Origin: Acetobacter conturbans
Lineage (GTDB): Bacteria; Pseudomonadota; Alphaproteobacteria; Acetobacterales; Acetobacteraceae
Reading direction: 5' to 3'
NCBI RefSeq assembly: GCF_011516755.1
Contig: NZ_WOSY01000001.1
Span: forward strand, 124,001 to 188,000
Length of the DNA stretch: 64,000 nt
Under the pieces are notes generated by a model, which worked only from the letters and a program-made list of their open reading frames with translations, made no database searches and was not told where the DNA came from. Below, piece after piece: positions 1-64,000 of the stretch. Position 1 is the stretch's first letter, and every line of letters starts with the position of its first letter. A program made the translations under genes and the position numbers.

Positions 1-1364
1 ATGAGGCACACCCCGCACAAGCAGGGGAACACGATCATCAGGCGTGCTGTCGGGGTTCGTAACCACGACAGGACATCCATGTCATGCAGGCCGTACACCA
101 TCCAGCGGGACTGTCTGGCCGGGCGATCGAACGCTGCGAGCACTTCACCGGAACAGGCATCCAGATAGAACAAGGTTCCATCTGTTGTTGAAAGGCGGAA
201 TACGGGAAAGGGGCGTTTGCGGAGTGGGCGATCGAAATAATACTGGTCCGGTTCTGTCAGAAGCAGGGCGGATTGGCCCAGTGCTTCCTTTGCGAGAGGA
301 GCCGGGGACAGGCTGGCGTCCAGACGTTGCCGGTGCCGGTCCCGTGCGGTGACGGCCAGAAAAATTCGTCCGTTCAGAAGCACGCTACGCACGTCCGTCC
401 AGTCGGCAGGGCTGGCCCGCAGGACACGGTCGAGGACGGCGAACACCTCCCTGCCCGTCATGCTTCCCGTCACATGCAGGGGTGCGAGGGTCTCTTTCCG
501 GCTTTCGAATGCGCCCCCGGGATTCATCGTCAGAAAACCTGTCGCGATCCATGACAGGGCGAGCAGGCCGAAGACCAGACCGCCAAGATGATGCACGAGA
601 TGCCAGCGGTGATAGTGGGAGAATGGCCAGCGTTTTCGTAGGCGCAGGAGGCCGACGACCAGTCCTGTCACCGTGAGGAACATGCCCGTGCCGGACAGGA
701 TGATGACGGTCCATTTCCACGCAGGAGGGTGGCGGCGCAGCGCGGCGGGATAAAGCCAGTGCGGGATTGCGCCGACCCATGCCCATGCGCGGCTGGTCGT
801 GTCGGTCGCCTGTGTCACGTCGCCAGTCAGGGGGGAGACGTAAACGACGAGGTGTCGGGGGCCGGGAAAGCGAAACCGTTCGAAGCCGCCCATTCTTCCG
901 GGTGTGTCCAGAACCCACTGGTCATCCGTTGTCGTGCCTTCGAAGGCACGACGCTCCTGCACGCCGACGGCTGCAGCGTAGGCCTGTGCGCTGGCGCCTG
1001 CATCTTCTGGCGCTATTCCGCCGCGTTGTCCTGTCCGCAGATCGACTGCGAAGGGTGCGCCCGCAACAGGCACGAGGGTAAGGACCGGCGCCTCGCCTGT
1101 CATGCCGAGGCGGAAAGACTGGAAGCGTTCTTCAGGCTCGGTGAGGGCGGCGATCGGGGGTAACTGTGCGGGCAGATGCAGGGGGCCGTGCACTCCCTGC
1201 CCTGCTGCCGGGTCGGGAATGGGCCAGGGCCGCCACAGCATCACCATGCCGGACAGGCACCATGAAGTCATGAGTAGTCCGATGCCGATGCCCAGCCAGC
1301 GATGGGTGACATAAAGCGTGCGCAGCAGCCGTTTGCGAAGGCCGCTGCGTGCCGGTGGCGTCAC
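1..1364 (-). CDS. PepSY-associated TM protein (partial)
   Basis: About 454 codons are visible and the frame is still open at the left edge, so the C-terminus is missing. The GTG start overlaps the cbtA stop by four bases (GTGA), the usual sign of translational coupling. The N-terminus has a basic stretch followed by RTLYVTHRWLGIGIGLLMTSW, the histidine-containing first helix of PepSY-TM proteins. A second helix lies near residues 215-235 (WTVIILSGTGMFLTVTGLVV), followed by a YHRWHLVHHLGGLVFGLLALSW helix rich in His. The family sits in the inner membrane and often accompanies metal or siderophore uptake. Here it is the last visible gene of the cobalamin-riboswitch operon, so a role in reduction or transfer during cobalt/corrinoid uptake is plausible but inferred. 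Confidence 0.8.
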   Translation of the reverse strand, partial: MTPPARSGLRKRLLRTLYVTHRWLGIGIGLLMTSWCLSGMVMLWRPWPIPDPAAGQGVHGPLHLPAQLPPIAALTEPEERFQSFRLGMTGEAPVLTLVPVAGAPFAVDLRTGQRGGIAPEDAGASAQAYAAAVGVQERRAFEGTTTDDQWVLDTPGRMGGFERFRFPGPRHLVVYVSPLTGDVTQATDTTSRAWAWVGAIPHWLYPAALRRHPPAWKWTVIILSGTGMFLTVTGLVVGLLRLRKRWPFSHYHRWHLVHHLGGLVFGLLALSWIATGFLTMNPGGAFESRKETLAPLHVTGSMTGREVFAVLDRVLRASPADWTDVRSVLLNGRIFLAVTARDRHRQRLDASLSPAPLAKEALGQSALLLTEPDQYYFDRPLRKRPFPVFRLSTTDGTLFYLDACSGEVLAAFDRPARQSRWMVYGLHDMDVLSWLRTPTARLMIVFPCLCGVCL

Positions 1365-2083
1365 GGACGGCGGGGAGACACTTCAAGCACCCGTTCGGCC
1401 ATGGGGCCGTAGACAAGGCCGAGAGACGCCCAGAGCACGAGTTGCATGCCGATGGAGGCCTCGCGGAACCGCCACAGCACGGAGGCCGGGAAGTTGGAGG
1501 GGACTTCGTTGATATTCGGCAGGAAGGACGACAGGCCGGCTGTCAGCACGATAAAGATCGCGACACCCGCAAGACCGGCATTCCATGCGCCGAGGCGTCC
1601 GCTGGTCTGGCGCGCCACCAGAAGACCGATCACTGCGGAGCAGAAGGACAGGCCCAGCATGGTGAAATAGGAGGCGGTGCGCAGGCTGATGGTCTCCGGC
1701 AGGCCGATGGCGGGCGGGTTGGGCGGATATTTAAGATCCGGCACCAGCACGGTCACGACGAAACAGGCTGCTGCCAGCCAGAGGGCCAGCGAACGGGCTG
1801 GCAGTCGGGACACACGACCGTAGACGACACCGAACAGCACGGCGAACAATCCGCCATAGGCTGCGCCGTACATCACCATGGCCGTGAGCAGGCCCCAGGT
1901 GGCCTGCACGGCCCGGCTCACCATTTCCGGTTCCGGCGCTTCGTGCGCCAGAGCGGCCTGGTGAGCTTCGTAGGCAATGGACAGGTTCACCTGCGATTCG
2001 CCGAACGCGCGCGCGAACAGGAAAGCGAGGAGTGCGGCGAAGATCCCGGCGAACATGCCCCGGGATAACAGGCGACCCATCAT
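1361..2083 (-). CDS. cbtA: CbtA family cobalt transporter subunit
   Basis: A 240-residue inner-membrane protein with about six hydrophobic segments, starting with MMGRLLSRGMFAGIFAALLA, the typical CbtA opening. CbtA works with the small CbtB and is predicted, from its regular position behind cobalamin riboswitches, to import cobalt for B12 synthesis; direct biochemical proof for the family is thin. It follows cbtB by 15 bases and overlaps the downstream PepSY gene, so all belong to one transcript. Its acidic residues within helices and the motif DLKYPPNPPAIG are typical of the family. Confidence 0.85.
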   Translation of the reverse strand: MMGRLLSRGMFAGIFAALLAFLFARAFGESQVNLSIAYEAHQAALAHEAPEPEMVSRAVQATWGLLTAMVMYGAAYGGLFAVLFGVVYGRVSRLPARSLALWLAAACFVVTVLVPDLKYPPNPPAIGLPETISLRTASYFTMLGLSFCSAVIGLLVARQTSGRLGAWNAGLAGVAIFIVLTAGLSSFLPNINEVPSNFPASVLWRFREASIGMQLVLWASLGLVYGPMAERVLEVSPRRP

Positions 2084-2098
2084 GGTCTCAGGCTCCCT

Positions 2099-2308
2099 TT
2101 AGTGGCACGGGAAGCCGAGGAGATGCCGTCCGTCATGGACGAATTCATGCACCATGTGACCGGAGACGAGGGATGTCGCGCCCTGCTCGGCGCCCACGAA
2201 ATAGAGCAGCATGGCGAACAGGAGCGTGCCGAGAATGGCCCAGGGCACGAGGGCCTTCAGCGGAATGGGAGCGGCTGCGGAAATGGGATGGAGAGTGGTT
2301 GTGGTCAT
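2099..2308 (-). CDS. cbtB: CbtB family cobalt transporter subunit
   Basis: A 69-residue protein with one transmembrane helix (PWAILGTLLFAMLLYFVGAE) and a C-terminal histidine-rich tail, HEFVHDGRHLLGFPCH, matching the metal-binding tail expected for CbtB. The start at MTTTTLHP is chosen because AGGAG lies just upstream; a longer frame reaching into the end of the TonB receptor gene is not supported. It lies between the TonB receptor and cbtA in the riboswitch-controlled operon and presumably forms the small subunit of the CbtAB cobalt permease. Confidence 0.87.
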   Translation of the reverse strand: MTTTTLHPISAAAPIPLKALVPWAILGTLLFAMLLYFVGAEQGATSLVSGHMVHEFVHDGRHLLGFPCH

Positions 2309-2337
2309 GAAGAGAACTCCTTTCGGGCGGCAGGCTA

Positions 2338-4608
2338 TCAGAAACCGGCCTGAACGCTGATGGAAAAAGAACGGGGTGCTCCGAGCAGAACCTGATCGGG
2401 GTAGCTTGTATCCGCCCACTGGATGAAATGCTTGTTGCCTATATTGTCGATGCGACCATACATCGTCACGCCTTTATAGGCATGCCATGCGGCGAAGACA
2501 TTCACGAGAGCATAATCCTTGAGGGTCAGCGTGTTGGCGTAATCGCCCTTTCGGGACGAAACGTATCTCATGCCCGCGCCGAGATCGAGGGGGAGGCCCT
2601 GCACACGGGACCAGATCGCCCACAGGTTGGCGGTGACGGCGGGGACATCCGGGACCTGATTGCCTGAAGCATCGACGGACGCGCTGGGGTGGAAGGAGCC
2701 ATAGCGCGAATAGGTGTAAGCCACGTTGCCGGAGAGGCTCCAGTGGCGGTTGAGGATGAGGTCGCCCTGCCATTCCAGTCCGCGCGATTTCTGTGCACCT
2801 GCCGTGGCGACGCTATCCGGTCCGGTTGCGACGAGCATGCGGGTGCGCCGGATATCGTAGAATGCCAGTGTCGTGGTGAAGCGGCCTTCCCATGTGCTGG
2901 CCTTGATGCCGATTTCACCCTGTCTTGAGTGGCTGAGGCGGGTGAATTGGCCGCGATTGGCAAGGAACAGATTGGAGCCCGGCGGGTCCTCGCCTGTCGT
3001 GTAGACGCCATACACGCTGACGTTCTTTGTGATGTCGAAGACGGGGCCGATGCGGAAGTTGTCGGGGTTATAGTGCCCCTTGAAGCTGGTTGCCGCGTTG
3101 AAACTGCCATTCTGGTTGAAATTCTGCCGGTTCAGCGACAGCCAGTCATATCGGAAACCGCCGACGAGGCGCAGGTTGTCGCGGATGGTCAGCACATCTT
3201 CCATAAACAGGCCGGCCTGCACCATGGTCGTGGGGGATTTCATGAAGGGATATTCCCCGGCGAAATCACCCAGATCCGTCTTTCCGGGACTGGCCAGCGA
3301 GACGCTGTCGGCATAGTCCGCGGATGGGAAGCCGCGATTGCGGATAAAGCGGAGATAGTAGGCGTCGCCACCGAGGATGAAGCGGTTTTTCATGCCGAGG
3401 AGCGTGGAATCGAACCGGGCGTAGAGGCTGTCACCGACCTGATGCTGGTTCTGGAAAACGTAGAACCGGTCACGCGCGATCCGTCCGGGGGCGATGGCGT
3501 TGCCGCTGGCGTCGACATTGCCGGAGCCGCCGATATAGCTGAGGCTTTCGGCGTTATTCCACAAGCGCTTCGAATAGATGAAGTAGCTGCTGTTGTGGAT
3601 GAGGATGTTTGGCGTGGCCAGCCATTCAAGGTGCAGTGTTGGCGTGGCGTTGACTGAACTCGCCTGTGCCTGTCTCACATTATAATAACGCCACATCGAG
3701 GCTTTGGTGATGCCCAGTCCCTGCGTGGAACTGAGCAGTCCGCCGACACGGCCTGCGGTCTGCGACAAATTGACCAGCGGGGTGCCGTAATAGGTGGACA
3801 GGCGATCGGTCAGATAATCCATGCTCAGCCGGGCTGTGAATCTGTCCGTGGGCTTCCACAGGAGGGTTGTGGTGAAATCGTTCGAGTGTGGATCGGCTCC
3901 CTTGACGTAACCGTCCGACGATGTGCGGCTGAAATCCGTGCGCAGCGCGAGTGTTCGGGTGATGGGCACCGAGCCGCCGACCCCGGCGTTCCATGTGTTG
4001 AAGCTGCCATAGGACATCAGGGCATTGGCGTGCGGGGCATCGAAGGCGGGATCACGGGTGCGCATGTCCTCGGTGCCTCCGACGGCCCCCTGTCCGTACA
4101 GGACGGAGGACGGGCCTTTGAGGATCTGCACACTTTCCAGATTGAAGCTGTTCTGCGGGCGGTTCACCATTGTGGTGGGGCCGAAATAGATGCCGTCACG
4201 CAAGACGAGGATCTGGTTGCCGCTGAAGCCACGCATCAGCAGTTGCGCGGGACTGCCGGGGGAGCCGCCGGATGTCACGCCGGGGGCGCTGTCCGCTGCG
4301 TCCTCGGCCTGAGCATAGCCGCGCTGCATCATCAGGTCGTGGGAGATGACGTTGATGGTGGCGGGGGAATGCTGGATGGACAGGCCGAGCTTGCCGCCGA
4401 TGGCCGGTGTCGCCCTGAGTGCCGGGGTCTTGCCGTAAGAGGTCACCTCTTCGGGCGCGTGTTTCCAGACGGTGGATATTTTCTTCTCGGGTGGTGCTTT
4501 CCGGGGCTGCGATTTTGCCTTTCCGGTCTGGATCGCAGCGGCACAGACGGAAGAGACGCAACTGAAACTGATGACCAGCAGGCCAAGGGTGCGGGGGATG
4601 CGACGCAC
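2338..4608 (-). CDS. TonB-dependent outer-membrane receptor (B12 regulon)
   Basis: A 756-residue outer-membrane receptor. The GTG start has GGAG eight bases upstream and gives a signal peptide (MRRIPRTLGLLVISFSCVSS, cleavage near VCAA). A plug domain follows at about residues 80-190, with the typical VISHDLMMQRG, LMRGF and ILKGPSSVLYGQGAVGG motifs. The rest is a beta-barrel ending in VQAGF with the usual C-terminal aromatic residue. Sequence features resemble FhuA/FecA-like siderophore receptors as much as BtuB. However, its position directly behind a cobalamin riboswitch and ahead of cbtBA argues for uptake of cobalamin, another corrinoid or a cobalt chelate. Expression should fall when adenosylcobalamin is plentiful. 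Confidence 0.88.
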   Translation of the reverse strand: MRRIPRTLGLLVISFSCVSSVCAAAIQTGKAKSQPRKAPPEKKISTVWKHAPEEVTSYGKTPALRATPAIGGKLGLSIQHSPATINVISHDLMMQRGYAQAEDAADSAPGVTSGGSPGSPAQLLMRGFSGNQILVLRDGIYFGPTTMVNRPQNSFNLESVQILKGPSSVLYGQGAVGGTEDMRTRDPAFDAPHANALMSYGSFNTWNAGVGGSVPITRTLALRTDFSRTSSDGYVKGADPHSNDFTTTLLWKPTDRFTARLSMDYLTDRLSTYYGTPLVNLSQTAGRVGGLLSSTQGLGITKASMWRYYNVRQAQASSVNATPTLHLEWLATPNILIHNSSYFIYSKRLWNNAESLSYIGGSGNVDASGNAIAPGRIARDRFYVFQNQHQVGDSLYARFDSTLLGMKNRFILGGDAYYLRFIRNRGFPSADYADSVSLASPGKTDLGDFAGEYPFMKSPTTMVQAGLFMEDVLTIRDNLRLVGGFRYDWLSLNRQNFNQNGSFNAATSFKGHYNPDNFRIGPVFDITKNVSVYGVYTTGEDPPGSNLFLANRGQFTRLSHSRQGEIGIKASTWEGRFTTTLAFYDIRRTRMLVATGPDSVATAGAQKSRGLEWQGDLILNRHWSLSGNVAYTYSRYGSFHPSASVDASGNQVPDVPAVTANLWAIWSRVQGLPLDLGAGMRYVSSRKGDYANTLTLKDYALVNVFAAWHAYKGVTMYGRIDNIGNKHFIQWADTSYPDQVLLGAPRSFSISVQAGF

Positions 4609-4704
4609 GGCGATTGCTCCGACAGGGCGTCACCGCGGTGGAAACGATGGAGCATCGCTTCGCTTCCGACACACCCCGTTCGGCAGCTCCGTCCGTGACT
4701 TTCA

Positions 4705-4885
4705 CGCTATGGCAGGTCTCCTGGCTTGCCGGTCGTCAGCGTGCCGGAAGCCTTCCCATCCTCTTGGAGAGGACAGTGGCGTCTGTTCCGACAGCCTCGC
4801 GGCATACAGTTGCGGGGGCAGCACCGGCCTTGCACCGGCTTCCCTCTTAGCTTTCCGCGTGATGAACACACGAAAAGAACCATGG
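4705..4885 (-). promoter_or_regulatory. Cobalamin (B12) riboswitch
   Basis: Read on the minus strand, this gap holds the ordered conserved blocks of the cobalamin riboswitch: GGTTC at the 5' end, then GGGAAGCCGGTG, the B12-box-like core GCTGCCCCCGCAACTGTA, GCCACTG and finally AAGCCAGGAGACCTGCC about 100 bases before the TonB receptor start. The rest of the 4609-5017 gap should contain the promoter (upstream side) and the expression platform between about 4610 and 4704; no further gene is seen. The element should switch the receptor-cbtB-cbtA-PepSY operon off when adenosylcobalamin binds. Confidence 0.95.
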
Positions 4886-5017
4886 CTGGGGTCTCTAGAC
4901 AGGAAGCGACGGAGTGTTGTCAACAGAAACGAACAGTTTCCGGCGACTGGTTAGGGGGTTCCTGTTAAGGGCGTGCGGGCATGAGGTGCGCGCAGCATAA
5001 GGCGGGCGTGGCGGCCT

Positions 5018-5536
5018 TCAGGTCAGGCGCAGCCGCCAGTGGCCGTGACGGGTGAGCATGAAGTGCGAACCGCTTTCGATATCGAGGCGGGTGGCCGTTT
5101 CCGGAGGGCAGCCGAGCACCGATAGGACCAAAGCCCGCATCACCGCTGGTCCGGCCATGATGACTGCGCTGGGCTGATGTTCGGGCAGGCCGTAAAACCA
5201 TGTCTTTACGCGCTCAAAAAACTGGATCCGGCTCTCTCCTCCGGGGGGAACAAAGGCGATATCCCGTGTCAGGGACAGAAGTTCTTCGGGAGAGAGGGAT
5301 TTGAGGGAGCGCCCTTCCCAGAGTCCGAAATCCTGCCCTCTCAATGCGGCGACACCACGGACCAGTGCCGGATATTGCTTCGGGAGTTCATGAGCGAGGG
5401 TGTCCGCACACAATATGACCGTGCCGGAGGGGATGTTCCACTCAACTGAATCGGGCATTTCCACGCACGAGGTCATGACGCCTTTCTTCGCGGCGGCCCC
5501 GACAGCGAGAGTAAAGCAGGTCAGAGTCAACGACAT
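5018..5536 (-). CDS. Degenerate histidine-phosphatase (CobC-like) protein
   Basis: A 172-residue protein with the backbone motifs of the phosphoglycerate-mutase/histidine-phosphatase superfamily: LRGQDFGLWEGRSLKSLS resembles the family's DFG-WEGR block, and PPGGES the following loop. The N-terminal RHG catalytic motif is absent, where TCFTLAVGAAA stands instead. The second catalytic histidine is also missing, AGPAVMRAL replacing the usual HGG-IR-L pattern. CobC-type phosphatases act late in cobalamin synthesis, and relatives of this type occur in B12 regulons; here the gene lies just upstream of the riboswitch on the same strand. It may be a non-catalytic relative or a binding protein. Start supported by GAGAGG nine bases upstream. 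Confidence 0.6.
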   Translation of the reverse strand: MSLTLTCFTLAVGAAAKKGVMTSCVEMPDSVEWNIPSGTVILCADTLAHELPKQYPALVRGVAALRGQDFGLWEGRSLKSLSPEELLSLTRDIAFVPPGGESRIQFFERVKTWFYGLPEHQPSAVIMAGPAVMRALVLSVLGCPPETATRLDIESGSHFMLTRHGHWRLRLT

Positions 5537-5667
5537 GAAGATGGTCCTCTCTGTGTGGGGTAGATCATCATGGTTCCTGTTCCTGCATGGGCTTTTTCAT
5601 GAAGTGAGGCTGGGCCGTGAGGGACAGGGTTTTGTGGAAAAGATTCCCCTTCTGGGGGGCTGGTTTT

Positions 5668-5702
5668 AGAGGGCCTTTCAAAACCATGTTTTGAGGGCTC
5701 TG
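5668..5702 (-). terminator. Inverted repeat, possible terminator
   Basis: Arms AGAGGGC and GGGCTCT with inner CAAAAC/GTTTTG pairing form an imperfect hairpin in the 205-base gap between the LtrA-like gene and the histidine-phosphatase-like gene. It would end transcripts coming from the LtrA-like gene. No long T-run follows, so the assignment is weak. Confidence 0.35.
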
Positions 5703-5741
5703 ACTCAGATAAGCGAGCCTGCGATCGGTTGTGAAAGCGCT

Positions 5742-6938
5742 CTAAACCCAGCCGCGTTCTCGTCCGTTGCGCTGCCTGTCGCAGCGTTCGCCCCATGCGA
5801 CGACGAGCATGATGACGGTGACGCAGAGGGCTTCCGTAGCGCGGGTGAGGTGGAAGCCTACGGGGATGAGGGCGAGGAGAGCGGCGGTTCCGATCAGGTG
5901 TGACAGGGGGGTGAAGCCGGAGGCGATGCGTTTGTAGAGGATGCTGCCCAGCAGGTAGAGCGCCGGGCCGCAGGTTGCGGTGAGGATGAAGGCCATGCTG
6001 CCTTCCTCGCCTGGCTCTTCCATCAGCATGTCCGCGCCGACGGCGGTGACGATGATACCTGCGATGAGTATGGCGTGGAGGTAGTGAATGAATGCGCCGA
6101 TGCGTCCGGGGTCTTCGGAGCGGGTGATGGTGCGGGTGGCGTCTTCTCCCGAGGTGCCGAAATAGAGCCACCACATGGCGAGTGTGGTGAGGAAGCAGGT
6201 GAACAGCACGAAGAGACGGCTGGGTGTCCAGTCGTGGGCTTCAGCCATGGAGAGGCCGGTGGCCATGATGGTTTCACCGAGGGCGACGATGACGAAGAGC
6301 TGGCAGCGCTCGACGAGATGCGCGCCCTCGATGGTCCAGTCGGAGCGGGAATCCGATTGGCCGAGGCCGGGAAAGGCATAGCCGAACATGGGGGAAACGT
6401 ATTCGCAGAGGGCTGCGATGCACCACAGGGCGGCGCGTTTGTGCGGGTCTTCAACGAGCCCGCCACTGATCCAGAACACGGCGGAGACGAGCATCCATGC
6501 GAGTATGCGGCGATAGTTGGGAGCCAGCGGGTCATCAGGTGGCAGCCATGCGACCACGAAGGCGCTTCGTCCGACCTGCATGGCGACGAAGCAGAGCGCG
6601 AAGGACAGGCCGTGTTCGGCGAAGGAGTCCGGGATGGCCGCGCCGATGAGGAGCGCGAGGAGCATGGTGGCGAACAGCACGCCGCGTACGGCGGGGAGCG
6701 CGGGGTTGAACCAGTTGGTGAACCAGCCGGTATATTGCCAGCCGAGCCAGACGGCGAGCCACAGGACGCCGGTCTGGAAGGCTCCGAAAGGCGTGAGGTG
6801 GTGCAGCAGGCCGTGGCTGAGCTGGGTGATGGCGAAGACATAGACCAGATCGAAGAACAGTTCTTCGTTGGTGACACGGGCGTGATGTCCGTCGCGCGGG
6901 CGGAGCAGCGGGTGCGGGTCTGGTCTGTCTGCTGTCAT
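5742..6938 (-). CDS. Low-temperature-requirement A (LtrA) family membrane protein
   Basis: A 398-residue polytopic inner-membrane protein with about ten hydrophobic segments. The N-terminal EELFFDLVYVFAITQLSH motif is the signature of the LtrA family, named after a Listeria gene needed for growth in the cold; its molecular function is unknown. Further family motifs are HLVERCQLFVIVALGETIMATG in the centre and a YLHAILIAGIIVTAVG helix. The length fits the family. The gene stands alone, 51 bases beyond the end of the SDR gene on the same strand, so some read-through from that gene is possible. No clear ribosome site precedes the ATG. Confidence 0.8.
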   Translation of the reverse strand: MTADRPDPHPLLRPRDGHHARVTNEELFFDLVYVFAITQLSHGLLHHLTPFGAFQTGVLWLAVWLGWQYTGWFTNWFNPALPAVRGVLFATMLLALLIGAAIPDSFAEHGLSFALCFVAMQVGRSAFVVAWLPPDDPLAPNYRRILAWMLVSAVFWISGGLVEDPHKRAALWCIAALCEYVSPMFGYAFPGLGQSDSRSDWTIEGAHLVERCQLFVIVALGETIMATGLSMAEAHDWTPSRLFVLFTCFLTTLAMWWLYFGTSGEDATRTITRSEDPGRIGAFIHYLHAILIAGIIVTAVGADMLMEEPGEEGSMAFILTATCGPALYLLGSILYKRIASGFTPLSHLIGTAALLALIPVGFHLTRATEALCVTVIMLVVAWGERCDRQRNGRERGWV

Positions 6939-6989
6939 GGGCCGTCCGTATGCTGGACCGGAAGCATGATACCTCCGGCCCGGTTCTGA

Positions 6990-7763
6990 TTACTTCGTTG
7001 TATAGCCACCATTCACCAGAATCGTCTGTCCTGTCATCCACCAGCCTTCGGAAACCATGAAGCGGATATAGGGGGCGATGTCCTCGATCCCGGTCAGGCC
7101 GGTCTTGCTGAAGGGTGAAAGGGCGGCGGCTGTCTTGTGATAGGCGACGGCTTCCGGGGCTTCCTGCCCGTAGAAGAACGGTGTGTCCATCGGGCCGGGA
7201 CCGATGGCGTTGACGGAGATTCCACGTGCGCCGAATTCCTTGGATGCGGCGCGGGTGATGTGTTCCACGGCGGCCTTGGAGCCTGCGTAGGTGGAATAGA
7301 ACGGCGTATAGGCTCCGAGCAGCGACGTGACGATGGTGACCAGCTTGCCGTTGTCGTTCAGGTGTTTTCCGGCTTCCTTGATGAAGAAGAAGGCGGCCTT
7401 GCTGTTGATGGCGAACATGCTGTCGAACTCGTCCTCGGACGTTTCGAGGATGGGTTTTTTCAGCACTTTGCCGACGGTGTTGATGGCGATATCGGGGCGT
7501 CCGACGGCGGCGGTGGCGTCCGTGAACAGCTTTGTGTTGGCGGCGGCAGTGGTCAGGTCGGCCTGAAAGGCTGCGGCCTTAACGCCCTTGTCCCTGAGTT
7601 CGGCGATGAGGGTTTCGGCGTCCTGCCGGGAGGCCTCGCTGTTATAGTGGATGGCGATGGCGGTGACGCCGTGGGCGGCGAGGTCACGGGCGATGAGGCC
7701 GCCGAGGTTCTTGGCGCCCCCAGCGATGAGGACGGTTTTGCCTTTGAGGGAATGGTCGGTCAT
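6990..7763 (-). CDS. SDR family oxidoreductase
   Basis: A 257-residue short-chain dehydrogenase. The cofactor loop near residues 13-23 reads IAGGAKNLGG, an atypical glycine pattern close to TGxxxGxG. The catalytic tetrad is visible as N in the FAINSKAA stretch, S in VTSLLGAY, and YAGSK containing the catalytic Tyr and Lys. The C-terminus ends in the usual TGQTILVNGGY. Substrate unknown; a basic or small residue after the first strand (HYNSEASR) suggests NADP(H). AAGGAG precedes the ATG. It is divergent from a LysR regulator, a very common SDR control arrangement. Confidence 0.88.
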   Translation of the reverse strand: MTDHSLKGKTVLIAGGAKNLGGLIARDLAAHGVTAIAIHYNSEASRQDAETLIAELRDKGVKAAAFQADLTTAAANTKLFTDATAAVGRPDIAINTVGKVLKKPILETSEDEFDSMFAINSKAAFFFIKEAGKHLNDNGKLVTIVTSLLGAYTPFYSTYAGSKAAVEHITRAASKEFGARGISVNAIGPGPMDTPFFYGQEAPEAVAYHKTAAALSPFSKTGLTGIEDIAPYIRFMVSEGWWMTGQTILVNGGYTTK

Positions 7764-7821
7764 GGGCGTGACTCCTTTTGATCTGTTGCCACTCTAACGT
7801 TCGTGTTCCGGCGAAAAATCA

Positions 7822-7847
7822 CTTGATTTTAGACAACACTGATCAAG
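7822..7847. promoter_or_regulatory. Inverted repeat, candidate LysR operator
   Basis: CTTGAT, 14 bases, then ATCAAG: a perfect six-base inverted repeat in the 108-base gap between the divergent SDR and LysR genes. LysR regulators commonly bind interrupted palindromes in such gaps. The position 25 bases before the LysR start would allow control of both genes. The spacing is longer than the classical T-N11-A box, so this is only a candidate. Confidence 0.35.
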
Positions 7848-7871
7848 AATGACGAACAATTGGAGGGCGGC

Positions 7872-8774
7872 ATGGACCGGATCGATCTGTTTCGTGTGTT
7901 CATGCGTGTGGTGGAGACGGAGAGTTTCTCGCGGGCGGCGGCGTCGCTGAACCTGCCGCGCTCCACTGTATCGACGGCGGTGCGGCAGCTTGAGGCGCGG
8001 GTGGGGGCACGGTTGCTGGCGCGCACGACGCGCAGTGTGACGCCGACGGTGGATGGCAGGGCGTTTTATGAGCATGTGTCGCCGCTGGTTGCGGATGTGG
8101 AGGAAACGGAGGGGTTGTTCCGCCGGGATCGGGAAGCGCCGCGCGGGGTATTGCGGGTGGACATGCCGGGGCGGATCGGACGGCTGATTGTCGCCCCTGC
8201 CCTGCCCGGTTTTCTGGAGCGTTATCCGGGAATTGAGGTGGTGCTTGGGGTGACGGACCGGGCGACGAATCTGGTGGAGGACGGGATCGACTGTGCGTTG
8301 CGGGTTGGGCCGCTGGCGGATTCCAGTCTGATCGCGCGGCGTCTGATGGATCTGGAGGTCATCAATGTTGCGAGTCCGGCCTATCTGGCGGCGCAGGGCG
8401 TGCCGCGAGGGCCGGAGGATCTGCCGCATCACCGGGCGGTTCGGTATGCCTCGCCAGCGACGGGCCGGATCGAGGAATGGGAGTGGATGCAGCGCGGCGA
8501 GGTACGGGGGTGCCGGATGGGGGCGCGGGTGACGGTGAACAGTGCGGAGGCTCTGATTGCGTGTTGTCTGGCAGGACTGGGGATGATTCAGGTGCCTGCG
8601 TATGACGTGCGGCGGGATCTGGCGGGGGGCGCGCTTGTCGAGGTGATGCCGGAGTGGCGTGCGGAGGCTTTGCCGCTGACGGTGCTTTATCCCGAGCGTC
8701 GGCATGTTTCGGCGCGGTTGCGGGTATTTGTGGAGTGGCTGGTGGCGGTTCTGGAGCGGGAGATGCGGGTGTGA
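7872..8774 (+). CDS. LysR family transcriptional regulator
   Basis: A 300-residue regulator with an N-terminal winged helix-turn-helix at about residues 3-60 (FMRVVETESFSRAAASLNLP, then STVSTAVRQLEARVG). A periplasmic-binding-protein-like effector domain follows (VLRVDMPGRIGRLIVAPALP). It belongs to the CrgA/PtxR-like group typically controlling an adjacent SDR. The start at MDRIDLF is chosen because GGAGG lies upstream; an earlier ATG at 7860 would overlap that ribosome site. Likely regulates the divergent SDR gene and itself; inducer unknown. Confidence 0.9.
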   Translation: MDRIDLFRVFMRVVETESFSRAAASLNLPRSTVSTAVRQLEARVGARLLARTTRSVTPTVDGRAFYEHVSPLVADVEETEGLFRRDREAPRGVLRVDMPGRIGRLIVAPALPGFLERYPGIEVVLGVTDRATNLVEDGIDCALRVGPLADSSLIARRLMDLEVINVASPAYLAAQGVPRGPEDLPHHRAVRYASPATGRIEEWEWMQRGEVRGCRMGARVTVNSAEALIACCLAGLGMIQVPAYDVRRDLAGGALVEVMPEWRAEALPLTVLYPERRHVSARLRVFVEWLVAVLEREMRV

Positions 8775-8883
8775 GGCTGGTTTTCCCCAGTCCTGTTCAA
8801 ACCATTTTTAAGACAGGCGCCGCAATTTCTTGTTAATTACTTTTGCATACTGTAACGGGATCATTACACACAAGGTCCTTTCA

Positions 8884-9681
8884 ATGTCTTCCCGGAAATC
8901 AGCTTTTATTCTCACGAACACCGATCATGGTACGATGATCGTGAACCGATATGACTATCATGCAAACAATGGGCAATATTACGGGGTTGGCTACAACCTT
9001 CTCGAAAGAGGGTCGTTCGACAAGGTTGATGTGATCCTGCTGAAGCAGATTCTGGATTTCCGGCGCGAACAGCATGGCGATGGTGTGATTGCCATTGATG
9101 GTGGCGCCAATATCGGGGTGCACACGCTTGAGTGGGCCCGCCACATGAATGGCTGGGGCTATGTCATCAGTGTTGAGGCGCAGGAGCGGATTTTCTATGC
9201 GCTTGCCGGCAATGTCGCGCTCAATAACTGCTTCAATGCGCGTGTGATCAATGCGGCGTTGTCGGACAGCGAGGGCAGCATCAGCATTCCGGTTCCCGAT
9301 TACAGGGCACCTGCCAGTTTCGGCAGTCTGGAACTGAAAGAATCAGATCACAACGAAGATATCGGGCAGCCTGTCGATTATCGCGCCGAAGCGCTGACGG
9401 ATGTTGCCTCGCTGACGATTGATTCCTTTGGTCTGCCGCGTCTCGATCTGATCAAGATTGATGTCGAGGGGATGGAGATCGAGGTTCTGGAGGGCGCACG
9501 GGAGAGTCTCCGCACATTGCGTCCAGTGATCTTCATTGAATATATCAAGGTCGGCAAGGAGACGCTGACGAGCTACTTCGCGGGCATTGATTATATCGTG
9601 ATGGAAGCGGGCATTAACATCATTGCCGTTCACAAGGATGATCCGCTGGCGGAGATTCTGAGTAATATCGCGAAAAAGTAA
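8884..9681 (+). CDS. FkbM family methyltransferase
   Basis: A 265-residue SAM-dependent methyltransferase of the FkbM type. Motif I, IDGGANIGVHT, lies at about residues 71-81; the acidic loop VISVEAQ follows, and the family's second hallmark is LIKIDVEGMEIEVLEGA. FkbM enzymes O-methylate sugars or natural products; the substrate cannot be read from the sequence. The AT-richer, irregular codon use compared with neighbouring genes and its isolated position hint at acquisition or a surface-glycan role. Start at MSSRKS chosen for the AAGG upstream; an earlier in-frame start at 8830 lacks one. Confidence 0.85.
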   Translation: MSSRKSAFILTNTDHGTMIVNRYDYHANNGQYYGVGYNLLERGSFDKVDVILLKQILDFRREQHGDGVIAIDGGANIGVHTLEWARHMNGWGYVISVEAQERIFYALAGNVALNNCFNARVINAALSDSEGSISIPVPDYRAPASFGSLELKESDHNEDIGQPVDYRAEALTDVASLTIDSFGLPRLDLIKIDVEGMEIEVLEGARESLRTLRPVIFIEYIKVGKETLTSYFAGIDYIVMEAGINIIAVHKDDPLAEILSNIAKK

Positions 9682-9690
9682 TTTCTGGCC

Positions 9691-9742
9691 GATGTTTTTC
9701 AGGATTTCCTGTTTTTATAGGTGAAGAATACTGAAAAACATC
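9691..9742 (+). terminator. Terminator-like hairpin after the FkbM gene
   Basis: Perfect 12-base arms, GATGTTTTTCAG and CTGAAAAACATC, separated by 28 bases and followed by a T-rich stretch. It starts ten bases after the FkbM stop. The loop is long, so folding may be weaker than for a classical terminator. The remaining gap to 9880 is AT-rich with no gene seen. Confidence 0.6.
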
Positions 9743-9880
9743 TTTCTTATGTTTCACGATTTTTTCTGGTTTTTTTAGAATAAATCGTGAATTTCATCTA
9801 TCAGGCGTGCCGGGAAGAGACGAATCTCCTCCCGCTCCGCCGGATGCCGATGAAATCTCATCTCCGCGTTGCCCCCCTTT

Positions 9881-10549
9881 TCAGGCGATCGTTTCAAAAG
9901 CCTCGACATGCCACGAAGCAGGTTCGGCGGCAGCGGCCTTGTACCATTCTTCGATGAGGGGATGGGCACGCACGGCTTTTGCGTAGGCCGTTGCTTTTGG
10001 GGACAGCGCGACACCGTAACTCAGGAAACGGACCACGACGGGTGCAAAGGCAACGTCGGCGTTGGTGAAGACTGGGCCGAACAGATAGGCGCCATGATCA
10101 CCGAAGCAGTCGCGCGCTTCTGTCCACAGGGCGTCGATCCGGGCGATGTCCTTTTCCGCTGCTTCGGGCGTGCCTGCTGCGAGGGGTCGGTTTTCACGTC
10201 CCAGATTCATGGGCATTGCGGCCCTTACACCCTGAAAACCTGCGTGCATTTCGGCGGTGACAGAGCGCGCGAAACCGCGTGCCACGGGATCGGTGGGCCA
10301 GAGGGCCGGTTCGATTTCCGCGCAATATTCCCCGATGGCGAGACTGTCCCAGATGCGCACGTTCCAGTGTTCGAGATAGGGCACCTTGCCGCTGGGTGAG
10401 AGGGCGGCGATGCGTGTGGCGCTGTCTGTCTGCCGCAGGGGGATGACTTCTTCGGTGACGTCGAGTCCGGCGAGGCGGACGGAGAGCCAGCCACGCAGGG
10501 ACCAGGAGGAGTAGCGTTTTGTTCCGAGAACGAGGCGACCTTCGGACAT
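9881..10549 (-). CDS. Glutathione S-transferase family protein
   Basis: A 222-residue protein with an N-terminal thioredoxin-like fold: LVLGTKRYSSWSLRGWLSVRLAG, then the cis-proline/glutathione-binding block SPSGKVPYLEH and the following IWDSLAIGEYCAE. An all-helical C-terminal domain follows (YLFGPVFTNADVAFAPVVVRF). The catalytic N-terminal residue is probably one of the serines in KRYSSWS. Usual substrates are electrophiles or organic peroxides; this one is unassigned. The start at MSEGRLVLG is preferred over one seven codons earlier because family members begin at that point. Single gene on the minus strand. Confidence 0.85.
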   Translation of the reverse strand: MSEGRLVLGTKRYSSWSLRGWLSVRLAGLDVTEEVIPLRQTDSATRIAALSPSGKVPYLEHWNVRIWDSLAIGEYCAEIEPALWPTDPVARGFARSVTAEMHAGFQGVRAAMPMNLGRENRPLAAGTPEAAEKDIARIDALWTEARDCFGDHGAYLFGPVFTNADVAFAPVVVRFLSYGVALSPKATAYAKAVRAHPLIEEWYKAAAAEPASWHVEAFETIA

Positions 10550-10660
10550 GGGACAGGGCTCCGGCATCATGATGTGGTGGGGAGCTTATCGGAAGAGGCG
10601 TGCCGTTGGGAGTGGGCAGGTGCTAGCGTGCCCGGGTGGTGAGAAAAAGGCGTGCAAAAG

Positions 10661-10693
10661 AAAAAGCCGGTCCCGCTTTGGGACCGGCTTTTT
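10661..10693 (-). terminator. Rho-independent terminator
   Basis: AAAAAGCCGGTCCC and GGGACCGGCTTTTT pair perfectly around a five-base loop, with A- and T-runs on the two sides. It can work in both directions and lies 55 bases beyond the stop of the Cys/Trp cassette gene on the minus strand. Confidence 0.92.
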
Positions 10694-10747
10694 CCGAGAC
10701 GGACAAGGTGGATACCGCCGAGAGTGACCCGGCGGTATCCGTTGTCG

Positions 10748-12901
10748 TCAGCAGGTTTTGACGAAGCAGTTTGCCCAGTCGTTGGCAGGTGCCACCGTCG
10801 TGGTGCCACAGCCTGCGCCCCAGGAACCGCCCCACACACTGGCCGTTGAACCGGTCGTGCATGTCGGGCTCGTCGGGAAGCAGGAGGTGCTGCCCCAGCT
10901 GCTTGCGCCGCCACAATAGTCGTTGCTCATATCCTGCCAGATATTGCTTCCACAATTGCTGCCAGACGTCGAACCGGACGTGTGGGTCGGCGTGCAGCTG
11001 CTGGAGGTGCTGCCAGACGTGCTGGACGAACCGTTCGGCGTGCAGCCGTTGTTCCACCAAGAGTTGCCATTGTCACAGCTGTTGCCGGACGTGGAACCCG
11101 AGGTCGAGCCGGACGTGGAGCCGCTCGTGCTGCCACCGGAACCATGCGGTTCACACCAGTCCCACCACCAGCTGCCATTGTCACAGCTACCGCCGGACGT
11201 GGCGCCCGAGGTCGAACCCGACGTGGAGCCGCTTGTGCTGCCGGAGGTGCTGCCAGACGTGCCGCTGCCGGAACCGTGCGGCGCACAGCCGTTGTCCCAC
11301 CACCAGCTACCATTGTCACAGCTTCCGCCGGACGTGGCGCCCGAGGTCGAACCGGACGTGGAGCCGCTCGTGCTGCCGGAGGTGCTGCCAGACGTACCGC
11401 TGCCGGAACCATGCGGCGCACAGCCGTTGTCCCACCACCAGTTGTCGTTACCGTTGCAGCTTCCGCCGCCGGACGTGGAGCCCGAGGTCGAACCCGACGT
11501 GGAGCCGCTCGTGCTGCCGGAGGTGCTGCCAGACGTGCCGCTGCCGGAACCGTGCGGCGCACAGCCGTTGTTCCACCACCAGCTGTCGTTACCACTGCAG
11601 CTTCCGCCGGACGTGGAGCCCGAGGTTGAACCTGACGTGGAGCCGCTTGTGCTGCCAGACGCGCCGCTGCCGGACGTGTGGGAGTGGCCGTGATCCCACC
11701 ACCAGTCGCCGTTGTTGTCACAGCTGCCGCCGCCGGAAGTCGAGCCTGACGTGGAACCGGAGGTCGAGCCGCTCGTGCTGCCTGAGGTGCCGCTGCCGGA
11801 CGTGCCGGAGTTATGGTGACCGTGGTGATCCCAGCCGTTGCCGTGATGATCACAGCTGCCGCCGGACGTCGAACCGCTGGTGTTGCTGCCGCCGGAGGAC
11901 GTGTTGCTGCCACCCGAGCCGTCGCCACCGGAGGACGTGCCACCGGATGTACCACCTGAAGACGTGTTGCCGCCGGATGTTCCGCCGGAAGACGTGCCGC
12001 CCGAGGAGGTGTTGCCGCCACAGTTACAGTCGCTGCCGCTGACGCTGTCCCACGGAAGGACTGTGCCTGCGGTGGTCAGGGAGCTGTCAGCGATGATGTA
12101 ATCGCCGGCTGCGTCCTTGACGACTTCGAGCGTGCCTGGCGTGTAGCCCGTCACCGTGTTGACGTCGTCGAGAGTGATGGTCTTGGAGCCGGCGTCGATG
12201 ACGAGGCTGTAGGAACCGTCACTATTGGCGACGTAGCTGGCGGACGTGACTGTCAGGCCGCTGTCGGCGCTGATGGCAAACTCGGTGTTCGCGGAGACGC
12301 CTTCGAACGCGGTGGTGACGGTCGTGCTTTCGCCGCTCATCACGAACATGTTCTGTGTCGTCGGATCGAACGTGACGGTGCCGCCTGTCAGCGTGCCCTT
12401 TGTGTAGAGGGTGCTGCCGTCCGTGATCGTCACGTTCATCGCGTTATCGATGCCAACAGGATTGGCGTCGGAACCGAGCGTGGCGTGGACGAGGTTGAGC
12501 GTGCCGCTGCCGGAGAGGGTGCCGGAGGTGATCGTCGTGGCTTCGCTGTTTTCGATCGTCAGCGTGCCACTGATTTCGTTGATCCCGAGATCGACGGGCG
12601 CGGGGGTATCAACCACCAGCGAGCCGTTCTCATAGATCTGCATTGCCGTGGCGGTGAACACCGGGGTGGTGACGCCTGTGGCGTTGCATGCCGTGATGGT
12701 CAGGGTGCCGTTTACACCGATTGTCAGGCTGGGAACGGCCGTGGTGTAGGGGCTGCTCAGAACCGCTGAGACGGACGCATCGGTGGAAGCAAATCCTCCG
12801 ATCATGACATCTTGGTAATCGGTGGGGATCACTCCGCCGGACCAGTTGGACGCATCCAAGAAGTCGGTAGAGGTTGTTCCCGTAAAGGTATCCGTTGCCA
12901 T
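10748..12901 (-). CDS. Gly/Ser/Thr-rich protein with Cys-Trp-Trp-Trp cassettes
   Basis: A 717-residue protein of unknown function. Residues 1-290 are beta-rich and low in Lys, opening with MATDTFTGTTSTDFLDASNW and resembling the start of Acetobacteraceae surface proteins that lack a classical signal peptide. From about residue 290 it is Gly/Ser/Thr repeats, in which seven to eight short cassettes are set. Each has Cys-(Asp/Asn/Ser)-x-Gly/Asn, then two or three Trp, Asp/Asn, Asn-Gly-Cys and a His or Asn. They are joined by (TSGS)n linkers; the last cassette and tail are Cys-rich and end in Cys. No beta-barrel, LPxTG or Hint domain is seen. A secreted or surface disulfide/metal-linked filament or adhesin is an inference. 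Start chosen for the GGAG upstream. A strong terminator follows. Confidence 0.75.
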   Translation of the reverse strand: MATDTFTGTTSTDFLDASNWSGGVIPTDYQDVMIGGFASTDASVSAVLSSPYTTAVPSLTIGVNGTLTITACNATGVTTPVFTATAMQIYENGSLVVDTPAPVDLGINEISGTLTIENSEATTITSGTLSGSGTLNLVHATLGSDANPVGIDNAMNVTITDGSTLYTKGTLTGGTVTFDPTTQNMFVMSGESTTVTTAFEGVSANTEFAISADSGLTVTSASYVANSDGSYSLVIDAGSKTITLDDVNTVTGYTPGTLEVVKDAAGDYIIADSSLTTAGTVLPWDSVSGSDCNCGGNTSSGGTSSGGTSGGNTSSGGTSGGTSSGGDGSGGSNTSSGGSNTSGSTSGGSCDHHGNGWDHHGHHNSGTSGSGTSGSTSGSTSGSTSGSTSGGGSCDNNGDWWWDHGHSHTSGSGASGSTSGSTSGSTSGSTSGGSCSGNDSWWWNNGCAPHGSGSGTSGSTSGSTSGSTSGSTSGSTSGGGSCNGNDNWWWDNGCAPHGSGSGTSGSTSGSTSGSTSGSTSGATSGGSCDNGSWWWDNGCAPHGSGSGTSGSTSGSTSGSTSGSTSGATSGGSCDNGSWWWDWCEPHGSGGSTSGSTSGSTSGSTSGNSCDNGNSWWNNGCTPNGSSSTSGSTSSSCTPTHTSGSTSGSNCGSNIWQDMSNDYCGGASSWGSTSCFPTSPTCTTGSTASVWGGSWGAGCGTTTVAPANDWANCFVKTC
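10950..11880. repeat. Tandem in-frame coding repeats (about 135 bp units)
   Basis: Inside the cassette gene, nearly identical blocks recur. The motif GCGGCGCACAGCC appears at about 11278, 11413 and 11554, giving spacings near 135 and 141 bases. Between them are short degenerate tandem blocks encoding the TSGS linkers. Units at the two ends are more diverged. Such a direct-repeat array can gain or lose units by recombination or slippage. Confidence 0.9.
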
Positions 12902-13582
12902 ATGGGCAGAACTCCAGGAATTTTGGCAGAAGCCTTGTTCGTCCGGCTGCGGACACAATCTCTGCCCGCGGAGGACGGACAAATGGTTAACAAATCATCA
13001 GCAACCGAAGCCAGTTCTGTCTTTCCTAACATTGCGACAATAATATGTTAACCTATTCGAAACATAAATTAATTAGATCTGCTTATCCGTATTTTGAATG
13101 ATTAATGTCTCGGGGATCGCCGGTTTTCTCATCTTTTGGGTGAAAATCCCGTTTTGTATGCCCCGCCTCATCGTATGAAAATTGTTACAATTATCACGAA
13201 GAAGTGAACAAGTTTACGGAGATTTTATCCGCCGGGAGAGGGCTGTTTTTGCCATCCGATTGAAAAAGCGGATTCTATTCTCATTTCCGAATCATCGTGA
13301 TCGCTTGCTTTGTCTCATTTTTTCAGCAAATTACTTAAAATGACATCGCGGTGTCTGGTTTGAGTCGGATCATGGCAAAACATTTTCTCAGTTTTGCAAA
13401 CCCGATGCTAACGGGAAAATCAGGTGCGACCGGGAAGCATTGTAACAGAAACACGTTCATTTTCGTTTCAAGGCTTCTTTAATCACACGCAGTCACAATA
13501 GAGGAAACGCCGGGCTGGATATGCGTCCGTCCTGACTGAAAAGCCGGCGTTCTCACAAATATCTGGTCATCGGAAGGTTTGA
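12902..13582. other. AT-rich non-coding gap
   Basis: About 680 bases between the divergent cassette gene and the diguanylate cyclase gene, distinctly richer in A and T than the surroundings. It should carry the promoters of both. No gene, tRNA or clear operator is seen. The stretch 13040-13180 has long A/T runs of the kind often bound by silencing proteins, but no defined site can be named. Confidence 0.6.
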
Positions 13583-14959
13583 ATGGACGGGGGAATGATG
13601 GCGTCGCAAGGCGCTACGGCCGAGCGTGACAGGAGGGAGTGGCTCAGCATTATCGAGAGTGCTGATCCCGCGATGCGTGCCCAGCTCGAACAGGTTGTTG
13701 TGCAACACGGCGAGCAGTGCATCGCACGGTTTTACGAGGTCTTGCTGGCCAATCCCGATGCGGAGCAGTTCATTTCGGTGGAGACCATCCGGGAGCGGCT
13801 GCATGATGCCCTGACCAACTGGCTGGTTTTTCTCTTCCCCCGGACGCTTCCGGATGTTGACCGGCTCATTGCCCTGCAACAGCGCATTGGGATGGTCCAT
13901 GCGCGCATGAGGATTCCCATGCGTCTCATCCTTCAGGGGGTGCGGGCGCTGAAGGATGAACTGCGTGTGCATCTCTTCAAGGTGGCGATGAGTCGTGACG
14001 AGCTTCTGGCGGTCATGAACTATGTGATGGGGATGATCGACTTCGCCATTGAGGTCATGGGGCAGGAGTTCGAGCAGGACTACACACGGGAGATTGAGTC
14101 GGACGAAGCGTGTCGTCTGGTCACGCTGGGGCAGGACATTGCGGTCGAGAAGGAGACGCAGCGGGCGGCCCTGCTGGACTGGGGACACAAGGTTCTTCTG
14201 GCCATCTGCTGTGCCATCCCTCCGCCGCTGCCGCTTCTGGAGCGTTCCGGCTTCGGTCTGTGGCTCAATCACAAGGCCAGCCTGCTGTTTTCGGGCATGC
14301 CGGGACTGACGGCGGTGAGACGGATCATTCGCCGGATTGATGACGAGATTCTGCCCTCTCTTGAAGAGCAGATGCCCGTGCCGCCGGCGAAGATTCAGGA
14401 ATTGCAGCAGGCTCTGGAGGAGATCCGCTTCCTGATGGACGACATGTTCACGGAAAATGCGCTGATCGAAGGGGGGCGCGATCCCCTCACCTCCACGCTC
14501 AGCCGTCGGTTTCTGCCGACGATCCTGGCACGCGAGGTCACCCACGCGCTTCGCAGGCATATGTCGTTCTGCGTCCTGCTTCTGGACGTCGATCATTTCA
14601 AGCTGGTCAACGACAAGTATGGCCATTCGCATGGGGATACGGTTCTGCGGAATGTGTCCGAGATCATGTCCGGGGTATGTCGCCCGAGCGATTTCGTATT
14701 CCGCTATGGGGGTGAGGAATTTCTTGTCGCTCTTGTCGAGATGGATGGGGAAAGTGGCTTGGCGACAGCGGAGCGCATCCGTCAGGCTGTCTGCGCAGAA
14801 CCCCTTCTGCAACAGGGACAGGTGACGGTGTCGATTGGTGTGGCGGCGTTCGATGGCCATCCGGATTATGAGCATCTGGTGCGGCGGGCGGATGCGGCTC
14901 TCTATCGGGCCAAAAGAGAGGGGCGGAACCGCTGCATTCTCGGTACCGCGCTGGACTGA
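13583..14959 (+). CDS. Globin-coupled diguanylate cyclase
   Basis: A 458-residue oxygen-sensor enzyme. Residues 20-165 form a globin sensor domain; the proximal haem histidine is probably His106 in RIGMVHARMRIPMRLIL, the block conserved in DosC-type sensors. A helical linker follows, then a GGDEF domain (residues 300-455) starting with DPLTSTLSRR and holding the active site RYGGEEF at 374-380. An RPSD inhibitory site lies five residues before it, so product feedback by c-di-GMP is expected. The enzyme makes c-di-GMP from two GTP in response to haem ligand state, linking oxygen to attachment or cellulose/biofilm. GGAAGG supports the first ATG. It stands alone, ahead of panB. Confidence 0.93.
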   Translation: MDGGMMASQGATAERDRREWLSIIESADPAMRAQLEQVVVQHGEQCIARFYEVLLANPDAEQFISVETIRERLHDALTNWLVFLFPRTLPDVDRLIALQQRIGMVHARMRIPMRLILQGVRALKDELRVHLFKVAMSRDELLAVMNYVMGMIDFAIEVMGQEFEQDYTREIESDEACRLVTLGQDIAVEKETQRAALLDWGHKVLLAICCAIPPPLPLLERSGFGLWLNHKASLLFSGMPGLTAVRRIIRRIDDEILPSLEEQMPVPPAKIQELQQALEEIRFLMDDMFTENALIEGGRDPLTSTLSRRFLPTILAREVTHALRRHMSFCVLLLDVDHFKLVNDKYGHSHGDTVLRNVSEIMSGVCRPSDFVFRYGGEEFLVALVEMDGESGLATAERIRQAVCAEPLLQQGQVTVSIGVAAFDGHPDYEHLVRRADAALYRAKREGRNRCILGTALD

Positions 14960-15090
14960 CAGCCGCAGGTCGGAGGCGTCCTCTCTCTTATATATCACCG
15001 TCACATGAAGCGGAGGTCTCTTGGTCTTCCGGCGGGAGTGAGGCACAACGGCGTCACGTGCGCTGGGCGCACCCTGTAAAGGAGACGGAT

Positions 15091-15942
15091 GTGCGGACGA
15101 CGGTTGCCGATGTGCAGAAGATGAAACGGGCTGGCGAGCGGATTGCCATGGTCACCGTCTATGACTGCGCCTCGACGCTCATCGCGGAACGCGCAGGCGT
15201 TCCGATTTTGCTGGTTGGTGACTCTCTCGGGATGGTCATGCTTGGGCATGACACGACGCTGCCGGTGACGGTGGACGACATGGAGCGTCATGCCGGTGCT
15301 GTCATGCGGGTGAGCAGGCAGGCGCTGGTCGTGGCGGACCTGCCCTTCCTGAGTTATGCGACGGTGGAAGACGCCATCGGTTCCGCGCGCCGCCTGATGC
15401 AGAACACGGGCGTTCAGGCCCTGAAGCTTGAGGGTGGTGAGTCGATCGTGCCGCAGGTGCGTCGTCTGGTTGAACAGGGGGTGCCGGTCATGGGGCATCT
15501 CGGCCTGACGCCACAGTCGCAACACCAGATCGGCTTACGTGTTCAGGCGCGAGGTGCGGCTGAAGCCCGCAAGCTGCTGGAGGATGCGCTGGCTCTTGAG
15601 GCTGCCGGCGCGTTCGCGCTGGTGCTGGAGGTTGTGCCTGCCCCGCTGGCGGAGGCCATTTCCCGGCGTGTCGGGATTCCGGTGATCGGGATTGGTGCTG
15701 GCGTCGGGTGTGATGGGCAGGTGCAGGTCTGGCACGATCTGCTGGGGTTGTTTGAGGGCCGTCCGCCGCGTCATGCGAAACAGTATGCGCAGGTTGGGGC
15801 GATCATGGAGCAGGCGTTGCGCTCTTATGTGGACGATGTGAAGTCGGGCGCCTTTCCGACGGAGGCACAGAGCGCGACGATGGACGCGGCGGAGTTGCAG
15901 GCGGCGCTGGCTGCTGTGGCTTCCGGTCAGGAGAACGGATGA
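15091..15942 (+). CDS. panB: 3-methyl-2-oxobutanoate hydroxymethyltransferase
   Basis: A 283-residue cytoplasmic enzyme of pantothenate synthesis: it adds a hydroxymethyl group from 5,10-methylene-tetrahydrofolate to 2-oxoisovalerate to give ketopantoate. Family motifs are MVTVYDCAS, LLVGDSLGMVMLGHDTTLPV (metal-binding Asp in VGDS), ALKLEGG, VMGHLGLTPQ and the catalytic Glu in VLEVVPAPLA, with VIGIGAG near the end. The GTG start at VRTTVADV has AAAGGAG six bases upstream. It overlaps panC by four bases (ATGA), so the pair is a coupled operon. Confidence 0.96.
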   Translation: MRTTVADVQKMKRAGERIAMVTVYDCASTLIAERAGVPILLVGDSLGMVMLGHDTTLPVTVDDMERHAGAVMRVSRQALVVADLPFLSYATVEDAIGSARRLMQNTGVQALKLEGGESIVPQVRRLVEQGVPVMGHLGLTPQSQHQIGLRVQARGAAEARKLLEDALALEAAGAFALVLEVVPAPLAEAISRRVGIPVIGIGAGVGCDGQVQVWHDLLGLFEGRPPRHAKQYAQVGAIMEQALRSYVDDVKSGAFPTEAQSATMDAAELQAALAAVASGQENG

Positions 15943-16787
15943 TGCAGGTGCTGTCTTCGATCGCTGCTGTACGGGAGGCCCGCGCTGCCGTTGGCGCGAC
16001 ACTTGGTTTCGTACCGACGATGGGCTTTCTGCATGAAGGTCATCTGAGTCTTGTCCGGCGGGCGAAAACGGAATGTGGTGCTGTTGCTGTCAGCATCTTC
16101 ATCAATCCGACCCAGTTTGCGCCGGGTGAGGATCTCGACCGTTATCCGCGCGCGCTTGAGCGGGATCTGGATCTGTTGCGCGGTGCGGGAGCAGCCTTTG
16201 TGTTCACGCCACAGGCGGCCGAGATGTATCCGCCGGGTTTTGCGACGAGCATTGATGTTGGTCCTGTCGCCAGACCTCTGGAGGGCGCAGTCCGTCCGGG
16301 GCATTTTTCCGGTGTGGCGACGGTGGTGACGAAGCTGTTCAATATCGTGCAGCCCACGCGGGCCTATTTTGGCCAGAAGGACGGCCAGCAGTGTGCGGTG
16401 ATCCGGCGTCTGGTCACGGATCTGAACATGCCGCTTGAGGTGATGGTCTGCGACACGGTCAGAAGCGAGAGCGGGCTGGCTTTGTCCAGTCGCAACTCCT
16501 ATCTCGGCGCGGAAGAGCGGGAACGCGCGGTTTTGCTGCATGAGAGTTTGCGGGCGGCGCAGGCGCGCGTGGCTGCGGGTGAGCGGGATGCGTCTGTGGT
16601 GCGTGAGGTGGTGCGGAGTGTTCTCGCACGGGAGCCTGCGTTTGCCGTGGATTATGTGAGCGTGGCCGATCCGCTGGAACTGAATGAACTGGAGTGGATC
16701 GGGGACGAGGCGCTGGTGTCTCTTGCTGTGCGCGTGGGCGCGACACGCCTGATCGACAACATGGTTGTGCGTCCGGGAATGAACTGA
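15939..16787 (+). CDS. panC: Pantoate--beta-alanine ligase
   Basis: A 282-residue enzyme that condenses pantoate with beta-alanine using ATP, giving pantothenate. Motifs include FVPTMGFLHEGHLSLV with the HxGH nucleotidyl-transfer signature at residues 32-35, NPTQF, YFGQKDGQQ (KMSKS-like substrate loop), and ALSSRNSYL. Its ATG overlaps the panB stop. No panE or panD is present in the window. The next gene is convergent, 60 bases away. Confidence 0.96.
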   Translation: MMQVLSSIAAVREARAAVGATLGFVPTMGFLHEGHLSLVRRAKTECGAVAVSIFINPTQFAPGEDLDRYPRALERDLDLLRGAGAAFVFTPQAAEMYPPGFATSIDVGPVARPLEGAVRPGHFSGVATVVTKLFNIVQPTRAYFGQKDGQQCAVIRRLVTDLNMPLEVMVCDTVRSESGLALSSRNSYLGAEERERAVLLHESLRAAQARVAAGERDASVVREVVRSVLAREPAFAVDYVSVADPLELNELEWIGDEALVSLAVRVGATRLIDNMVVRPGMN

Positions 16788-16848
16788 ATCCGGGCTTGCG
16801 GGGCGGGGTTGTAGTAGTCCCTGCCCTGCTCCCGCGTTCCGGTCCGGT

Positions 16849-17913
16849 TCAGGCGTCTTCCAGCAAGGTTTCGATGCGGCGGCGAACCCTGATTCCGGCG
16901 GCGTCTGTTGTGAAATTAGGTTCGGGCTGTGTTTCGGCTTCTTCGAGATGTGGCTCTATGGCTTCGAGAACGCGGATATCCTCATCAATTACGAGGAAGT
17001 TCCGCTCGGCGAGGATATCTGTGTATTCCTTGCTATCGGTCGCGAAATCCCTTGTTGCGGCAATGAAGTAATGCGTTGTCGTTTCTGTTTCCGGCGTGAT
17101 GCCGTGCAGGAAATTCATGCAGCCGCTCAGGGCTACGTGCGTACCGTCTTCCCTACAGGAAAATGTTTCGGTCCCGACGGTGTTGATCAGGGAAACGCCA
17201 TAGAGTTCCGAGCGATATTCGACCTGCATGAATTGTCCCAGAGAAGGAAACAGGCTGAGCATGCCGTCTTCCGTCTGGCGGCAGGGAGATGCGTGACGAA
17301 AGGCGAGATAGTCCGGCTGATCGGTAATCGCGAGATCGGCCGGGTTACGATCGGACGCGCAGCGGGTTCCCAGTGAATGGGTATGGGTAAAGCTGATGTG
17401 GGATTCATCGAAAAGATTTTCGAGGATGATCTGCGCGCGCGCGCGAACGTGGCGATAACCGAAGCCGAAGATGAGGGTGCTTTCTGCGCTCAGTTTCAGC
17501 GGTTTGATATCGGGAAGCAGGCTCATGTCCGCTTCCGAGGCGTTGCCTTCCCATATCCAGATGAAGGGTGCGGTTTCCGCTGTGGCGAAAGCTGTCAGAT
17601 GCATTGTATCGGGGACATGTTTCTGAAATGGCAGGCTGGTACAGTGGCCTGCTCCGCTAAATGTCGCGCCATGATAGGGGCAGACGATCTGGTCGTTTTC
17701 GTCGATGCAGGCGGAAGCGAGCGGCATGCGACGATGCGGGCACAGCGCGGAGACGGCGGAGATGTGTCCGTTACGCAGGCGGCGCAGGATGATGGTGTGG
17801 CCGAGAAGTTTTCGCTGGAGCGGGGTTGTTTCGATTTCGTGTGACCATGCGGCGACGTACCATTGATTGCGCGGCCACGGTTTTCCGGTTTTATGAAATG
17901 GGTAATGCGCCAC
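16849..17913 (-). CDS. Rieske non-haem iron oxygenase, VanA-like
   Basis: A 354-residue oxygenase alpha subunit. The Rieske cluster ligands are in CPHRRMPL (Cys58, His60) and CPYHG (Cys78, His81). The mononuclear iron site is in ENLFDESHISFTHTHS, with His172, His177 and bridging Asp169. The form resembles VanA-type aromatic O-demethylases or phenoxybutyrate-type enzymes; the substrate is unknown. The GTG start is supported by AAGGA. No reductase (VanB) gene is adjacent, so it must borrow one. It lies 80 bases downstream of a 2OG-Fe(II) oxygenase gene on the same strand, suggesting joint transcription. Confidence 0.88.
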   Translation of the reverse strand: MAHYPFHKTGKPWPRNQWYVAAWSHEIETTPLQRKLLGHTIILRRLRNGHISAVSALCPHRRMPLASACIDENDQIVCPYHGATFSGAGHCTSLPFQKHVPDTMHLTAFATAETAPFIWIWEGNASEADMSLLPDIKPLKLSAESTLIFGFGYRHVRARAQIILENLFDESHISFTHTHSLGTRCASDRNPADLAITDQPDYLAFRHASPCRQTEDGMLSLFPSLGQFMQVEYRSELYGVSLINTVGTETFSCREDGTHVALSGCMNFLHGITPETETTTHYFIAATRDFATDSKEYTDILAERNFLVIDEDIRVLEAIEPHLEEAETQPEPNFTTDAAGIRVRRRIETLLEDA

Positions 17914-17993
17914 AGGGTAATCCTTCTGTTCTGAAATAGGTATTTCCTGAAAGAGATCGGGTGGCGTGCGTGTAGGCAGCCCCCGTCTTCCTC

Positions 17994-19022
17994 TCAGGCC
18001 GCGTTGCTGTCCTGCACGGGCATTGTTTCTCCCTGAAAAAACGTCAGGAGGCAGTAGCGGCGTCCGCGGGTCACGGGGGTGGCTTCGTGCAGGAGCGATG
18101 CGGAAAAAATCAACCCGGCACCGGTCTCTGGCCTGTAACGATGATCGTTATATTCAGGGAACTCCAGAAATCCGCCTTCGAATTCTTCGGTATTGAGATT
18201 GATGGACAGGGCGAACTGACGGAAGGCTGTGGCGGCTGCATTATTGTCCCTGTGGCGACGGAAATATCCGCCCGTATCGTCGTAACGGGCGATCAGGAGC
18301 CTGTCCGCGTAACGGGCCTCGAACTGAAAGGCTTTTTTCATCTCGGGGATGCAGCGGGCGATCAGGGCGCTGGTGACGGCAGCAGCAAGATCGCTTGCAG
18401 CGGGGATGACGAAATCGTTGCGTTTTTTCTTGCTTTCATCAATCCGGTGAATGGGTTTGCCGTCTGGTCCGGTGCTGGCCATGCCGCCCGTCCGGTGGGA
18501 GGAGCGTTCGAACTCTTCGATGAGGAAACGGCAGAAATCGTGAGTGAAGATCCCAGGGATGGGTAGAAGGGGCGCGGGCAGCAGAATGTCGCGTGCGGGC
18601 TCGCGGAGCAGGCCGGCCACAGTTTTTTCGGCTTCGGACACGCTTTCAGACGGCTGATGAGGATCAATGACGGCGATCACGGTCTGCCGCCGGTCAACGA
18701 CAAGGATGGCCGGGGTGGTGTCCTGAGCCGGGAAAGAAGAGAGATCAGGGCAGAAGACTATGGTTATCCCGGGCATTCGGAGAGCGAGAAACTCCAGGAC
18801 GCAGGGGCTGTGGGCACCGACGAGCAGCAGGATGTCGGTATCGTGACGGGAAAAGCGTTCCTGTGCTTCCGAGAACGCCTCCATCAGTGACGCACTGGCG
18901 GCAGAAGGAAGATTGCCGGTGACGAGAAGGACCGCAGGCCGTCCGGCCTGTGCCTCTGATGAGTAGAACTGATTAGCCTGCGTCATTCCGCACCAGAAAG
19001 GGGCGTGATCATCAGCCAGCAT
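17994..19022 (-). CDS. Redoxin-like plus 2OG-Fe(II) oxygenase fusion
   Basis: A 342-residue protein with two parts. Residues 10-145 resemble a thioredoxin/peroxiredoxin fold (PAVLLVTGNLP, DILLLVGAHSP, AILVVDRRQTVIAVID), but the usual peroxidatic cysteine position is not conserved. Residues 150-335 are a prolyl-4-hydroxylase-like domain. Iron ligands are probably HRD (His257, Asp259) and His312 in LLHEATPVTRGRR, with the 2-oxoglutarate arginine at 321 or 322. Such fusions are known only as predicted proteins. Substrate unknown. The Rieske gene follows, so the two oxygenases probably share a transcript. Confidence 0.82.
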   Translation of the reverse strand: MLADDHAPFWCGMTQANQFYSSEAQAGRPAVLLVTGNLPSAASASLMEAFSEAQERFSRHDTDILLLVGAHSPCVLEFLALRMPGITIVFCPDLSSFPAQDTTPAILVVDRRQTVIAVIDPHQPSESVSEAEKTVAGLLREPARDILLPAPLLPIPGIFTHDFCRFLIEEFERSSHRTGGMASTGPDGKPIHRIDESKKKRNDFVIPAASDLAAAVTSALIARCIPEMKKAFQFEARYADRLLIARYDDTGGYFRRHRDNNAAATAFRQFALSINLNTEEFEGGFLEFPEYNDHRYRPETGAGLIFSASLLHEATPVTRGRRYCLLTFFQGETMPVQDSNAA

Positions 19023-19274
19023 TTTCTTAATCCTGCACTGCGTATCTTTGCAGGGACACTAGGTTTCCACGGTTTATGGAAAATAAACGGAGCGACATCT
19101 GTTACATTAAAAGAAATTACGTTACGAATACTGTCATCAGGCAGATCAGCTGCATAACAACAGCATACAAAACAGACATCCTGTTTCTGGAAGAGTAATC
19201 CGGATGGAGTAACTGTGCCGCGCTGGGCAGCAGACCCGGACGTGTGATGGACCTGCTATCGGTGGAGAGATCAC

Positions 19275-20090
19275 GTGCGGAAAGAGGAACTGTTTGAGAC
19301 CGGAAAGCTGGTGTCCGTGGGCGATACGGGCCTGTTCGTTGCCGAGGCGGGCAATCCGGATGGCTCCCCGATTGTGCTGCTGCACGGAGGGTTACGCAAT
19401 CGGCGCGATTTCATCCCCCTTGCGCGCCATCTGGTGCCGATTACCGACTGATCGCGTTTGATACGCGGGGGCATGGACGATCTGCGATCGGGACGACTCC
19501 CCTGACATATCGTCAGCTTCAGGATGATTGCGCGGCGGTTCTTGCGTCTCTGGGACTGCTTACCGGGATTATCGGGCATAGCGACGGAGGCATTGTCACC
19601 CTGCGTCTGGCTGCTTCTCTGGCGGTGCAGCCGGAGTTTGTGGTTGCAGTCGGGGCGCACTGGCAGCTCCCCGAGGATGATCGGGCCCGGAAGCTTTACC
19701 GAAGCCTTCCGCTTGCGCAGTAGCGGGGCATGTTTGGCGCGGACATCGCCACTTACAATGTGGAAAATCCGGCTCCTGATTTTGGACGGCTGTTCGGGGC
19801 GGCGACCGCGATGTGGCTGGGTCATGGTCCGGATGCCTATCCCGGCTCTTCCGTGCGGGGCATTCGGTGCCCGCTTCTGGTTGTGCATGGCGACGATGAC
19901 ACTCTTGTTTCCCGTCAGCAGGGCTATGATCTGACCGCTCAGGTGACGGGGGGGGCGTCTGCTCAATCTGCCGTTTGGCGCGCATACGCTGCTGGAAGAC
20001 GCGCCGGAGCGGGTTCTGCCTTTCCTGCGTGCGTTCATGGGTCGGGTTGCCGAGGACAGAAAAGCGGCCGGGACGTCGTCCGTGGCGTGA
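19275..20090 (+). pseudogene. Decayed alpha/beta hydrolase
   Basis: The reading begins well: GTG with GGAGAG upstream and VLLHGGLRNRRDF (oxyanion-hole HGG). It breaks at about 19436-19451, where a shift of one base is needed to continue into YRLIAFDTRGHGRS. In that second frame the nucleophile block IIGHSDGGIVTL is present, followed by an in-frame TAG at 19721. The same frame resumes with PLLVVHGDDDTLVS (acid residue) and then breaks again at a run of eight G near 19948. After this another frame gives LLNLPFGAHTLLEDAPERVL (catalytic His) to TGA. At least three lesions make a working enzyme very unlikely. Confidence 0.88.
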
Positions 20091-20229
20091 TGCTCTGTGC
20101 GACGGGATAGGCAGTGGAGGTCGTGAGGGTTCAGGAAAGATGAACCCTTTGTGACATCATTGAACGGGCGCGGGATTTTGCGCACATTGCCTTGTGAGTC
20201 CGCAAACTTCACCGGACAGGGAACACGGC

Positions 20230-21171
20230 ATGTTGCAGATCAACCGGCGCGCTTTTCTTTCTCTGACAGCGGGTCTGGCGCTGACCGGAGCCACGGGTGC
20301 GCGGGCGGGGGTGCCGAACCGGCCTCCGATGCTGGCGCATGAGCCGTTCACTTTCCTGTTCATCACCGACACGCATCTCCAGCCTGAACTGAATGCGCGG
20401 AGCGGCTGTCACATGGCGTTCGTCAAGGCGCGTGCGATCCCGGCTGATTTTGCGATTCAGGGGGGCGATCATGTTTTCGATGCACTGGGGGTGAATGCCG
20501 GGCGTGCTTCGATGCTGATGGGCCTGTATAAGCGGACCGCCGACGATCTGACTCTGCCGGTGCATCATACGATCGGCAACCATGACTGTTTCGGCGTCTA
20601 TACGAAAAGTGGGGCGCAGCCGACGGACCCTCTTTATGGGAAAAAATATTTCGAGGACAATTTCGGCCAACTTTATTACTCATTCGACCACAAGGGCGTG
20701 CATATCGTGGTTCTGGACTCGATCGGGATCACGGAAGATCGTGGGTATGAGGGGCGGATCGACGCGGTTCAGATTGGCTGGCTGGCGAAGGATCTCGCGG
20801 CGCAACCGGCGGGCATGCCGATCCTTGTTGTCACGCACATTCCGCTTGTGACGGCGGTGGGGGATTATGCCGCCCCGCAGGCCGTGCCGCCGAAACATCA
20901 TGTCATAAGCGTTGCCAATGCGTATGACGTTCTGCCGCTGTTCGACAGTTACAATATCATTGGCGTGTTACAGGGGCACACGCACATCGTGGAGCGGATT
21001 GACTGGCATGGGGTGCCTTACATCACCTGTGGTGCGGTCAGCGGCAACTGGTGGCACGGCACGCGCTATGGGACGCCGGAAGGGTTCATGGTGGTGGATA
21101 TTGCTGATGGAGTTCTGAAAACACGTTATGAAACGTATGGTTTTCAGAGTATTGATCCTCACAATACCTGA
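20230..21171 (+). CDS. Tat-exported metallophosphoesterase
   Basis: A 313-residue calcineurin-like phosphoesterase. The N-terminus MLQINRRAFLSLTAGLALTG is a twin-arginine signal (RRAFLS) with cleavage near GARAG, so the folded enzyme is sent to the periplasm. The five metal-binding blocks are visible: DTH (residues 47-49), GGDHV, GNHD, VVTHIP and GHTH. Related proteins hydrolyse phosphomono- or diesters; substrate unknown. The start is chosen for the signal peptide and AGGGA upstream; a longer frame from 20194 would bury the signal. A strong hairpin follows the stop. Confidence 0.9.
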   Translation: MLQINRRAFLSLTAGLALTGATGARAGVPNRPPMLAHEPFTFLFITDTHLQPELNARSGCHMAFVKARAIPADFAIQGGDHVFDALGVNAGRASMLMGLYKRTADDLTLPVHHTIGNHDCFGVYTKSGAQPTDPLYGKKYFEDNFGQLYYSFDHKGVHIVVLDSIGITEDRGYEGRIDAVQIGWLAKDLAAQPAGMPILVVTHIPLVTAVGDYAAPQAVPPKHHVISVANAYDVLPLFDSYNIIGVLQGHTHIVERIDWHGVPYITCGAVSGNWWHGTRYGTPEGFMVVDIADGVLKTRYETYGFQSIDPHNT

Positions 21172-21196
21172 TGAGTCCGGTTTGAGGTTTTTTGGT

Positions 21197-21234
21197 GAAG
21201 GGGGAGTTCCTCGGTTCGAGGTGCTCTTCCCTTT
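21197..21234 (+). terminator. Hairpin after the metallophosphoesterase gene
   Basis: An imperfect long stem, AAGGGGGAG..CCTCG paired with CGAGG..CTCTTCCCTT, begins about 25 bases after the stop. It is GC-rich and followed by a short pyrimidine tract. Termination is likely but not certain. Confidence 0.55.
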
Positions 21235-21374
21235 CCCGACAGGAAAGACGGTGACCGGTCTTCTGTGAAGATGACTGGCGAAAAACGGTCATTTGTTCTT
21301 TCAGAATGCAAGAACTCCTCACCTTTCGCGGCGTTATCATGATCTGACCATGTGCTGCGCAGGGACCCGACAGG

Positions 21375-22511
21375 ATGTTTTTGAAGAGTTCTCGCGTACA
21401 GAGCTGCGATCGGGCAGTTGAAGACCTTGTTTCATCGTCATTTTTCCATCGGCCCCGGATTGTTGCCATTCCGGCCTGCAATGAAGAAGAGCATATCGTG
21501 CCATGTCTTCTTGCTCTGGCGGATCAGGGGAAATACAGACCAGACAAAGTTGTTGTTTGGATCAATAATACTGACGATTCCACTGTTGAACGGGCTTCTG
21601 CAGTCCGGGGAGAATTGCCTTTCCTGCTGGAGATTGTGGAGGTGAGGTATGCTCCGGCCTCTGCTCATGCGGGTCGTGCCCGGCATGACGCGATGGCACA
21701 TGCGGCCCGTCATGCCCCGCACGATGCGTTGCTGTTCACGACGGACGCGGATGGCGAGGTTGCTCGGGACTGGATGCGCTGCACGCTGGAGGCGTTTACC
21801 CGTTACGACGTGGCTGCTGTTTTCGGCCGGGCGCTTCTCCTGCCCGGTGAGGCTGGGAAGATCCCGCCTCATCTGCATGAAGATGAGGCGGCGGAGCAGG
21901 TCTATGGCGCTTTGCTGGATCAGATCGGGAGCCTGATCGATCCTGATCCGCATGATCCCTGGCCACGCCACACGGAACATTCAGGGGCCAGCATTGCCGT
22001 CACCTATGAGGCGTGGGCGCGGGTTGGCGGGATTCCGTTCGTGGCGTCCGGTGAAGACCGGGCGTTTTACACGGCGTTGCGTCTGGCAGAACTTCCTGTG
22101 CGTCATGCGCCCGAGGTGAAGGTGTATGTTTCGGCGCGGCTGGTTGGTCGGGCGGCTGGCGGCATGGCTGAGACGATCGCCCGGCGCATTCTCAGGCAGG
22201 ATGAGTATGTGGACGATGTGCTTGAGGCGGTCTCCACGCGCCTTCTGCGCATTCGGCGTGCTGCCGGCAGGCAACGAAAGGGTGTTACGGGGAGGCCGGT
22301 GCTCCCTGCCCTGCCCGATGCGCCGGTGCGTATCCCGCGACAATCGTTGCCGTTGCACCACCGGCGGGCGCAGCGTGTTCTCGATTTTCTGAAACAGCGT
22401 GTTGGTGAAACGCCTGTTACGGCAGGACGCGGATCAGGCGATCGATGCGATAGGATGCAGACTGTTCCGTATGATCCACTTTCCAGTGATTTTCACGGCA
22501 GTTCTGACTGA
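21375..22511 (+). CDS. Family 2 glycosyltransferase
   Basis: A 378-residue GT-A fold glycosyltransferase. The N-terminal nucleotide-binding strand is RIVAIPACNEEEHI (residues 28-41), the metal-binding DxD-like motif is TTDADGE at about 123-128, and the acceptor-site acidic block is probably VASGEDRAFY. There is no membrane segment, so it acts in the cytoplasm on an activated donor. Its 3' end overlaps the 3' end of the convergent methyltransferase gene by 95 bases. That gene, a PIG-L deacetylase and an acyl-CoA dehydrogenase sit opposite, suggesting one pathway that builds and modifies an amino-sugar-containing molecule. The exact product is unknown. Confidence 0.85.
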   Translation: MFLKSSRVQSCDRAVEDLVSSSFFHRPRIVAIPACNEEEHIVPCLLALADQGKYRPDKVVVWINNTDDSTVERASAVRGELPFLLEIVEVRYAPASAHAGRARHDAMAHAARHAPHDALLFTTDADGEVARDWMRCTLEAFTRYDVAAVFGRALLLPGEAGKIPPHLHEDEAAEQVYGALLDQIGSLIDPDPHDPWPRHTEHSGASIAVTYEAWARVGGIPFVASGEDRAFYTALRLAELPVRHAPEVKVYVSARLVGRAAGGMAETIARRILRQDEYVDDVLEAVSTRLLRIRRAAGRQRKGVTGRPVLPALPDAPVRIPRQSLPLHHRRAQRVLDFLKQRVGETPVTAGRGSGDRCDRMQTVPYDPLSSDFHGSSD

Positions 22512-23013
22512 ACAGGTTCGCCGCCTGTTCGCCGGTGCAGGGCGTGTCGGTCGGGCCGGTCCAGTTTACGAGAAGGATGGTCCCGTTCGGAGGCAGGCTT
22601 TGCATGGCTTTGTGAGCGAGGCAGCGGATATCGTGAGGCGCCAGAAAATAGAGCAGTTCCGAAATGATCATCAGATCGCAGCCAGTGGCGGTGGATGTGG
22701 GGTAATGTTCCGGCAGGAACGCTTCGACAAACGTGATGTTTGGCAGGTCCGCGCAGCGACGTCCGGCCATCGTGAGGGCTGTGGGGGACGCATCGACGGC
22801 AAGGAGGCGGGTGCAGAGGGGGGACAGCGCCTGCGTCGTGACGCCGATGGCGCATCCCAGTTCCACGGCGAAGCGGATGGGATGAGGCGGCATGCAGGCC
22901 AGCAGGCGCGCGCGTTTCTGGTGTTCGTAGGGGCTGTCTTCGAAGTTCCACGGATCTGCTGTCGTCTGGAACAGGGTTTCGAAGACCTCCGGGGTCCATG
23001 TTTTCCCGCTCAT
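22417..23013 (-). CDS. SAM-dependent methyltransferase, NodS-like
   Basis: A 198-residue class I methyltransferase. It opens with FQTTADPWNFEDSPYEHQKR, a pattern typical of NodS-type N-methyltransferases. SAM motif I is VELGCAIGVTT at residues 50-60, followed by LLAVDASPTAL and DLMIISELLYFL. NodS methylates the free amine left by deacetylation of a chitooligosaccharide; here the PIG-L deacetylase lies immediately upstream (overlap of four bases), which fits methylation of a deacetylated amino sugar. This is an analogy, not proof. Confidence 0.85.
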   Translation of the reverse strand: MSGKTWTPEVFETLFQTTADPWNFEDSPYEHQKRARLLACMPPHPIRFAVELGCAIGVTTQALSPLCTRLLAVDASPTALTMAGRRCADLPNITFVEAFLPEHYPTSTATGCDLMIISELLYFLAPHDIRCLAHKAMQSLPPNGTILLVNWTGPTDTPCTGEQAANLFSQNCRENHWKVDHTEQSASYRIDRLIRVLP

Positions 23014-23741
23014 GACGCTATGAAGATTTCATAAGGCAGGAGGATCTTGTTCAGAAGATCTTCTGGCAGCACGAACCCTGTCGGATCGTCATGGATCATG
23101 AGTCCTCTCTGGCTGTGATGGGCGTTCACCGCAGCGCGTTTCGCGGCGAGGTGGCTGGTGATATCAAGCCGCGCTCCTTGAGGGGGTGGTTCCTCGATGT
23201 CGGTGTCTGGCGGCAGGGTCAGCCCCCACACGGGATAGGCGAGGATTTTCAGATTGGGGTGCCGGGATTTCAGTGCCTGCCCCATCAGCCAGACGGCTTC
23301 ATGGTCGCAATGGGGATCGTGCCGCCATGAGACCAGAACATTAGTGCAGTTATAATCCCTGATGAGGATGGAAAGTTTTTCCACTGCATCACTGAAGGCC
23401 GGTCCTGTCGTTGGCACGGCAGTATCGCGCAGGCCGAGGAATTTGAGGCGTTCTGGTGGAAGTTTCAGTCGGGCCATGGCTTCGCGGGCTTCGTGCTGGC
23501 GCTGTCGGGCGAGGCGCTGGGGTGGCCATGTGCGCGATCGCGGGTGCGAGCCTGAGCCGTCCGAGACGATGACGACCACGGGGGGACGGCCGCGCTGCAC
23601 GGCTTCGGCGATGAAGCCCCCGCAGCCGAGGCTTTCATCGTCGGGATGGGGGGCTGCGATCAGGGTCGTGCCGGGGGCGATATCATCCAGGTCACGCAGG
23701 GGGAAATTTCTGAACGCTTCGAGAACATCGCTGATTTTCAT
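23010..23741 (-). CDS. PIG-L family deacetylase
   Basis: A 243-residue zinc-dependent N-deacetylase. The metal motif APHPDDESLGCGG occupies residues 30-42, with the catalytic Asp in HPDDE; the third zinc ligand is in RHDPHCDHEAVW. The family removes acetyl groups from N-acetylglucosamine linked to phosphatidylinositol, inositol, thiols or other carriers. No thiol- or inositol-synthesis genes are near. The gene overlaps the methyltransferase start by four bases and the acyl-CoA dehydrogenase stop by four bases, so the three are one tightly coupled operon. Confidence 0.9.
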   Translation of the reverse strand: MKISDVLEAFRNFPLRDLDDIAPGTTLIAAPHPDDESLGCGGFIAEAVQRGRPPVVVIVSDGSGSHPRSRTWPPQRLARQRQHEAREAMARLKLPPERLKFLGLRDTAVPTTGPAFSDAVEKLSILIRDYNCTNVLVSWRHDPHCDHEAVWLMGQALKSRHPNLKILAYPVWGLTLPPDTDIEEPPPQGARLDITSHLAAKRAAVNAHHSQRGLMIHDDPTGFVLPEDLLNKILLPYEIFIAS

Positions 23742-24919
23742 GTCTCATCCTCCGGCCAGGGGTGGTCGGTGAACCAGTGCGCTGCTTCTGTCAGCGTTTC
23801 ATCGGGTGCGGGCTGGCGCAGGTAGGTGGCGAGGTCGCGCATAACCTGTTCAACCGCCTGCCCGCGCACGAAGGCCGAAAGTCCCAGACCGCGCTGGACA
23901 AGGGGGATCAGTTCCAGTGCAGCCTGTTCCACGGCGATGCGGGCGAGATTGACGATGGCGGCGATATCACCGGGAGAGAGGTGGGTTGAGCAGACAGCTC
24001 GGGCGGCCCGACAGACCCACATGGAGGCAGTTTCACGCAGGATGAGGGCGTTTCCGATGCGGACCTGCTGGTGGAGGTTGTCGTCGCGTTTCCTGTTGCG
24101 GAGTTCGGTAAGCATGAGATCTGTGAGGCGATCCATTCCGCCGAGCGCCACGGCGGAACCGCGCCATGCTCCGGCGGAAAATTCGGGTTGCCGGAGGTAA
24201 TCGCCTGACTGGCCCACGATGTTTTCGGGGTGGATGACAAGACCGGTGAAGTCGTACGCCCCGGTGCCGCTGGCTGTCATGCCTGTCAGCTTTCCCGGTC
24301 CGGCGGTGATTCTGACAGGGTCGTTCGTGGGGACGAGGGCCATGATCGTCTGATCCTGAGCCGTGCGGGCGGTGATCAGGGCGAGTCCGACTTCATGGAC
24401 GGCGCTGGAAAAACCTTTTTTTCCTGTCAGGCGATATCCCGTATTGGTGGGGGTGATCGTTACGGGTGTGTTGCCGTCTGTCACCCAGATGCCTGCCAGC
24501 GTGCCGCGTTTCACAGCTGAGGCAAGCAGGGTGCGTTGCGGGTGTGCTCCGTAAAGCGCGACCAGCCGGAGGACGTTCACATGCCCTTCCAGACAGCGGC
24601 CCATGGAGAGGCTCAGGCAACCCGTGAGGCGCAGCATTTCCATCAGGCCGTAGGGGTGGGAGCAGAGACCGAGGCCGCCATCTTCGACGGGGAGTGGTGC
24701 GGTCAGTGCGCCCAGTTCAGTGAGATGCTGGAGGAGGCTGGAAGGGAAGAGGCTTTCGTCACTGACAGACGACGACGGACCTTCAGACGCGGCCAGATGG
24801 GTCAGAGCACGGCGGAATGTGGCGATGTCGCGTGACTGAGCGACGGCGTCTGAGTCTGTCACTCGCTGCGTAGCCTCCCGTTCTGCAAGTCGCCGTGCCG
24901 ACCATGCGTGCGCGACCAT
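23738..24919 (-). CDS. Acyl-CoA dehydrogenase family protein
   Basis: A 393-residue flavoprotein of the acyl-CoA dehydrogenase fold. The middle beta-domain is seen in GYRLTGKKGFSSAVHEVGLALITA and the C-terminal helical bundle from about residue 250. The canonical catalytic glutamate cannot be placed with confidence. First gene of the operon with PIG-L deacetylase and methyltransferase. Members of this kind often act on carrier-bound or amine substrates, including N-oxidation or desaturation, rather than on fatty acids. No good ribosome site precedes the chosen ATG, so the start may lie elsewhere. Confidence 0.82.
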   Translation of the reverse strand: MVAHAWSARRLAEREATQRVTDSDAVAQSRDIATFRRALTHLAASEGPSSSVSDESLFPSSLLQHLTELGALTAPLPVEDGGLGLCSHPYGLMEMLRLTGCLSLSMGRCLEGHVNVLRLVALYGAHPQRTLLASAVKRGTLAGIWVTDGNTPVTITPTNTGYRLTGKKGFSSAVHEVGLALITARTAQDQTIMALVPTNDPVRITAGPGKLTGMTASGTGAYDFTGLVIHPENIVGQSGDYLRQPEFSAGAWRGSAVALGGMDRLTDLMLTELRNRKRDDNLHQQVRIGNALILRETASMWVCRAARAVCSTHLSPGDIAAIVNLARIAVEQAALELIPLVQRGLGLSAFVRGQAVEQVMRDLATYLRQPAPDETLTEAAHWFTDHPWPEDET

Positions 24920-25274
24920 GCGTGCGGTTGACGGTCTTGTTGTGAAGAACGCGGCACGGGCTGCTCGGTTGCGGCGGCAAGGTTCGGGCAGGTATCGCGG
25001 CCTCGCATCAGCACCTTCAATGTCTGGGGGCGGATTGTTTGCGGTGCCCAGCGAGGAACGTCGATGTTGCGTTCTCCTGCGGGGCGGGAAGCGGACCTGA
25101 TGACTGCGCTTCGGCGCGCACGTGCCGAGAGGCTGGCGGATGTTGGGAGGAAATGTCCGGGCTGATTGGGCTTGCTGCCGTTCTGGCCTGTCTGGTCTGT
25201 GGGCAAGGCGCAGGAGGGGTGGCAGGAAGAGCGGGGCCGGTCGCCCCGCTTGTCCGGCAGAGGTGTTTATATGA
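24920..25274. other. Gap with no clear gene
   Basis: About 355 bases between the acyl-CoA dehydrogenase start and the AI-2E transporter stop, both minus strand. A plus-strand frame at 25152 has GGAGG upstream and a hydrophobic start (MSGLIGLAAVLACLVC) but then runs antisense into the transporter gene, so it is not called. The region should contain the promoter of the acyl-CoA dehydrogenase operon; no clear -35/-10 pair was found. Confidence 0.5.
25230..25250 (-). terminator. GC-rich hairpin after the transporter gene
   Basis: AGCGGGGC and GCCCCGCT form a perfect stem 25 bases beyond the stop of the AI-2E family gene. No T-run follows, so it may be a weak terminator or only a transcript-stabilising hairpin. 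Confidence 0.4.
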
Positions 25275-26432
25275 TCAGGGTTTCCTGATCTGGGTGAGTT
25301 CCATCACGCCAGCGGCGCGGCCTGAGCCCAGACGCCAGATCTGGTGGGCGAGCGCCATCAGCACGGGGCCGACGAACAGGCCGCACAGGCCCCATGATTC
25401 CAGCCCGCCGAGGATGCCGAGCAGCACCCAGACGAATGGCAGGCGGATGGAGCCGCCGATGAGGACGGGCCGGATGAAGTGATCGGCCAGGAACATGATG
25501 ATGAGGCCGAAGGTGGCGACGGCGATCCCTGCGCCGAGGCTGCCTTTGATCATGATGAGCAGGGCGCAGAGCACGACGGCGAAACCGCCGACCATCGGGA
25601 TCATGGAAGCGAGTGCGGTGAAGAGGGTGAGGAGCAGCGGCTGGGGGGCTCCGGCGATCAGGTAGGCGACACCCAGAAGGGCGCCCTCCCCCAGTCCGAC
25701 CAGCACGAGGCCGGCCATGGCGCCGCGCACTGCGCCGACGACCTGATGCTGGGCCATGCGGCCGCGCGGTCCGAACAGGCGCTCGGTCAGCAGGTTGAGG
25801 CGGTCGATGACTTCGTTGCCGCTGCGGAGGAGGAAGAACAGGATCAGCAGGGCAAAGCAGAGGATGACCACGGTGTTGGCCACGCCGTGTCCGACATGCT
25901 CGACGGTGGTGAGGGCTTCTTCCGGGCGCAGCTTGTGGACGAGGGCTTCCATGCCGTTCGGATTGGAAAGGTTGGCCTGCCACCAGTTTTCGATCTGCGC
26001 TTTTCCCCACGGCAGTCGCGACAGCCATGCCGGTTCGGGGATGCCTGTTTCTCCGGCTTCCCGGAGCCATTTCGCACCGTCCTGAGCTTCACTCGCGGCG
26101 GCGCCGATGAGAAAGGCGGAGGGGATGACGAAGATCATTGCGATCCCGGCGACGATGGTTCCCGGCAGGATCAGGGCTGCGTGTTTCGGGGACCATTTGC
26201 CGGCGAGCCACTGCATGATGGGCCAGCAGACGATGGCGAGCACGCCGCCCCAGATCAGGGACAGGCGGAAGCGACCCAGCGTGAAGATGGCAAGGGCTGC
26301 GATAGCGAGGGCGAGCGCACCCTGTGCCCAGTACTGGAAGCGGGTCCGGCGGGTGGGTAGCGGCGCGGAGAGGTCCGCTTCGGTCTGCGGGAGGCAGGAC
26401 GCCGTGGATGCCGGGTCGGAAGAGAAAGTCAT
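25275..26432 (-). CDS. AI-2E family transporter
   Basis: A 385-residue inner-membrane protein with about eight helices. The N-terminal pair (LALAIAALAIFTLG and LIWGGVLAIVCWPIMQWL) and the C-terminal LGEGALLGVAYLIAGAP, MIPMVGG and FVWVLLGILGGLESWG blocks are typical of the YdgG/PerM family. The middle 90 residues form a soluble loop. Family members include the proposed AI-2 exporter TqsA and a Na+/H+ antiporter, so the real substrate is open. The next upstream gene on the strand is 24 bases away and may be co-transcribed. Confidence 0.85.
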   Translation of the reverse strand: MTFSSDPASTASCLPQTEADLSAPLPTRRTRFQYWAQGALALAIAALAIFTLGRFRLSLIWGGVLAIVCWPIMQWLAGKWSPKHAALILPGTIVAGIAMIFVIPSAFLIGAAASEAQDGAKWLREAGETGIPEPAWLSRLPWGKAQIENWWQANLSNPNGMEALVHKLRPEEALTTVEHVGHGVANTVVILCFALLILFFLLRSGNEVIDRLNLLTERLFGPRGRMAQHQVVGAVRGAMAGLVLVGLGEGALLGVAYLIAGAPQPLLLTLFTALASMIPMVGGFAVVLCALLIMIKGSLGAGIAVATFGLIIMFLADHFIRPVLIGGSIRLPFVWVLLGILGGLESWGLCGLFVGPVLMALAHQIWRLGSGRAAGVMELTQIRKP

Positions 26433-26456
26433 GAAGAGTCCCTGCTGGTCGGTCTG

Positions 26457-27371
26457 TTATGTCTTTGATGGAGAGGCATTTTTCGTATCTGCTGAAAACA
26501 GCTGGCCCAGCCCGATCAGCAGCGAACGCGGCTTGACGCCGAGCGTTTCAATCATGGGAATGATATCGAAGTTCTTGTCCTCGAGAAGACGGCGGATTTC
26601 ATCGGGTCCGATGGCGGGGAAACCGGGGACGTGCCGCAGGACGGAAGCGGCGGCGATCAGCGCGCGTGCAGGAACGGGAATTACCGGGCGGGGCGCAAGG
26701 CCTGCTGCGCGGGCCACGAGCAGGACGAAATCCCGGTATGTGACGGGAGTGGCTCCGGCGATGACGAGGCTGTGCGGGCCGTTCCAGTCGTGGTCGAGGG
26801 CGGCGATGATGCTGGCGGTGACATCATTCTGATGGATGGGCTGCACCAGCGAGGTGCCGCCTCCGGGAAGCGGGATCAGTGGCAGGCGGCGCAGGAGTGC
26901 GGCGAGGCGCTGGACGTTGTTCTCCCCCTGCGCGCCATAGATCATGGTTGGGTGCAGGATGACCCCGTTGCGTCCCGAGGCGAGCAGGGCCTGTTCGCCG
27001 TGAAGAACGCCATTGCCGTGGCTATCGGGCCAGTGGGTGAATTTACGTGTGCTCCCGAGGCAGACGAGCCGGGCGGTTTCTGGTGCGGCCCGGATGAGGG
27101 CGGGAATGTTACGGGCGTGGGCGGTGCAGACGATGGTCTTGGCGTCCGCGAGGGCCGTGGCAAGCGGGGCGGAAGGGCCAGTCAGGTCGGCGATGCGGGG
27201 TGGGTGCAGGAGCGGGCCGGATGACGACCCTTTATCGGTGGCAAGGCTGGTTTCGTAGCGTGTCCGGTCGCGCACCACGGGGATGACGGGGCGGCCCCGT
27301 GCGAGGAGGGCACGACGGAGGGCGGTGCCGGAGCGGCCACTGGCTCCGATGATGTGGACGGGCTCGCTCAT
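26457..27371 (-). CDS. NAD(P)-binding epimerase/dehydratase-like protein
   Basis: A 304-residue atypical short-chain dehydrogenase. The Rossmann loop is VHIIGASGRSGTALRRALL near the N-terminus (GxxGxxG). The YxxxK catalytic motif is missing; the stretch LHGEQALLASGRNGVILHPTMIYG resembles the NDUFA9/nucleoside-sugar epimerase type and VQPIHQNDVTASIIAAL the C-terminal block. Members may bind NADPH as chaperones or reduce quinone-like or sugar substrates. It is followed by the AI-2E gene and preceded by the DUF2125-like gene, nine bases away. Confidence 0.8.
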   Translation of the reverse strand: MSEPVHIIGASGRSGTALRRALLARGRPVIPVVRDRTRYETSLATDKGSSSGPLLHPPRIADLTGPSAPLATALADAKTIVCTAHARNIPALIRAAPETARLVCLGSTRKFTHWPDSHGNGVLHGEQALLASGRNGVILHPTMIYGAQGENNVQRLAALLRRLPLIPLPGGGTSLVQPIHQNDVTASIIAALDHDWNGPHSLVIAGATPVTYRDFVLLVARAAGLAPRPVIPVPARALIAAASVLRHVPGFPAIGPDEIRRLLEDKNFDIIPMIETLGVKPRSLLIGLGQLFSADTKNASPSKT

Positions 27372-27380
27372 GGCGAAGCC

Positions 27381-28916
27381 CTACTGCTTGCCTCCGGGGG
27401 GTGCTGGCGGCGGGGCCGGGGCGAGGATGGAGGGGTCTTCGGGTTCGTCGGTGGTCATGTTGGGATCAGGCATGGCCGGAGGGGGTGCCGTGCGATCCTT
27501 GGAGGGGGCCTGCACCGTCAGGCCGAGCGTTGTTGCGACTTCCGGGTGTGCGGGCAGGAGCGCAAGGGTGGCGAGTGCGGGCAACGGCAGGGGCTGGGGC
27601 GGCGCGAGCATGGCGGTGAGCGGGCCTGCGTCCGGGTTGGCGAGGTAATCGGACAGTTGTGCACCGGCGCTGTCGGGGGCGGTGCCCGGAGGCGTGAGGG
27701 AGCGACGCAGGAGCATGACGTAGGCGTCCGGGTCCATGCCCTGACTGATGGCGGCGCTGTTCATGATGTGGGAGACAAGGCCGCCATCGCTCCATGTCAG
27801 GTCGAGATGGGCGAGCTGGGGCTGCGGCATCTGTCCGGTGGGGGCGGCGAGGTTCACGAGATCGGCGGCGATGTCGAGGCGGCCCCAGTCGGGGGCCTTG
27901 ATGTCGAGCTGGGTGATGTGGGCGACATCGGCACTGAAATCGACCAGTGCGTTGAGAACCACGTTGCCGGCGAACTTAGTGTAGCCGAGGGATTTGACGA
28001 GGATGCCCTGCGGTCCGTTGGGCCAGACGCGGAAATGGCTCAGGCTTTCGGTGACGCGGCTCTTCTGGCCTGTCGTGTCGATATGGGCGTGGGCGGTTTC
28101 GATGGCGAACAGCGGCGCGATACTGCTGCCGGGGCCACCCGTTTCGCCCTGCAGTTTCACGTCCTGCGCCATGATGGACTGGTTGCCTTCGTGAAACAGG
28201 ATCCCCTGCCCGTTCAGCGCTCCCTGCATGGCGGCGGCGAGGTCGGAGCCGTCTGACACCAGCTTGCCGACCAGCAGGTCACGGCTTGGGTGATCTGCCG
28301 TCTGGAGTTCGAGCTTGCCGACTGTCAGGCGAGAGAGGCGTCCGAGGCCGTACTGGTCGAGGATGAAAGAGGCGGCGCGGGCGGAGGTTCTGTTGTCGGC
28401 GGAGACGACGGTCGCGTCGGTCAGTTCGCCGTGATCCATGGTCAGCGCGGCAATCTGGTCCTGACCGGGAGGTGGCAGGAGCAGTCCGTCGAGGGAGAGT
28501 CTCTTTGCGTGCATCTCGCCTGCCGGGCCGGTGATGTGCAGCGTGTGGGCGAGCACATGGTCGAAATGCAGGGGGTTATGTTCGACGGAGAGAGAGGCAT
28601 CCGGGGGATTGCCGTCGGTGGTGCTGGTGGGGCCGACGGACGCGCCGATCAGTTCGATCATGGCGGCGGAGACGGTTCCGTCCGGGTCTTTCAGCACGAC
28701 GTCGGTCAGCCGCGCGCCATGGGTTGTGGGGAGCGCGATGGCTTTTCCCCATGTGAACTCCACGCCTGCCGGCAGGTGAGCCCTAGCGTCTTCAAGTGCC
28801 TCGATCAGCTCGTGATTGGCCTTTCGGTGGACCCAGATCCAGCCCGCGGCTCCGAGTCCGACGACCGCGACGGTGGACAGGGCGGCGATGGTGCGGCGGG
28901 TGTTCTGAGGGATCAT
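27381..28916 (-). CDS. DUF2125-like membrane-anchored protein
   Basis: A 511-residue protein with one N-terminal anchor (TIAALSTVAVVGLGAAGWIW) and a large periplasmic beta-rich part in which the strand pattern recalls AsmA/DUF2125 lipid-related proteins (HGARLTDVVLKDPDG, LSRLTVGKLELQ). The last 50 residues are proline-rich and end in APPGGKQ. No catalytic motif is seen. A related but shorter protein is encoded at 42656-43750. Function unknown; a role in the envelope is an inference from topology. Confidence 0.6.
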   Translation of the reverse strand: MIPQNTRRTIAALSTVAVVGLGAAGWIWVHRKANHELIEALEDARAHLPAGVEFTWGKAIALPTTHGARLTDVVLKDPDGTVSAAMIELIGASVGPTSTTDGNPPDASLSVEHNPLHFDHVLAHTLHITGPAGEMHAKRLSLDGLLLPPPGQDQIAALTMDHGELTDATVVSADNRTSARAASFILDQYGLGRLSRLTVGKLELQTADHPSRDLLVGKLVSDGSDLAAAMQGALNGQGILFHEGNQSIMAQDVKLQGETGGPGSSIAPLFAIETAHAHIDTTGQKSRVTESLSHFRVWPNGPQGILVKSLGYTKFAGNVVLNALVDFSADVAHITQLDIKAPDWGRLDIAADLVNLAAPTGQMPQPQLAHLDLTWSDGGLVSHIMNSAAISQGMDPDAYVMLLRRSLTPPGTAPDSAGAQLSDYLANPDAGPLTAMLAPPQPLPLPALATLALLPAHPEVATTLGLTVQAPSKDRTAPPPAMPDPNMTTDEPEDPSILAPAPPPAPPGGKQ

Positions 28917-29114
28917 GGCCAGTGCTGAACTCTGCGGTCTGTTTCTGTTCTCCTTCCATATCAGGATGTTGCTGCAAGGGCATCAGGAAAAGCTCCGGGC
29001 TGCAAATGGGGGCGATCGTGGCCTGAAATGTCACGGTATTATGTTACCGCTATGGAAAGTTTCTTTAAAACAGAAGGAGAATCGTAATTCGTTATTTTTA
29101 GTGTGCGATCGTGC

Positions 29115-29143
29115 TTGACGCGGAGGCCCTGTTTGCGCATAAG
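29115..29143 (+). promoter_or_regulatory. Promoter of rplM-rpsI
   Basis: TTGACG and CATAAG with a 17-base spacer form a good vegetative promoter 45 bases ahead of the rplM start. The remaining leader is short, with no hairpin that would suggest L13 autoregulation. The rest of the gap 28917-29114 shows no gene. Confidence 0.65.
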
Positions 29144-29187
29144 GCGCCACCCGAACCGCTCAAGATTTCTGGACGGACATATAAACA

Positions 29188-29667
29188 ATGAAAACCACCC
29201 GCTCGCTTAAGCCCGCGGAAGTGACGAAGAACTGGATCCTGATCGACGCCGAAGGGCTCGTTCTTGGCCGTCTCGCCACACTGATTGCGACGCGTCTTCG
29301 CGGCAAGCACAAGCCGCAGTTCACTCCGCATGTCGATTGCGGCGACCATGTCGTCGTCGTCAACGCGGAGAAGGTCAAGCTCACTGGCAACAAGGTTGAC
29401 CAGAAGCTTTTCCATTACCACACCGGTTATGCTGGTGGCATCAAGCAGCGCACGATCACGCAGCGTCTGACCGGCAAGCATCCTGGCGATGTTGTCGAAA
29501 AAGCCGTTGAGCGCATGATCACGCGTGGCCCGCTGCAGCGCGCCCAGATGCGCAATCTGCACGTCTATGCCGGTACCGAGCACCCGCATGATGGTCAGCA
29601 GCCGGTGAAGCTTGATGTCGCGGCGATGAACCGCAAGAACACCGCAGTTGCGAAGAGTGGGGTCTGA
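29188..29667 (+). CDS. rplM: 50S ribosomal protein L13
   Basis: A 159-residue L13. It has the typical opening W-x-L-I-D-A-E-G ([17 protein letters not shown]), the [19 protein letters not shown] block and [13 protein letters not shown] near the end. The length is slightly above the 142 residues of E. coli, as usual in alphaproteobacteria. It assembles early into the large subunit by binding 23S rRNA. rpsI follows after five bases, the universal L13-S9 pairing. Confidence 0.98.
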
Positions 29668-29672
29668 TCGCT

Positions 29673-30164
29673 ATGTCTGAAACGATTGAACGCACAGGCA
29701 CTCTCGCCGATCTGCAGGGCGTTGCTCTGGAGACGGCTTCTTCGGACGCGCCTGTATATGAAGTAAAGCGTGATGCGCAGGGTCGTTCCTACGCTACGGG
29801 TCGCCGTAAGGAATCCGTTGCACGTGTATGGATCAAGCCGGGCAGTGGCGAGATCACGGTCAATGGCCGTCCGATCGGCACCTACTTTGCCCGTCCGGTT
29901 CTGCGCATGCTGCTGACGCAGCCGTTCCTTGTGACGGATCGCTACAACCAGTTCGACGTCGTTTGCACGGTTGTCGGCGGTGGCCTTTCCGGTCAGGCTG
30001 GCGCTGTCCGTCACGGCCTCAGCCGTGCGCTGACGCATTACGAGCCGGGCCTCCGCGGCATTCTGAAGGCAGCCGGGTTCCTGACCCGTGACTCCCGTCA
30101 GGTTGAGCGTAAGAAATATGGTCGGGCCAAGGCTCGCCGTTCCTTCCAGTTCAGCAAGCGCTGA
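29673..30164 (+). CDS. rpsI: 30S ribosomal protein S9
   Basis: A 163-residue S9, about 30 residues longer than the E. coli protein because of an N-terminal extension ([16 protein letters not shown] onward) that is common in alphaproteobacteria. The S9 core begins at [14 protein letters not shown] and ends in [16 protein letters not shown], whose C-terminal Arg contacts the P-site tRNA. Part of the rplM-rpsI operon, followed by a strong terminator. Confidence 0.98.
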
Positions 30165-30205
30165 TCTGGAAAACGTTTTCCGCCTTATGCGGGAGCGGGT
30201 TTTAG

Positions 30206-30236
30206 AAGCCGTCGGCCTTTGGGCTGGCGGCTTTTT
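30206..30236 (+). terminator. Terminator of rplM-rpsI
   Basis: AAGCCG pairs with CGGCTT, with an inner mostly paired stem around TTT, directly followed by TTTTCTTT. It sits 42 bases after the rpsI stop and just ahead of the next gene's ribosome site. Confidence 0.85.
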
Positions 30237-30257
30237 CTTTGTCTGGAGGGAAACGGT

Positions 30258-31457
30258 GTGAGCGGCAGGCGACGGGAAACATTCGATGCCATCGTGATCG
30301 GTGCGGGTGCGGCGGGGCTGATGACGGCGCTCACCGCGGGGCAGCGGGGCGCACGGGTTCTTGTGCTCGACCACAATGACGAGGCGGGGAAAAAGATCCT
30401 GATCTCGGGTGGTGGGCGGTGCAATTTCACCAACAGGCATGTCGCGCCCGACCGTTTTCTGTCGACCAACCGGCATTTCGTCCGCTCGGCGCTGGCCCGC
30501 TACACGCCGATGGATTTTCTGGTGCTTGTTGAGAAGCACCGGATTGCTTGGCATGAAAAAACGCTGGGTCAGCTGTTCTGCGATGGCTCGGCGCGACAGA
30601 TCCTCGCCATGCTGCTCGACGAGTGCGCGGCGGTGGGCGTGACAGTGCGACTGAATGAGAAAGTGCAGGATGTGCGGCGGCCGGATCTCTATGAGATCAT
30701 GACGGATCGCGAGGTGTTCGAGGCTCCGTCTCTGGTCATCGCGTGTGGCGGTCTTTCCATTCCCAAGCTGGGCGCGACGGGTCTGGCGCATCGTCTGGCG
30801 GGGCAGTTCGGCGTGCCGGTTATCTCCCCTGCCCCCGGTCTTGTGCCGTTTCAGGCGGGGGATGCCGATCTGGAGTGGATGACGGGACTGTCGGGTGTGT
30901 CCCTGCCGGTGCGGGTACGATGCGGGAAGGTCGCGTTCGAGGAGGCGCTGCTCTTCACGCATCGAGGACTTTCAGGACCGGCCATCCTGCAGATTTCATC
31001 ATACTGGAAAGCGGGCGAGCCGGTGCTGATCGACCTGTTGCCAGGTCAGGACGGACTGGCGCTCCTCAAGGGGATGCGGACTGCGCGTCCGAAGGCTCAT
31101 GCGACGTCTATCCTCTCGGAGTGGTTGCCTCGGCGACTGGCGGAGGTTCTCGGACCACGCCTGCTGGGTGACAAGGCGGCTGCGGACTGGCCGGACCGGC
31201 TGTTGCGTCCGGCGGCGGAGGCTCTCCAAAACTGGCGTTTCCTGCCATCGGGGACAGAGGGCTATGCCAAGGCGGAGGTGACGGTTGGCGGCATCGACAC
31301 GCGCGCGCTTTCGTCGCAAACGATGATGGCGGCTTCCGTACTGGGATTTTACGCGGTTGGTGAAGCGGTGGATGTCACCGGCTGGCTTGGCGGGTATAAT
31401 TTCCACTGGGCCTGGGCGAGCGGTCATGCGGCTGGCCTTGCTCTGGCGACAAGATAA
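30258..31457 (+). CDS. FAD-dependent oxidoreductase, HI0933/BaiN family
   Basis: A 399-residue flavoprotein. The N-terminal FAD-binding loop is AIVIGAGAAGLMTAL, followed by the family signature GKKILISGGGRCNFTN, and the C-terminus has the matching YAVGEAVDVTGWLGGYNFHWAWASG block. The length and end resemble the TIGR03862 subgroup seen in alphaproteobacteria. The reaction is unknown; some relatives act on steroid-like enones. The GTG start has GGAGGG seven bases upstream; an earlier TTG would lie inside the rpsI terminator. Confidence 0.86.
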   Translation: MSGRRRETFDAIVIGAGAAGLMTALTAGQRGARVLVLDHNDEAGKKILISGGGRCNFTNRHVAPDRFLSTNRHFVRSALARYTPMDFLVLVEKHRIAWHEKTLGQLFCDGSARQILAMLLDECAAVGVTVRLNEKVQDVRRPDLYEIMTDREVFEAPSLVIACGGLSIPKLGATGLAHRLAGQFGVPVISPAPGLVPFQAGDADLEWMTGLSGVSLPVRVRCGKVAFEEALLFTHRGLSGPAILQISSYWKAGEPVLIDLLPGQDGLALLKGMRTARPKAHATSILSEWLPRRLAEVLGPRLLGDKAAADWPDRLLRPAAEALQNWRFLPSGTEGYAKAEVTVGGIDTRALSSQTMMAASVLGFYAVGEAVDVTGWLGGYNFHWAWASGHAAGLALATR

Positions 31458-31526
31458 AGTACGGTCTGCCTGTCTGAGACCGGACGTTGTGTTTCCGGAC
31501 TTTAATCCGATTGCGAGGTAATCCTT

Positions 31527-31790
31527 ATGGAGAAATCAGCTTTTCACCAGTTCATGCGTTCTCGGGCGAAAGTTGTTCTGCTGGGTCTGGCGGCGGCCGG
31601 GTTGGCTGCCTGCACCGGGCAGGCTGGCACGCCCATCGCTCCGGGGACCTATCCGCCGGGCACCCCGCTGGGGGGCACCTGCAAGGCGGGGATCTATACC
31701 TGCCAGCTTCCGCTTGCCTCGCCAGTAGGTGCGCCGTGCAGTTGTCCGGGACTGGGCGCTGCCTCTTACGGGCAGGTCTATCTCAAATAA
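31527..31790 (+). CDS. Small Cys-containing lipoprotein
   Basis: An 87-residue predicted lipoprotein. A signal peptide (KVVLLGLAAAGLAAC) ends in a lipobox, so about 59 residues remain after lipid attachment. The mature part is Gly/Pro-rich and has four further cysteines (GTCKAGIYTC and APCSCPG), which could form two disulfides in the periplasm. No family recognised. It has its own leader after the flavoprotein gene; GAGGTAATCCTT precedes the ATG. Confidence 0.75.
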   Translation: MEKSAFHQFMRSRAKVVLLGLAAAGLAACTGQAGTPIAPGTYPPGTPLGGTCKAGIYTCQLPLASPVGAPCSCPGLGAASYGQVYLK

Positions 31791-31934
31791 TGGATTGCCG
31801 TCCGGGGTAACGCGTGGCATGGCCGGATTTGCTTTCCGGACACACAGGCGTTACCCGTTCGGCAGCTTTGAAGCAGGCAGGTTCGCAGGTTCACGACGTC
31901 TGCCTGTCGTCTGACAAGAGAGAGACCTCATCGC

Positions 31935-32336
31935 ATGAGCTTCAGCGACGACACCTACCGCCCTTCCCGCCCGTCCGCCGGTGGTGGCCGAGGCTCTGGC
32001 GGGCTGGCCCTTGCCCGTCTGGGGGTGTGGTCCGTGCTCTATTTCCTGTTCTACATGGCACAGCAGGTGGCCGAGCTTCTGGCGCCGCTTCTGCTCATCG
32101 CGGGGATTGGCTGGGAAGCCCTGCCTCATGTGGTGAATGCCGTGTCATCCAGCGCCGGGCATGTGGATGCGCAGGCGCACGATGTGATGGCGCATGTGGC
32201 GGATGCCATTCCGCATGAGATCATGTTCGGCTCGCATCTGCTGACGCCGTCCGGTCTGATTTTCGATGGGATTCTGCTGATGGCGGTGGCCGCGCTGGGC
32301 GCGACACTTTCCGCTGTTGCCGCCCGCTCGATGTAA
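31935..32336 (+). CDS. Small membrane protein of unknown function
   Basis: A 133-residue protein. The first 25 residues are polar and Gly/Arg/Ser-rich, then come one long or two short hydrophobic segments (SVLYFLFYMAQQVAELLAPLLLIAGIG) and a C-terminal helix (GILLMAVAALGATLSAVAA). The middle carries several His (HVDAQAHDVMAHVADAIPHE). No known family recognised. AGAGACCTC precedes the ATG. It may form a small envelope pair with the lipoprotein gene 144 bases upstream, but this is only position. Confidence 0.65.
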   Translation: MSFSDDTYRPSRPSAGGGRGSGGLALARLGVWSVLYFLFYMAQQVAELLAPLLLIAGIGWEALPHVVNAVSSSAGHVDAQAHDVMAHVADAIPHEIMFGSHLLTPSGLIFDGILLMAVAALGATLSAVAARSM

Positions 32337-32679
32337 TAACAGCCCGCGTTCGGGTTGGGTCTGACAAACAGGAAGAGGTGCCTGCTGCTCTCTTCCGTCT
32401 CTCACCTCCGCCAAAGGTCGCGGACCTTTGGAAGCCGGGCTATTTATCGATAGAGACGAGAGTTAAGAGGCCTGTAGTCCCTTCCGGGTTTGGGTAGAGC
32501 CTCGACTGCTTTTGTGACGGACCATCTTTTATGCAGGTGGGTATATAAGATACCAGATCTGGTTTGGATCACGGCGTTGAGGCAGAAGCAGTTTCTCCTG
32601 CCGGTTATGACTGATTTTCAACGGCCATACCTGCCGGAAGCGGGTATGGCCGTTGCGTTTTTCAGGGCGTCTTTTGGTC
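32337..32679. other. Non-coding gap with a palindrome
   Basis: About 340 bases between convergent genes. It holds a short palindrome (32411-32431) and otherwise no gene. Both flanking genes end here, so terminators are expected; CCCGCGTTCGGG just after the upstream stop is a possible hairpin. Confidence 0.5.
32411..32431. repeat. CCAAAGG palindrome
   Basis: CCAAAGGTC, GCG, GACCTTTGG: a perfect nine-base inverted repeat. A related hairpin with the same outer CCAAAGG/CCTTTGG arms occurs at 48386-48405. Both lie in non-coding DNA after gene ends, as REP-type elements do. Confidence 0.6.
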
Positions 32680-34482
32680 TCAGAGCAGGCTGAGAGCGGG
32701 CCAGATATGGCTGAGCGCGCTGAACCAGTGCACGCAGGCTCCCAGCCCGATCACGGCGCAGACACCGCTGGCAATCCAGGCTTTTTTCCAGAACTGCTGG
32801 CTTTCGATGACGGCCCCTGTCTTACCCGGCACGCGGGAGGGGGACCGACTGAGGATATCGCTGCGTAGTCGGCTGGAAATATCGATGGCGGGGGTGACAT
32901 GGCGAGCGGCTTCCTCCTCCCCCACGATAGCGGGGACAGGTGCTGCTGGCATGTCCTGCTGAGTTGCCGGAGCCTCCTCCTCCGTGGGCTTGGCTTTTTC
33001 TTCGGAGTGGACAGCCCAGATCGGCTCATGATCGCTCTCGCCGTCGTCGAGTTCGGTTTCCGCCGACTCTATGGCCCGATCCCACGCAGGCACCCACGGC
33101 CCGCCTGAGGCCTCGTCAGGATCCGTATCGTGTGGGAAGGCGGAGTCCTCGTGACCGGTGCGATGCGGGGGCGTGCCCTGAGCATCCACCTCAGGGTTCC
33201 GGTTGCGCGTCGCGCGGATGCGTCCGATGACCTCGTCAAATCTGTCATCCGGGATGCCGTTGACATCTTGAGGTTCGGCATTGCCTTCCTGATGATCCGC
33301 TTCATGATGCGGGGAACGCGCCCAGGGGACGTCAGCGCCACCTTCAAGATGCTCCTCGGATTCATGCAGTGACTCAAAGTCCAGATGATCCAGCTCTTCC
33401 GTCTCTCCGGCGAGACCTTCGTGCACGGAGACGTTGTCGGCCTGCCATTCGGTCTGGCCGAAATGACTGTCGAGGTCTTTCTCGTCCCATATATAGGAGG
33501 AAGAGGGCGCCTCACTCTCCGGGCTTTCCGGCTGGTGAGGAGGCTGTGCGCCCTTTTGCGGCGTGATCTCGGTGGTGTCGGCGGCACCGATGGTACCGGG
33601 CAGATCAAGAAAGCTGAAAGGTTTTTCGTCGTGCTCGTCCTGTGCCGGTCCGGGTGCTTCGTAGCGCCGGGTCGGAGCGGGAGGGACTGCGGGGGTGGGC
33701 TCAGGCGTCGGTGCTGGTTCTGGCTCGCGAGGCGCTTCGTGAAAAGCGCTGTCCTCGTCGGAAATCCGGAAAGGAACTTCAATCGGCTTTGGGGTTTCGT
33801 CGAGAAAGGACGTGAACGGTTCGTGCGCCGTGTCTTCAGGAGGCTGTGTGAGGTGCGTGGGTGATGCAGGAACGACCGCCTCTTCGGGGTGTTCGTCCTC
33901 ATGAAACGCTTCAGCAGGTTCCGGCTCGTGAGCGGCCAGCGGCTCTGAAGGTTTTTCGATGGACGGCGAGGAGACCGGAACTGGTTCGGCGACAGCGGGT
34001 TCTGCTGCGGCTGGTTCGGCGGGAGTCTGGGCCTGTGGCTGCTCTTCGGTGATTACCGCTGCGGGCGGGCGGGTTTCGGCTGCCTCTACTGGGAGCGCGG
34101 ATGCTGGCTCCGGCTGCGGGGCGGCAATCACGTCCGCAGGCGCGGGATCTTCCTTTGCCGGAGGTGTTTCAGGGATCGTCGGCGCGAACGAGGCCTGCGG
34201 GTCTGGCGCTATGGGGCGGCTTTCGGCGACGGCCTCGGGCTGGTCCGGCGACGGCGCTGCTGGCTCGGGAGTTACCGCAGGCTCGGCAGGCGCAGCGGGG
34301 GGAACTGATGTTTCTTCGGATTTCAGAGCGACAGGAGGAGCCGCAGTCTCGACGGCGGGTTCCCGAATCGCCTGCACGAGCCAGCTTTCGCCGCAGCTCG
34401 CGCATTTGAGCGTCCTGTCTTTCGACAAGTAAGACGCAGGCACGTTATATTTGATGCCACAGGACGGGCAAACAATCAGCAT
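32680..34482 (-). CDS. MJ0042 zinc-ribbon protein with acidic/proline linker
   Basis: A 600-residue protein in three parts. Residues 1-38 are a zinc-finger of the MJ0042 type, with two CxxC pairs (CPSCG and CASCG). Residues 40-550 are a low-complexity region rich in Pro, Ala, Glu and Asp with many His, probably unfolded. The last 40 residues hold a single transmembrane helix (WIASGVCAVIGLGACVHWF). Proteins of this family commonly lie next to ftsEX in alphaproteobacteria, as here (divergent from ftsE). A role in linking the cytoplasmic side of the envelope to division or cell-wall control is possible; none is proven. Confidence 0.8.
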   Translation of the reverse strand: MLIVCPSCGIKYNVPASYLSKDRTLKCASCGESWLVQAIREPAVETAAPPVALKSEETSVPPAAPAEPAVTPEPAAPSPDQPEAVAESRPIAPDPQASFAPTIPETPPAKEDPAPADVIAAPQPEPASALPVEAAETRPPAAVITEEQPQAQTPAEPAAAEPAVAEPVPVSSPSIEKPSEPLAAHEPEPAEAFHEDEHPEEAVVPASPTHLTQPPEDTAHEPFTSFLDETPKPIEVPFRISDEDSAFHEAPREPEPAPTPEPTPAVPPAPTRRYEAPGPAQDEHDEKPFSFLDLPGTIGAADTTEITPQKGAQPPHQPESPESEAPSSSYIWDEKDLDSHFGQTEWQADNVSVHEGLAGETEELDHLDFESLHESEEHLEGGADVPWARSPHHEADHQEGNAEPQDVNGIPDDRFDEVIGRIRATRNRNPEVDAQGTPPHRTGHEDSAFPHDTDPDEASGGPWVPAWDRAIESAETELDDGESDHEPIWAVHSEEKAKPTEEEAPATQQDMPAAPVPAIVGEEEAARHVTPAIDISSRLRSDILSRSPSRVPGKTGAVIESQQFWKKAWIASGVCAVIGLGACVHWFSALSHIWPALSLL

Positions 34483-34730
34483 CCGGGTTCCTCTCTTGCG
34501 CCGCGGCGTCCCTACATTCCGCGACGCGCACTCTCCTGACCGGCAGTATGCCAGATAATCGGTTCCTAATTTCTAAACAGGATCACGCCCGTGTGAAAGA
34601 GAGTGGTTTGTTCTCATCAGAAGCATGCGCCCGTGATCGACAGCCTCCGGCTCTCCGCGTTATGCTGGTCCGTGTTTTCCGCTATGAATTTCCTCTCTTA
34701 TCTTTTTGCCCGATCGGGAGTGTGCGCTGA

Positions 34731-35405
34731 ATGATCCGGCTCCGTGACGTCACATGGCACCATGGCGCCATGCCGGAGGATGGGCAGGCGACTCTCAGGA
34801 ACATCAGCTTCACCGTGCCGCAGGGTGGCTTTCGCTGGCTGCTGGGGCCTTCGGGCGCGGGCAAGTCCACGCTGCTGCGACTGCTGCATCTGGAAGCGCT
34901 GCCGCGCTCGGGCGAGATGGACCTTTTGGGCACCGACATCGGGCCACGGGTGAAGCGTTCGGCTCTTGCGCGGTTGCGACAGCGAATCGGACTGGTGCCG
35001 CAGGACTACCGCCTGATGCCCACGCTCTCCGTGGCCGACAATGTTGCGCTGCCGCTTCGTTTGCAGCGACGGATGGAAGCGGAGGTGGCGCAGGAGGTCG
35101 ATGCCATTCTCGACTGGCTGGGGCTGAGCAGTCGGAGGAACGCGCGGCCGGTCACGCTGTCGGGCGGCGAGCAGCAGAGGACGGCAATCGCACGAGCGGT
35201 GGTTGTGCGTCCGGGACTGCTGCTTGCGGATGAGCCGACCAATGCGCTGGAGGACAGCCAGGCCGAGCGTGTCATCCGCATGATGCGGGAGCTTGCCGAT
35301 CTTGGAACGACGATCATCGTGGCGACGCACAACGATACGCTGGTGCGGCGGTTTCCGGCGCCTGCGCTGCATCTCCGGCAGGGACGGCTGACAGTCGATG
35401 AATAA
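34731..35405 (+). CDS. ftsE: Cell division ATP-binding protein FtsE
   Basis: A 224-residue ABC ATPase. Walker A is GPSGAGKST (39-47), the Q-loop VPQDYR (89-94), the signature LSGGEQQR (143-150) and Walker B LLLADEP (163-169), followed by the H-loop in VATHND. FtsE forms a complex with FtsX at the division site and drives cell-wall hydrolases. The small size and direct overlap with an FtsX gene fix the assignment. The ATG lies in a 248-base divergent gap shared with the zinc-ribbon gene. Confidence 0.93.
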   Translation: MIRLRDVTWHHGAMPEDGQATLRNISFTVPQGGFRWLLGPSGAGKSTLLRLLHLEALPRSGEMDLLGTDIGPRVKRSALARLRQRIGLVPQDYRLMPTLSVADNVALPLRLQRRMEAEVAQEVDAILDWLGLSSRRNARPVTLSGGEQQRTAIARAVVVRPGLLLADEPTNALEDSQAERVIRMMRELADLGTTIIVATHNDTLVRRFPAPALHLRQGRLTVDE

Positions 35406-36363
35406 GGGGCGGCGTATTCGCGACGGGCTGGCGCTGGCCCGTGCGTTGCCGGACCGGAGTCTGGTGACGATGGTGGCGGCCATGAGCCTGCTGGCATCAC
35501 TGACCTTCACGGGTGCGGTGGGCGCGCGGTCCCTGTCCGACCGCTGGGCGAAGGGGGCGGCGAACCTTGTCACCGTGCAGGTGCCTGATCCGGACAAGGC
35601 GACCTCCGCTGCCGGGCGTGGAGCCTCGGCGGCCACGCGCGTGCAGGCGGTGCTCGCCAATCTGGAAGCGGCTCCTGCCGTGATGCGGGCGCATCGCCTG
35701 GACGGGGCGGAACTCGACCGCCTGCTGCGACCGTGGATCGGGGATGTCGGCACGGCGGCGCTTCCCCTCCCCGCCGTGATCGAGGTGGATCTTGCGCCCG
35801 GGCAGACGCTACCGGACCCGCTGATTTCGACGCTGAAAACGGAAGCGCCCGGCACGCTGATCGAGAAAAACGATGACTGGCGCGCGCAGCTTCATGCGAT
35901 TGCCGACAGCCTGCTGTGGTGCGCCGGGCTGGCGACTCTTCTGGTCGGGGTGATCGGCGCGGCGGTGATCGGCATGGCGACGCGGCTCGGGCTGGGGGCG
36001 CGGCGGGAGAGCGTCACCATCCTGCATGAACTCGGAGCTTCGGACGGCTATGTCGCGGGTCGGTTCGGGCGACGGGTAGCGGGGCTGTCACTGGTGGGCG
36101 GACTTGTGGGCACGCTGGTTTCCCTGCCGCCGATTGCCGTGCTGGCGCGGCTGATGGCACCGCTTGCCGGGGGCGGTTCTGCAGAAATGGGAAACATGCA
36201 TGGCTGGTGGGGATTTTTCACTGAATCTCTGTCTTCCCTGATGCAGGGCAGCGCGCCGCAGGCGTTGCTGATCGGGTTGGGCTGCATTCCGCTGGTAGTG
36301 ACGCTGATTGGCTGGGTGACGGCGCAGGTGATCGTGCGTGTGTGGTTGCGTCGGCTTCCATGA
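35398..36363 (+). CDS. ftsX: Cell division protein FtsX
   Basis: A 321-residue FtsX: a first helix near residues 20-40, an extracytoplasmic domain (residues 45-165), then three further helices (AGLATLLVGVIGAAVIGMA, VAGLSLVGGLVGTLVSLPPI and LLIGLGCIPLVVTLIGWV). The HELGASDGYVAGRFGRR coupling-helix block is typical of FtsX/MacB-type permeases. It overlaps ftsE by eight bases and the YdcF gene by four. The protein is membrane-bound and works with FtsE on peptidoglycan hydrolases. Confidence 0.9.
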   Translation: MNKGRRIRDGLALARALPDRSLVTMVAAMSLLASLTFTGAVGARSLSDRWAKGAANLVTVQVPDPDKATSAAGRGASAATRVQAVLANLEAAPAVMRAHRLDGAELDRLLRPWIGDVGTAALPLPAVIEVDLAPGQTLPDPLISTLKTEAPGTLIEKNDDWRAQLHAIADSLLWCAGLATLLVGVIGAAVIGMATRLGLGARRESVTILHELGASDGYVAGRFGRRVAGLSLVGGLVGTLVSLPPIAVLARLMAPLAGGGSAEMGNMHGWWGFFTESLSSLMQGSAPQALLIGLGCIPLVVTLIGWVTAQVIVRVWLRRLP

Positions 36364-36968
36364 CGGGGACTCCGGCACGACGGATGGTTTCATGGTGGCG
36401 TCTTTTCCGGCTTTGTCTGGCGAGCGCGTGTCTGCTGCTGGTCACTGGGTTCGGGCTGTTTGTTCGGAGCGCCTTGCAGGCTCCTGAACTGCCGCCTGTT
36501 TCGGATGGCATTGTGGCGCTGACAGGGGGCAACGGGCGAGTCGAGACGTCCCTTTCCCTGCTGGAAGAAGGACGTGGACGGCTGCTGCTGGTGTCGGGGG
36601 TCGATCCGCATGTCGCGCTGAAGGATCTTGCGCCGGGATTGTCCGCCGAGATGGCATCGCGGGTTACGCTGGGGCGCGAGGCGACCTCGACGGCGGGGAA
36701 CGCGGCGGAGACGAAGCGCTGGGTACGGGCGAACAGCATCCGCAGCCTGATCGTTGTAACGGCCGGTTATCATATGTGGCGAGCGGAACTAGAAATTTCA
36801 CGGAGCATTCCGGGCGTTAACCTGCGCCCCTATCCGGTTCAGCCCCCTGCCCTCAAGCGTCGGTTCACGCGGGGAACCTGGCAGTTGCTGGGGCGTGAAT
36901 ATGGAAAGTTCCTGCTGGTGTGCATCGCTCCGGTGCGAGTGTTCCGGCACACTGTGGATGCGTCGTGA
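36360..36968 (+). CDS. YdcF/DUF218 family protein
   Basis: A 202-residue protein with an N-terminal membrane anchor (LFRLCLASACLLLVTGFGLFV) and a DUF218 domain. The motifs are DGIVALTGGNGRVE, RLLLVSGVDPHV and STAGNAAETKRWVR, with IVVTAGYHMWRAELEISR near the end. In other bacteria DUF218 proteins (SanA, YdcF, ElyC) act in envelope or cell-wall lipid carrier handling. The start overlaps the ftsX stop (ATGA), placing it in the ftsEX operon, an arrangement frequent in alphaproteobacteria. Confidence 0.86.
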   Translation: MTGTPARRMVSWWRLFRLCLASACLLLVTGFGLFVRSALQAPELPPVSDGIVALTGGNGRVETSLSLLEEGRGRLLLVSGVDPHVALKDLAPGLSAEMASRVTLGREATSTAGNAAETKRWVRANSIRSLIVVTAGYHMWRAELEISRSIPGVNLRPYPVQPPALKRRFTRGTWQLLGREYGKFLLVCIAPVRVFRHTVDAS

Positions 36969-37120
36969 AGGCAGGCTTCTCTGGCTGCTGAGGAGGTTTA
37001 CTGAGAAGTGACGCGCCTCAGTTTTCAGGAGCTTACGGAGCATGACACAGTCTTCGGCAAGCTCTGCGGTGTGCTCGCTTATCATCACGGTGACGTGAGG
37101 CTGTTAGAAAAACCGTAGTT

Positions 37121-37136
37121 ATTGACAGGTATCAAT
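37121..37136. promoter_or_regulatory. Short inverted repeat upstream of oxdC
   Basis: ATTGA, six bases, TCAAT; it overlaps a TTGACA -35-like hexamer 70 bases before the oxalate decarboxylase start. No clear -10 hexamer follows at the right distance. It could be an operator overlapping a promoter. The 200-base gap holds nothing else obvious. Confidence 0.3.
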
Positions 37137-37197
37137 GGTTTCCTGCGCGGCGAAGACATAGTTTGCCATGATTTTCACATCATCAGGAAACAGTCCG

Positions 37198-38367
37198 ATG
37201 ACCGACCTTCCCTGGCTCAGTTCGAAACCCGAAGCGCTGGAGCCCATTCGCGGAGGGCGTGGCGCGAGCATTCTCGGGCCGCGCAATCTTCCCCGTGAAC
37301 GCGAGGTTCCCGATCTGCTCGCCTCGCCTGATACGGATGCGGGGACCATTCCCAATCTGAAGTTTTCCTATGCGGACGCCCGCAACCGGCTGGGTTCCGG
37401 TGGGTGGGCTCGCGAGATCACCATTCGCGAACTGCCTGCGGCCACGACGCTTGCGGGTGTGAACATGCGGCTCAAGGCCGGTGGTTATCGCGAACTGCAT
37501 TATCACAAGGAAGCCGAGTGGGGCTTCATGATTGCAGGCAAGGCGCGCGTCACCGCCATCGATACGGAAGGGCGTCCGTTCGTGGACGATGTCGAGGCGG
37601 GAGACATCTGGAACTTTCCTGCTGGTATTCCCCATTCCATTCAGGGGCTTGGCGACGAAGGCTGTGAATTCCTTCTTGTCTTTGATGATGCGAACTTTTC
37701 CGAGAACGAGACCTTTCTCATCAGCGACTGGTTCGCTCATACGCCGCGCCATATCCTCGCCAAGAATTTTGGCGTGCCTGAATCCGCTTTTGCCAATCTC
37801 CCGACGGATGTTGAGAAAACCCGCTGGATTTTCAACGGCACGGAACCCACCGTGGCCAAGGAAGATGCGATCCGGTGTCCGCAGGGCCCGTCTCCGATCC
37901 GCTACACGCACCGCTTCCTGCAACAGGAGCCTGCCAAAGCTGCTGGTGGCACCGTCCGTGTTGTTGATTCCCGCAACTTCCCGGCGGCTTCGACCATTGC
38001 GGCGGCCATCAATGTCGTGGAGCCGGGGCGGATGCGTGAGCTGCACTGGCATCCGAACAATGACGAGTGGCAGTATTTCGTTCGTGGCCGTGCGCGCATG
38101 ACGGTTTTCGCATCCGGCGGCAAGGCGCGGACGTTTGATTACTGTGCGGGCGATGTCGGCTATGTGCCGCTGGGCATGGGGCATTATCTGGAAAACATCG
38201 GCGATGAACCGATGGTGTTCCTTGAAGCCTTCAGGAGCGATCACTTCGCGGACTTCTCCGCCAATCAGTGGCTTGGTCTTTCGCCGCGTCAGATGGTGAA
38301 GGAGCATCTCAATCTGGACGACGAGACGCTGTCGAAACTGCGCCAGGACAAGCCTCTCATCGTCTGA
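37198..38367 (+). CDS. oxdC: Bicupin oxalate decarboxylase
   Basis: A 389-residue bicupin. The first cupin has HYHKEAEWGF (His101, His103, Glu107) and a later His in GIPHSIQG; the second has HWHPNNDEWQYF and a later His in GMGHYLEN. The lid loop reads FSENETF (Glu169), matching the SENST lid whose glutamate is needed for decarboxylation in Bacillus OxdC. The enzyme uses Mn(II) and O2 to split oxalate to formate and CO2, consuming a proton, so it may protect against acid. No signal peptide, so cytoplasmic. AGGAAA precedes the ATG. The DUF1275 gene is coupled downstream. Confidence 0.9.
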   Translation: MTDLPWLSSKPEALEPIRGGRGASILGPRNLPREREVPDLLASPDTDAGTIPNLKFSYADARNRLGSGGWAREITIRELPAATTLAGVNMRLKAGGYRELHYHKEAEWGFMIAGKARVTAIDTEGRPFVDDVEAGDIWNFPAGIPHSIQGLGDEGCEFLLVFDDANFSENETFLISDWFAHTPRHILAKNFGVPESAFANLPTDVEKTRWIFNGTEPTVAKEDAIRCPQGPSPIRYTHRFLQQEPAKAAGGTVRVVDSRNFPAASTIAAAINVVEPGRMRELHWHPNNDEWQYFVRGRARMTVFASGGKARTFDYCAGDVGYVPLGMGHYLENIGDEPMVFLEAFRSDHFADFSANQWLGLSPRQMVKEHLNLDDETLSKLRQDKPLIV

Positions 38368-39026
38368 TGACGCCTGTTGTCCACTCGGCCCTGCGTGTCA
38401 CCGCGCTGGGGCTTATCGCCGGATATGTCGATGCCGTGGGGTATGTTGAACTCCACGGCATTTTCAGTGCCGCCATGACGGGGAATTCGACCACGTTCGG
38501 CGTTGCGCTTGCAGAGGGGAACTGGGGGCGCGTGGGGGCGGTCGGCATGGTGCTTGGCCTGTTTTTCGGCGGTGCTCTTGCCGCCAGTCTTCTGCGCCGG
38601 TCCCTGCGCGCTTACCGTCATGAATGGCTATGGATGGCTGCGCTGCTGATCATTGCCCAGTTCGTGCACTGGTCGCATGGTACTCACACCAGTTCACGGG
38701 TGGAGACGCTTCTGCTGACCGTCGCCATGGCCATGCAGGGCGAAGTGCTTTCCCGCTTCTCCGGTATTTCCGTCCAGACGATTGTCGTGACCAACAACAT
38801 CATCAAATTTGCTGACAACATTGTTGATTTTCTGTGGAAGATGAAAGACGGAAAACTTGCTTTCCCTCTCACTGCGGCTCTGCCCGGTCTGGGCTGGATG
38901 AGCTGTATTGTCGGGGCTTTTCTGTCCGTTCTGATGCGCCATGCAACGTCCGGCTTTTTCCTGTTTCCGGTGCCGATCCTTGTGGCGCTCTGTTTTCTCA
39001 ATCCTCCTGAACTGGAAAAGGACTGA
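38367..39026 (+). CDS. DUF1275 (YoaK-like) membrane protein
   Basis: A 219-residue membrane protein with about six helices. The opening LGLIAGYVDAVGYVELHGIFSAAMTGNST is the diagnostic DUF1275 block; the C-terminal half holds further helices. Function unknown, possibly transport. Its ATG overlaps the oxdC stop (TGATG), so translation is coupled and a link to oxalate or formate movement is suggested but not shown. Confidence 0.85.
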   Translation: MTPVVHSALRVTALGLIAGYVDAVGYVELHGIFSAAMTGNSTTFGVALAEGNWGRVGAVGMVLGLFFGGALAASLLRRSLRAYRHEWLWMAALLIIAQFVHWSHGTHTSSRVETLLLTVAMAMQGEVLSRFSGISVQTIVVTNNIIKFADNIVDFLWKMKDGKLAFPLTAALPGLGWMSCIVGAFLSVLMRHATSGFFLFPVPILVALCFLNPPELEKD

Positions 39027-39027
39027 G

Positions 39028-39178
39028 AGGCTAATTCAAAAGCTCTCCGCCGCGGGTGCGTGCAACCGGTGTGGGTTTTTGAAGAACACGGACGCGAAAC
39101 ACTCATGGGGACCGTGGGCATCGGAGTGTGGAAAACGAGCGGCGGAGCGCCCACAGAGAGCGTCTGAAACAGCCTCGG
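39028..39178. repeat. Dispersed palindromic repeat, copy A
   Basis: About 150 bases beginning with TTCAAAAGCTCTC and ending with GAGAGCGTCTGAAACAGC, so the ends are inverted repeats. Interior blocks such as GTGTGGGTTTTTGA and ACTCATGGGG match copy B at 48464-48626 in reverse orientation. No gene inside. MITE-like by structure. Confidence 0.65.
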
Positions 39179-39235
39179 AGAGAGGCGGTTTGTCCGGCGC
39201 GAATGTGAAATTCGGGAAAGCCGTTTTCTGTCTTG

Positions 39236-39748
39236 TCAGAAACCCAGAAGCGCGGCGGTGAAAGTTTCCTGCACCACGCTGAGGGGAAGGCGATCCGCGC
39301 GAAAGACCGTCGCCACATGGCGGATGATTGCCGTGGTAGAGGTCAGAGTCTGGCCTTCCTGCCACAACAAGGTGCTGTCGAGAGTGTCGCGGTCGATGTT
39401 CAGGTCTGCGACGACGCGCCCGAACGGGATGGACGAGGTCTCAAGCCGATGGTTCATCTCAGTGGTGAGGCGCGATGGGGCATACCAGTTGTCAGCGCGG
39501 GCGACTTCGAGAGTGCCGCAGCAGAGGACGACCTGTCGGTGCTGAAGGGGTTCGTCGGACGGGAATATGCTGCTGGCGACTGCCGGGATTGGTGGTGGTG
39601 GCGGGTGGTCGAGGCGCACGGTGAGACGGACCGGTGCTTTCGCCAGCCCTTGGTTTTCGCACCATGTTTCCATGGCGAGGGTGGCGCTTGAGGTGTCGAG
39701 AAGTGCTGTGTTGAGGCGGGCAATCCGCTCGCTGAGGGAAGGCATCAT
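39236..39748 (-). CDS. UbiC-like chorismate lyase family protein
   Basis: A 170-residue protein with the central motif NWYAPSRLTTEMN and a following FGRVVADLNIDRDTL. This pattern resembles chorismate pyruvate-lyase (UbiC) and DUF98-like relatives, in which the enzyme makes 4-hydroxybenzoate for ubiquinone. Active-site arginines cannot be confirmed by eye, so the activity is uncertain. Its ATG overlaps the upstream methyltransferase stop by four bases, making the two a coupled pair. A longer start would lie deep in that gene. Confidence 0.6.
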   Translation of the reverse strand: MMPSLSERIARLNTALLDTSSATLAMETWCENQGLAKAPVRLTVRLDHPPPPPIPAVASSIFPSDEPLQHRQVVLCCGTLEVARADNWYAPSRLTTEMNHRLETSSIPFGRVVADLNIDRDTLDSTLLWQEGQTLTSTTAIIRHVATVFRADRLPLSVVQETFTAALLGF

Positions 39749-40464
39749 ACGGCTTCCATCACTTTCCGTCTGAGCCGGAAACGACTCTTGCTGGCGGGCA
39801 GGGGCAGACCGCCCCACATGTCTTTCACTGCTTCCGCGACGACGACGCCGCCACAGGCGGGCAGCACGGCGCGCCCTGCCCTTTCGATGACGTCACTGAC
39901 CCGGGATGCGCGGTGGAGTGGCGAAAAGGGTGGTGGATAGAGGGCGGTTTCACAGGTTTCGACATGGAACATGGACTGGCGGAGGTGCTCACGGAGTTGT
40001 CGCTGCGAGAAGGGCGTGCCCTGCCCGAAGGGGGTTGTGTCGCTGTGCGCCCATATGCCGCGCCGGTTCGGCACGATGAGGATGAGCTTGCCGTCGTCGC
40101 GGAGGACTTTCCAGACGGCGCGAAGCAGATCGCGGCTGGCCTGTGTGGTTTCCAGCGCGTGGACCATGAGGATACGGTCGAAGCAGAGGTCGGGAAATGG
40201 CAGCTTAGCACCATCGACGAGACATTCCGGAATGGGAGAGCGACTGTTCGGGTGTGCTGGAGGCGGGTCGAGTCGGGCGGCCACAGCGAAGGCGGTCTGC
40301 CGTTCCCACAGCGGCAGAAAAGGGGTGGTGTAGCCCAGCCCGAGGAGGGTCTGGCCTGTGAGGTCGGGCCATGAGGTGGTCAGACGACGGGCCAGCAGCC
40401 GGACGGTACCTGCGCCTGTGGGGGCCTCGTAAAAAACGTCTGCGGAACGAACTTCATCCTGCAT
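39745..40464 (-). CDS. SAM-dependent methyltransferase
   Basis: A 239-residue class I methyltransferase. An unusual motif I region (TLLGLGYTTPFLP) is followed by the motif LPFPDLCFDRILMVHALE typical of the methyltransferase-11 group and KLILIVPNRRGIWAH. In many alphaproteobacteria this gene is divergent from gloB, exactly as here; its substrate is unknown. The coupling to the UbiC-like gene could suggest a quinone or aromatic-acid methylation, but this is inference. Confidence 0.82.
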   Translation of the reverse strand: MQDEVRSADVFYEAPTGAGTVRLLARRLTTSWPDLTGQTLLGLGYTTPFLPLWERQTAFAVAARLDPPPAHPNSRSPIPECLVDGAKLPFPDLCFDRILMVHALETTQASRDLLRAVWKVLRDDGKLILIVPNRRGIWAHSDTTPFGQGTPFSQRQLREHLRQSMFHVETCETALYPPPFSPLHRASRVSDVIERAGRAVLPACGGVVVAEAVKDMWGGLPLPASKSRFRLRRKVMEAV

Positions 40465-40517
40465 GAAGCGTACAGTATCATGAAATACGCCCGCGCATCA
40501 CTGACGGAGTTTCCTCC

Positions 40518-41246
40518 ATGCCGATTACCGTTCTTTGCATTCCTGTCCTCTCCGACAATTACGTCTGGATGCTGACGGATGAGGACACGGGATGCGTCGC
40601 GGTGGTGGATCCCGGCGAATGCGCGCCGGTTCGGGCGGCGATTGAGGCGCATGGGGGACGGCTGGACCTCATTCTGCTGACTCATCATCACGCCGATCAT
40701 ACGGGGGGCGCGGAGACCCTGCGGGATCGGTACGGCGCGAAACTGGTGGGGGCGGCTGCCGATGCGGGGCGGTTGCCGCCGCTGGACATGGCGCTCAGGC
40801 CGGGTGACCGGGTGGCGATTGGGGACAGTCTTGGGGTGGTGATGAGTACTCCGGGGCATACGCTGGGTCATATCGCTTATTATTTCGATGCACCGCCGTC
40901 GCTTTTCTGTGGCGACACGCTGTTCAGCCTTGGATGCGGGCGGCTGTTCGAAGGCACGTCGGAGCAGATGTATGCCAGCCTGCATGAGTTCGATGCTCTG
41001 CCGGCGGAGACGCAGGTGTATTGCGGCCATGAATATACGGAATCGAACGCCCGCTTCGCGCTTGCGGTCGATCCGGAGAATGAGGCGCTGAAGAAACGGT
41101 CCGAGGAGGTTACGGCGCTACGGGCGAAGGGGCTGCCGACCGTGCCCTCCACTCTGGCCTCCGAACGAGCGTGCAATCCGTTCATGCTGGCGGCGGATGC
41201 CGGGGAGCTTGGGCGGTTACGGCGGGAGAAGGATCACGCGCGCTGA
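40518..41246 (+). CDS. gloB: Hydroxyacylglutathione hydrolase (glyoxalase II)
   Basis: A 242-residue metallo-beta-lactamase-fold enzyme. The metal motif THHHADHTGG is at about residues 55-64; further ligands lie in TPGHTLGH, the Asp in FCGDTLF and YCGHEYT. The C-terminal glutathione-binding arm is present with FALAVDPENEALKKR and NPFM. It hydrolyses S-lactoylglutathione to lactate and glutathione in methylglyoxal detoxification. Divergent from the methyltransferase with a 53-base gap. Confidence 0.95.
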   Translation: MPITVLCIPVLSDNYVWMLTDEDTGCVAVVDPGECAPVRAAIEAHGGRLDLILLTHHHADHTGGAETLRDRYGAKLVGAAADAGRLPPLDMALRPGDRVAIGDSLGVVMSTPGHTLGHIAYYFDAPPSLFCGDTLFSLGCGRLFEGTSEQMYASLHEFDALPAETQVYCGHEYTESNARFALAVDPENEALKKRSEEVTALRAKGLPTVPSTLASERACNPFMLAADAGELGRLRREKDHAR

Positions 41247-41299
41247 GGGGATGATTTTTCTTATTTGAGAGGGGGGGCAAGCCATTCTAAAGAAGCTGA

Positions 41300-42619
41300 A
41301 TGATTGCCCGATTTTTTCTTCCTTATGGCTGCTTTCTCAGTCGCGCCGCTTACGCCATCCAGCAGAGCCTGACGAACCTCGGTATTCGTCTCACGCCTCC
41401 GGATCATCTGCCTGGGATAGCAGTGACCCCGGATCTGTATCTGGTTATGGGATTACTCACTCTTTGCGCTGTTTGCGAAGCGTGGTTGTTCATGTTCGCT
41501 GTTCTGGCATTGCGGCGTCCCGTGGTGCTTTGTTTCGGTGCAGGTTTTCTACTGATGCCGGGACTTCTCGCCCTGTCAGGCGTAGCGGGTCCTGTAAATC
41601 CGCAGCCTGCCGAAATTGTTCTGGGCAATGGCGCAATAGACATCCCCGGCTATGCCACGCTGGCCGTCATGGCGTTTGCGGGAGGATGGTCTCTGACCGT
41701 TCTGGCTGCCGATGTTCTGAAACTTACTCAGAAATCTTTCGATCTTTTTAAACATGTCTGGATTGCCATGGGGCTGTCCGCCGGGTTGTTTTTTATAGCC
41801 AGCGTCAGTGCCGAAAGCATAAGAGCCGATTATCAGGAAACCCAGAACACTGTTCGCCAGAGCAGCGGCTGGCTGATGCAGCAACTCGTTCATTATTCAG
41901 ACTGGTGTGAAAAAGAGGGCAGGATGCACCAGGCTTCCTGTGTCTGGGCCAGCCGCACGCACGAGGTTCTTCTGGAACAAAGCCAAAGTGATTTACGGTA
42001 TTTCGTGACGTTTTCTCCGGAAACGCTTGCCGGTTATTATGGCTCTTTTCGCAGGGACGCTACGCCGGATACGGAGGCTGCCATTCGCAGGGAAATCGGG
42101 GAGTATAATACGCGATTGTGCCCGGTCGTTGCTCTTGGCGGCGATATGCAGCAATACACAATCTCGGAAAAATGTGAGGCTCCTCCGGCAGGGTTCTGCG
42201 GATATGCTTTCAAGTATGGTGGCACGGACGATCCGGATCGGCTTCTGCGGCCCGTTGCGGTAGCGACCGAATGTGTTTTCCCCACTCTCCTGACCTTGCG
42301 TGACCATGCGGCATCCATCCAGCGCAGCACATCCAGCAATGAATTCAAAATGGCGTTTTATCTGGCCGTTGCGTTCCTGTCGGGCATCAAGCTTGCGGGG
42401 AGCACGTTCAAGTCGCTTTCAATCGACAAGACCAAGGCACCTGATGCTGGCTGGCTCTTTCTGGCCATTTGCCGGTCAGCAACGTGTCTGCGGGGCAAAA
42501 CACCTCTCGCAGGACGCGACATCGTCATGCTGATTTTTTGTATTCTCCCTTTTATTTTCACGGTCTTTTTCCTATTCAAACCGCTGGTTTTTCTGGGACT
42601 GCCTCCGCTTCCCCACTGA
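41300..42619 (+). CDS. Polytopic membrane protein of unknown function
   Basis: A 439-residue protein I do not recognise. About four helices lie in residues 45-165 (PDLYLVMGLLTLCAVCEAWLF and similar), then a large soluble loop of about 175 residues, then two C-terminal helices (near residues 350 and 410-430). The loop holds five or more cysteines in WCEKEG, QASCVWA, TRLCPVV, KCEAPP and GFCGYA, suggesting disulfides on the periplasmic side. The AAAGAAG stretch is a modest ribosome site. Lower GC and different codon use from neighbours hint at recent acquisition. Confidence 0.65.
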   Translation: MIARFFLPYGCFLSRAAYAIQQSLTNLGIRLTPPDHLPGIAVTPDLYLVMGLLTLCAVCEAWLFMFAVLALRRPVVLCFGAGFLLMPGLLALSGVAGPVNPQPAEIVLGNGAIDIPGYATLAVMAFAGGWSLTVLAADVLKLTQKSFDLFKHVWIAMGLSAGLFFIASVSAESIRADYQETQNTVRQSSGWLMQQLVHYSDWCEKEGRMHQASCVWASRTHEVLLEQSQSDLRYFVTFSPETLAGYYGSFRRDATPDTEAAIRREIGEYNTRLCPVVALGGDMQQYTISEKCEAPPAGFCGYAFKYGGTDDPDRLLRPVAVATECVFPTLLTLRDHAASIQRSTSSNEFKMAFYLAVAFLSGIKLAGSTFKSLSIDKTKAPDAGWLFLAICRSATCLRGKTPLAGRDIVMLIFCILPFIFTVFFLFKPLVFLGLPPLPH

Positions 42620-42655
42620 CTGATATACGGGATATCTATTTTATCCCGGCGGCAT

Positions 42656-43750
42656 TCAGGGAATTTTCCGCGACGTGATGCTGCCACTCCATTGGGTCAG
42701 CGGGGCGAGTGGCATCGCGCCGAGGCTCCATGCACCTTCACGCAACCGCAGGGGAAGGCTGATGGTGGTTTCTGGTGTGGACAGATCATTGATGTTGCTG
42801 CCCCCGTTTTCAGTCGGAGGGAGGGCGGTATGACCTCCGGTGCGTGCAACATCGCCGATGCGCCCGAGCAGGATGGCAATCTGTCCGATTTCCGGTGAGA
42901 TGCTGCCTGAAGCTGCCATCTTGCGAACGGCGCGGTCCATTCCCCGCAGGGTGAGGTCAAACTCTCCGACAGGATCGTTCTGCCATGTGAGTTTCCCTGT
43001 AAGCGCCAGCGCGGCCGGGCCGAGATGGGCCTCGCCAAGATGCAGGGTTGTGACCGGCGTGGCTGTCTGCCTCTGCGTTTCGGGAAAGCCGGAGGTGGAG
43101 AGAGCGATCCTGATCGTATCGAGCGTGTTGCCGAGACCGGGGATGGATTGAGGCAGGCCAAGGCGGTCGATCGTGGTGTCGGTGGTCAGCAGGGGCTGAA
43201 TGGTGGTGCGGGCGGCTTGCCAGCGGGCGACGGTGGTGAGGCTGTGCACGTCCAGCGTGAAGGGGGTTGGGATGTTGACCGAAGGCAGTGTGTCGATCTC
43301 GACGTGGGCGGCTGGGATGGTCAGCGCGGCCTCTGTTTCCCCGCTGGTTGGGTGGACGGCGAGTGTGATGCCGTTGCCGGTGAGGCGCAGGGCGAGGTCC
43401 GGCACGGGGCCACGCGCCAGAAGCAGGGCGTGGGTGCTGCCGAAAGTTGCGGTGGTTCGCGAAGAAAAATGGGAGATGGACAGGGTGACGACGTTGCAGC
43501 CGTAGCTCAGGCGCGTGGCGCCTAGGGGACCGGAGAGGCGGAGATCGGAGAGCGTCATCCGGGATGCGAGCAGCGCGGCATGGGGGGTGGCGCGGCTCCA
43601 TGTGAGGGTCCAGCCCTGTCGAGCGAGTGCGGTCTGTTCGGTTTGCAGCGCCGTGAGCAGGGCGAGGTTTTCGCTGTGAATTCCGAGGGCGACTCCCCCG
43701 CCGGAGAGGAGGAGACTCGCGATGCCGATGAGGGCTGCCTTCCATCGCAT
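42656..43750 (-). CDS. DUF2125 family protein
   Basis: A 364-residue protein with an N-terminal anchor (WKAALIGIASLLLSGGGVAL) and a periplasmic beta-rich domain with the DUF2125 opening GWTLTWSRATPHAALLASRM, where a small-residue strand pair repeats. No catalytic motif is known for the family. The start is chosen for AGGAGACACAGG before ATGCGATGG; an upstream start 23 codons earlier adds a basic extension. It is distantly similar in layout to the 511-residue protein at 27381-28916. Confidence 0.75.
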   Translation of the reverse strand: MRWKAALIGIASLLLSGGGVALGIHSENLALLTALQTEQTALARQGWTLTWSRATPHAALLASRMTLSDLRLSGPLGATRLSYGCNVVTLSISHFSSRTTATFGSTHALLLARGPVPDLALRLTGNGITLAVHPTSGETEAALTIPAAHVEIDTLPSVNIPTPFTLDVHSLTTVARWQAARTTIQPLLTTDTTIDRLGLPQSIPGLGNTLDTIRIALSTSGFPETQRQTATPVTTLHLGEAHLGPAALALTGKLTWQNDPVGEFDLTLRGMDRAVRKMAASGSISPEIGQIAILLGRIGDVARTGGHTALPPTENGGSNINDLSTPETTISLPLRLREGAWSLGAMPLAPLTQWSGSITSRKIP

Positions 43751-43873
43751 CCTGTGTCTCCTAAATTTCTTTCGCGCCAGATTTCGGCTCTCGTACAGCG
43801 CCTCCGTTCTGAGAGGCAAATAACGGGGAGGACAGGAGAAAATTCTGGCTGACCGAGGGGACAGCAGATTCAG

Positions 43874-44140
43874 TTACACAGATTTATCCACAGCATGATC
43901 TCTGAGTCGTCCACCTTTTCTTCAACAAGTTTGAATCGCGGCCTGCCCGGACACGGCGACTGCGGAAAAAGGCTGGAGCTGTTCGAAAAAACCGCAGAAA
44001 CACGTGGATCAAGAGAAATAATTACCGTTTTGTAAAATTATTCCCTTGACTTGGAAGAACCCCCGGAACGGCCACGTTTTTCAGAATAAAGACTGAGAGT
44101 CGAAAGAGCGCGCGGTTTATCCCACAGAGTTATCCACAGG
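43874..44140. other. DnaA-box-rich gap, candidate replication or DnaA-controlled site
   Basis: The 449-base gap between two divergent minus/plus-side genes holds perfect DnaA boxes TTATCCACA at 43884-43892 and 44130-44138, a near box TTATCCCACA at 44117-44126 and TTACACAGA at about 43874. Between them is an AT-rich stretch (44011-44060) with AATAATT and AATTATT as inverted arms. This arrangement is seen at origins but also at DnaA-regulated promoters. No gene is in the gap. Confidence 0.4.
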
Positions 44141-44199
44141 GGTGGAGGATAACAGCGGAATGACGGTGTTTTCCCGAATGGGACTAAGGTTGGTGCGGG

Positions 44200-44919
44200 T
44201 CAGGTCAGCAGCAGGGGATGCGCGTTCCGCCATGAGGTTTCGATAGCCCGGAGCATCTCTCCGCCGCGTCCTTTGCCGTCGCCTGCGGCTTCAACCGGAT
44301 CGCAGATGATTATGGAGATGGTCCCTGCCCTTTTGAGGAAGCCGTGACCGGGCCAGCACAGGCCGGAATTGGTGACCACGGGATAGACGGGCAGACCGGC
44401 GTGGCGTGCCATTGCGACGATTCCCGGCTTGAGCGGCGCGGTCTCACCGAAGGGCAGGCGGGTGCCTTCGGGGAAGATGATTATCTGGCGGCCTTCGGCG
44501 ACGGCGGTTTCCGTGCTTTTCAGCAGGGCGCGCATGGCTTTGGTGCCGCCAGTACGTTCGACGGGGATCATGCCGGTGAGTTTCAGCATGGGGCCGACAA
44601 GCGGCACCTTCAGCAGTTCTTCCTTCATGACGTAGGTGGGCCGAGGCACGAGGCTCATCCAGACCAGCGTGTCGAAGGCCGACTGGTGCTGGGAGGCGAT
44701 GATGAATGGCCTGTCCATCGGCAGTTTTTCCAGCCCTTCGATCCGGGTGTGGATGCCGCAGAGCGTGCGGGCGCCGGCGAGACAGCACCGTGTCCAGAGT
44801 TTCGCGTAGGCCAGGGCGTATTGCCGCAGGAAGAGGCGGATGGGGATGGCCGCCACGCCCATCAGGGTGGAGATGACGACGATGTAGATACGGAACAGGG
44901 CTGAACCGATCACTCTCAT
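44200..44919 (-). CDS. plsC: 1-acyl-sn-glycerol-3-phosphate acyltransferase
   Basis: A 239-residue membrane-associated acyltransferase. A first helix (FRIYIVVISTLMGVAAIPI) is followed by the catalytic block ASQHQSAFDT (HX4D) and the glycerophosphate-binding block FPEGTRLPFG; GMIPVERTGG lies between. It adds the second acyl chain to lysophosphatidic acid, giving phosphatidic acid, the precursor of the CDP-diacylglycerol used by PssA encoded nearby. The start at MRVIGSALF is chosen because GGAGG lies eight bases upstream. Confidence 0.92.
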   Translation of the reverse strand: MRVIGSALFRIYIVVISTLMGVAAIPIRLFLRQYALAYAKLWTRCCLAGARTLCGIHTRIEGLEKLPMDRPFIIASQHQSAFDTLVWMSLVPRPTYVMKEELLKVPLVGPMLKLTGMIPVERTGGTKAMRALLKSTETAVAEGRQIIIFPEGTRLPFGETAPLKPGIVAMARHAGLPVYPVVTNSGLCWPGHGFLKRAGTISIIICDPVEAAGDGKGRGGEMLRAIETSWRNAHPLLLT

Positions 44920-45111
44920 GGGCATGGCCTCCCGGATGGACCTGTTGGGTATGAACTGGTTGGTGGTGGATCTGGCGGGCGTTTCCGACGGAGTTATGCC
45001 GTTCGGACAGCGGCGGATGGAGACCAGAAAAGGGCGGCAGGCGCAACCCGATCGGCAGGGTGGTGATGATGGCACTTGATTCCGGCGCGTCGACGGGCCA
45101 AGAACGGCACT

Positions 45112-45807
45112 ATGTCACTCCTCGGCTCTCTCAAATTCGTCCTTTCCCGCCCGCATCGCGAGGCCTATCCGTTTCTCGGCGCATCAGGCGCTGTGGCGGT
45201 GGCGACGCATTATCTCGGGCGGCGGCTGAACTGCCCTGTCGTCAAGGGCGTCAGCACGGCGAGCGGCCTGTTCTTCGGGTTCTGCCTGTATTTCTTCCGC
45301 GATCCGCAGCGTGTCGCACCGCCGCGTGAGGGTCTGGTTCTGGCTCCTGCGGACGGACGCGTTGTGTCGATCGAGAAGATCGCGCCGCCTGTCGAGCTGG
45401 GCATGGGCGAGACTCCGGTCTGGCGCGTGGCGACGTTCCTGTCGGTTCTGAATGTGCATGTGAACCGCATGCCGGTCGCCGGAACGGTGACACGCATTGT
45501 TTATCACGAGGGCAAGTTCCTCAATGCCAGCCTCGACAAGGCTTCGACCGACAATGAGCGCAATGCGCTGAGCGTGACGCTGCCGGATGGCCGCATGGTC
45601 GCCGTGGTGCAGATCGCCGGACTTATAGCGCGCCGCATCGTCTGCTCCGTAAAGGAAGGCGACCGTCTGGAAGCGGGCGAGCGGTTCGGTCTGATCCGCT
45701 TCGGTTCACGCACGGACGTGTATCTGCCGCCGGGTATTGAGCCGCTGGTGGCGGTCGGTCAGACCATGATCGGGGGCGAAACTGTCGTGGCTGAACTTGC
45801 CTCCTGA
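45112..45807 (+). CDS. psd: Phosphatidylserine decarboxylase (short type)
   Basis: A 231-residue proenzyme. The autocleavage site is the GS in [13 protein letters not shown] near the C-terminus, where Ser becomes the pyruvoyl group. Earlier blocks are [18 protein letters not shown] and [16 protein letters not shown]. It makes phosphatidylethanolamine at the inner membrane. The shorter length marks the alphaproteobacterial/archaeal type. pssA follows after 47 bases on the same strand. Confidence 0.94.
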
Positions 45808-45854
45808 GTCGGCCTGCTTCCGTCCCTGTCCCGTGACGCCGGAGCGTTTTCTTC

Positions 45855-46724
45855 ATGGCTGAAATGACCACCAGACGCAGACGGCGTCTTCGCGGCGGAC
45901 GTTCTGCGCGCACGCGGGTTCGTGGTCCGTCGTTCAACCGGCTGGTACCGAATCTGCTGACCATGCTGGGCCTGTGCAGTGGGCTGATGGGGATGCGTTT
46001 CGCGCTGGACGGGCGCTTCCATCATGCCGCCATCGCGCTGCTGGTGTCGGCTGTGATTGACGGTCTGGACGGACGGATTGCTCGCCTTCTGCGCGGCTCG
46101 ACGCGGTTTGGGGCGGAGTTCGACAGTCTCTCGGACTTTCTGTGCTTCGGCGTTGCGCCGTCTTTCGTGCTTTATCTCTGGGCGCTCAAGGATGTGGGGC
46201 GATATTCGTTTCTGCCGTGCAGCCTGTTTACGGTTTGCATGGCGCTGCGTCTGGCCCGCTTCAACGCCAGCCTCGACGGTGTCGAGGAGCGGCCGAAATA
46301 TGCCAGCAACTTCTTCACCGGGGTCCCCGCACCTGCTGGCGCAGGACTGGCGCTGTTTCCGCTGTTTCTCGGTCTTGAGGCTGAAAAACTGGGCTATTCC
46401 GGCCTTTACGAGGCGACCCGCCTGCCCTGGCTGCCGATCCTGACTCTGACGGGAACGGCGTTCCTGCTGGTCTCCACGCTGCCTGTGTGGTCGTTCAAGA
46501 ACTTCAAGGTCCCGGCAAAATACGTGCTGCCGATGATGCTTGGGATGGGTGCCTGTGTGGTGGCGCTTGTGGCCGATCCGTGGGCTGTTCTGGCGGCGAT
46601 GGGCGTAGGGTATGTCGCGTTGCTGCCGGTCAGCCGGCTCAGCTTCAAGCGGCTGCGTAGTGCGGCGGAAGCGTTGCAGGAAGACGAGGATGAGCCTGAG
46701 CAAGTGCATGAGTCACGCGCCTGA
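45855..46724 (+). CDS. pssA: CDP-diacylglycerol--serine O-phosphatidyltransferase
   Basis: A 289-residue integral membrane enzyme with about eight helices. The CDP-alcohol phosphotransferase signature is complete: DGLDGRIARLLRG, then FGAEFDSLSDFLCFGVAP, with four Asp residues placing the Mg ion. It transfers phosphatidyl from CDP-DAG to serine; Psd then decarboxylates the product. The N-terminal 25 residues are Arg-rich and cytoplasmic, and the last 20 are acidic. Confidence 0.95.
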   Translation: MAEMTTRRRRRLRGGRSARTRVRGPSFNRLVPNLLTMLGLCSGLMGMRFALDGRFHHAAIALLVSAVIDGLDGRIARLLRGSTRFGAEFDSLSDFLCFGVAPSFVLYLWALKDVGRYSFLPCSLFTVCMALRLARFNASLDGVEERPKYASNFFTGVPAPAGAGLALFPLFLGLEAEKLGYSGLYEATRLPWLPILTLTGTAFLLVSTLPVWSFKNFKVPAKYVLPMMLGMGACVVALVADPWAVLAAMGVGYVALLPVSRLSFKRLRSAAEALQEDEDEPEQVHESRA

Positions 46725-46918
46725 TCTCCTGATGGCTTCGGACGGATCTGACGGTTTCTGATAAAAATCTGTCGCCTGTTCTTAATCATGCTTGTTTCTT
46801 GATAGAGTTTTTCATTGCGATACCGATCTTATATTTACGGGATGCAGTTTCTACCCTAGCGTCCGGTACAGGCTATCGTCCGCACGTGTGAAGCCGCCAC
46901 GAGATACCGGGTTGGAAC

Positions 46919-47872
46919 ATGAAGACACCGCTTGCAAAGGGCGCATTGTCTGCGGGCGTGAGTCGGGTTCCTTTCCCCGGCCTCGACAGACATCTGTACG
47001 GCGTGCTGCTGATTGCTGCCGCGACGGTGATGTGGAGTACGGCGGGTCTGTTCGTCCGCGCTCTCGATATGGACACATGGTCGTTGGTTGCCTGGCGGTC
47101 GCTCTTTGCGGCTGTGTCGCTGACAGGCACGGCGGTGCTGCTTCGTGGACGCACTTTACTGCGGTTCTCCCGAAGCATTGGTCCGGGTGGTCTGGCCTCG
47201 ATCCCGGCCATGGTGGCTGCGATGTTCAGCTATATCGCGGCTCTCAACATGACGAGCGTTGCCAATGTCATGGTGATTTATGCCACCGTTCCTTTCGTCG
47301 CGATGATTTTGGCTTTTCTGCTGTTGCGTGAAAAACCGACCCGCCGCGCCGTGACTGCGGCGGGAGTGGCTTTTGCCGGTGTGACGGTCATGGCTGTCTC
47401 GGAAAGGGGTGCCTCCGATCTGGCGGGGAATAGTCTGGCTTTTCTGATGACTTTGGGGTTTGGCGCCTCGATCGTCATTTCCAGGCGGTGGCCCGAACAG
47501 GACACGATCTTCGTCACGGCGATTGCCAGCACCATCTGCGCGGTTGCGTGCTTCGCCGTCGTGTGGTCGCAGCCAGCAGCTCTCTCTGCGCCCCACCTCG
47601 GGCAGATGGGGCTTCTGTTGCTGTTCAGTCTGAGCACGCAAAGTCTGAGCTACATATTTTTTCTGGTCGGCAGCCGGCATGTCCCCTCTTCCGATGCAGG
47701 ACTGATGGCGCTGGGAGATGTCGGGCTGGCACCCTTGTGGGTGTGGCTGGCCTTTTCAGAAAAGCCCGGCACACCGGCGCTGGTCGGCGGCCTTATCGTG
47801 ATGCTGTCCGTGGGGGGCTATCTGGTGTTGCAACGGGCTCGACCGCCTGTTCCTGCCATGCCCGTGGGATGA
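46919..47872 (+). CDS. EamA (DMT) family transporter
   Basis: A 317-residue inner-membrane transporter with ten predicted helices in two EamA halves; the first half opens LIAAATVMWSTAGLFVRAL and the second has LAFLMTLGFGASIVISRR. Substrate unknown: members export amino acids, drugs or metabolites. No regulator or pathway gene is adjacent, so the role cannot be inferred from context. The start lacks a strong ribosome site. Confidence 0.85.
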   Translation: MKTPLAKGALSAGVSRVPFPGLDRHLYGVLLIAAATVMWSTAGLFVRALDMDTWSLVAWRSLFAAVSLTGTAVLLRGRTLLRFSRSIGPGGLASIPAMVAAMFSYIAALNMTSVANVMVIYATVPFVAMILAFLLLREKPTRRAVTAAGVAFAGVTVMAVSERGASDLAGNSLAFLMTLGFGASIVISRRWPEQDTIFVTAIASTICAVACFAVVWSQPAALSAPHLGQMGLLLLFSLSTQSLSYIFFLVGSRHVPSSDAGLMALGDVGLAPLWVWLAFSEKPGTPALVGGLIVMLSVGGYLVLQRARPPVPAMPVG

Positions 47873-48385
47873 AAGAGGGTTTTTTCACCAGCTTTCTGCT
47901 GGCGATCTGCTGCGCCTTTTGTACGTTCTGATGCTTGCGGCCAGTATAACCAGTCCGTTTCAATCCGGAAGAATACACACGGGAGGCTCAGCCCCCGGGG
48001 TGTTTTCGCTGAGGGCCCTTTTGGGCATTGCTGGTCGCTTTAAAGAGCAAGCTCTTTCCGCGAGAATGTTAATTACCGGCTTGACTTTTTCTGGGCGCTT
48101 CGTAGTTCACTCCCTTCACCACCGTGAAGCTCTTCCGATCCCGAACAGGAATTTCCAAAAAGGCTTGCCGCAGAGAGTTTTTGAAAGAACCTCTAAAAGC
48201 CCGGAATTTCTCATGCGTTACGGAAACGGCAGCAGTGTTTTTGTCTATGGTCTAGCCCGATTTTTGCCTTTAGTCTCAGCTGTCGATTCGTATTTATCTT
48301 TTATTTTTCAATGAATTAATGGGCTATCGGCCTCCACATGGACCGCATACCATTGCCCCTGACTTGTGGACAAACAACTCGGTTT

Positions 48386-48427
48386 CCAAAGGCTCCGGCC
48401 TTTGGTGGGTTTCAGGGCAAAGCCCTG
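48386..48427. repeat. REP-type double hairpin
   Basis: Two hairpins in a row: CCAAAGGC/GCCTTTGG (48386-48405) and CAGGGC/GCCCTG (48413-48427). The first shares its outer arms with the palindrome at 32411-32431. REP-like elements of this look are scattered between genes in many alphaproteobacteria. Confidence 0.65.
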
Positions 48428-48463
48428 AGAAAGACGCCCGCACTTAACAACAACAGAGCCTTA

Positions 48464-48626
48464 GAAGCTGTTTCAAAAACTCTCTGCTGGCGATCCGACG
48501 CGCGTTTTCCTCGCTCCAATACTCATGGCCCGCATGGCCGCTTCGCTTCATTACTCAAAAAACCATGCTGGTCGCGCACACCCACAGCAACTGTCCCGCT
48601 CAGCAGAGAGCTTTTGAAACAGCTGC
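48464..48626. repeat. Dispersed palindromic repeat, copy B
   Basis: About 160 bases with inverted ends: GAAGCTGTTTCAAAAACTCTC at the left and GAGAGCTTTTGAAACAGC at the right. Reverse-complemented it aligns in blocks with copy A at 39028-39178. No frame inside is conserved between the two copies. MITE-like by structure. Confidence 0.7.
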
Positions 48627-48656
48627 TTTTCTTTTTCATTCCGGCTGATCATGTCC

Positions 48657-49298
48657 TCAGGACGGTGTGTCTGCCCTCTGGCCCTCATGTCGTGAGAAAA
48701 AGCGATCCAGATCGTGCTGCTGCGGGGGCTGGCCGGTAAAGATTTCGACGTAGCTGGGGATACGTTTCAGGCGATTGGCGACATCTTCCTTTGTCTGTCG
48801 GGAAATATAGCCGATCTGGACAAGGTAGAGCGCATGCGCCCGCACATCGGCGTCGGTTTCGCTGAAGTCGAAACGGCGGAACATTTCGACAAGCGACTGG
48901 AGCCTCCGGGTATCGGCGGCATCCACTTCCTGAAAGATCTCGGGGGACTGCAAGGCCCAGCTGCGCACGGCGAATTCGAAGCGGGAGTCGAACAGGTTTC
49001 CGTCTATCCAGCAATCGAACACATTCAGCGTGGCTTCGACGATCGTTGCCGCGTAGGCGGAAGCCTGTTTCACGATACTGCCAGTGTTTTTCTCGCGCCA
49101 GCGGGAGATGAGCGCATCGAGAAGTTCTTCCCGGTCTTTGAAGAACCAGTAGAAGCTGGTGCGTGACAGATTCAGTTTATTGGCGAGTGGCAGGATTTTC
49201 ACGGCATCGATGCCGCTTTCCAGCAGGGCTTCGCAGGCAGCATCGATCCAGAGTTCGGGTGAGCCCCGTCTGGCTCCTTCGGCGGCACTTGTCGTCAT
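48657..49298 (-). CDS. TetR family transcriptional regulator
   Basis: A 213-residue regulator. The N-terminal helix-turn-helix (residues 15-60) reads AACEALLESGIDAVKILPLANKLNLS followed by SFYWFFKDREELLDALI. The C-terminal ligand domain shows no identifiable pocket. Its neighbour is a flavin oxidoreductase gene on the same strand, whose promoter carries an inverted repeat that may be its operator. The exact start is uncertain: MTTSAAEG has only a very close AGGA. The 316-base gap to the next gene should hold its promoter. Confidence 0.82.
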   Translation of the reverse strand: MTTSAAEGARRGSPELWIDAACEALLESGIDAVKILPLANKLNLSRTSFYWFFKDREELLDALISRWREKNTGSIVKQASAYAATIVEATLNVFDCWIDGNLFDSRFEFAVRSWALQSPEIFQEVDAADTRRLQSLVEMFRRFDFSETDADVRAHALYLVQIGYISRQTKEDVANRLKRIPSYVEIFTGQPPQQHDLDRFFSRHEGQRADTPS

Positions 49299-49614
49299 TC
49301 CTGCAGCACCTTTTTCCTTCTGCTTTGTCACGCGCAAATCCGGTTCGCACCCTCGCGCTGGAGGTATCATATCCCACAATGCGCGTATCTGTAGAACGGG
49401 CAGCCAGCAGTGGTTCTGAAATCCTGTGCTGCTATGGACTCAGGCCCATGTCGGGCGATGTTTGTGCATTGGGTTCCGGTGAGATCAAGCTGCGTGGCGC
49501 GGCAATCTGGATTCTGAAAAATCCTGTTAGCATAGTCTGTTTTCGATTTTCACGATGACAGAAGTAGCTGTCTCCGGTAGCCTGCGCCTTGATGCCGGAG
49601 ACAGGGATCTGTTC

Positions 49615-51651
49615 TCAGAGATCCTTGGCGATCCGCAGGCCATCATAAATGGCCGCGTGGGTGTTGCGCGCCGCGACGGCGTCTCCGATGCGGAAGAGTT
49701 GGAACGATCCTTCAGGATTACGCACCACGGACTGCGGTTCGCCGCCGGTCAGCTGAGCGTGCGAGATTTCGCCAAGATTGACGGATTCCAGCTTGAGATC
49801 GAAATACAGTTCGTCGAGGGGCAGTGTGCCGTGATTGATGACCACCTGATCCACTCTGCGCTTCTTGTCCACGCCGCCATAATCACTGCCGACGGTGACG
49901 ATCAGAGCGTTGCCGTCCTTCTCGACGGAGCGGATGCGGTAGGTGACGGTGAATGTCACATCCTCTTTCTGCAGGGAGCGCATGTAGGGGACGAGGTTCA
50001 TGGCCATGACTTCCGGCGCGAACGAGCGGTCCGGTGTCATGATTTCGACTTTGGCTCCGGTGATGGCGATGATTTCCGCGGCCTGAAGGGCGGCATGGTC
50101 ACCCGCATCGTCAAAGATGAGCACGTTTGAACCGGGTTTGACGTCGCCTGCGATGATGTCCCACGAGGAGACGACGAGTTCGTTACCGCTGGAGAGGATT
50201 TCGGTGTGCGGCATCCCGCCGGTCGCGATGATGACCACGTCGGGGTTTTCGGCTTTTACCGTTTCGGCTTCCGCCCATGTGTTGAAATGGAAGGTGACGC
50301 CGTGCTTCTCGCACTGGCTCATGCGCCAGTCGATGATGCTGATCATCTCGCGTCGGCGGGGGCTGCGTGCGGTCAGGCGGATCTGGCCGCCCGGCTTATC
50401 GGCCAGTTCGAAGACAACCACCTCGTGACCGCGCTCGGAGGCGACGCGGGCGGCTTCCAGACCGGCTGGTCCGGCACCGACGATGACGACTTTGCGACGC
50501 CTGTCCGCTTTCCGGATGGTTTGCGGCATGGTCAGTTCGCGACCGGTGGCCGCGTTGTGGATACAGAAGGCGGCGCCCCCCTGATAGATACGGTCAAGGC
50601 AGTAGTTCGCGCCGACGCAGGGGCGGATATCTTCTTCGCGTTTCTCCATGATTTTGCGCACGAGGTGTGGGTCGGTCATGTGCGCGCGGGTCATGCCGAT
50701 CAGGTCCACCTTTCCGGCGGCGATCGCGTGCCGGGCTGTTGCGACATCCGGGATTTTGGCGGCGTGGAAGGTCGGGAAGCTGGTGGCGGCGCGCACTTCA
50801 CCGGCGAAGTCGAGATGGGGCGCGTTGGGCATGCCCTGAATCGGGATTACATCGGTCAGGCCCGGATCGGTGTCGATATGTCCGCGCACCACGTTCAGGA
50901 AGTCGATGAGGCCGCTTTCCGTCAGCTTGCGTGAAATCTGCAGCCCTTCTTCCTTGCCGATGCCGCCTTCGAGCATCTCGTCGCCGGTATAGCGGATACC
51001 GACGATGTAATCGGGGCCGACACGTTTGCGGATTTCCTTCAACACATCGAAGGTAAATCTCATGCGGTTGTCGAGGGAGCCGCCGTAGGGGCCATCGAGT
51101 TCGTTGGTGAGCGGAGACCAGAACTGGTCCATCAGGTGGCCGTAAGCCTGGAGTTCGATGCCGTCCATGCCTGCGGCTTTCATCCGTTCGGCGGCGTCGG
51201 CGTAGTCTTTAATGATGCGCTCGATATCCCAGTCTTCCGTTTTTTTCGGGAAGGCGCGATGGGCTGCTTCGCGGTGGTGGGACGGAGCGACGACGGGCAG
51301 CCAGAATTCCTTATCCCAGCGGGTGCGTCGTCCGAGATGGGTGAGTTGGATCATCACGGCCGCGCCCTGTTCGTGCACAGCGTCTGTCAGGTCTTTCATC
51401 CACGGAACAATCTCGTCTTTATAGACAAGGAGATTGTTGAACACGGGTGGACTGTCTTTCGAGACGGCGGCCGATCCGGCGGTCATGGTCATGGCGACGC
51501 CGCCTTTGGCGCGCTCCACATGATAGGCGCGGTAACGCTCCTTCGGCATCCCCTCTTCCGGATAGGCCGGCTCATGCGCCGTGACGATGATTCTGTTTCG
51601 TAACGTCAGGTTCTTGAGCTTGTAGGGCTGAAGAAGAGGGTCATTGGACAT
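49615..51651 (-). CDS. NADH:flavin oxidoreductase, TMADH/N-methylproline demethylase-like
   Basis: A 678-residue multidomain flavoenzyme. Residues 1-370 form an FMN-binding TIM barrel of the old-yellow-enzyme type (LTLRNRIIVTAHEPAYPEEG). The linker carries cysteines in RPCVGANYCLDRIYQGG and FCIHNAA for an Fe-S cluster. Residues 400-670 are an NAD/FAD-binding domain (KVVIVGAGPAGLEAARVA and VIIATGG). The pattern around CVGANYC matches proteins of the trimethylamine dehydrogenase and N-methylproline/stachydrine demethylase group, so demethylation of a small amine is plausible. GGAG lies upstream of MSNDPLL; a longer start would include a leader with a candidate operator. Confidence 0.83.
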   Translation of the reverse strand: MSNDPLLQPYKLKNLTLRNRIIVTAHEPAYPEEGMPKERYRAYHVERAKGGVAMTMTAGSAAVSKDSPPVFNNLLVYKDEIVPWMKDLTDAVHEQGAAVMIQLTHLGRRTRWDKEFWLPVVAPSHHREAAHRAFPKKTEDWDIERIIKDYADAAERMKAAGMDGIELQAYGHLMDQFWSPLTNELDGPYGGSLDNRMRFTFDVLKEIRKRVGPDYIVGIRYTGDEMLEGGIGKEEGLQISRKLTESGLIDFLNVVRGHIDTDPGLTDVIPIQGMPNAPHLDFAGEVRAATSFPTFHAAKIPDVATARHAIAAGKVDLIGMTRAHMTDPHLVRKIMEKREEDIRPCVGANYCLDRIYQGGAAFCIHNAATGRELTMPQTIRKADRRRKVVIVGAGPAGLEAARVASERGHEVVVFELADKPGGQIRLTARSPRRREMISIIDWRMSQCEKHGVTFHFNTWAEAETVKAENPDVVIIATGGMPHTEILSSGNELVVSSWDIIAGDVKPGSNVLIFDDAGDHAALQAAEIIAITGAKVEIMTPDRSFAPEVMAMNLVPYMRSLQKEDVTFTVTYRIRSVEKDGNALIVTVGSDYGGVDKKRRVDQVVINHGTLPLDELYFDLKLESVNLGEISHAQLTGGEPQSVVRNPEGSFQLFRIGDAVAARNTHAAIYDGLRIAKDL

Positions 51652-51710
51652 GGCGCACTCCAGATCCGGCGGGTTCGAATCGCGCATTACCGCTGTACAC
51701 AAGTGTCATC

Positions 51711-51734
51711 TTAACGTTCATATTAGAACGCTAA
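51711..51734. promoter_or_regulatory. Inverted repeat, candidate TetR operator
   Basis: TTAACGTTC, six bases, GAACGCTAA: nine-base arms with one mismatch, 60 bases ahead of the flavin oxidoreductase start. Size and symmetry fit a TetR-family operator, and a TetR gene follows the oxidoreductase on the same strand. Confidence 0.45.
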
Positions 51735-52170
51735 TTCGACATCTGTGAATATGTTTTTTTATCGTAACGTTTTGGGGTGCACGATGGATTTCTTCAGGCC
51801 ATTTCGGACCATACCGGCGGAGCAAACCCCTTCTGTCCGTTATGATATCCTGTTTTCAGAAAAGGATATTTACGAGTGGTGACGAGAACTTTCCCGTGGA
51901 CCAGCTACGATGACAGGCGAAGAAACGTGCAGGCAGGAGGGGTGTTTTGCGCGCCGGTTGGGGAAAATATTTCCCCATGCACCGGTTGTTGAGGGCTGTG
52001 CGCCTTGCGAGAGAGCGGGGATAAAGACGGCGTTACATTGGCGCACGACGGAACGCGGAGGCGCACGGTGGGCCCCCGAGGCGAGTTAGGCTGCTTTTCT
52101 GAGTTTGCCCTGTCGCGAAGACGGACGAATCAGCACGAGAGATATGCAGGATGAGCCCGGACCGTTTGTG
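51735..52170. other. Gap with a short palindrome
   Basis: About 435 bases upstream of the flavin oxidoreductase and downstream of the Hyf-like operon. GGGGAAAATATTTCCCC at 51960-51976 is a seven-base-arm palindrome. No gene is seen. Confidence 0.5.
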
Positions 52171-52665
52171 TCAGGCGTCCACGCGAGGAGGTGGCGGAGA
52201 CGTGGGCGACAGAAGCCGGATAATGCCGTCGAGAATCGCGTCCGGAGACGGGGGACAACCGGGAATGGCGCAATCCACGGATGCCTGTGCCTGCAACCCG
52301 CCCAGCACCGCGTAGTTTCTGGAAAAAGGACCACCGTCGATGGCGCAGGCTCCCACCGCCAGCAGGCCCTTGGGTTGCGGCATGGTTTCCCATGCCGCTT
52401 TCACCACGGGCGCCATCATGCGGGAACAGCATCCTGTCACCAGCAGCATGTCGGCGGTGCGCGGCGAATCGGCGAAGGTGACACCGGCTTCGGCCAGCCC
52501 GTAATTGCCGGTCATGAGGGCTTCCACCTCGAGCCCGCAGGCCTCGCAGCCGCCGCTGTCTACATGAAAGAAGACCAGCGGTGTGCGGGACACGACCGGC
52601 GGCAGCGCGGGGCCGGACGGCGCGAGAAGAGAAGTGAACAACGCACGCATCAAAACGGTGGGCAT
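52171..52665 (-). CDS. NuoB/HyfI-like Fe-S small subunit
   Basis: A 164-residue homologue of the small subunit of group 4 hydrogenases and complex I. Cysteines in CEAC (40, 43), GACAIDGG (107) and PGCPPSP (137) fit the proximal [4Fe-4S] ligands; the extra pair GCC (79, 80) is also present. GCPPSPDAILDGI is the standard family ending. It is the last gene of the six-gene Hyf-like operon. With a large subunit lacking its metal ligands, this cluster may still pass electrons, but to what is unknown. Confidence 0.85.
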   Translation of the reverse strand: MPTVLMRALFTSLLAPSGPALPPVVSRTPLVFFHVDSGGCEACGLEVEALMTGNYGLAEAGVTFADSPRTADMLLVTGCCSRMMAPVVKAAWETMPQPKGLLAVGACAIDGGPFSRNYAVLGGLQAQASVDCAIPGCPPSPDAILDGIIRLLSPTSPPPPRVDA

Positions 52666-52720
52666 CGTGACTCCCTCCCAGTTGTCCTGTCACGGAAACG
52701 GGGTGACAGCCTGTTCATTC

Positions 52721-54352
52721 TTACAGGTCGACGGCCGTGGCTGAAACACCGAATGAGCACCGCACACCATCAAATTCGGGAAGCGCGCATCCTGAGAGGG
52801 TGATTTCCTGCACGTCCTGCAAGACGGCGGCAGGATCTGCAATGAAGGAATGCGCCACCTGTCCGTCTTTCAGGATCACCACATGGCAGATGAGACCGTG
52901 CGGCCCTTCCACTGCGGCATAGCCTTCGCGGCGATCCATCGGCGTGCTGAGGGGGGCGAGCAGATTCAAGTCGGGGGCATCGCTTCTGGCGGCAAGCATG
53001 TCGCCGAGGGCCGCGATCATGCGCAGGCTTTCGGCGATATCCTCGAAGCGTATCCGGTTGCGGGTGGCGGCGTCGCCGTCCGTGGCGACGGGTGTGCGTA
53101 TTCGCAGGGCGCTGTAGCTGTCCATCGCCTGCCTGACGTCCGCACCGCGTCCGGCGGCGCGGCCGACCGGGCCGCTGAGGGACAGATCGGCGGCCAGAGC
53201 GCGGGAGACGACGCCCTTGCCGGCAAGACCGGAAGAGAGCGGTGCGCAGGCCTGCCAGCAATCGCGGATGCGGGGAAAATCGGTCGCGCCGAACGCGGCG
53301 ATTTCATCGCAGAGGGAGGCGAGCGCTTCCAGCACCATGCTGTCGCCGAGCAGGTCGCCCCCTGACAGGGCGAGGGTCACGCCACCGGGGGCGATGCAGT
53401 CCATCAGCAGGCGGCGTCCCAGTGTCGCTCCGCACACCCGCGACAGGGTTTCCCGCGCCCGATAGAGTCGCGTGGCGACGGGATCGGCCCCGGTGGCGCG
53501 GGCTGTCCGGGCCAGACAGGTGAGATGGGTATAGATGCGTTCGATTTCGCAGAGCAGGGCACGGATATGATCCGCTGCGGGTGAAATCTCCGTGCCTGTC
53601 GCCTTTTCGACGGCGGCGCTGAAGGCCCACTGGTGAGCGACCGCTGACAGGGCGCTGATCCGTCCGGCCAGTTCCGTGGCGCGGGTGAGCGTGACGCCGG
53701 CCATGCGTGAGGCCAGTCCCCGATGGGCAAAGCCGGTCAGTGTATCGACCGTGCGCACGCGCCCTTCCGCCACGCCGAGACGCATATGGATCGGGCTTTC
53801 AGGTCCGCCGGTGGCGGGACCGCGCGTGGCGAGCATGCCCTGTGCGGCGACGAGCGGATCGGGCGGCGGAAATTCCGGCATTCCAGTCGTGGTTGTGGCG
53901 GGCGGCGGCCGTTCGGTGAGTGGCGCGGTCACGGACCATGCACCGCGATCGACCAGAGGGCGGGCGTCGGATGCGTCCATCGCCTCCACGCCCCAGAGGT
54001 CGCGAATCATGCGTTCGAAGGGAGATGCTGCCCGACGGACGGCGGAGAACCCCCGGTAGCGCGGGCCGTCGAGGAGGTGAGAGGCCATGAGAGGCCGAAG
54101 GGCGGCCTCCGTTCCGGGCACGCCGTCACTGAACAGGGCGTGGACCATCGGGCCGTCACACCACAGGCCAAGAAAGATTGTGCTCTGGTCGTCCCGCAAC
54201 TGTTCGACGAGGTCGTACCACGCGCTTTCGCCGAGCAGGAAGCGCCAGGGCGTGTCGGTTTTCTCACCGGCACGGATTGTCTTTCTGGCTGACGGCGCTT
54301 CGGGCTCCTGTGGCACCAGCGCGCCGCCGAAGAGGATGGGGGGGATGTTCAT
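52721..54352 (-). CDS. HyfG-like NuoCD subunit without NiFe ligands
   Basis: A 543-residue fused NuoC (residues 30-145, FERMIRDLWGVEA) and NuoD/large-subunit part. The N-terminal ligand block of group 4 hydrogenases reads RICGICSVAH; here it is RISALSAVAH (231-240), both Cys replaced by Ser (233, 236). The C-terminal DPCxxC pair is also absent; the end reads FGVSATAVDL. The HRG motif (residues 210-212) and the AVEK segment are kept. So it belongs to the fold but cannot carry a NiFe centre. The ATG overlaps the preceding stop (ATGA). No start earlier in the frame is likely, as the extension is Arg/Pro-rich antisense-like sequence. Confidence 0.87.
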   Translation of the reverse strand: MNIPPILFGGALVPQEPEAPSARKTIRAGEKTDTPWRFLLGESAWYDLVEQLRDDQSTIFLGLWCDGPMVHALFSDGVPGTEAALRPLMASHLLDGPRYRGFSAVRRAASPFERMIRDLWGVEAMDASDARPLVDRGAWSVTAPLTERPPPATTTTGMPEFPPPDPLVAAQGMLATRGPATGGPESPIHMRLGVAEGRVRTVDTLTGFAHRGLASRMAGVTLTRATELAGRISALSAVAHQWAFSAAVEKATGTEISPAADHIRALLCEIERIYTHLTCLARTARATGADPVATRLYRARETLSRVCGATLGRRLLMDCIAPGGVTLALSGGDLLGDSMVLEALASLCDEIAAFGATDFPRIRDCWQACAPLSSGLAGKGVVSRALAADLSLSGPVGRAAGRGADVRQAMDSYSALRIRTPVATDGDAATRNRIRFEDIAESLRMIAALGDMLAARSDAPDLNLLAPLSTPMDRREGYAAVEGPHGLICHVVILKDGQVAHSFIADPAAVLQDVQEITLSGCALPEFDGVRCSFGVSATAVDL

Positions 54353-55578
54353 GAGCGGGGCTCGGGGGTGCCTGAATGAATGGGCGTCGGTTGGGTGTTC
54401 GGGCGGCTCGCCGGCACGCGGGATGGGGCAACGCGGGCTGGCGCATGGTGGGTGGCGATGAGACGGGAGACGGGACGCAGGGCCGGAAGGGCGGCGGCGA
54501 TCAGCAGCAGGGTGAGCGGGAGGGATATGCCCGCCACCAGCGTCACGGCGCACAGCAGGGCGCAGAAACCGGGCAGAAGCAGCAGCCAGCGGGAAATGAC
54601 GGTGGCTTTCGCGGACGTGGCAGGAGTGCCTGCGAGCCATGGGGTGGCGAGCAGTGGCCCGAGCAGGGCGAGGTCGGCGACCAGCGGATGGATAACACCT
54701 GCGGCGATGGCGGCGAGACCGAGGCTGGCCTGCGCGATGGCGTCGATCTGTCCGGCGCGAGAAAGGCGCAGGCGGAGCGTGGCCACGACCAGCGTTGCCA
54801 GCCCCAGGACAAAGAGCGTGCCTCGAAACGCGAACATGGTGGGAGGTGGCAACGGGAATGTTGCGAGAAGGGCCGCGACGGCCAGTGTCGCTGTCGCGGC
54901 GCGCAGCAGTTCCGGCGCGTTACCTGGGCGGGATGGGGACGGGTTGCCTCGGGAAAGTGCGGCGGGAAACAGGCCCGCGAGCAGGCAGAACCCGAGAGCG
55001 GCGAGGATGCCCTCTACGGTCAGGTTGGGGTGGAGGAAGCCGCTGAACACCAGCAGCGCGCCGGTTGCGGTGCGGCGGAGGGTGTTCCAGCCATTCTGGC
55101 CACGACCGGCGCCCGTATCGAGCAGGATCACTGCGAGGATAGGGGCCGAGAGCAGCATCCCTGCCCGCGCGACCGGTTCTTCCAGCAGCATGGCGAGGGA
55201 CAGGAGGCCGGTTGTCCAGAACGGCACGGTGTCGCGGGCGACGAGGGCGCGGTCTTCCTCGGGCTGGGGCGGGGCGAAGCACTGCGAGACCAGTCCGGCA
55301 TGAAGCAGCAGGCAGCCGATGGTGGCCAGTGGCATTTCGACCATCCAGCCGAATTCGACGCCTTCCGCTGCCGTGGCGCTGAGATAGAGCGACAGCGGCA
55401 CGTTGAGGGCACTCAGGGTGAAGGACACCACGGAGAAATTGGCCGCAAGCTGGGTAAAGCGGGTGCGTGCGTCTTCCTCGCCGGTTCGGGCATCAGGCGC
55501 GAAGATGGCGATGATCGCACCGGCGAGAAACGGCCAGACGAGGCTGAGGAACAGGACGATGTCGGCAGTGATGAGCAT
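54349..55578 (-). CDS. HyfF-like membrane subunit
   Basis: A 409-residue polytopic membrane protein with about eleven helices, placed between the HyfE- and HyfG-like genes as hyfF is. It is shorter than HyfF (about 526 residues) and the antiporter Lys/His residues expected in helices 7, 8 and 12 are not evident. The C-terminal 35 residues are proline-rich (RPNTQPTPIHSGTPEPRS). Overlaps both neighbours by one to four bases. Assignment rests on position and hydrophobic profile more than motifs. Confidence 0.7.
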   Translation of the reverse strand: MLITADIVLFLSLVWPFLAGAIIAIFAPDARTGEEDARTRFTQLAANFSVVSFTLSALNVPLSLYLSATAAEGVEFGWMVEMPLATIGCLLLHAGLVSQCFAPPQPEEDRALVARDTVPFWTTGLLSLAMLLEEPVARAGMLLSAPILAVILLDTGAGRGQNGWNTLRRTATGALLVFSGFLHPNLTVEGILAALGFCLLAGLFPAALSRGNPSPSRPGNAPELLRAATATLAVAALLATFPLPPPTMFAFRGTLFVLGLATLVVATLRLRLSRAGQIDAIAQASLGLAAIAAGVIHPLVADLALLGPLLATPWLAGTPATSAKATVISRWLLLLPGFCALLCAVTLVAGISLPLTLLLIAAALPALRPVSRLIATHHAPARVAPSRVPASRPNTQPTPIHSGTPEPRS

Positions 55579-56312
55579 CAGCGCGTCTCCCTGCCCTGCT
55601 CTGCGCTTCCCGGTCCTGTGGTCTCCGGCTCCACGACGCCCTCAGCAGTGCCTTCTGGCACCAGGCTTTCCTGCCTCGTTCCGCCCTGACGTGCGCTTCC
55701 CGGCACCGGAGCTTCCACCGGTGCTTTCATGCGCAGCAAAGAGAGGCGGCTTGCCAGCCATGTGCCTGCTCCTGCCAGCAGCAGGACGCACGCGCCGATC
55801 AGCCACCCGGCGTAAGGCGTGCGGATGTTGGCGGCGGTCAGGAGCAGTCCGTTGCAGGCGGTGAGAAGACCCGCGAACTGGTATCGGACGCCGGAGCGGA
55901 GGGACAGCGTGACGAGGCCGATGAAGGTCACGGCGAGAGCAACGGTGACGACGGCGGCATCCATCGGCACGAAGGGCACGGCGAGGATGGCAGGCGGCTG
56001 GAGCAGGTCCTCTGACGGCAGACTGAGGCTGGCGGCGACGAGCATGACGAGCGAGAGAGCCAGTGCGCTGGCGATGCGGGGGCGGCCTGCGGTGTCCTCG
56101 GTATAGCGGCTCAGCCACCATGCGGGCGCGACGGAGACGGTCAGCGCGGTGATGGCGGTGAACAGGATGACGGGAGGCAATGGCGTGCTGGCGCTGTGGC
56201 GCAGCAGGACGATGGAGAGCGCCGTGAGGATGCCGAGCGCGGGCGTGGCGGCGAGGCCAGCGAGAATGGTGAACAGGGCCAGCAGGGGCAACAGGGCAAG
56301 AGCGAGCGTCAT
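55578..56312 (-). CDS. HyfE-like membrane subunit
   Basis: A 244-residue membrane protein with six to seven helices, then a 50-residue polar tail (PVPGSARQGGTRQE onward). HyfE is a NuoK-like subunit; the length of the membrane part (about 195) and position fit. No conserved Glu pair was placed with confidence. The start ATG overlaps the HyfC-like stop. The proline/glutamate tail is unusual for the family. Confidence 0.68.
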   Translation of the reverse strand: MTLALALLPLLALFTILAGLAATPALGILTALSIVLLRHSASTPLPPVILFTAITALTVSVAPAWWLSRYTEDTAGRPRIASALALSLVMLVAASLSLPSEDLLQPPAILAVPFVPMDAAVVTVALAVTFIGLVTLSLRSGVRYQFAGLLTACNGLLLTAANIRTPYAGWLIGACVLLLAGAGTWLASRLSLLRMKAPVEAPVPGSARQGGTRQESLVPEGTAEGVVEPETTGPGSAEQGRETR

Positions 56313-57325
56313 GGTCTGGCGGTCTCCCGCGCAGGACCGTCCGCCTCCGCGCTGTCTGCAGGCTGGCCGGTTTCTGTCGGCATGAGGCGGGCTGCGGTCA
56401 GCAGTTGCAGGGCCAGCAAGGCAAGCAAAAGAGCTGCCGCTCCCCGGAGACGCGTGCTGGTGGCGGAGCCGATGACGAAGGCGCGGCCAGCGGCCAGCAT
56501 TGTTCCGAGCAGAAAGCAGCGGACGAGCCAGCAGACCAGTCCAAGCAGGAAGGCGCCCGTGCCGCTGAGCACGGTCGGGCTGGCCGCGATCCGGGCCAGA
56601 GAGCCGGGCCATATCAGATCGCCCGCGAGGGTGAGCCATGTCAGCGCCACGATATCGCGGGTCAGCATCAGGAGGGCATCGTCGCTGCTCTGCCCATCCG
56701 CTTCGGTGTCCGCGCGTGGGGCGGGATCGACAGCAGCGAGGAGCGCGGCACCGGCAAGCACGAAAGGCGCGCCATTGACGAGCGGGTTGCTGTGACTGAG
56801 GTCGGCGAGCACGGCGGCGAGCGTGGTTGTCGCACCGGCGCTGAACAGCAGGGCCGTGATGAGAAAGAGCGTCGGCAACACCAGCGCCATAGTGACGGCG
56901 CGACCAAAGGCAGCGGCAGAGGCTTCGGCGGGTTGCGTCAGGGCGGGCAGAAGGCAGCCGGTGCGGGCAAGCACCAGAAGCAGAGCGATCAACGTGAGGT
57001 CGGACCATGACGCGGTGATGAGTCCGAGACTGAAGGCCGGGACGAGGAGGGCCGCGCAGAGAGAGGCCGCGAGTGAAAACGGGGCGACGACAGGTGTGAG
57101 GAACTGGCCGATCAGCGGCGGTGCGTCGCTGTGGTGAACGGGAGGGAGCGTGCCCCACAGGCGGGAGATGGCGAACCAGCGGCGCAGGACGGGGGGCGCG
57201 GCGATACCGGATGCGCGGGCCGAGAGGAAGCTGCGAAAGCCGCTCAGAAAGGGCGCGAGGAGGATGACGGCGAGCAGTTGCAGTCCCGTGAGGAGGATGG
57301 CGAGAGCTATCTGGGAGAATGTCAT
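56309..57325 (-). CDS. HyfC/NuoH-like membrane subunit
   Basis: A 338-residue membrane protein with about eight helices, recognised by the NuoH/HyfC-like opening PFLSGFRSFLSARASG and PPVLRRWFAISRLWG. The acidic/basic loop that in HyfC reads roughly AExxRxPxD..HLELTM is reduced here to VDPAPRADTEADGQ and DDALLMLTRDI, so the charged bridge to the redox arm is changed. Part of the operon by four-base overlaps. Confidence 0.78.
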   Translation of the reverse strand: MTFSQIALAILLTGLQLLAVILLAPFLSGFRSFLSARASGIAAPPVLRRWFAISRLWGTLPPVHHSDAPPLIGQFLTPVVAPFSLAASLCAALLVPAFSLGLITASWSDLTLIALLLVLARTGCLLPALTQPAEASAAAFGRAVTMALVLPTLFLITALLFSAGATTTLAAVLADLSHSNPLVNGAPFVLAGAALLAAVDPAPRADTEADGQSSDDALLMLTRDIVALTWLTLAGDLIWPGSLARIAASPTVLSGTGAFLLGLVCWLVRCFLLGTMLAAGRAFVIGSATSTRLRGAAALLLALLALQLLTAARLMPTETGQPADSAEADGPARETARP

Positions 57326-59109
57326 GACGGGAGAACCGTCAGACAGAGGGCGAGCGCTGCGAGAACGAGGACGAGGGCTGCGCCGTAATCCGCGAGGGGC
57401 GTGGCAAGGGCGATGAGGGTGCGGAGGCGGCGCAGGGTACGGCCCGTCCTGTGGCGCAGCCCGGCTCTCCGCCAGAATGGGAGGGTGCGAACTGGAAACA
57501 GCACCGCCTTCAGGCTGGAGGGGGCCATGTCCAGTCCGGACCAGATGAGGGGTTCACCGAACGGAAGGTGCGGTTCGCGGGTCGGCAGACCGCCGAGCCA
57601 GGGCACGGTTTCACCGGCGGTGATGCCGGGGAGGATGTCACGTCGGGCGGGCGTGGAGGAGCGTCGGGCGCGAATGGCCTGTTCCTGCAACAGGCGGATG
57701 GCCAGCAGGATGAGCAGCAGCAGGACCGTCACGCCGAGCGGCATCCACGATGAAAGACCATCGGGGCCGACGAGGGTGAAAAGAGGCGGTCGGGGCGCAT
57801 CGGTTTCGCCGCCTGTCAGCCGCGTCAGGAAAGGCGTCGTGAGGCGGAGCACACCGCCCGGCACGCAGGCGGTGAGACAGGCGAACAGCAGTGTTCCGAG
57901 AACCGGGAACAGGGCGATCCATGTGGCGTCCGGGCAGGCCGCCATGCGGGGACTGCGGGCGCTTCCGAGCAGCAGCAGCGCGGTCAGCCGGAGTACGGCG
58001 AGGCCCGACAGCGCGACGATCACCCCGAGGCCCAGCAGAAAGGTCAGGGATGGCAGGGCGGCAGTGAAGCCGTCCGGCAGCAGGCCGAGCGCTGTCTCGA
58101 CGAGCAGCCACAGGACGGAGAATCCACCGGTCGGAGGCAGGAGCGTCAGGGCCAGCAGGGCAACGGCGAGCAGTCCGGACAGGCGCGGTGCGAAGAGGAT
58201 CAGGCCGCCGAGGCGACCGAGATGGTCGGACCCAGCGCCTTCCGTGACCAGTCCGCCCGCGCAGAGAAAGGCGGCGGCGATGGGCCAGAGAGTGATGAGG
58301 TCGAGGGTCAGGACGCTGGCAGCGGCGTGGGCTGTCAGGATGGAGCCTTCGGTCATGGCGAGCATGAGCAGGCCGAGCGCCATGATGGCGAGGGCGACTG
58401 GCAGCATGGCGAGACCGGCGATGGCGCGACTGCCCCGCGGCGTGGTCAGGGCGATGGCGATCCGGCACAGGGCGAGGCACATGCCGCCGCCCAGCAGGAG
58501 GGCTGTCATACCGGGTGTGGCGATGGTCTCGGGGCGCAGGAGGGCGCGGCAGAGCACCAGCACGCCGCAGCCTGCTTCCAGCAACGGGGCGACGGCGCAA
58601 TCAGGGGTGCGGCGTCCCTCCCCTGTGGCGCACAGGAGGGCGGCCATCACGGCCATCCACGGTGACGATGCGGGCAGCGGGCCGGGCGCGCAGGCGGCGG
58701 CGAACAGGAGGGCGCGCAGGCATCCGGCGGCTGCGTTCCGGCGACCGGGCAAGGCGAGCATGAGGGCGGTGCTGCCTGTGACCATCAGGGAGGCGGGATG
58801 ATCGGCGAGGGCCGCGAGGCAGGCGGCGGCGGATGCGAGCGGCAGGCGACCGCCGGGGCGCACCCAGCGCTCGGCGCAACAGCCGATGGTGGCGAAGACG
58901 ATCAGGAAGAGGCTACCAGCGGAATCGAATCTGAAGCCGGGAATGGAGAAGCCCGTGGCTGAGTGGCTTTCGCTCCACGGCAGGGCCGCGAAGGCACAGG
59001 CCGCCGCGACCAGCCAGACGCTCTGGCAGGCGAGGCGCTGCTGGCCCGGCGGCAGGCCGATCCATCGCTCAGGCGTGGCCGAAAGCGCGCCCGCGAGAAG
59101 GACGGGCAA
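57322..59109 (-). CDS. HyfB/NuoL-like antiporter-type subunit
   Basis: About 595 residues with some fourteen helices. The antiporter module is recognisable at FLCAGGLVTEGAGSDHLGRLGGLILFAPRL and LLPPTGGFSVLWLL. The lysine of the usual HxxxK helix preceding it appears replaced (LITLWPIAAAF). The start is a problem: in this frame only TTG (59109) or CTG codons exist. An ATG in the next frame overlapping the parC stop would need a one-base shift to join ([10 protein letters not shown]). Either an unusual start or a frame error is likely. First gene of the Hyf-like set, right behind parC. Confidence 0.75.
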   Translation of the reverse strand: MPVLLAGALSATPERWIGLPPGQQRLACQSVWLVAAACAFAALPWSESHSATGFSIPGFRFDSAGSLFLIVFATIGCCAERWVRPGGRLPLASAAACLAALADHPASLMVTGSTALMLALPGRRNAAAGCLRALLFAAACAPGPLPASSPWMAVMAALLCATGEGRRTPDCAVAPLLEAGCGVLVLCRALLRPETIATPGMTALLLGGGMCLALCRIAIALTTPRGSRAIAGLAMLPVALAIMALGLLMLAMTEGSILTAHAAASVLTLDLITLWPIAAAFLCAGGLVTEGAGSDHLGRLGGLILFAPRLSGLLAVALLALTLLPPTGGFSVLWLLVETALGLLPDGFTAALPSLTFLLGLGVIVALSGLAVLRLTALLLLGSARSPRMAACPDATWIALFPVLGTLLFACLTACVPGGVLRLTTPFLTRLTGGETDAPRPPLFTLVGPDGLSSWMPLGVTVLLLLILLAIRLLQEQAIRARRSSTPARRDILPGITAGETVPWLGGLPTREPHLPFGEPLIWSGLDMAPSSLKAVLFPVRTLPFWRRAGLRHRTGRTLRRLRTLIALATPLADYGAALVLVLAALALCLTVLPS

Positions 59110-59155
59110 CAGGATGAAAAGCGTCAGGATGGGAGAATGTCCTGGCTGGCTGGGT

Positions 59156-61375
59156 TCATACTTTCTTCATCGCCCAGGGCGGCGCGGCCTTGCCGGGGGC
59201 GGCGCGCTTACCAACCCACGGTTCCAGCTCAGTGAAGCTGCGGACCTTCACAGCGCCGGGCCAGAGCAGGCCCTGCGTGGCGCTGAACACGACGGCCTGA
59301 CGCAAACCGAGCTTCGCACCGCCATCGGGGTATTTCTGGAGCGTGACGCCCAGTCCTCTGCCCAGAACGGGAAGCTGGTCGATCGGGAAGACAAGCAAAC
59401 GCTTCTCGCCGCCATAGACCGCGACGTGATCGCCCTGCGCAGGGATGCAGAGGCGCGCGCTTTCGTCGCCCTTGAGGTTGAGAACCTGCCGCCCGCCTCG
59501 TTTTTCGGCGGCGAAATCGGCATCGGCCACGATCATGCCGCGCCCGACGCTGGAGGCGACAAGACGTTTCGTGCCCTCCTCGATGACGAACACGGAGAGA
59601 ATGCTCTCGTCATTGGTGAGATCCATCAGCAGGCGCACGGGCTGGCCGTCTCCGCGCCCGCGCGGAAGGTCACCGGCGTTGACGGTGAAGGCGCGACCGT
59701 CCGTGGCGAAGAAGCAGACGCGATCCGTGCTCTGGCAGGGCAGCGCGAGGCGCAGGCTGTCGCCTTCCTTGAACTTCTGGGCGCTGGCGTCGATGCCGTG
59801 CCCTTTTATGGCGCGGACCCAGCCCTGTTCCGAAAGGATCATGGTCAGCGGTTCGCGCTCGACGAGCGTGGCGGCGGAGAGGTCGATGGGCGCAGGAGGC
59901 GCACCGAGCGTGCTGCGGCGTGCGCCAAGCGGTCCGGAACCGAAGTTCTTGCCGATCTCCTTCACCTCGGCGGCGATGCGGGACCAGCGGAGCGTCTGGT
60001 CGGCCAGCAGGGTGCGGAGCGTGTCGCGTTCGGCGGCGAGCGCGTCGTGTTCCTTGCGGATCTCAATTTCTTCCAGCCTCCGCAGGCTGCGCAGACGCAT
60101 GTTGAGGACGGCTTCGGCCTGCATGTCCGTGAGGCTGAAGGTCTGCATCAGGCTGACTTTGGCGTCGTCTTCCTCGCGGATGATGCGGATCACCTCGTCG
60201 AGATTGAGATACACGGCGAGGAAGCCTGCGAGGATTTCGATGCGTTTTTCAACGGCGGCGAGGCGATGGGCGCTCCGGCGTTCCAGCACCACGAGGCGGT
60301 GGTCGAGCCATGCCTGCAACACGGACCGCAGATCGAGCACGCCGGGGGCGCGGTCCGGGCCGATGACGTTCATGTTGAGCGAGAATCGGCTTTCGAGCTG
60401 GGTGGCCCTGAACAGCGTCTCCATCAGCACTTCCGGCGCGATGGTGCGGTTTTTCGGCTCCAGCACGAGGCGGATGTCGGCGGAACTTTCGTCGCGGATA
60501 TCGGCTAACAGGGGCAGTTTCTTCTGCACCAGCAGATCGGCGATCTGCTCGATCAGGCGGGATTTCTGCACCTGATAGGGGATCTCGGTGACCACCACCT
60601 GCCATGTGCCGAAACGTCCCTGCTCGACCTGCCAGCGGGACCGGATGCGGAAGCCGCCGCGTCCGGTCTCGTAGGCCTTCAGGATGGCGTCCGAATCCTC
60701 GACGATGATGCCGCCGGTGGGGAAATCCGGGCCGGGCATATGCTGGAGCAGGTCGGCGTTGGTCGCATCGCGGTTGCGGATCAGCAGCAGGGCGGCGGCG
60801 CAGATTTCACCGGCATTGTGCGGCGGAATGCTTGTGGCCATGCCGACGGCGATGCCCGCTGCGCCGTTGGCCAGCAGATTCGGGAAGGCGGCAGGCAGCA
60901 CGATCGGCTCGGCGTCCTCACCGTCATAGGTGGGACGGAAATCGACGGCATCGTCGTTGATGCCTTCGAGCAGCGCCTGCGCCACCTTGGTGAGCCGGGC
61001 TTCGGTATATCGCATGGCAGCGGCGTTATCGCCGTCCACGGAGCCGAAATTGCCCTGCCCTTCCACGAGCGGGAATCGGACGGCGAAGTCCTGCGCGAGC
61101 CGCACGAGGGCCTCGTAGACCGAGGCATCGCCGTGTGGATGGTATTTACCGATCACGTCACCGACGACGCGTGCACACTTTTTAAACCCGGATGCGGGAT
61201 CAAGGCGAAGCTGGTGCATGGCAAAGACGAGGCGTCTGTGCACTGGCTTGAGACCGTCCCGCACATCCGGCAACGAGCGGGACATGATGGTGGACAGTGC
61301 GTAAGCCAGATACCGCTCGCTCAATGCGTCGGCGAGCCGGGTGTCCTCAATATGGCCTTCGAACGTGTCACTCAT
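59156..61375 (-). CDS. parC: DNA topoisomerase IV subunit A
   Basis: A 739-residue type IIA topoisomerase subunit that decatenates chromosomes. The catalytic tyrosine is Tyr123 in [11 protein letters not shown]; the breakage-reunion region, coiled-coil ([26 protein letters not shown]) and a C-terminal beta-pinwheel (residues about 500-720) follow. The region matching E. coli Ser80 reads [12 protein letters not shown] with Ala84 at that position. Length and DASVYE context favour ParC over GyrA. The stop overlaps the candidate ATG of the Hyf-like operon. Confidence 0.93.
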
Positions 61376-61420
61376 GTCCTGTGTCCTCCGTCGTGCGCAC
61401 CAATAACGGAGACACAGACT

Positions 61421-61873
61421 TTGGCCAACGTCCTGACCGGTTTTTCACGCAGTCCGACACTTCGCCTTGCCTCCCTGATGGCCGCGCTCGGCGGTCTTGC
61501 TGCCTGTTCACCGGCTGATCGCTACCTCCGGACCGGTGAACAACTCGCTTACAGCGGCTTCACGGCGCATGCGGCAGACACGACGGCCCGCTACGAGATG
61601 ATGAATCTTCTGCCCGCCGGCATGATGACCTATCGCCCGACCAGCACGGGGCCGGTCTATCTGTATGCCGACCGCATCGGTTGCGGGTGTGTCTACATGG
61701 GCGGTCAGGCCGCGTTCATGGACTACAAGAGCAAGACTCTGACCGGAGTTCCCAGTCAGGCCGCGATGACGGCGGAAATCAACCAGCATCCCGGCTGGGA
61801 CTGGACCGTGTGGTCGAGCAATGCCGATCCGGGACCGAACCAGCCCAAACACATGATCGGCGCGGAATGGTGA
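61421..61873 (+). CDS. Lipoprotein of unknown function
   Basis: A 150-residue predicted lipoprotein starting at TTG, nine bases after GGAG. The signal (LRLASLMAALGGLAAC) ends in a lipobox, and the mature part begins SPADRYLRTGEQLAYSGF. A later pair of cysteines in RIGCGCVYMGG could bind metal or form a disulfide. No family recognised. Divergent from parC, 45 bases away; convergent with the glycosidase gene. Confidence 0.75.
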   Translation: MANVLTGFSRSPTLRLASLMAALGGLAACSPADRYLRTGEQLAYSGFTAHAADTTARYEMMNLLPAGMMTYRPTSTGPVYLYADRIGCGCVYMGGQAAFMDYKSKTLTGVPSQAAMTAEINQHPGWDWTVWSSNADPGPNQPKHMIGAEW

Positions 61874-61877
61874 CCGT

Positions 61878-64000
61878 TTAGCAGTTCTCTAACCGTCGCA
61901 GACGTGGCCCGGATCGCCAGAGTTCCAGTCGTGGCGCGCTCAGGAGACCGCTTTTCTCGCGTCGTTCTCCTTCCACGACAGGATGATCCTTGTAGAATCG
62001 TCCTGCTGCAGTGCCTCGCCAGACCAATTCCAGCAAGCCTGCGGGGAGTGTCACCCCCGCGGGTAATGCGAAGGCGGTCTGATCGGTCAGGCTGATCCCG
62101 CATGGAAGATCATTGAGGTGACAGGCCAGAGCTCCTCTGACGTCCGGGATCACCAGATACCAGCGATAATGGAGGTCCGATGGTCTGTCGCATGCACCGG
62201 TTTCGCCGGGTTGCGGGAGGATGGAACAGGTCGTTTTGGTCCGGTCTATTGTTCCCAGATCGAGTCTGTATGTCCCCTGCCCTTCGGTTCCCATGCCCTG
62301 CTCTTCCAGCGACATCCCGGTCTGGACAGGCTGCCAGCCATTGCGCGGATCTTCCGTGAATTGCCAGCCTTCCGAAAGGCTCACCGTGGGCGCATTCGGG
62401 AAGGGCATCCATTCCTGCACGCCGTCCAGTTTCCCTGTTGCGGGATCGTTGTCGGCCGGTGCGCTTTCTTGCCATTCAAGACAAAGCATTTCATGCGGGC
62501 GCATTCGGATGGCGGCGGTCTCTCCGGCGGCCAGTGTTCCCCATGAGCGTCCTGTCCAGTTGAGGGGGCCATCCTCCCTGCCAGCCTCTGCGGGGACGGG
62601 TTCCCATGCTTTCAGGTGCCGGGGATTTTCAGAGACTCCAAGCACAAGGTCACGCCACCGGCCGGTTTCATTCTGAACAGCCAGCCGGGCGCGTGCGCCC
62701 CCATCGGCAGTGTCGGACAGGCGATGCCAGGTGATGCGACCGCCGAGGGGAGGCTTCTGCTTTGCATGAACCGCGATGTTTTCGGGCTGGTCTGGCGGCG
62801 AGAGGCACGCGACGTTTCGAAGCGTCGCGGCAAGACGCCATGCCTCCGCGCCGATGGTCTCTTCGGACACACCCCGCAGCATGTTTTCCAGTGCCGTTCT
62901 ATTGGTGGAGAACTCGATGTTGTCCGGGGTTTCCTGTCCGCAAAGTGGCACTAATGGCCGCTCTTTTATGGTGCTGGTCAGAATTTCGCACCCCCTCCGG
63001 GCACCGAAGGCCGACAAAGTGGTGAAGCTTGCCGCATGTTCAAGCCACCCTGCACCCGGCAGGATGACGGTCGTAATCCCGGCCTCGATCTGACCTTGCT
63101 GCAACTGGCTTTCGTCGATGATGACAAAAGGACAGCCTGCTTCATCCAGAGCCTGCGCCCATGCTCCGAATATACGCGCCGAGGCGGCATCGACCGGACC
63201 TGCCCACAGATCGGCCAGCGGATACAGGAGTGCGACAGTACGGACCGGGACGCCATCTTCCAAAAACTTTGAAACCTGCAAAAGCTCGTTTGAAAGAAGG
63301 GCCATATGCTCCCACCATGGCTGTAGATTGAAGCCGGGTGGAAAATCCTGACGGGGGTCGAACATTCCTGCTGGTGTTCTGTTCACGACGCCGGGGAGGT
63401 AGAGCGCGTGCAGCAATATACGCCGCGCGCCGCACAGGAGATGTCGCAGGGACTGTGTACGGAGGCGTGCGGGCGTGAGATCCCACTGCCCCAGCAGAGA
63501 CGCCCGCCCTGCTTCGCGTCCGGTAGAGTATTGTTCGACCGTGCAGCGTGAGCGTCCGTTCGCCCGTGCGACTGAGTCGCCGAGGATCACTGAGAGCTGA
63601 GGCACATAGTCTGCGGCATCGACCGTGGTTGACTTACGGTAACGGTCCACGCCGAAGTGATCTGTTCCCGGCATCACGCGCGGGTCCATTCCTCCGAGCC
63701 CTTTGCGGGGTGACCATGCTCCGACATGCGGCAGCAGTTCGTGTCCGCTCAGCCCCACTCCATGTTCCCGGCACCACCGTGACAGCGTTCCGAAAAATGC
63801 TTCATGCATGCGCGATGAGTAGAGTCTGAAAAACTCAAGACGCAGACGCGAGGAGTCTTCGTCTTCTTCCTCCGCAAGAGCGGCAAGATGGCGCAGGCTC
63901 AGCCCGCGCGTCAATAAACTCTCGTCCCAGAGAATGCTGTTGCCGACAAAACCGCATCGCTCGGTCCAGTCCTGAAAACCGGCATAGGGGTGATCGAAGA
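61878..64000 (-). CDS. Glycosyl hydrolase, GH106 (alpha-L-rhamnosidase)-like (partial)
   Basis: About 707 codons are visible; the frame is open at the right edge, so the N-terminus is missing. The visible part begins in the catalytic domain (DHPYAGFQDWTERCGFVGNS, then LRLEFFRLYSSRMHEAFFG and HELLPHVGAWSP). It continues through a middle domain with ALLYPLADLWAGPVDAA and ends in a beta-sandwich with W/Y-rich strands (YRWYLVIPDVRGAL). The layout resembles large GH106 or related GH42-like enzymes that release rhamnose or other sugars from plant or surface glycans. No signal can be seen because the start is outside the window. Family identity is moderate. Confidence 0.65.
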   Translation of the reverse strand, partial: FDHPYAGFQDWTERCGFVGNSILWDESLLTRGLSLRHLAALAEEEDEDSSRLRLEFFRLYSSRMHEAFFGTLSRWCREHGVGLSGHELLPHVGAWSPRKGLGGMDPRVMPGTDHFGVDRYRKSTTVDAADYVPQLSVILGDSVARANGRSRCTVEQYSTGREAGRASLLGQWDLTPARLRTQSLRHLLCGARRILLHALYLPGVVNRTPAGMFDPRQDFPPGFNLQPWWEHMALLSNELLQVSKFLEDGVPVRTVALLYPLADLWAGPVDAASARIFGAWAQALDEAGCPFVIIDESQLQQGQIEAGITTVILPGAGWLEHAASFTTLSAFGARRGCEILTSTIKERPLVPLCGQETPDNIEFSTNRTALENMLRGVSEETIGAEAWRLAATLRNVACLSPPDQPENIAVHAKQKPPLGGRITWHRLSDTADGGARARLAVQNETGRWRDLVLGVSENPRHLKAWEPVPAEAGREDGPLNWTGRSWGTLAAGETAAIRMRPHEMLCLEWQESAPADNDPATGKLDGVQEWMPFPNAPTVSLSEGWQFTEDPRNGWQPVQTGMSLEEQGMGTEGQGTYRLDLGTIDRTKTTCSILPQPGETGACDRPSDLHYRWYLVIPDVRGALACHLNDLPCGISLTDQTAFALPAGVTLPAGLLELVWRGTAAGRFYKDHPVVEGERREKSGLLSAPRLELWRSGPRLRRLENC

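Follow-up and report, generated by a model that had tools for sequence, protein, structure and literature searches.

On the evidence of its sequence, the six-gene operon described here encodes a derived form of the Hyq complex, which has six subunits and is related to complex I and formate hydrogenlyase. It lies in a window of 64,000 nucleotides from Acetobacter conturbans (contig NZ_WOSY01000001.1, positions 124,001 to 188,000 of the forward strand), to which all coordinates refer (Table 1). We give roughly even weight to a broader proposal, namely that the operon encodes a member of the complex I superfamily turned non-pumping and non-catalytic, with a single iron-sulfur cluster. In one Acetobacteraceae lineage the entire proton path would have been lost, apparently in steps of which partial intermediates survive. 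All six subunits would have stayed under selection, including in small genomes without complex I.

Table 1 Features of the operon and its neighbors in the window
Feature	Coordinates	Strand	Remarks
HyqB/HyfB-like (NuoL-type antiporter subunit)	57322..59109	-	595 aa; TTG start, provisional
HyqC/HyfC-like (NuoH-type)	56309..57325	-	338 aa
HyqE/HyfE-like	55578..56312	-	244 aa
HyqF/HyfF-like (NuoM/N-type)	54349..55578	-	409 aa; shorter than R. johnstonii HyqF (487)
HyqG/HyfG-like large subunit (NuoC+NuoD-like)	52721..54352	-	543 aa; without NiFe ligands
RISALSAVAH, where RICGICSVAH is expected	53633..53662	-	G residues 231-240
G C-terminal segment, last 14 codons, where the DPCxxC region is expected	52724..52765	-	residue columns
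HyqI/NuoB-like small subunit	52171..52665	-	164 aa; cluster cysteines C40, C43, C107, C137
parC-type gene (topoisomerase IV/gyrase A family)	59156..61375	-	Pfam DNA_topoisoIV, E 1.1e-142
psd- and pssA-type genes	45076..46646	+	Pfam PS_Dcarbxylase 7.6e-47, CDP-OH_P_transf 1.5e-22

A six-gene operon and its relatives

The six ORFs at 52171-59109, all on the minus strand, follow the order hyfB-C-E-F-G-I, as the initial annotation had it. The overlaps it reported are present among the first five (4 bases for B/C, 4 for C/E, 1 for E/F and 4 for F/G), but G and I lie 55 bases apart, and the last pair does not overlap. The absence of ferredoxin-type (HyfA/HyfH) and HyfD genes, also claimed there, is borne out: no ORF among the six operon genes fits HyfA, HyfD or HyfH, and the CxxCxxCxxxC motif is missing from all six frames of 47001-63000. 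The NADH-oxidizing module of complex I (NuoE, F and G) and NuoI are absent from the operon, which consists of six genes only.

The homology of G and I is well above chance. G matches the Pfam family Complex1_49kDa (E = 8.7e-16) and subunit 5 of E. coli formate hydrogenlyase (FHL; E = 7.9e-20), and I matches Oxidored_q6 (E = 2e-23) and MbhJ (6cfw_J; E = 5.2e-26). For B, the Pfam match is sub-cutoff (2.1e-4), and the NCBIfam model of hydrogenase 4 subunit B is matched at E = 7.3e-9, far below its curated cutoff. Pfam and NCBIfam searches gave no convincing match for C, E and F, the identity of which is based on profile comparison and, for C and F, also on structure models. When the loci that have lost the proton path (hereafter pump-less) were compared with canonical ones by hhalign, E-values of 1.2e-29 for B, 1.8e-29 for C, 3.6e-9 for E and 1.3e-9 for F (1.5e-6 in a second comparison) were obtained; between these two sets, the values for all six subunits range from 1.3e-9 to 2.1e-96. 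The AlphaFold model of C (pLDDT 88.7, from an alignment that includes three full-set rows) has E. coli FHL 7z0s_D as its top Foldseek match (E = 1.8e-8, TM 0.73/0.80). For the model of F (pLDDT 87.3, from an alignment that includes no full-set row), the top matches are antiporter-like subunits of complex I, the best at E = 2.4e-3. All four membrane subunits are, by these comparisons, still homologous to the canonical ones, and C and F are predicted to fold like NuoH and NuoL/M/N.

Its six-gene set, the lack of CxxC NiFe motifs and its phylogenetic placement assign the operon, as far as sequence can, to the Hyq family. Azorhizobium caulinodans Hyq (hyqRBCEFGI), compared by its published description, and the R. 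johnstonii 3841 operon on pRL11 (L068) have the six subunits of the window operon, identically arranged; the sequences used are from Hyq loci other than that of Azorhizobium. Like the window, these systems lack HyfA, HyfD and HyfH, their large subunit is without CxxC, and their small subunit has four cluster cysteines (CxxC + C + C). The window differs in lacking the three named HyqG cysteines, in its shorter B and F, and in having parC in front and not a regulator gene. E. coli hydrogenase-4 (Hyf) and formate hydrogenlyase share the gene order and the homology of B, C, E, F, G and I. In contrast to E. coli Hyf, the window has no NiFe site, no HyfA, HyfD or HyfH in the operon and no HypD in the genome, and by these features it does not classify as a group 4 [NiFe] hydrogenase. 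Ehr complexes are suspected of linking redox chemistry with charge translocation via antiporter-like subunits, whereas the antiporter-like subunits of the window lack the known residues for charge translocation. What Ehr and the window share is a group 4-like core without metal ligands; passages of PMC6349859 describe the Ehr core as hydrogenase-like and devoid of Ni- and Fe-binding residues.

Metal sites of the large and small subunits

The initial annotation had described the replacement of RICGICSVAH in the large subunit and the loss of its C-terminal cysteine pair. Both were confirmed: the altered motif starts at residue 231, and the columns of the NiFe ligands (E. coli HyfG C243, C246, C517 and C520) hold S, S, S and A. 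Intact ligands are not found in the homologues either, since the four cysteines occur in 0 of 71 scored loci (the set is missing from 17/17 full-set, 2/2 intermediate and 52/52 pump-less loci; residue counts omit L043, a partial locus, and L089, a true HyfG). In each of L048, L052 and L053, a single Cys occupies one of the four columns. HypD (PF01924) gave no match in the window genome, which is 99.94% complete, and is absent from 34 of the 41 genomes searched; a control genome (G029), whose HyfG carries DPCYSC, has it.

The missing NiFe site is an already published trait of the Hyq family and no Acetobacter event; passages of PMC3357923, printed in 2012, describe the Hyq large subunit as lacking CxxC motifs. 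The same passages call a NiFe center in Azorhizobium HyqG "uncertain, if not unlikely" and describe three HyqG cysteines as fully conserved. At these columns (R. johnstonii C259, C491 and C497) the window has A, V and V, and the cysteines are present in 11, 10 and 8 of 17 full-set loci, which contradicts complete conservation and makes them no family-defining trait. The former active-site pocket is better conserved among full-set than among pump-less loci. In a single pairwise alignment with 7ar7_D, the window has Ala opposite the quinone-site Tyr of NuoD in complex I.

The small subunit keeps its four cluster cysteines, as initially annotated, beside three more Cys. All four are intact in 48 of the 52 pump-less loci; in 9 of these the I gene lies away from G, and in 5 of the 9 it is unlinked. 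The suspicion that some genomes have lost the small subunit was rejected, as their I gene is still present, displaced or unlinked. In the genus coded g100 (3/3 species fetched), three of the four cysteines are lost and the operon is retained, with looser constraint on I (omega 0.37-0.41) than on G (0.10-0.15). One of the four is lost in G001. Given these losses, the cluster appears dispensable in some lineages and is not essential in every one.

Proton path, clade and neighbors

The pump lysine reported as lost from the HyfB-like protein turns out to be one of many proton-path losses. Equivalents of NuoL E144, K229, H338, K342 and K399 were not found in window B. Column listings reveal the loss from C of the E-channel Glu and likewise of the VDNPATHLELTMVHE loop of canonical HyqC, and in E the presence of TCNG at the canonical SENG motif, with the glutamate replaced; F has lost its pump residues. 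Scored over 15 columns of HyqB, F and C, with D/E taken as equal and K/H likewise, the window matches 1 column, the 52 pump-less loci match 0-3 and the intermediate L057 matches 8. Full-set Hyq reaches 12-14 (16 loci read at all 15), with a ceiling of 14 because one F column is unaligned in every full-set row. Fifty pump-less loci were read in all 15 columns, L100 in 6 and L106 in 10; for L095 and L099 only F residues were read, and L069, whose F and E ORFs are mis-assigned, scored E-A- for F. The type labels were assigned from this score; the separation of 3 from 8-14 is therefore the finding itself and not an independent test. Profile bit score was rejected as a discriminator, as the pump-less L107 (G006) reaches 401 bits, within the full-set range; the pump-less counts are accordingly based on the residues of 52 loci.

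The rhizobial, Azospirillum and other proteobacterial Hyq examined keep the B, F and C proton-path residues, the HyqE glutamate and the HyqC loop, all of which the window has lost. In twelve further loci, from other families of Alphaproteobacteria, the proton-path set is kept wherever the columns could be read. These residues were found in all full-set loci, yet they are outside the published definition of Hyq. As for the ion role envisaged by the initial annotation, the complex I mechanism would be unlikely, since the proton-path residues of B, C and F are gone.

The pump-less loci (52 Acetobacteraceae loci, window included) form one clade with support 96/99, nested among full-set relatives. 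All six window genes are under purifying selection, with omega against L034 of 0.17 (B), 0.17 (C), 0.11 (E), 0.16 (F), 0.09 (G) and 0.08 (I) and bootstrap upper limits of at most 0.233. In agreement with the earlier proposal of an Ehr/Hyq-type complex without metal ligands that is kept by selection, these values (0.08-0.17) are far from neutral, and no internal stop is seen among the G matches listed.

The parC-type gene shares the strand of B and lies upstream of it across a gap of 46 bases, directly in front of the operon, with no regulator gene in that place; Hyq is otherwise associated with hyqR and with control by NifA/sigma-54. A tie to parC transcription had been suggested; what stands of it is that gene and operon are neighbors on one strand, 46 bases to ~1 kb apart, in 9 of 14 loci of the window genus, and none of the other loci fetched has this arrangement. 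The link to parC is confined to Acetobacter. A functional tie was rejected because adjacency is confined to those 9 loci, and the parC-type gene is a neighbor, outside the complex. The psd/pssA pair, likewise outside the complex, is convergent to the operon, ~5.5 kb away in the window. By tblastn, pssA-psd adjoin 37 of 52 pump-less loci (the window and 36 others) and 0 of 19 full-set or intermediate loci, several of which were fetched with little downstream DNA; a functional tie to phosphatidylethanolamine synthesis was set aside and the pattern attributed to shared descent. Among the fetched loci, no gene for an electron donor or acceptor was seen to accompany the operon.

Possible roles of the complex

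The reading we prefer, tentatively and at slightly less than even confidence, is a membrane complex that neither pumps nor acts as a hydrogenase and that serves, by way of one iron-sulfur cluster, as a redox relay or sensor. The six subunits would assemble together, and the complex would neither make or use H2 nor pump protons via the known mechanism. Most likely the G-I head, anchored on a membrane base that would now be passive, exchanges electrons with some partner through its single cluster; the choice of partner, and of relay or sensor, is a guess. Counted against this reading are the less conserved pocket of the pump-less clade, a poor fit to a specific redox substrate; the cysteine losses of g100 and G001, the lack of a co-travelling redox partner gene and the basic residues kept at C R269 and E R189; and the high divergence of the pump-less loci, with weak constraint in some pairs.

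Possible, if on balance doubtful, is a pure scaffold devoid of redox and transport activity, kept for its shape (for example, for stabilizing another membrane complex), in which the cysteines would only hold the G-I fold. The relaxation of both pocket and pump fits such a role, as does retention of the g100 complex despite its cysteine losses. A parallel exists in the "deranged" bc1 and COX1-like proteins of Acetobacteraceae, which have lost cofactor ligands and are retained, with structural roles proposed in passages of PMC10715153. These are respiratory proteins of the same family likewise kept after ligand loss; their complexes are unrelated to that of the window, and those passages treat no Hyf/Hyq operon, a word starting with "hydrogenase" occurring once in the main text. 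However, the near-general persistence of all four cluster cysteines (48/52 loci), even with a relocated gene, argues against a scaffold. So do 18 genomes with this large-subunit type in which the single NuoB-family (PF01058) gene lies beside the operon; pump residues were read in 11 of them, all pump-less. Without a second NuoB-family gene these genomes have no complex I to stabilize.

We regard it as unlikely that ions are still moved by another route, through new residues or a conformational mechanism in place of the lost proton path. Purifying selection on the membrane subunits speaks for it, together with a few charges: C R269, which aligns with NuoH K274, is charged in 38/39 pump-less rows, and some lineage-specific charges lie in predicted helix cores, such as B R188 and C D224, ionizable in 14/14 genus rows. 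Yet across 39 pump-less loci no column of B, C, E or F stays acidic in 85% or more of the rows, and just two (C R269 and E R189) stay basic at that level. In these loci B, C, E and F together have 27 columns conserved at 85% or more, none of them ionizable; 14 canonical loci (L057 included, L069 omitted) have 437, of which 80 are ionizable. The pump-less loci are far more diverged, which leaves fewer conserved columns of any kind and makes residue alignment less sure. G of the same 39 loci has 55 such columns (156 in canonical G), 28 of them ionizable. F is also shortened, and no recognized redox site is left to power a pump.

That the operon is a decaying remnant without function is very improbable. 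The membrane subunits diverge fast and the catalytic residues are gone, but omega is 0.01-0.45 in 12 of 13 pump-less pairs (L074/L076 is saturated, with no finite value), and the highest bootstrap upper limit among four pairs is 0.62 (B, close pair L038/L039). The pair L054/L058, at 0.22-0.45, is weakly constrained; values of 1.6 (E) and 0.51 (F) for L069/L070 were set aside owing to the ORF mis-assignment in L069. The operon is, moreover, retained in genomes of 1.7-2.0 Mb, and its listed G matches are free of internal stops. Least probable, and close to refuted for the window locus, is a working hydrogenase as claimed for Azorhizobium Hyq from the deletion phenotypes of the related operon (passages of PMC2650096 and PMC3357923), since the NiFe ligands and HypD are absent, the Azorhizobium authors themselves doubt the NiFe center and the three named cysteines are replaced.

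If the proposed loss of pumping and catalysis is true, the pump-less clade would amount to a natural experiment in which the complex I fold is separated from its chemistry. Which complex I-like parts matter beyond pumping and catalysis is a hard question, since either loss normally leaves a complex without known use. In the present case a single clade seems to have dropped both and kept the assembly, in relatives of easily grown bacteria. Because full-set, partial and pump-less members all exist, the order of loss can be traced and tested, and the case bears on the claim of H2 activity for Hyq without a NiFe site.

The operon and its NiFe-ligand columns

The six-gene operon is flanked in the window as listed in the table, with the parC-type gene 46 bases upstream of B (B to I being the HyqB- to HyqI-like subunits, G the large and I the small one). 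Profile searches of families gave clear matches for G and I, a weak one for B and no convincing one for C, E and F; G is similar to subunit 5 of formate hydrogenlyase and to the complex I 49 kDa subunit, and I to MbhJ and NuoB. The genome measures 3.88 Mb, and among named organisms G has its nearest relatives in Acetobacter.

Operon and neighbouring features in the window
Feature	Position	Strand or orientation	Remarks
B-C-E-F-G-I operon, six genes		minus	flanked by parC-type gene and 5.5 kb stretch
TetR-type regulator and 695-aa Oxidored_FMN/Pyr_redox_2 protein	48657-51702		between operon and pssA-psd
psd-pssA (phosphatidylethanolamine synthesis)	45076-46646	convergent to operon	about 5.5 kb away

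We scored 71 loci: 17 with the proton-path residues (full-set), 52 without nearly all of them (pump-less, including the window) and two intermediates (L057 and L099). The convergent psd-pssA pair accompanies the operon in 37 of the 52 pump-less loci (the window and 36 others), and no other conserved neighbour that might be a partner gene was seen in the loci fetched. In L034 and L046 pssA directly adjoins the operon, without the TetR/Oxidored_FMN stretch that intervenes in the window.

At the four NiFe-ligand columns of G the window has S, S, S and A. The initial annotation, which proposed a Hyf-like complex without its NiFe site, had named intact ligands in close homologues as evidence against itself; none of the 71 loci has the four cysteines, and L048, L052 and L053 have a single Cys each among these columns. 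HypD was found neither in the window's genome nor in 34 of the 41 genomes searched. The seven with HypD comprise four with a pump-less operon (G210, G123, G251 and G277), G076 with the intermediate L057, G185 with a full-set operon, and G029, the control. From the ligand columns and the absence of HypD, a [NiFe] cofactor is therefore not expected in the window's complex. The control is a 1.9 Mb Acetobacteraceae genome whose locus L089 encodes a true HyfG with DPCYSC.

The Hyq family is described from the hyqRBCEFGI operon of Azorhizobium, which is without hyfA and hyfD (PMC2650096); in Rhizobium johnstonii 3841 the six genes follow a gene for a helix-turn-helix regulator. The window operon is a member of this family. 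The missing ligands thus stand, but not as a new loss, since their absence is a family trait of Hyq, the lack of the CxxC motifs having been in print since 2012 (Sprecher et al., PMC3357923). A betaproteobacterial MAG (locus L042) has a second large/small subunit pair at 19103-21273, some 7 kb from its Hyq operon on the other strand and running past the locus end. Among the open-access papers listed, a weak guide, none dealt with an operon of the hyf/hyq kind from acetic acid bacteria; one listing comprised the three Azorhizobium papers and an unrelated one.

Proton-path residues and the membrane arm

We take the roles of residues in the NuoL, NuoM and C columns to be those of the complex I literature. 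Full-set B keeps equivalents of NuoL E144, K229, H338, K342 and (as Glu) K399, full-set F those of NuoM E144, K234, H348 and E407, and full-set C six acidic residues. The proton-path score covers 15 columns of B, F and C, with D/E and K/H each counted as equal; its ceiling is 14, since the F lysine column is unaligned in every full-set row of the all-row alignment. Of the full-set loci, the 16 with every column readable retain 14/15, except L069 (12/15, F mis-assigned), and the 52 pump-less loci keep 0-3/15 (window 1/15; 50 of 52 read in all columns), a gap that is the observation itself because the labels were drawn from the score. Partial loss, nearest to intermediates, is seen in L057 (8/15) and L099 (1/4, F columns only).

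Eight of the full-set loci come from outside Acetobacteraceae. When 385 genomes across the class were searched, the large subunit turned up in 31 that do not belong to this family, and all 12 loci fetched from these keep the set in readable columns (L146 is without B, and the fifth B column is shifted by one position, the reference row included), so that scored loci outside the family are full-set in 20 of 20 cases (L043 was too short to score). Judged from sequence, what is new in the window's clade is that the proton path is gone as well as the NiFe site.

To see whether the losses reflect alignment drift, pump-less-only alignments were compared by hhalign with canonical ones (the comparison set, including L057); the E-values for B, C, E, F, G and I are 1.2e-29, 1.8e-29, 3.6e-9, 1.3e-9, 2.1e-96 and 5.4e-50, respectively, so each pump-less subunit is homologous to its canonical counterpart. 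The AlphaFold model of C (pLDDT 88.7) matches HycD/NuoH structures (best E 1.8e-8); that of F (pLDDT 87.3) matches complex I antiporter-like subunits, with Mrp and formate hydrogenlyase relatives among the 50 matches listed (best E 2.4e-3, all above 1e-3). Columns conserved in at least 85% of rows in B, C, E and F together number 27 in 39 pump-less loci, none ionizable, and 437 in 14 canonical loci, 80 ionizable, the pump-less set being much more diverged and hence less conserved overall. G of the same 39 loci has 55 such columns, 28 ionizable, which places the loss mainly in the membrane arm. When residues are grouped by charge class, the four pump-less membrane subunits show no acidic column and two basic ones at this threshold (C R269 and E R189); charges conserved inside the window's genus exist, such as B R188 and C D224.

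Selection, cluster cysteines and history

Nei-Gojobori dN/dS (omega) between the window and L034 is 0.17 (B), 0.17 (C), 0.11 (E), 0.16 (F), 0.09 (G) and 0.08 (I), a rough measure given base composition and a large dS (1.6-2.7); the neutral values that the initial annotation had said would count against it were not found. Omega is 0.03-0.16 for L034/L046, 0.01-0.04 for L050/L051 and 0.13-0.36 for the close pair L038/L039; across 13 pump-less pairs it is finite in 12 (0.01-0.45, highest in L054/L058) and saturated in L074/L076. The parC control gave 0.02-0.09. Full-set pairs range similarly (0.05-0.47, leaving out mis-assigned E and F of L069/L070), so no extra relaxation is visible in the pump-less loci.

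All four cluster cysteines of the small subunit are kept in 17/17 full-set loci, 2/2 intermediates and 48/52 pump-less loci (L103 read by eye after misalignment; where a genome had two such genes, the one with CxxC was taken). The gene lies beside G in 39 of these 48 and elsewhere in nine (gene loci L117-L119, L122, L123 and L125-L128). Genus g32 (L073, L078, L079) has it about 4 kb beyond G, with a candidate TonB-type receptor gene, assigned by eye, between; G008, G259, G149, G037 and G046 (one list adds G126) have it unlinked from the operon with the four cysteines kept, and G290 has three PF01058 genes, with four cysteines in both that were read (L108, L120), each a candidate for the complex's own. 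Three of the four are lost in genus g100 (L064, L071, L072; 3/3 species fetched), which keeps the operon, and one in G001.

When 72 large subunits were placed in a tree, all 52 pump-less loci grouped in a single clade (96/99) embedded among the full-set loci of Acetobacteraceae, and immediately outside it L057 and L099 shared an unresolved fork with full-set L095, L097 and L098; in a 58-row tree 39 pump-less loci form one clade (100/99) and L089 groups with E. coli HyfG. Long branches, including pump-less L052, L063 and L088, were warned of in both. On the simplest reading of these trees, the proton path would have been lost once, probably stepwise.

Complex I and the role of the complex

One strong large-subunit match, with no second at 1e-20, was found in 18 genomes. 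Each has a single PF01058 (NuoB/HyqI family) match, which shares the operon's contig and lies no more than about 5 kb from it, so NuoB, and hence complex I, is missing in these genomes. For 11 of the 18 the pump residues were read, and every one of these is pump-less; the other seven share genus codes with them. Complex I is, by this gene content, not needed alongside the complex. The window's genome has two further Complex1_49kDa (NuoD-type) genes, on separate contigs (C7 and C18), and thus probably two complex I operons.

The pump-less complex has no NiFe site and no conserved form of the known proton path, keeps its head and cluster, and is under selection; we infer a non-pumping, non-hydrogenase membrane complex. 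A pure scaffold is a possible but somewhat doubtful alternative, with a family precedent in the 'deranged' bc1 and COX1-like proteins that Acetobacteraceae have retained (PMC10715153). Our guess, held at a little under even chances, is that the complex may serve these bacteria as a redox relay or sensor.
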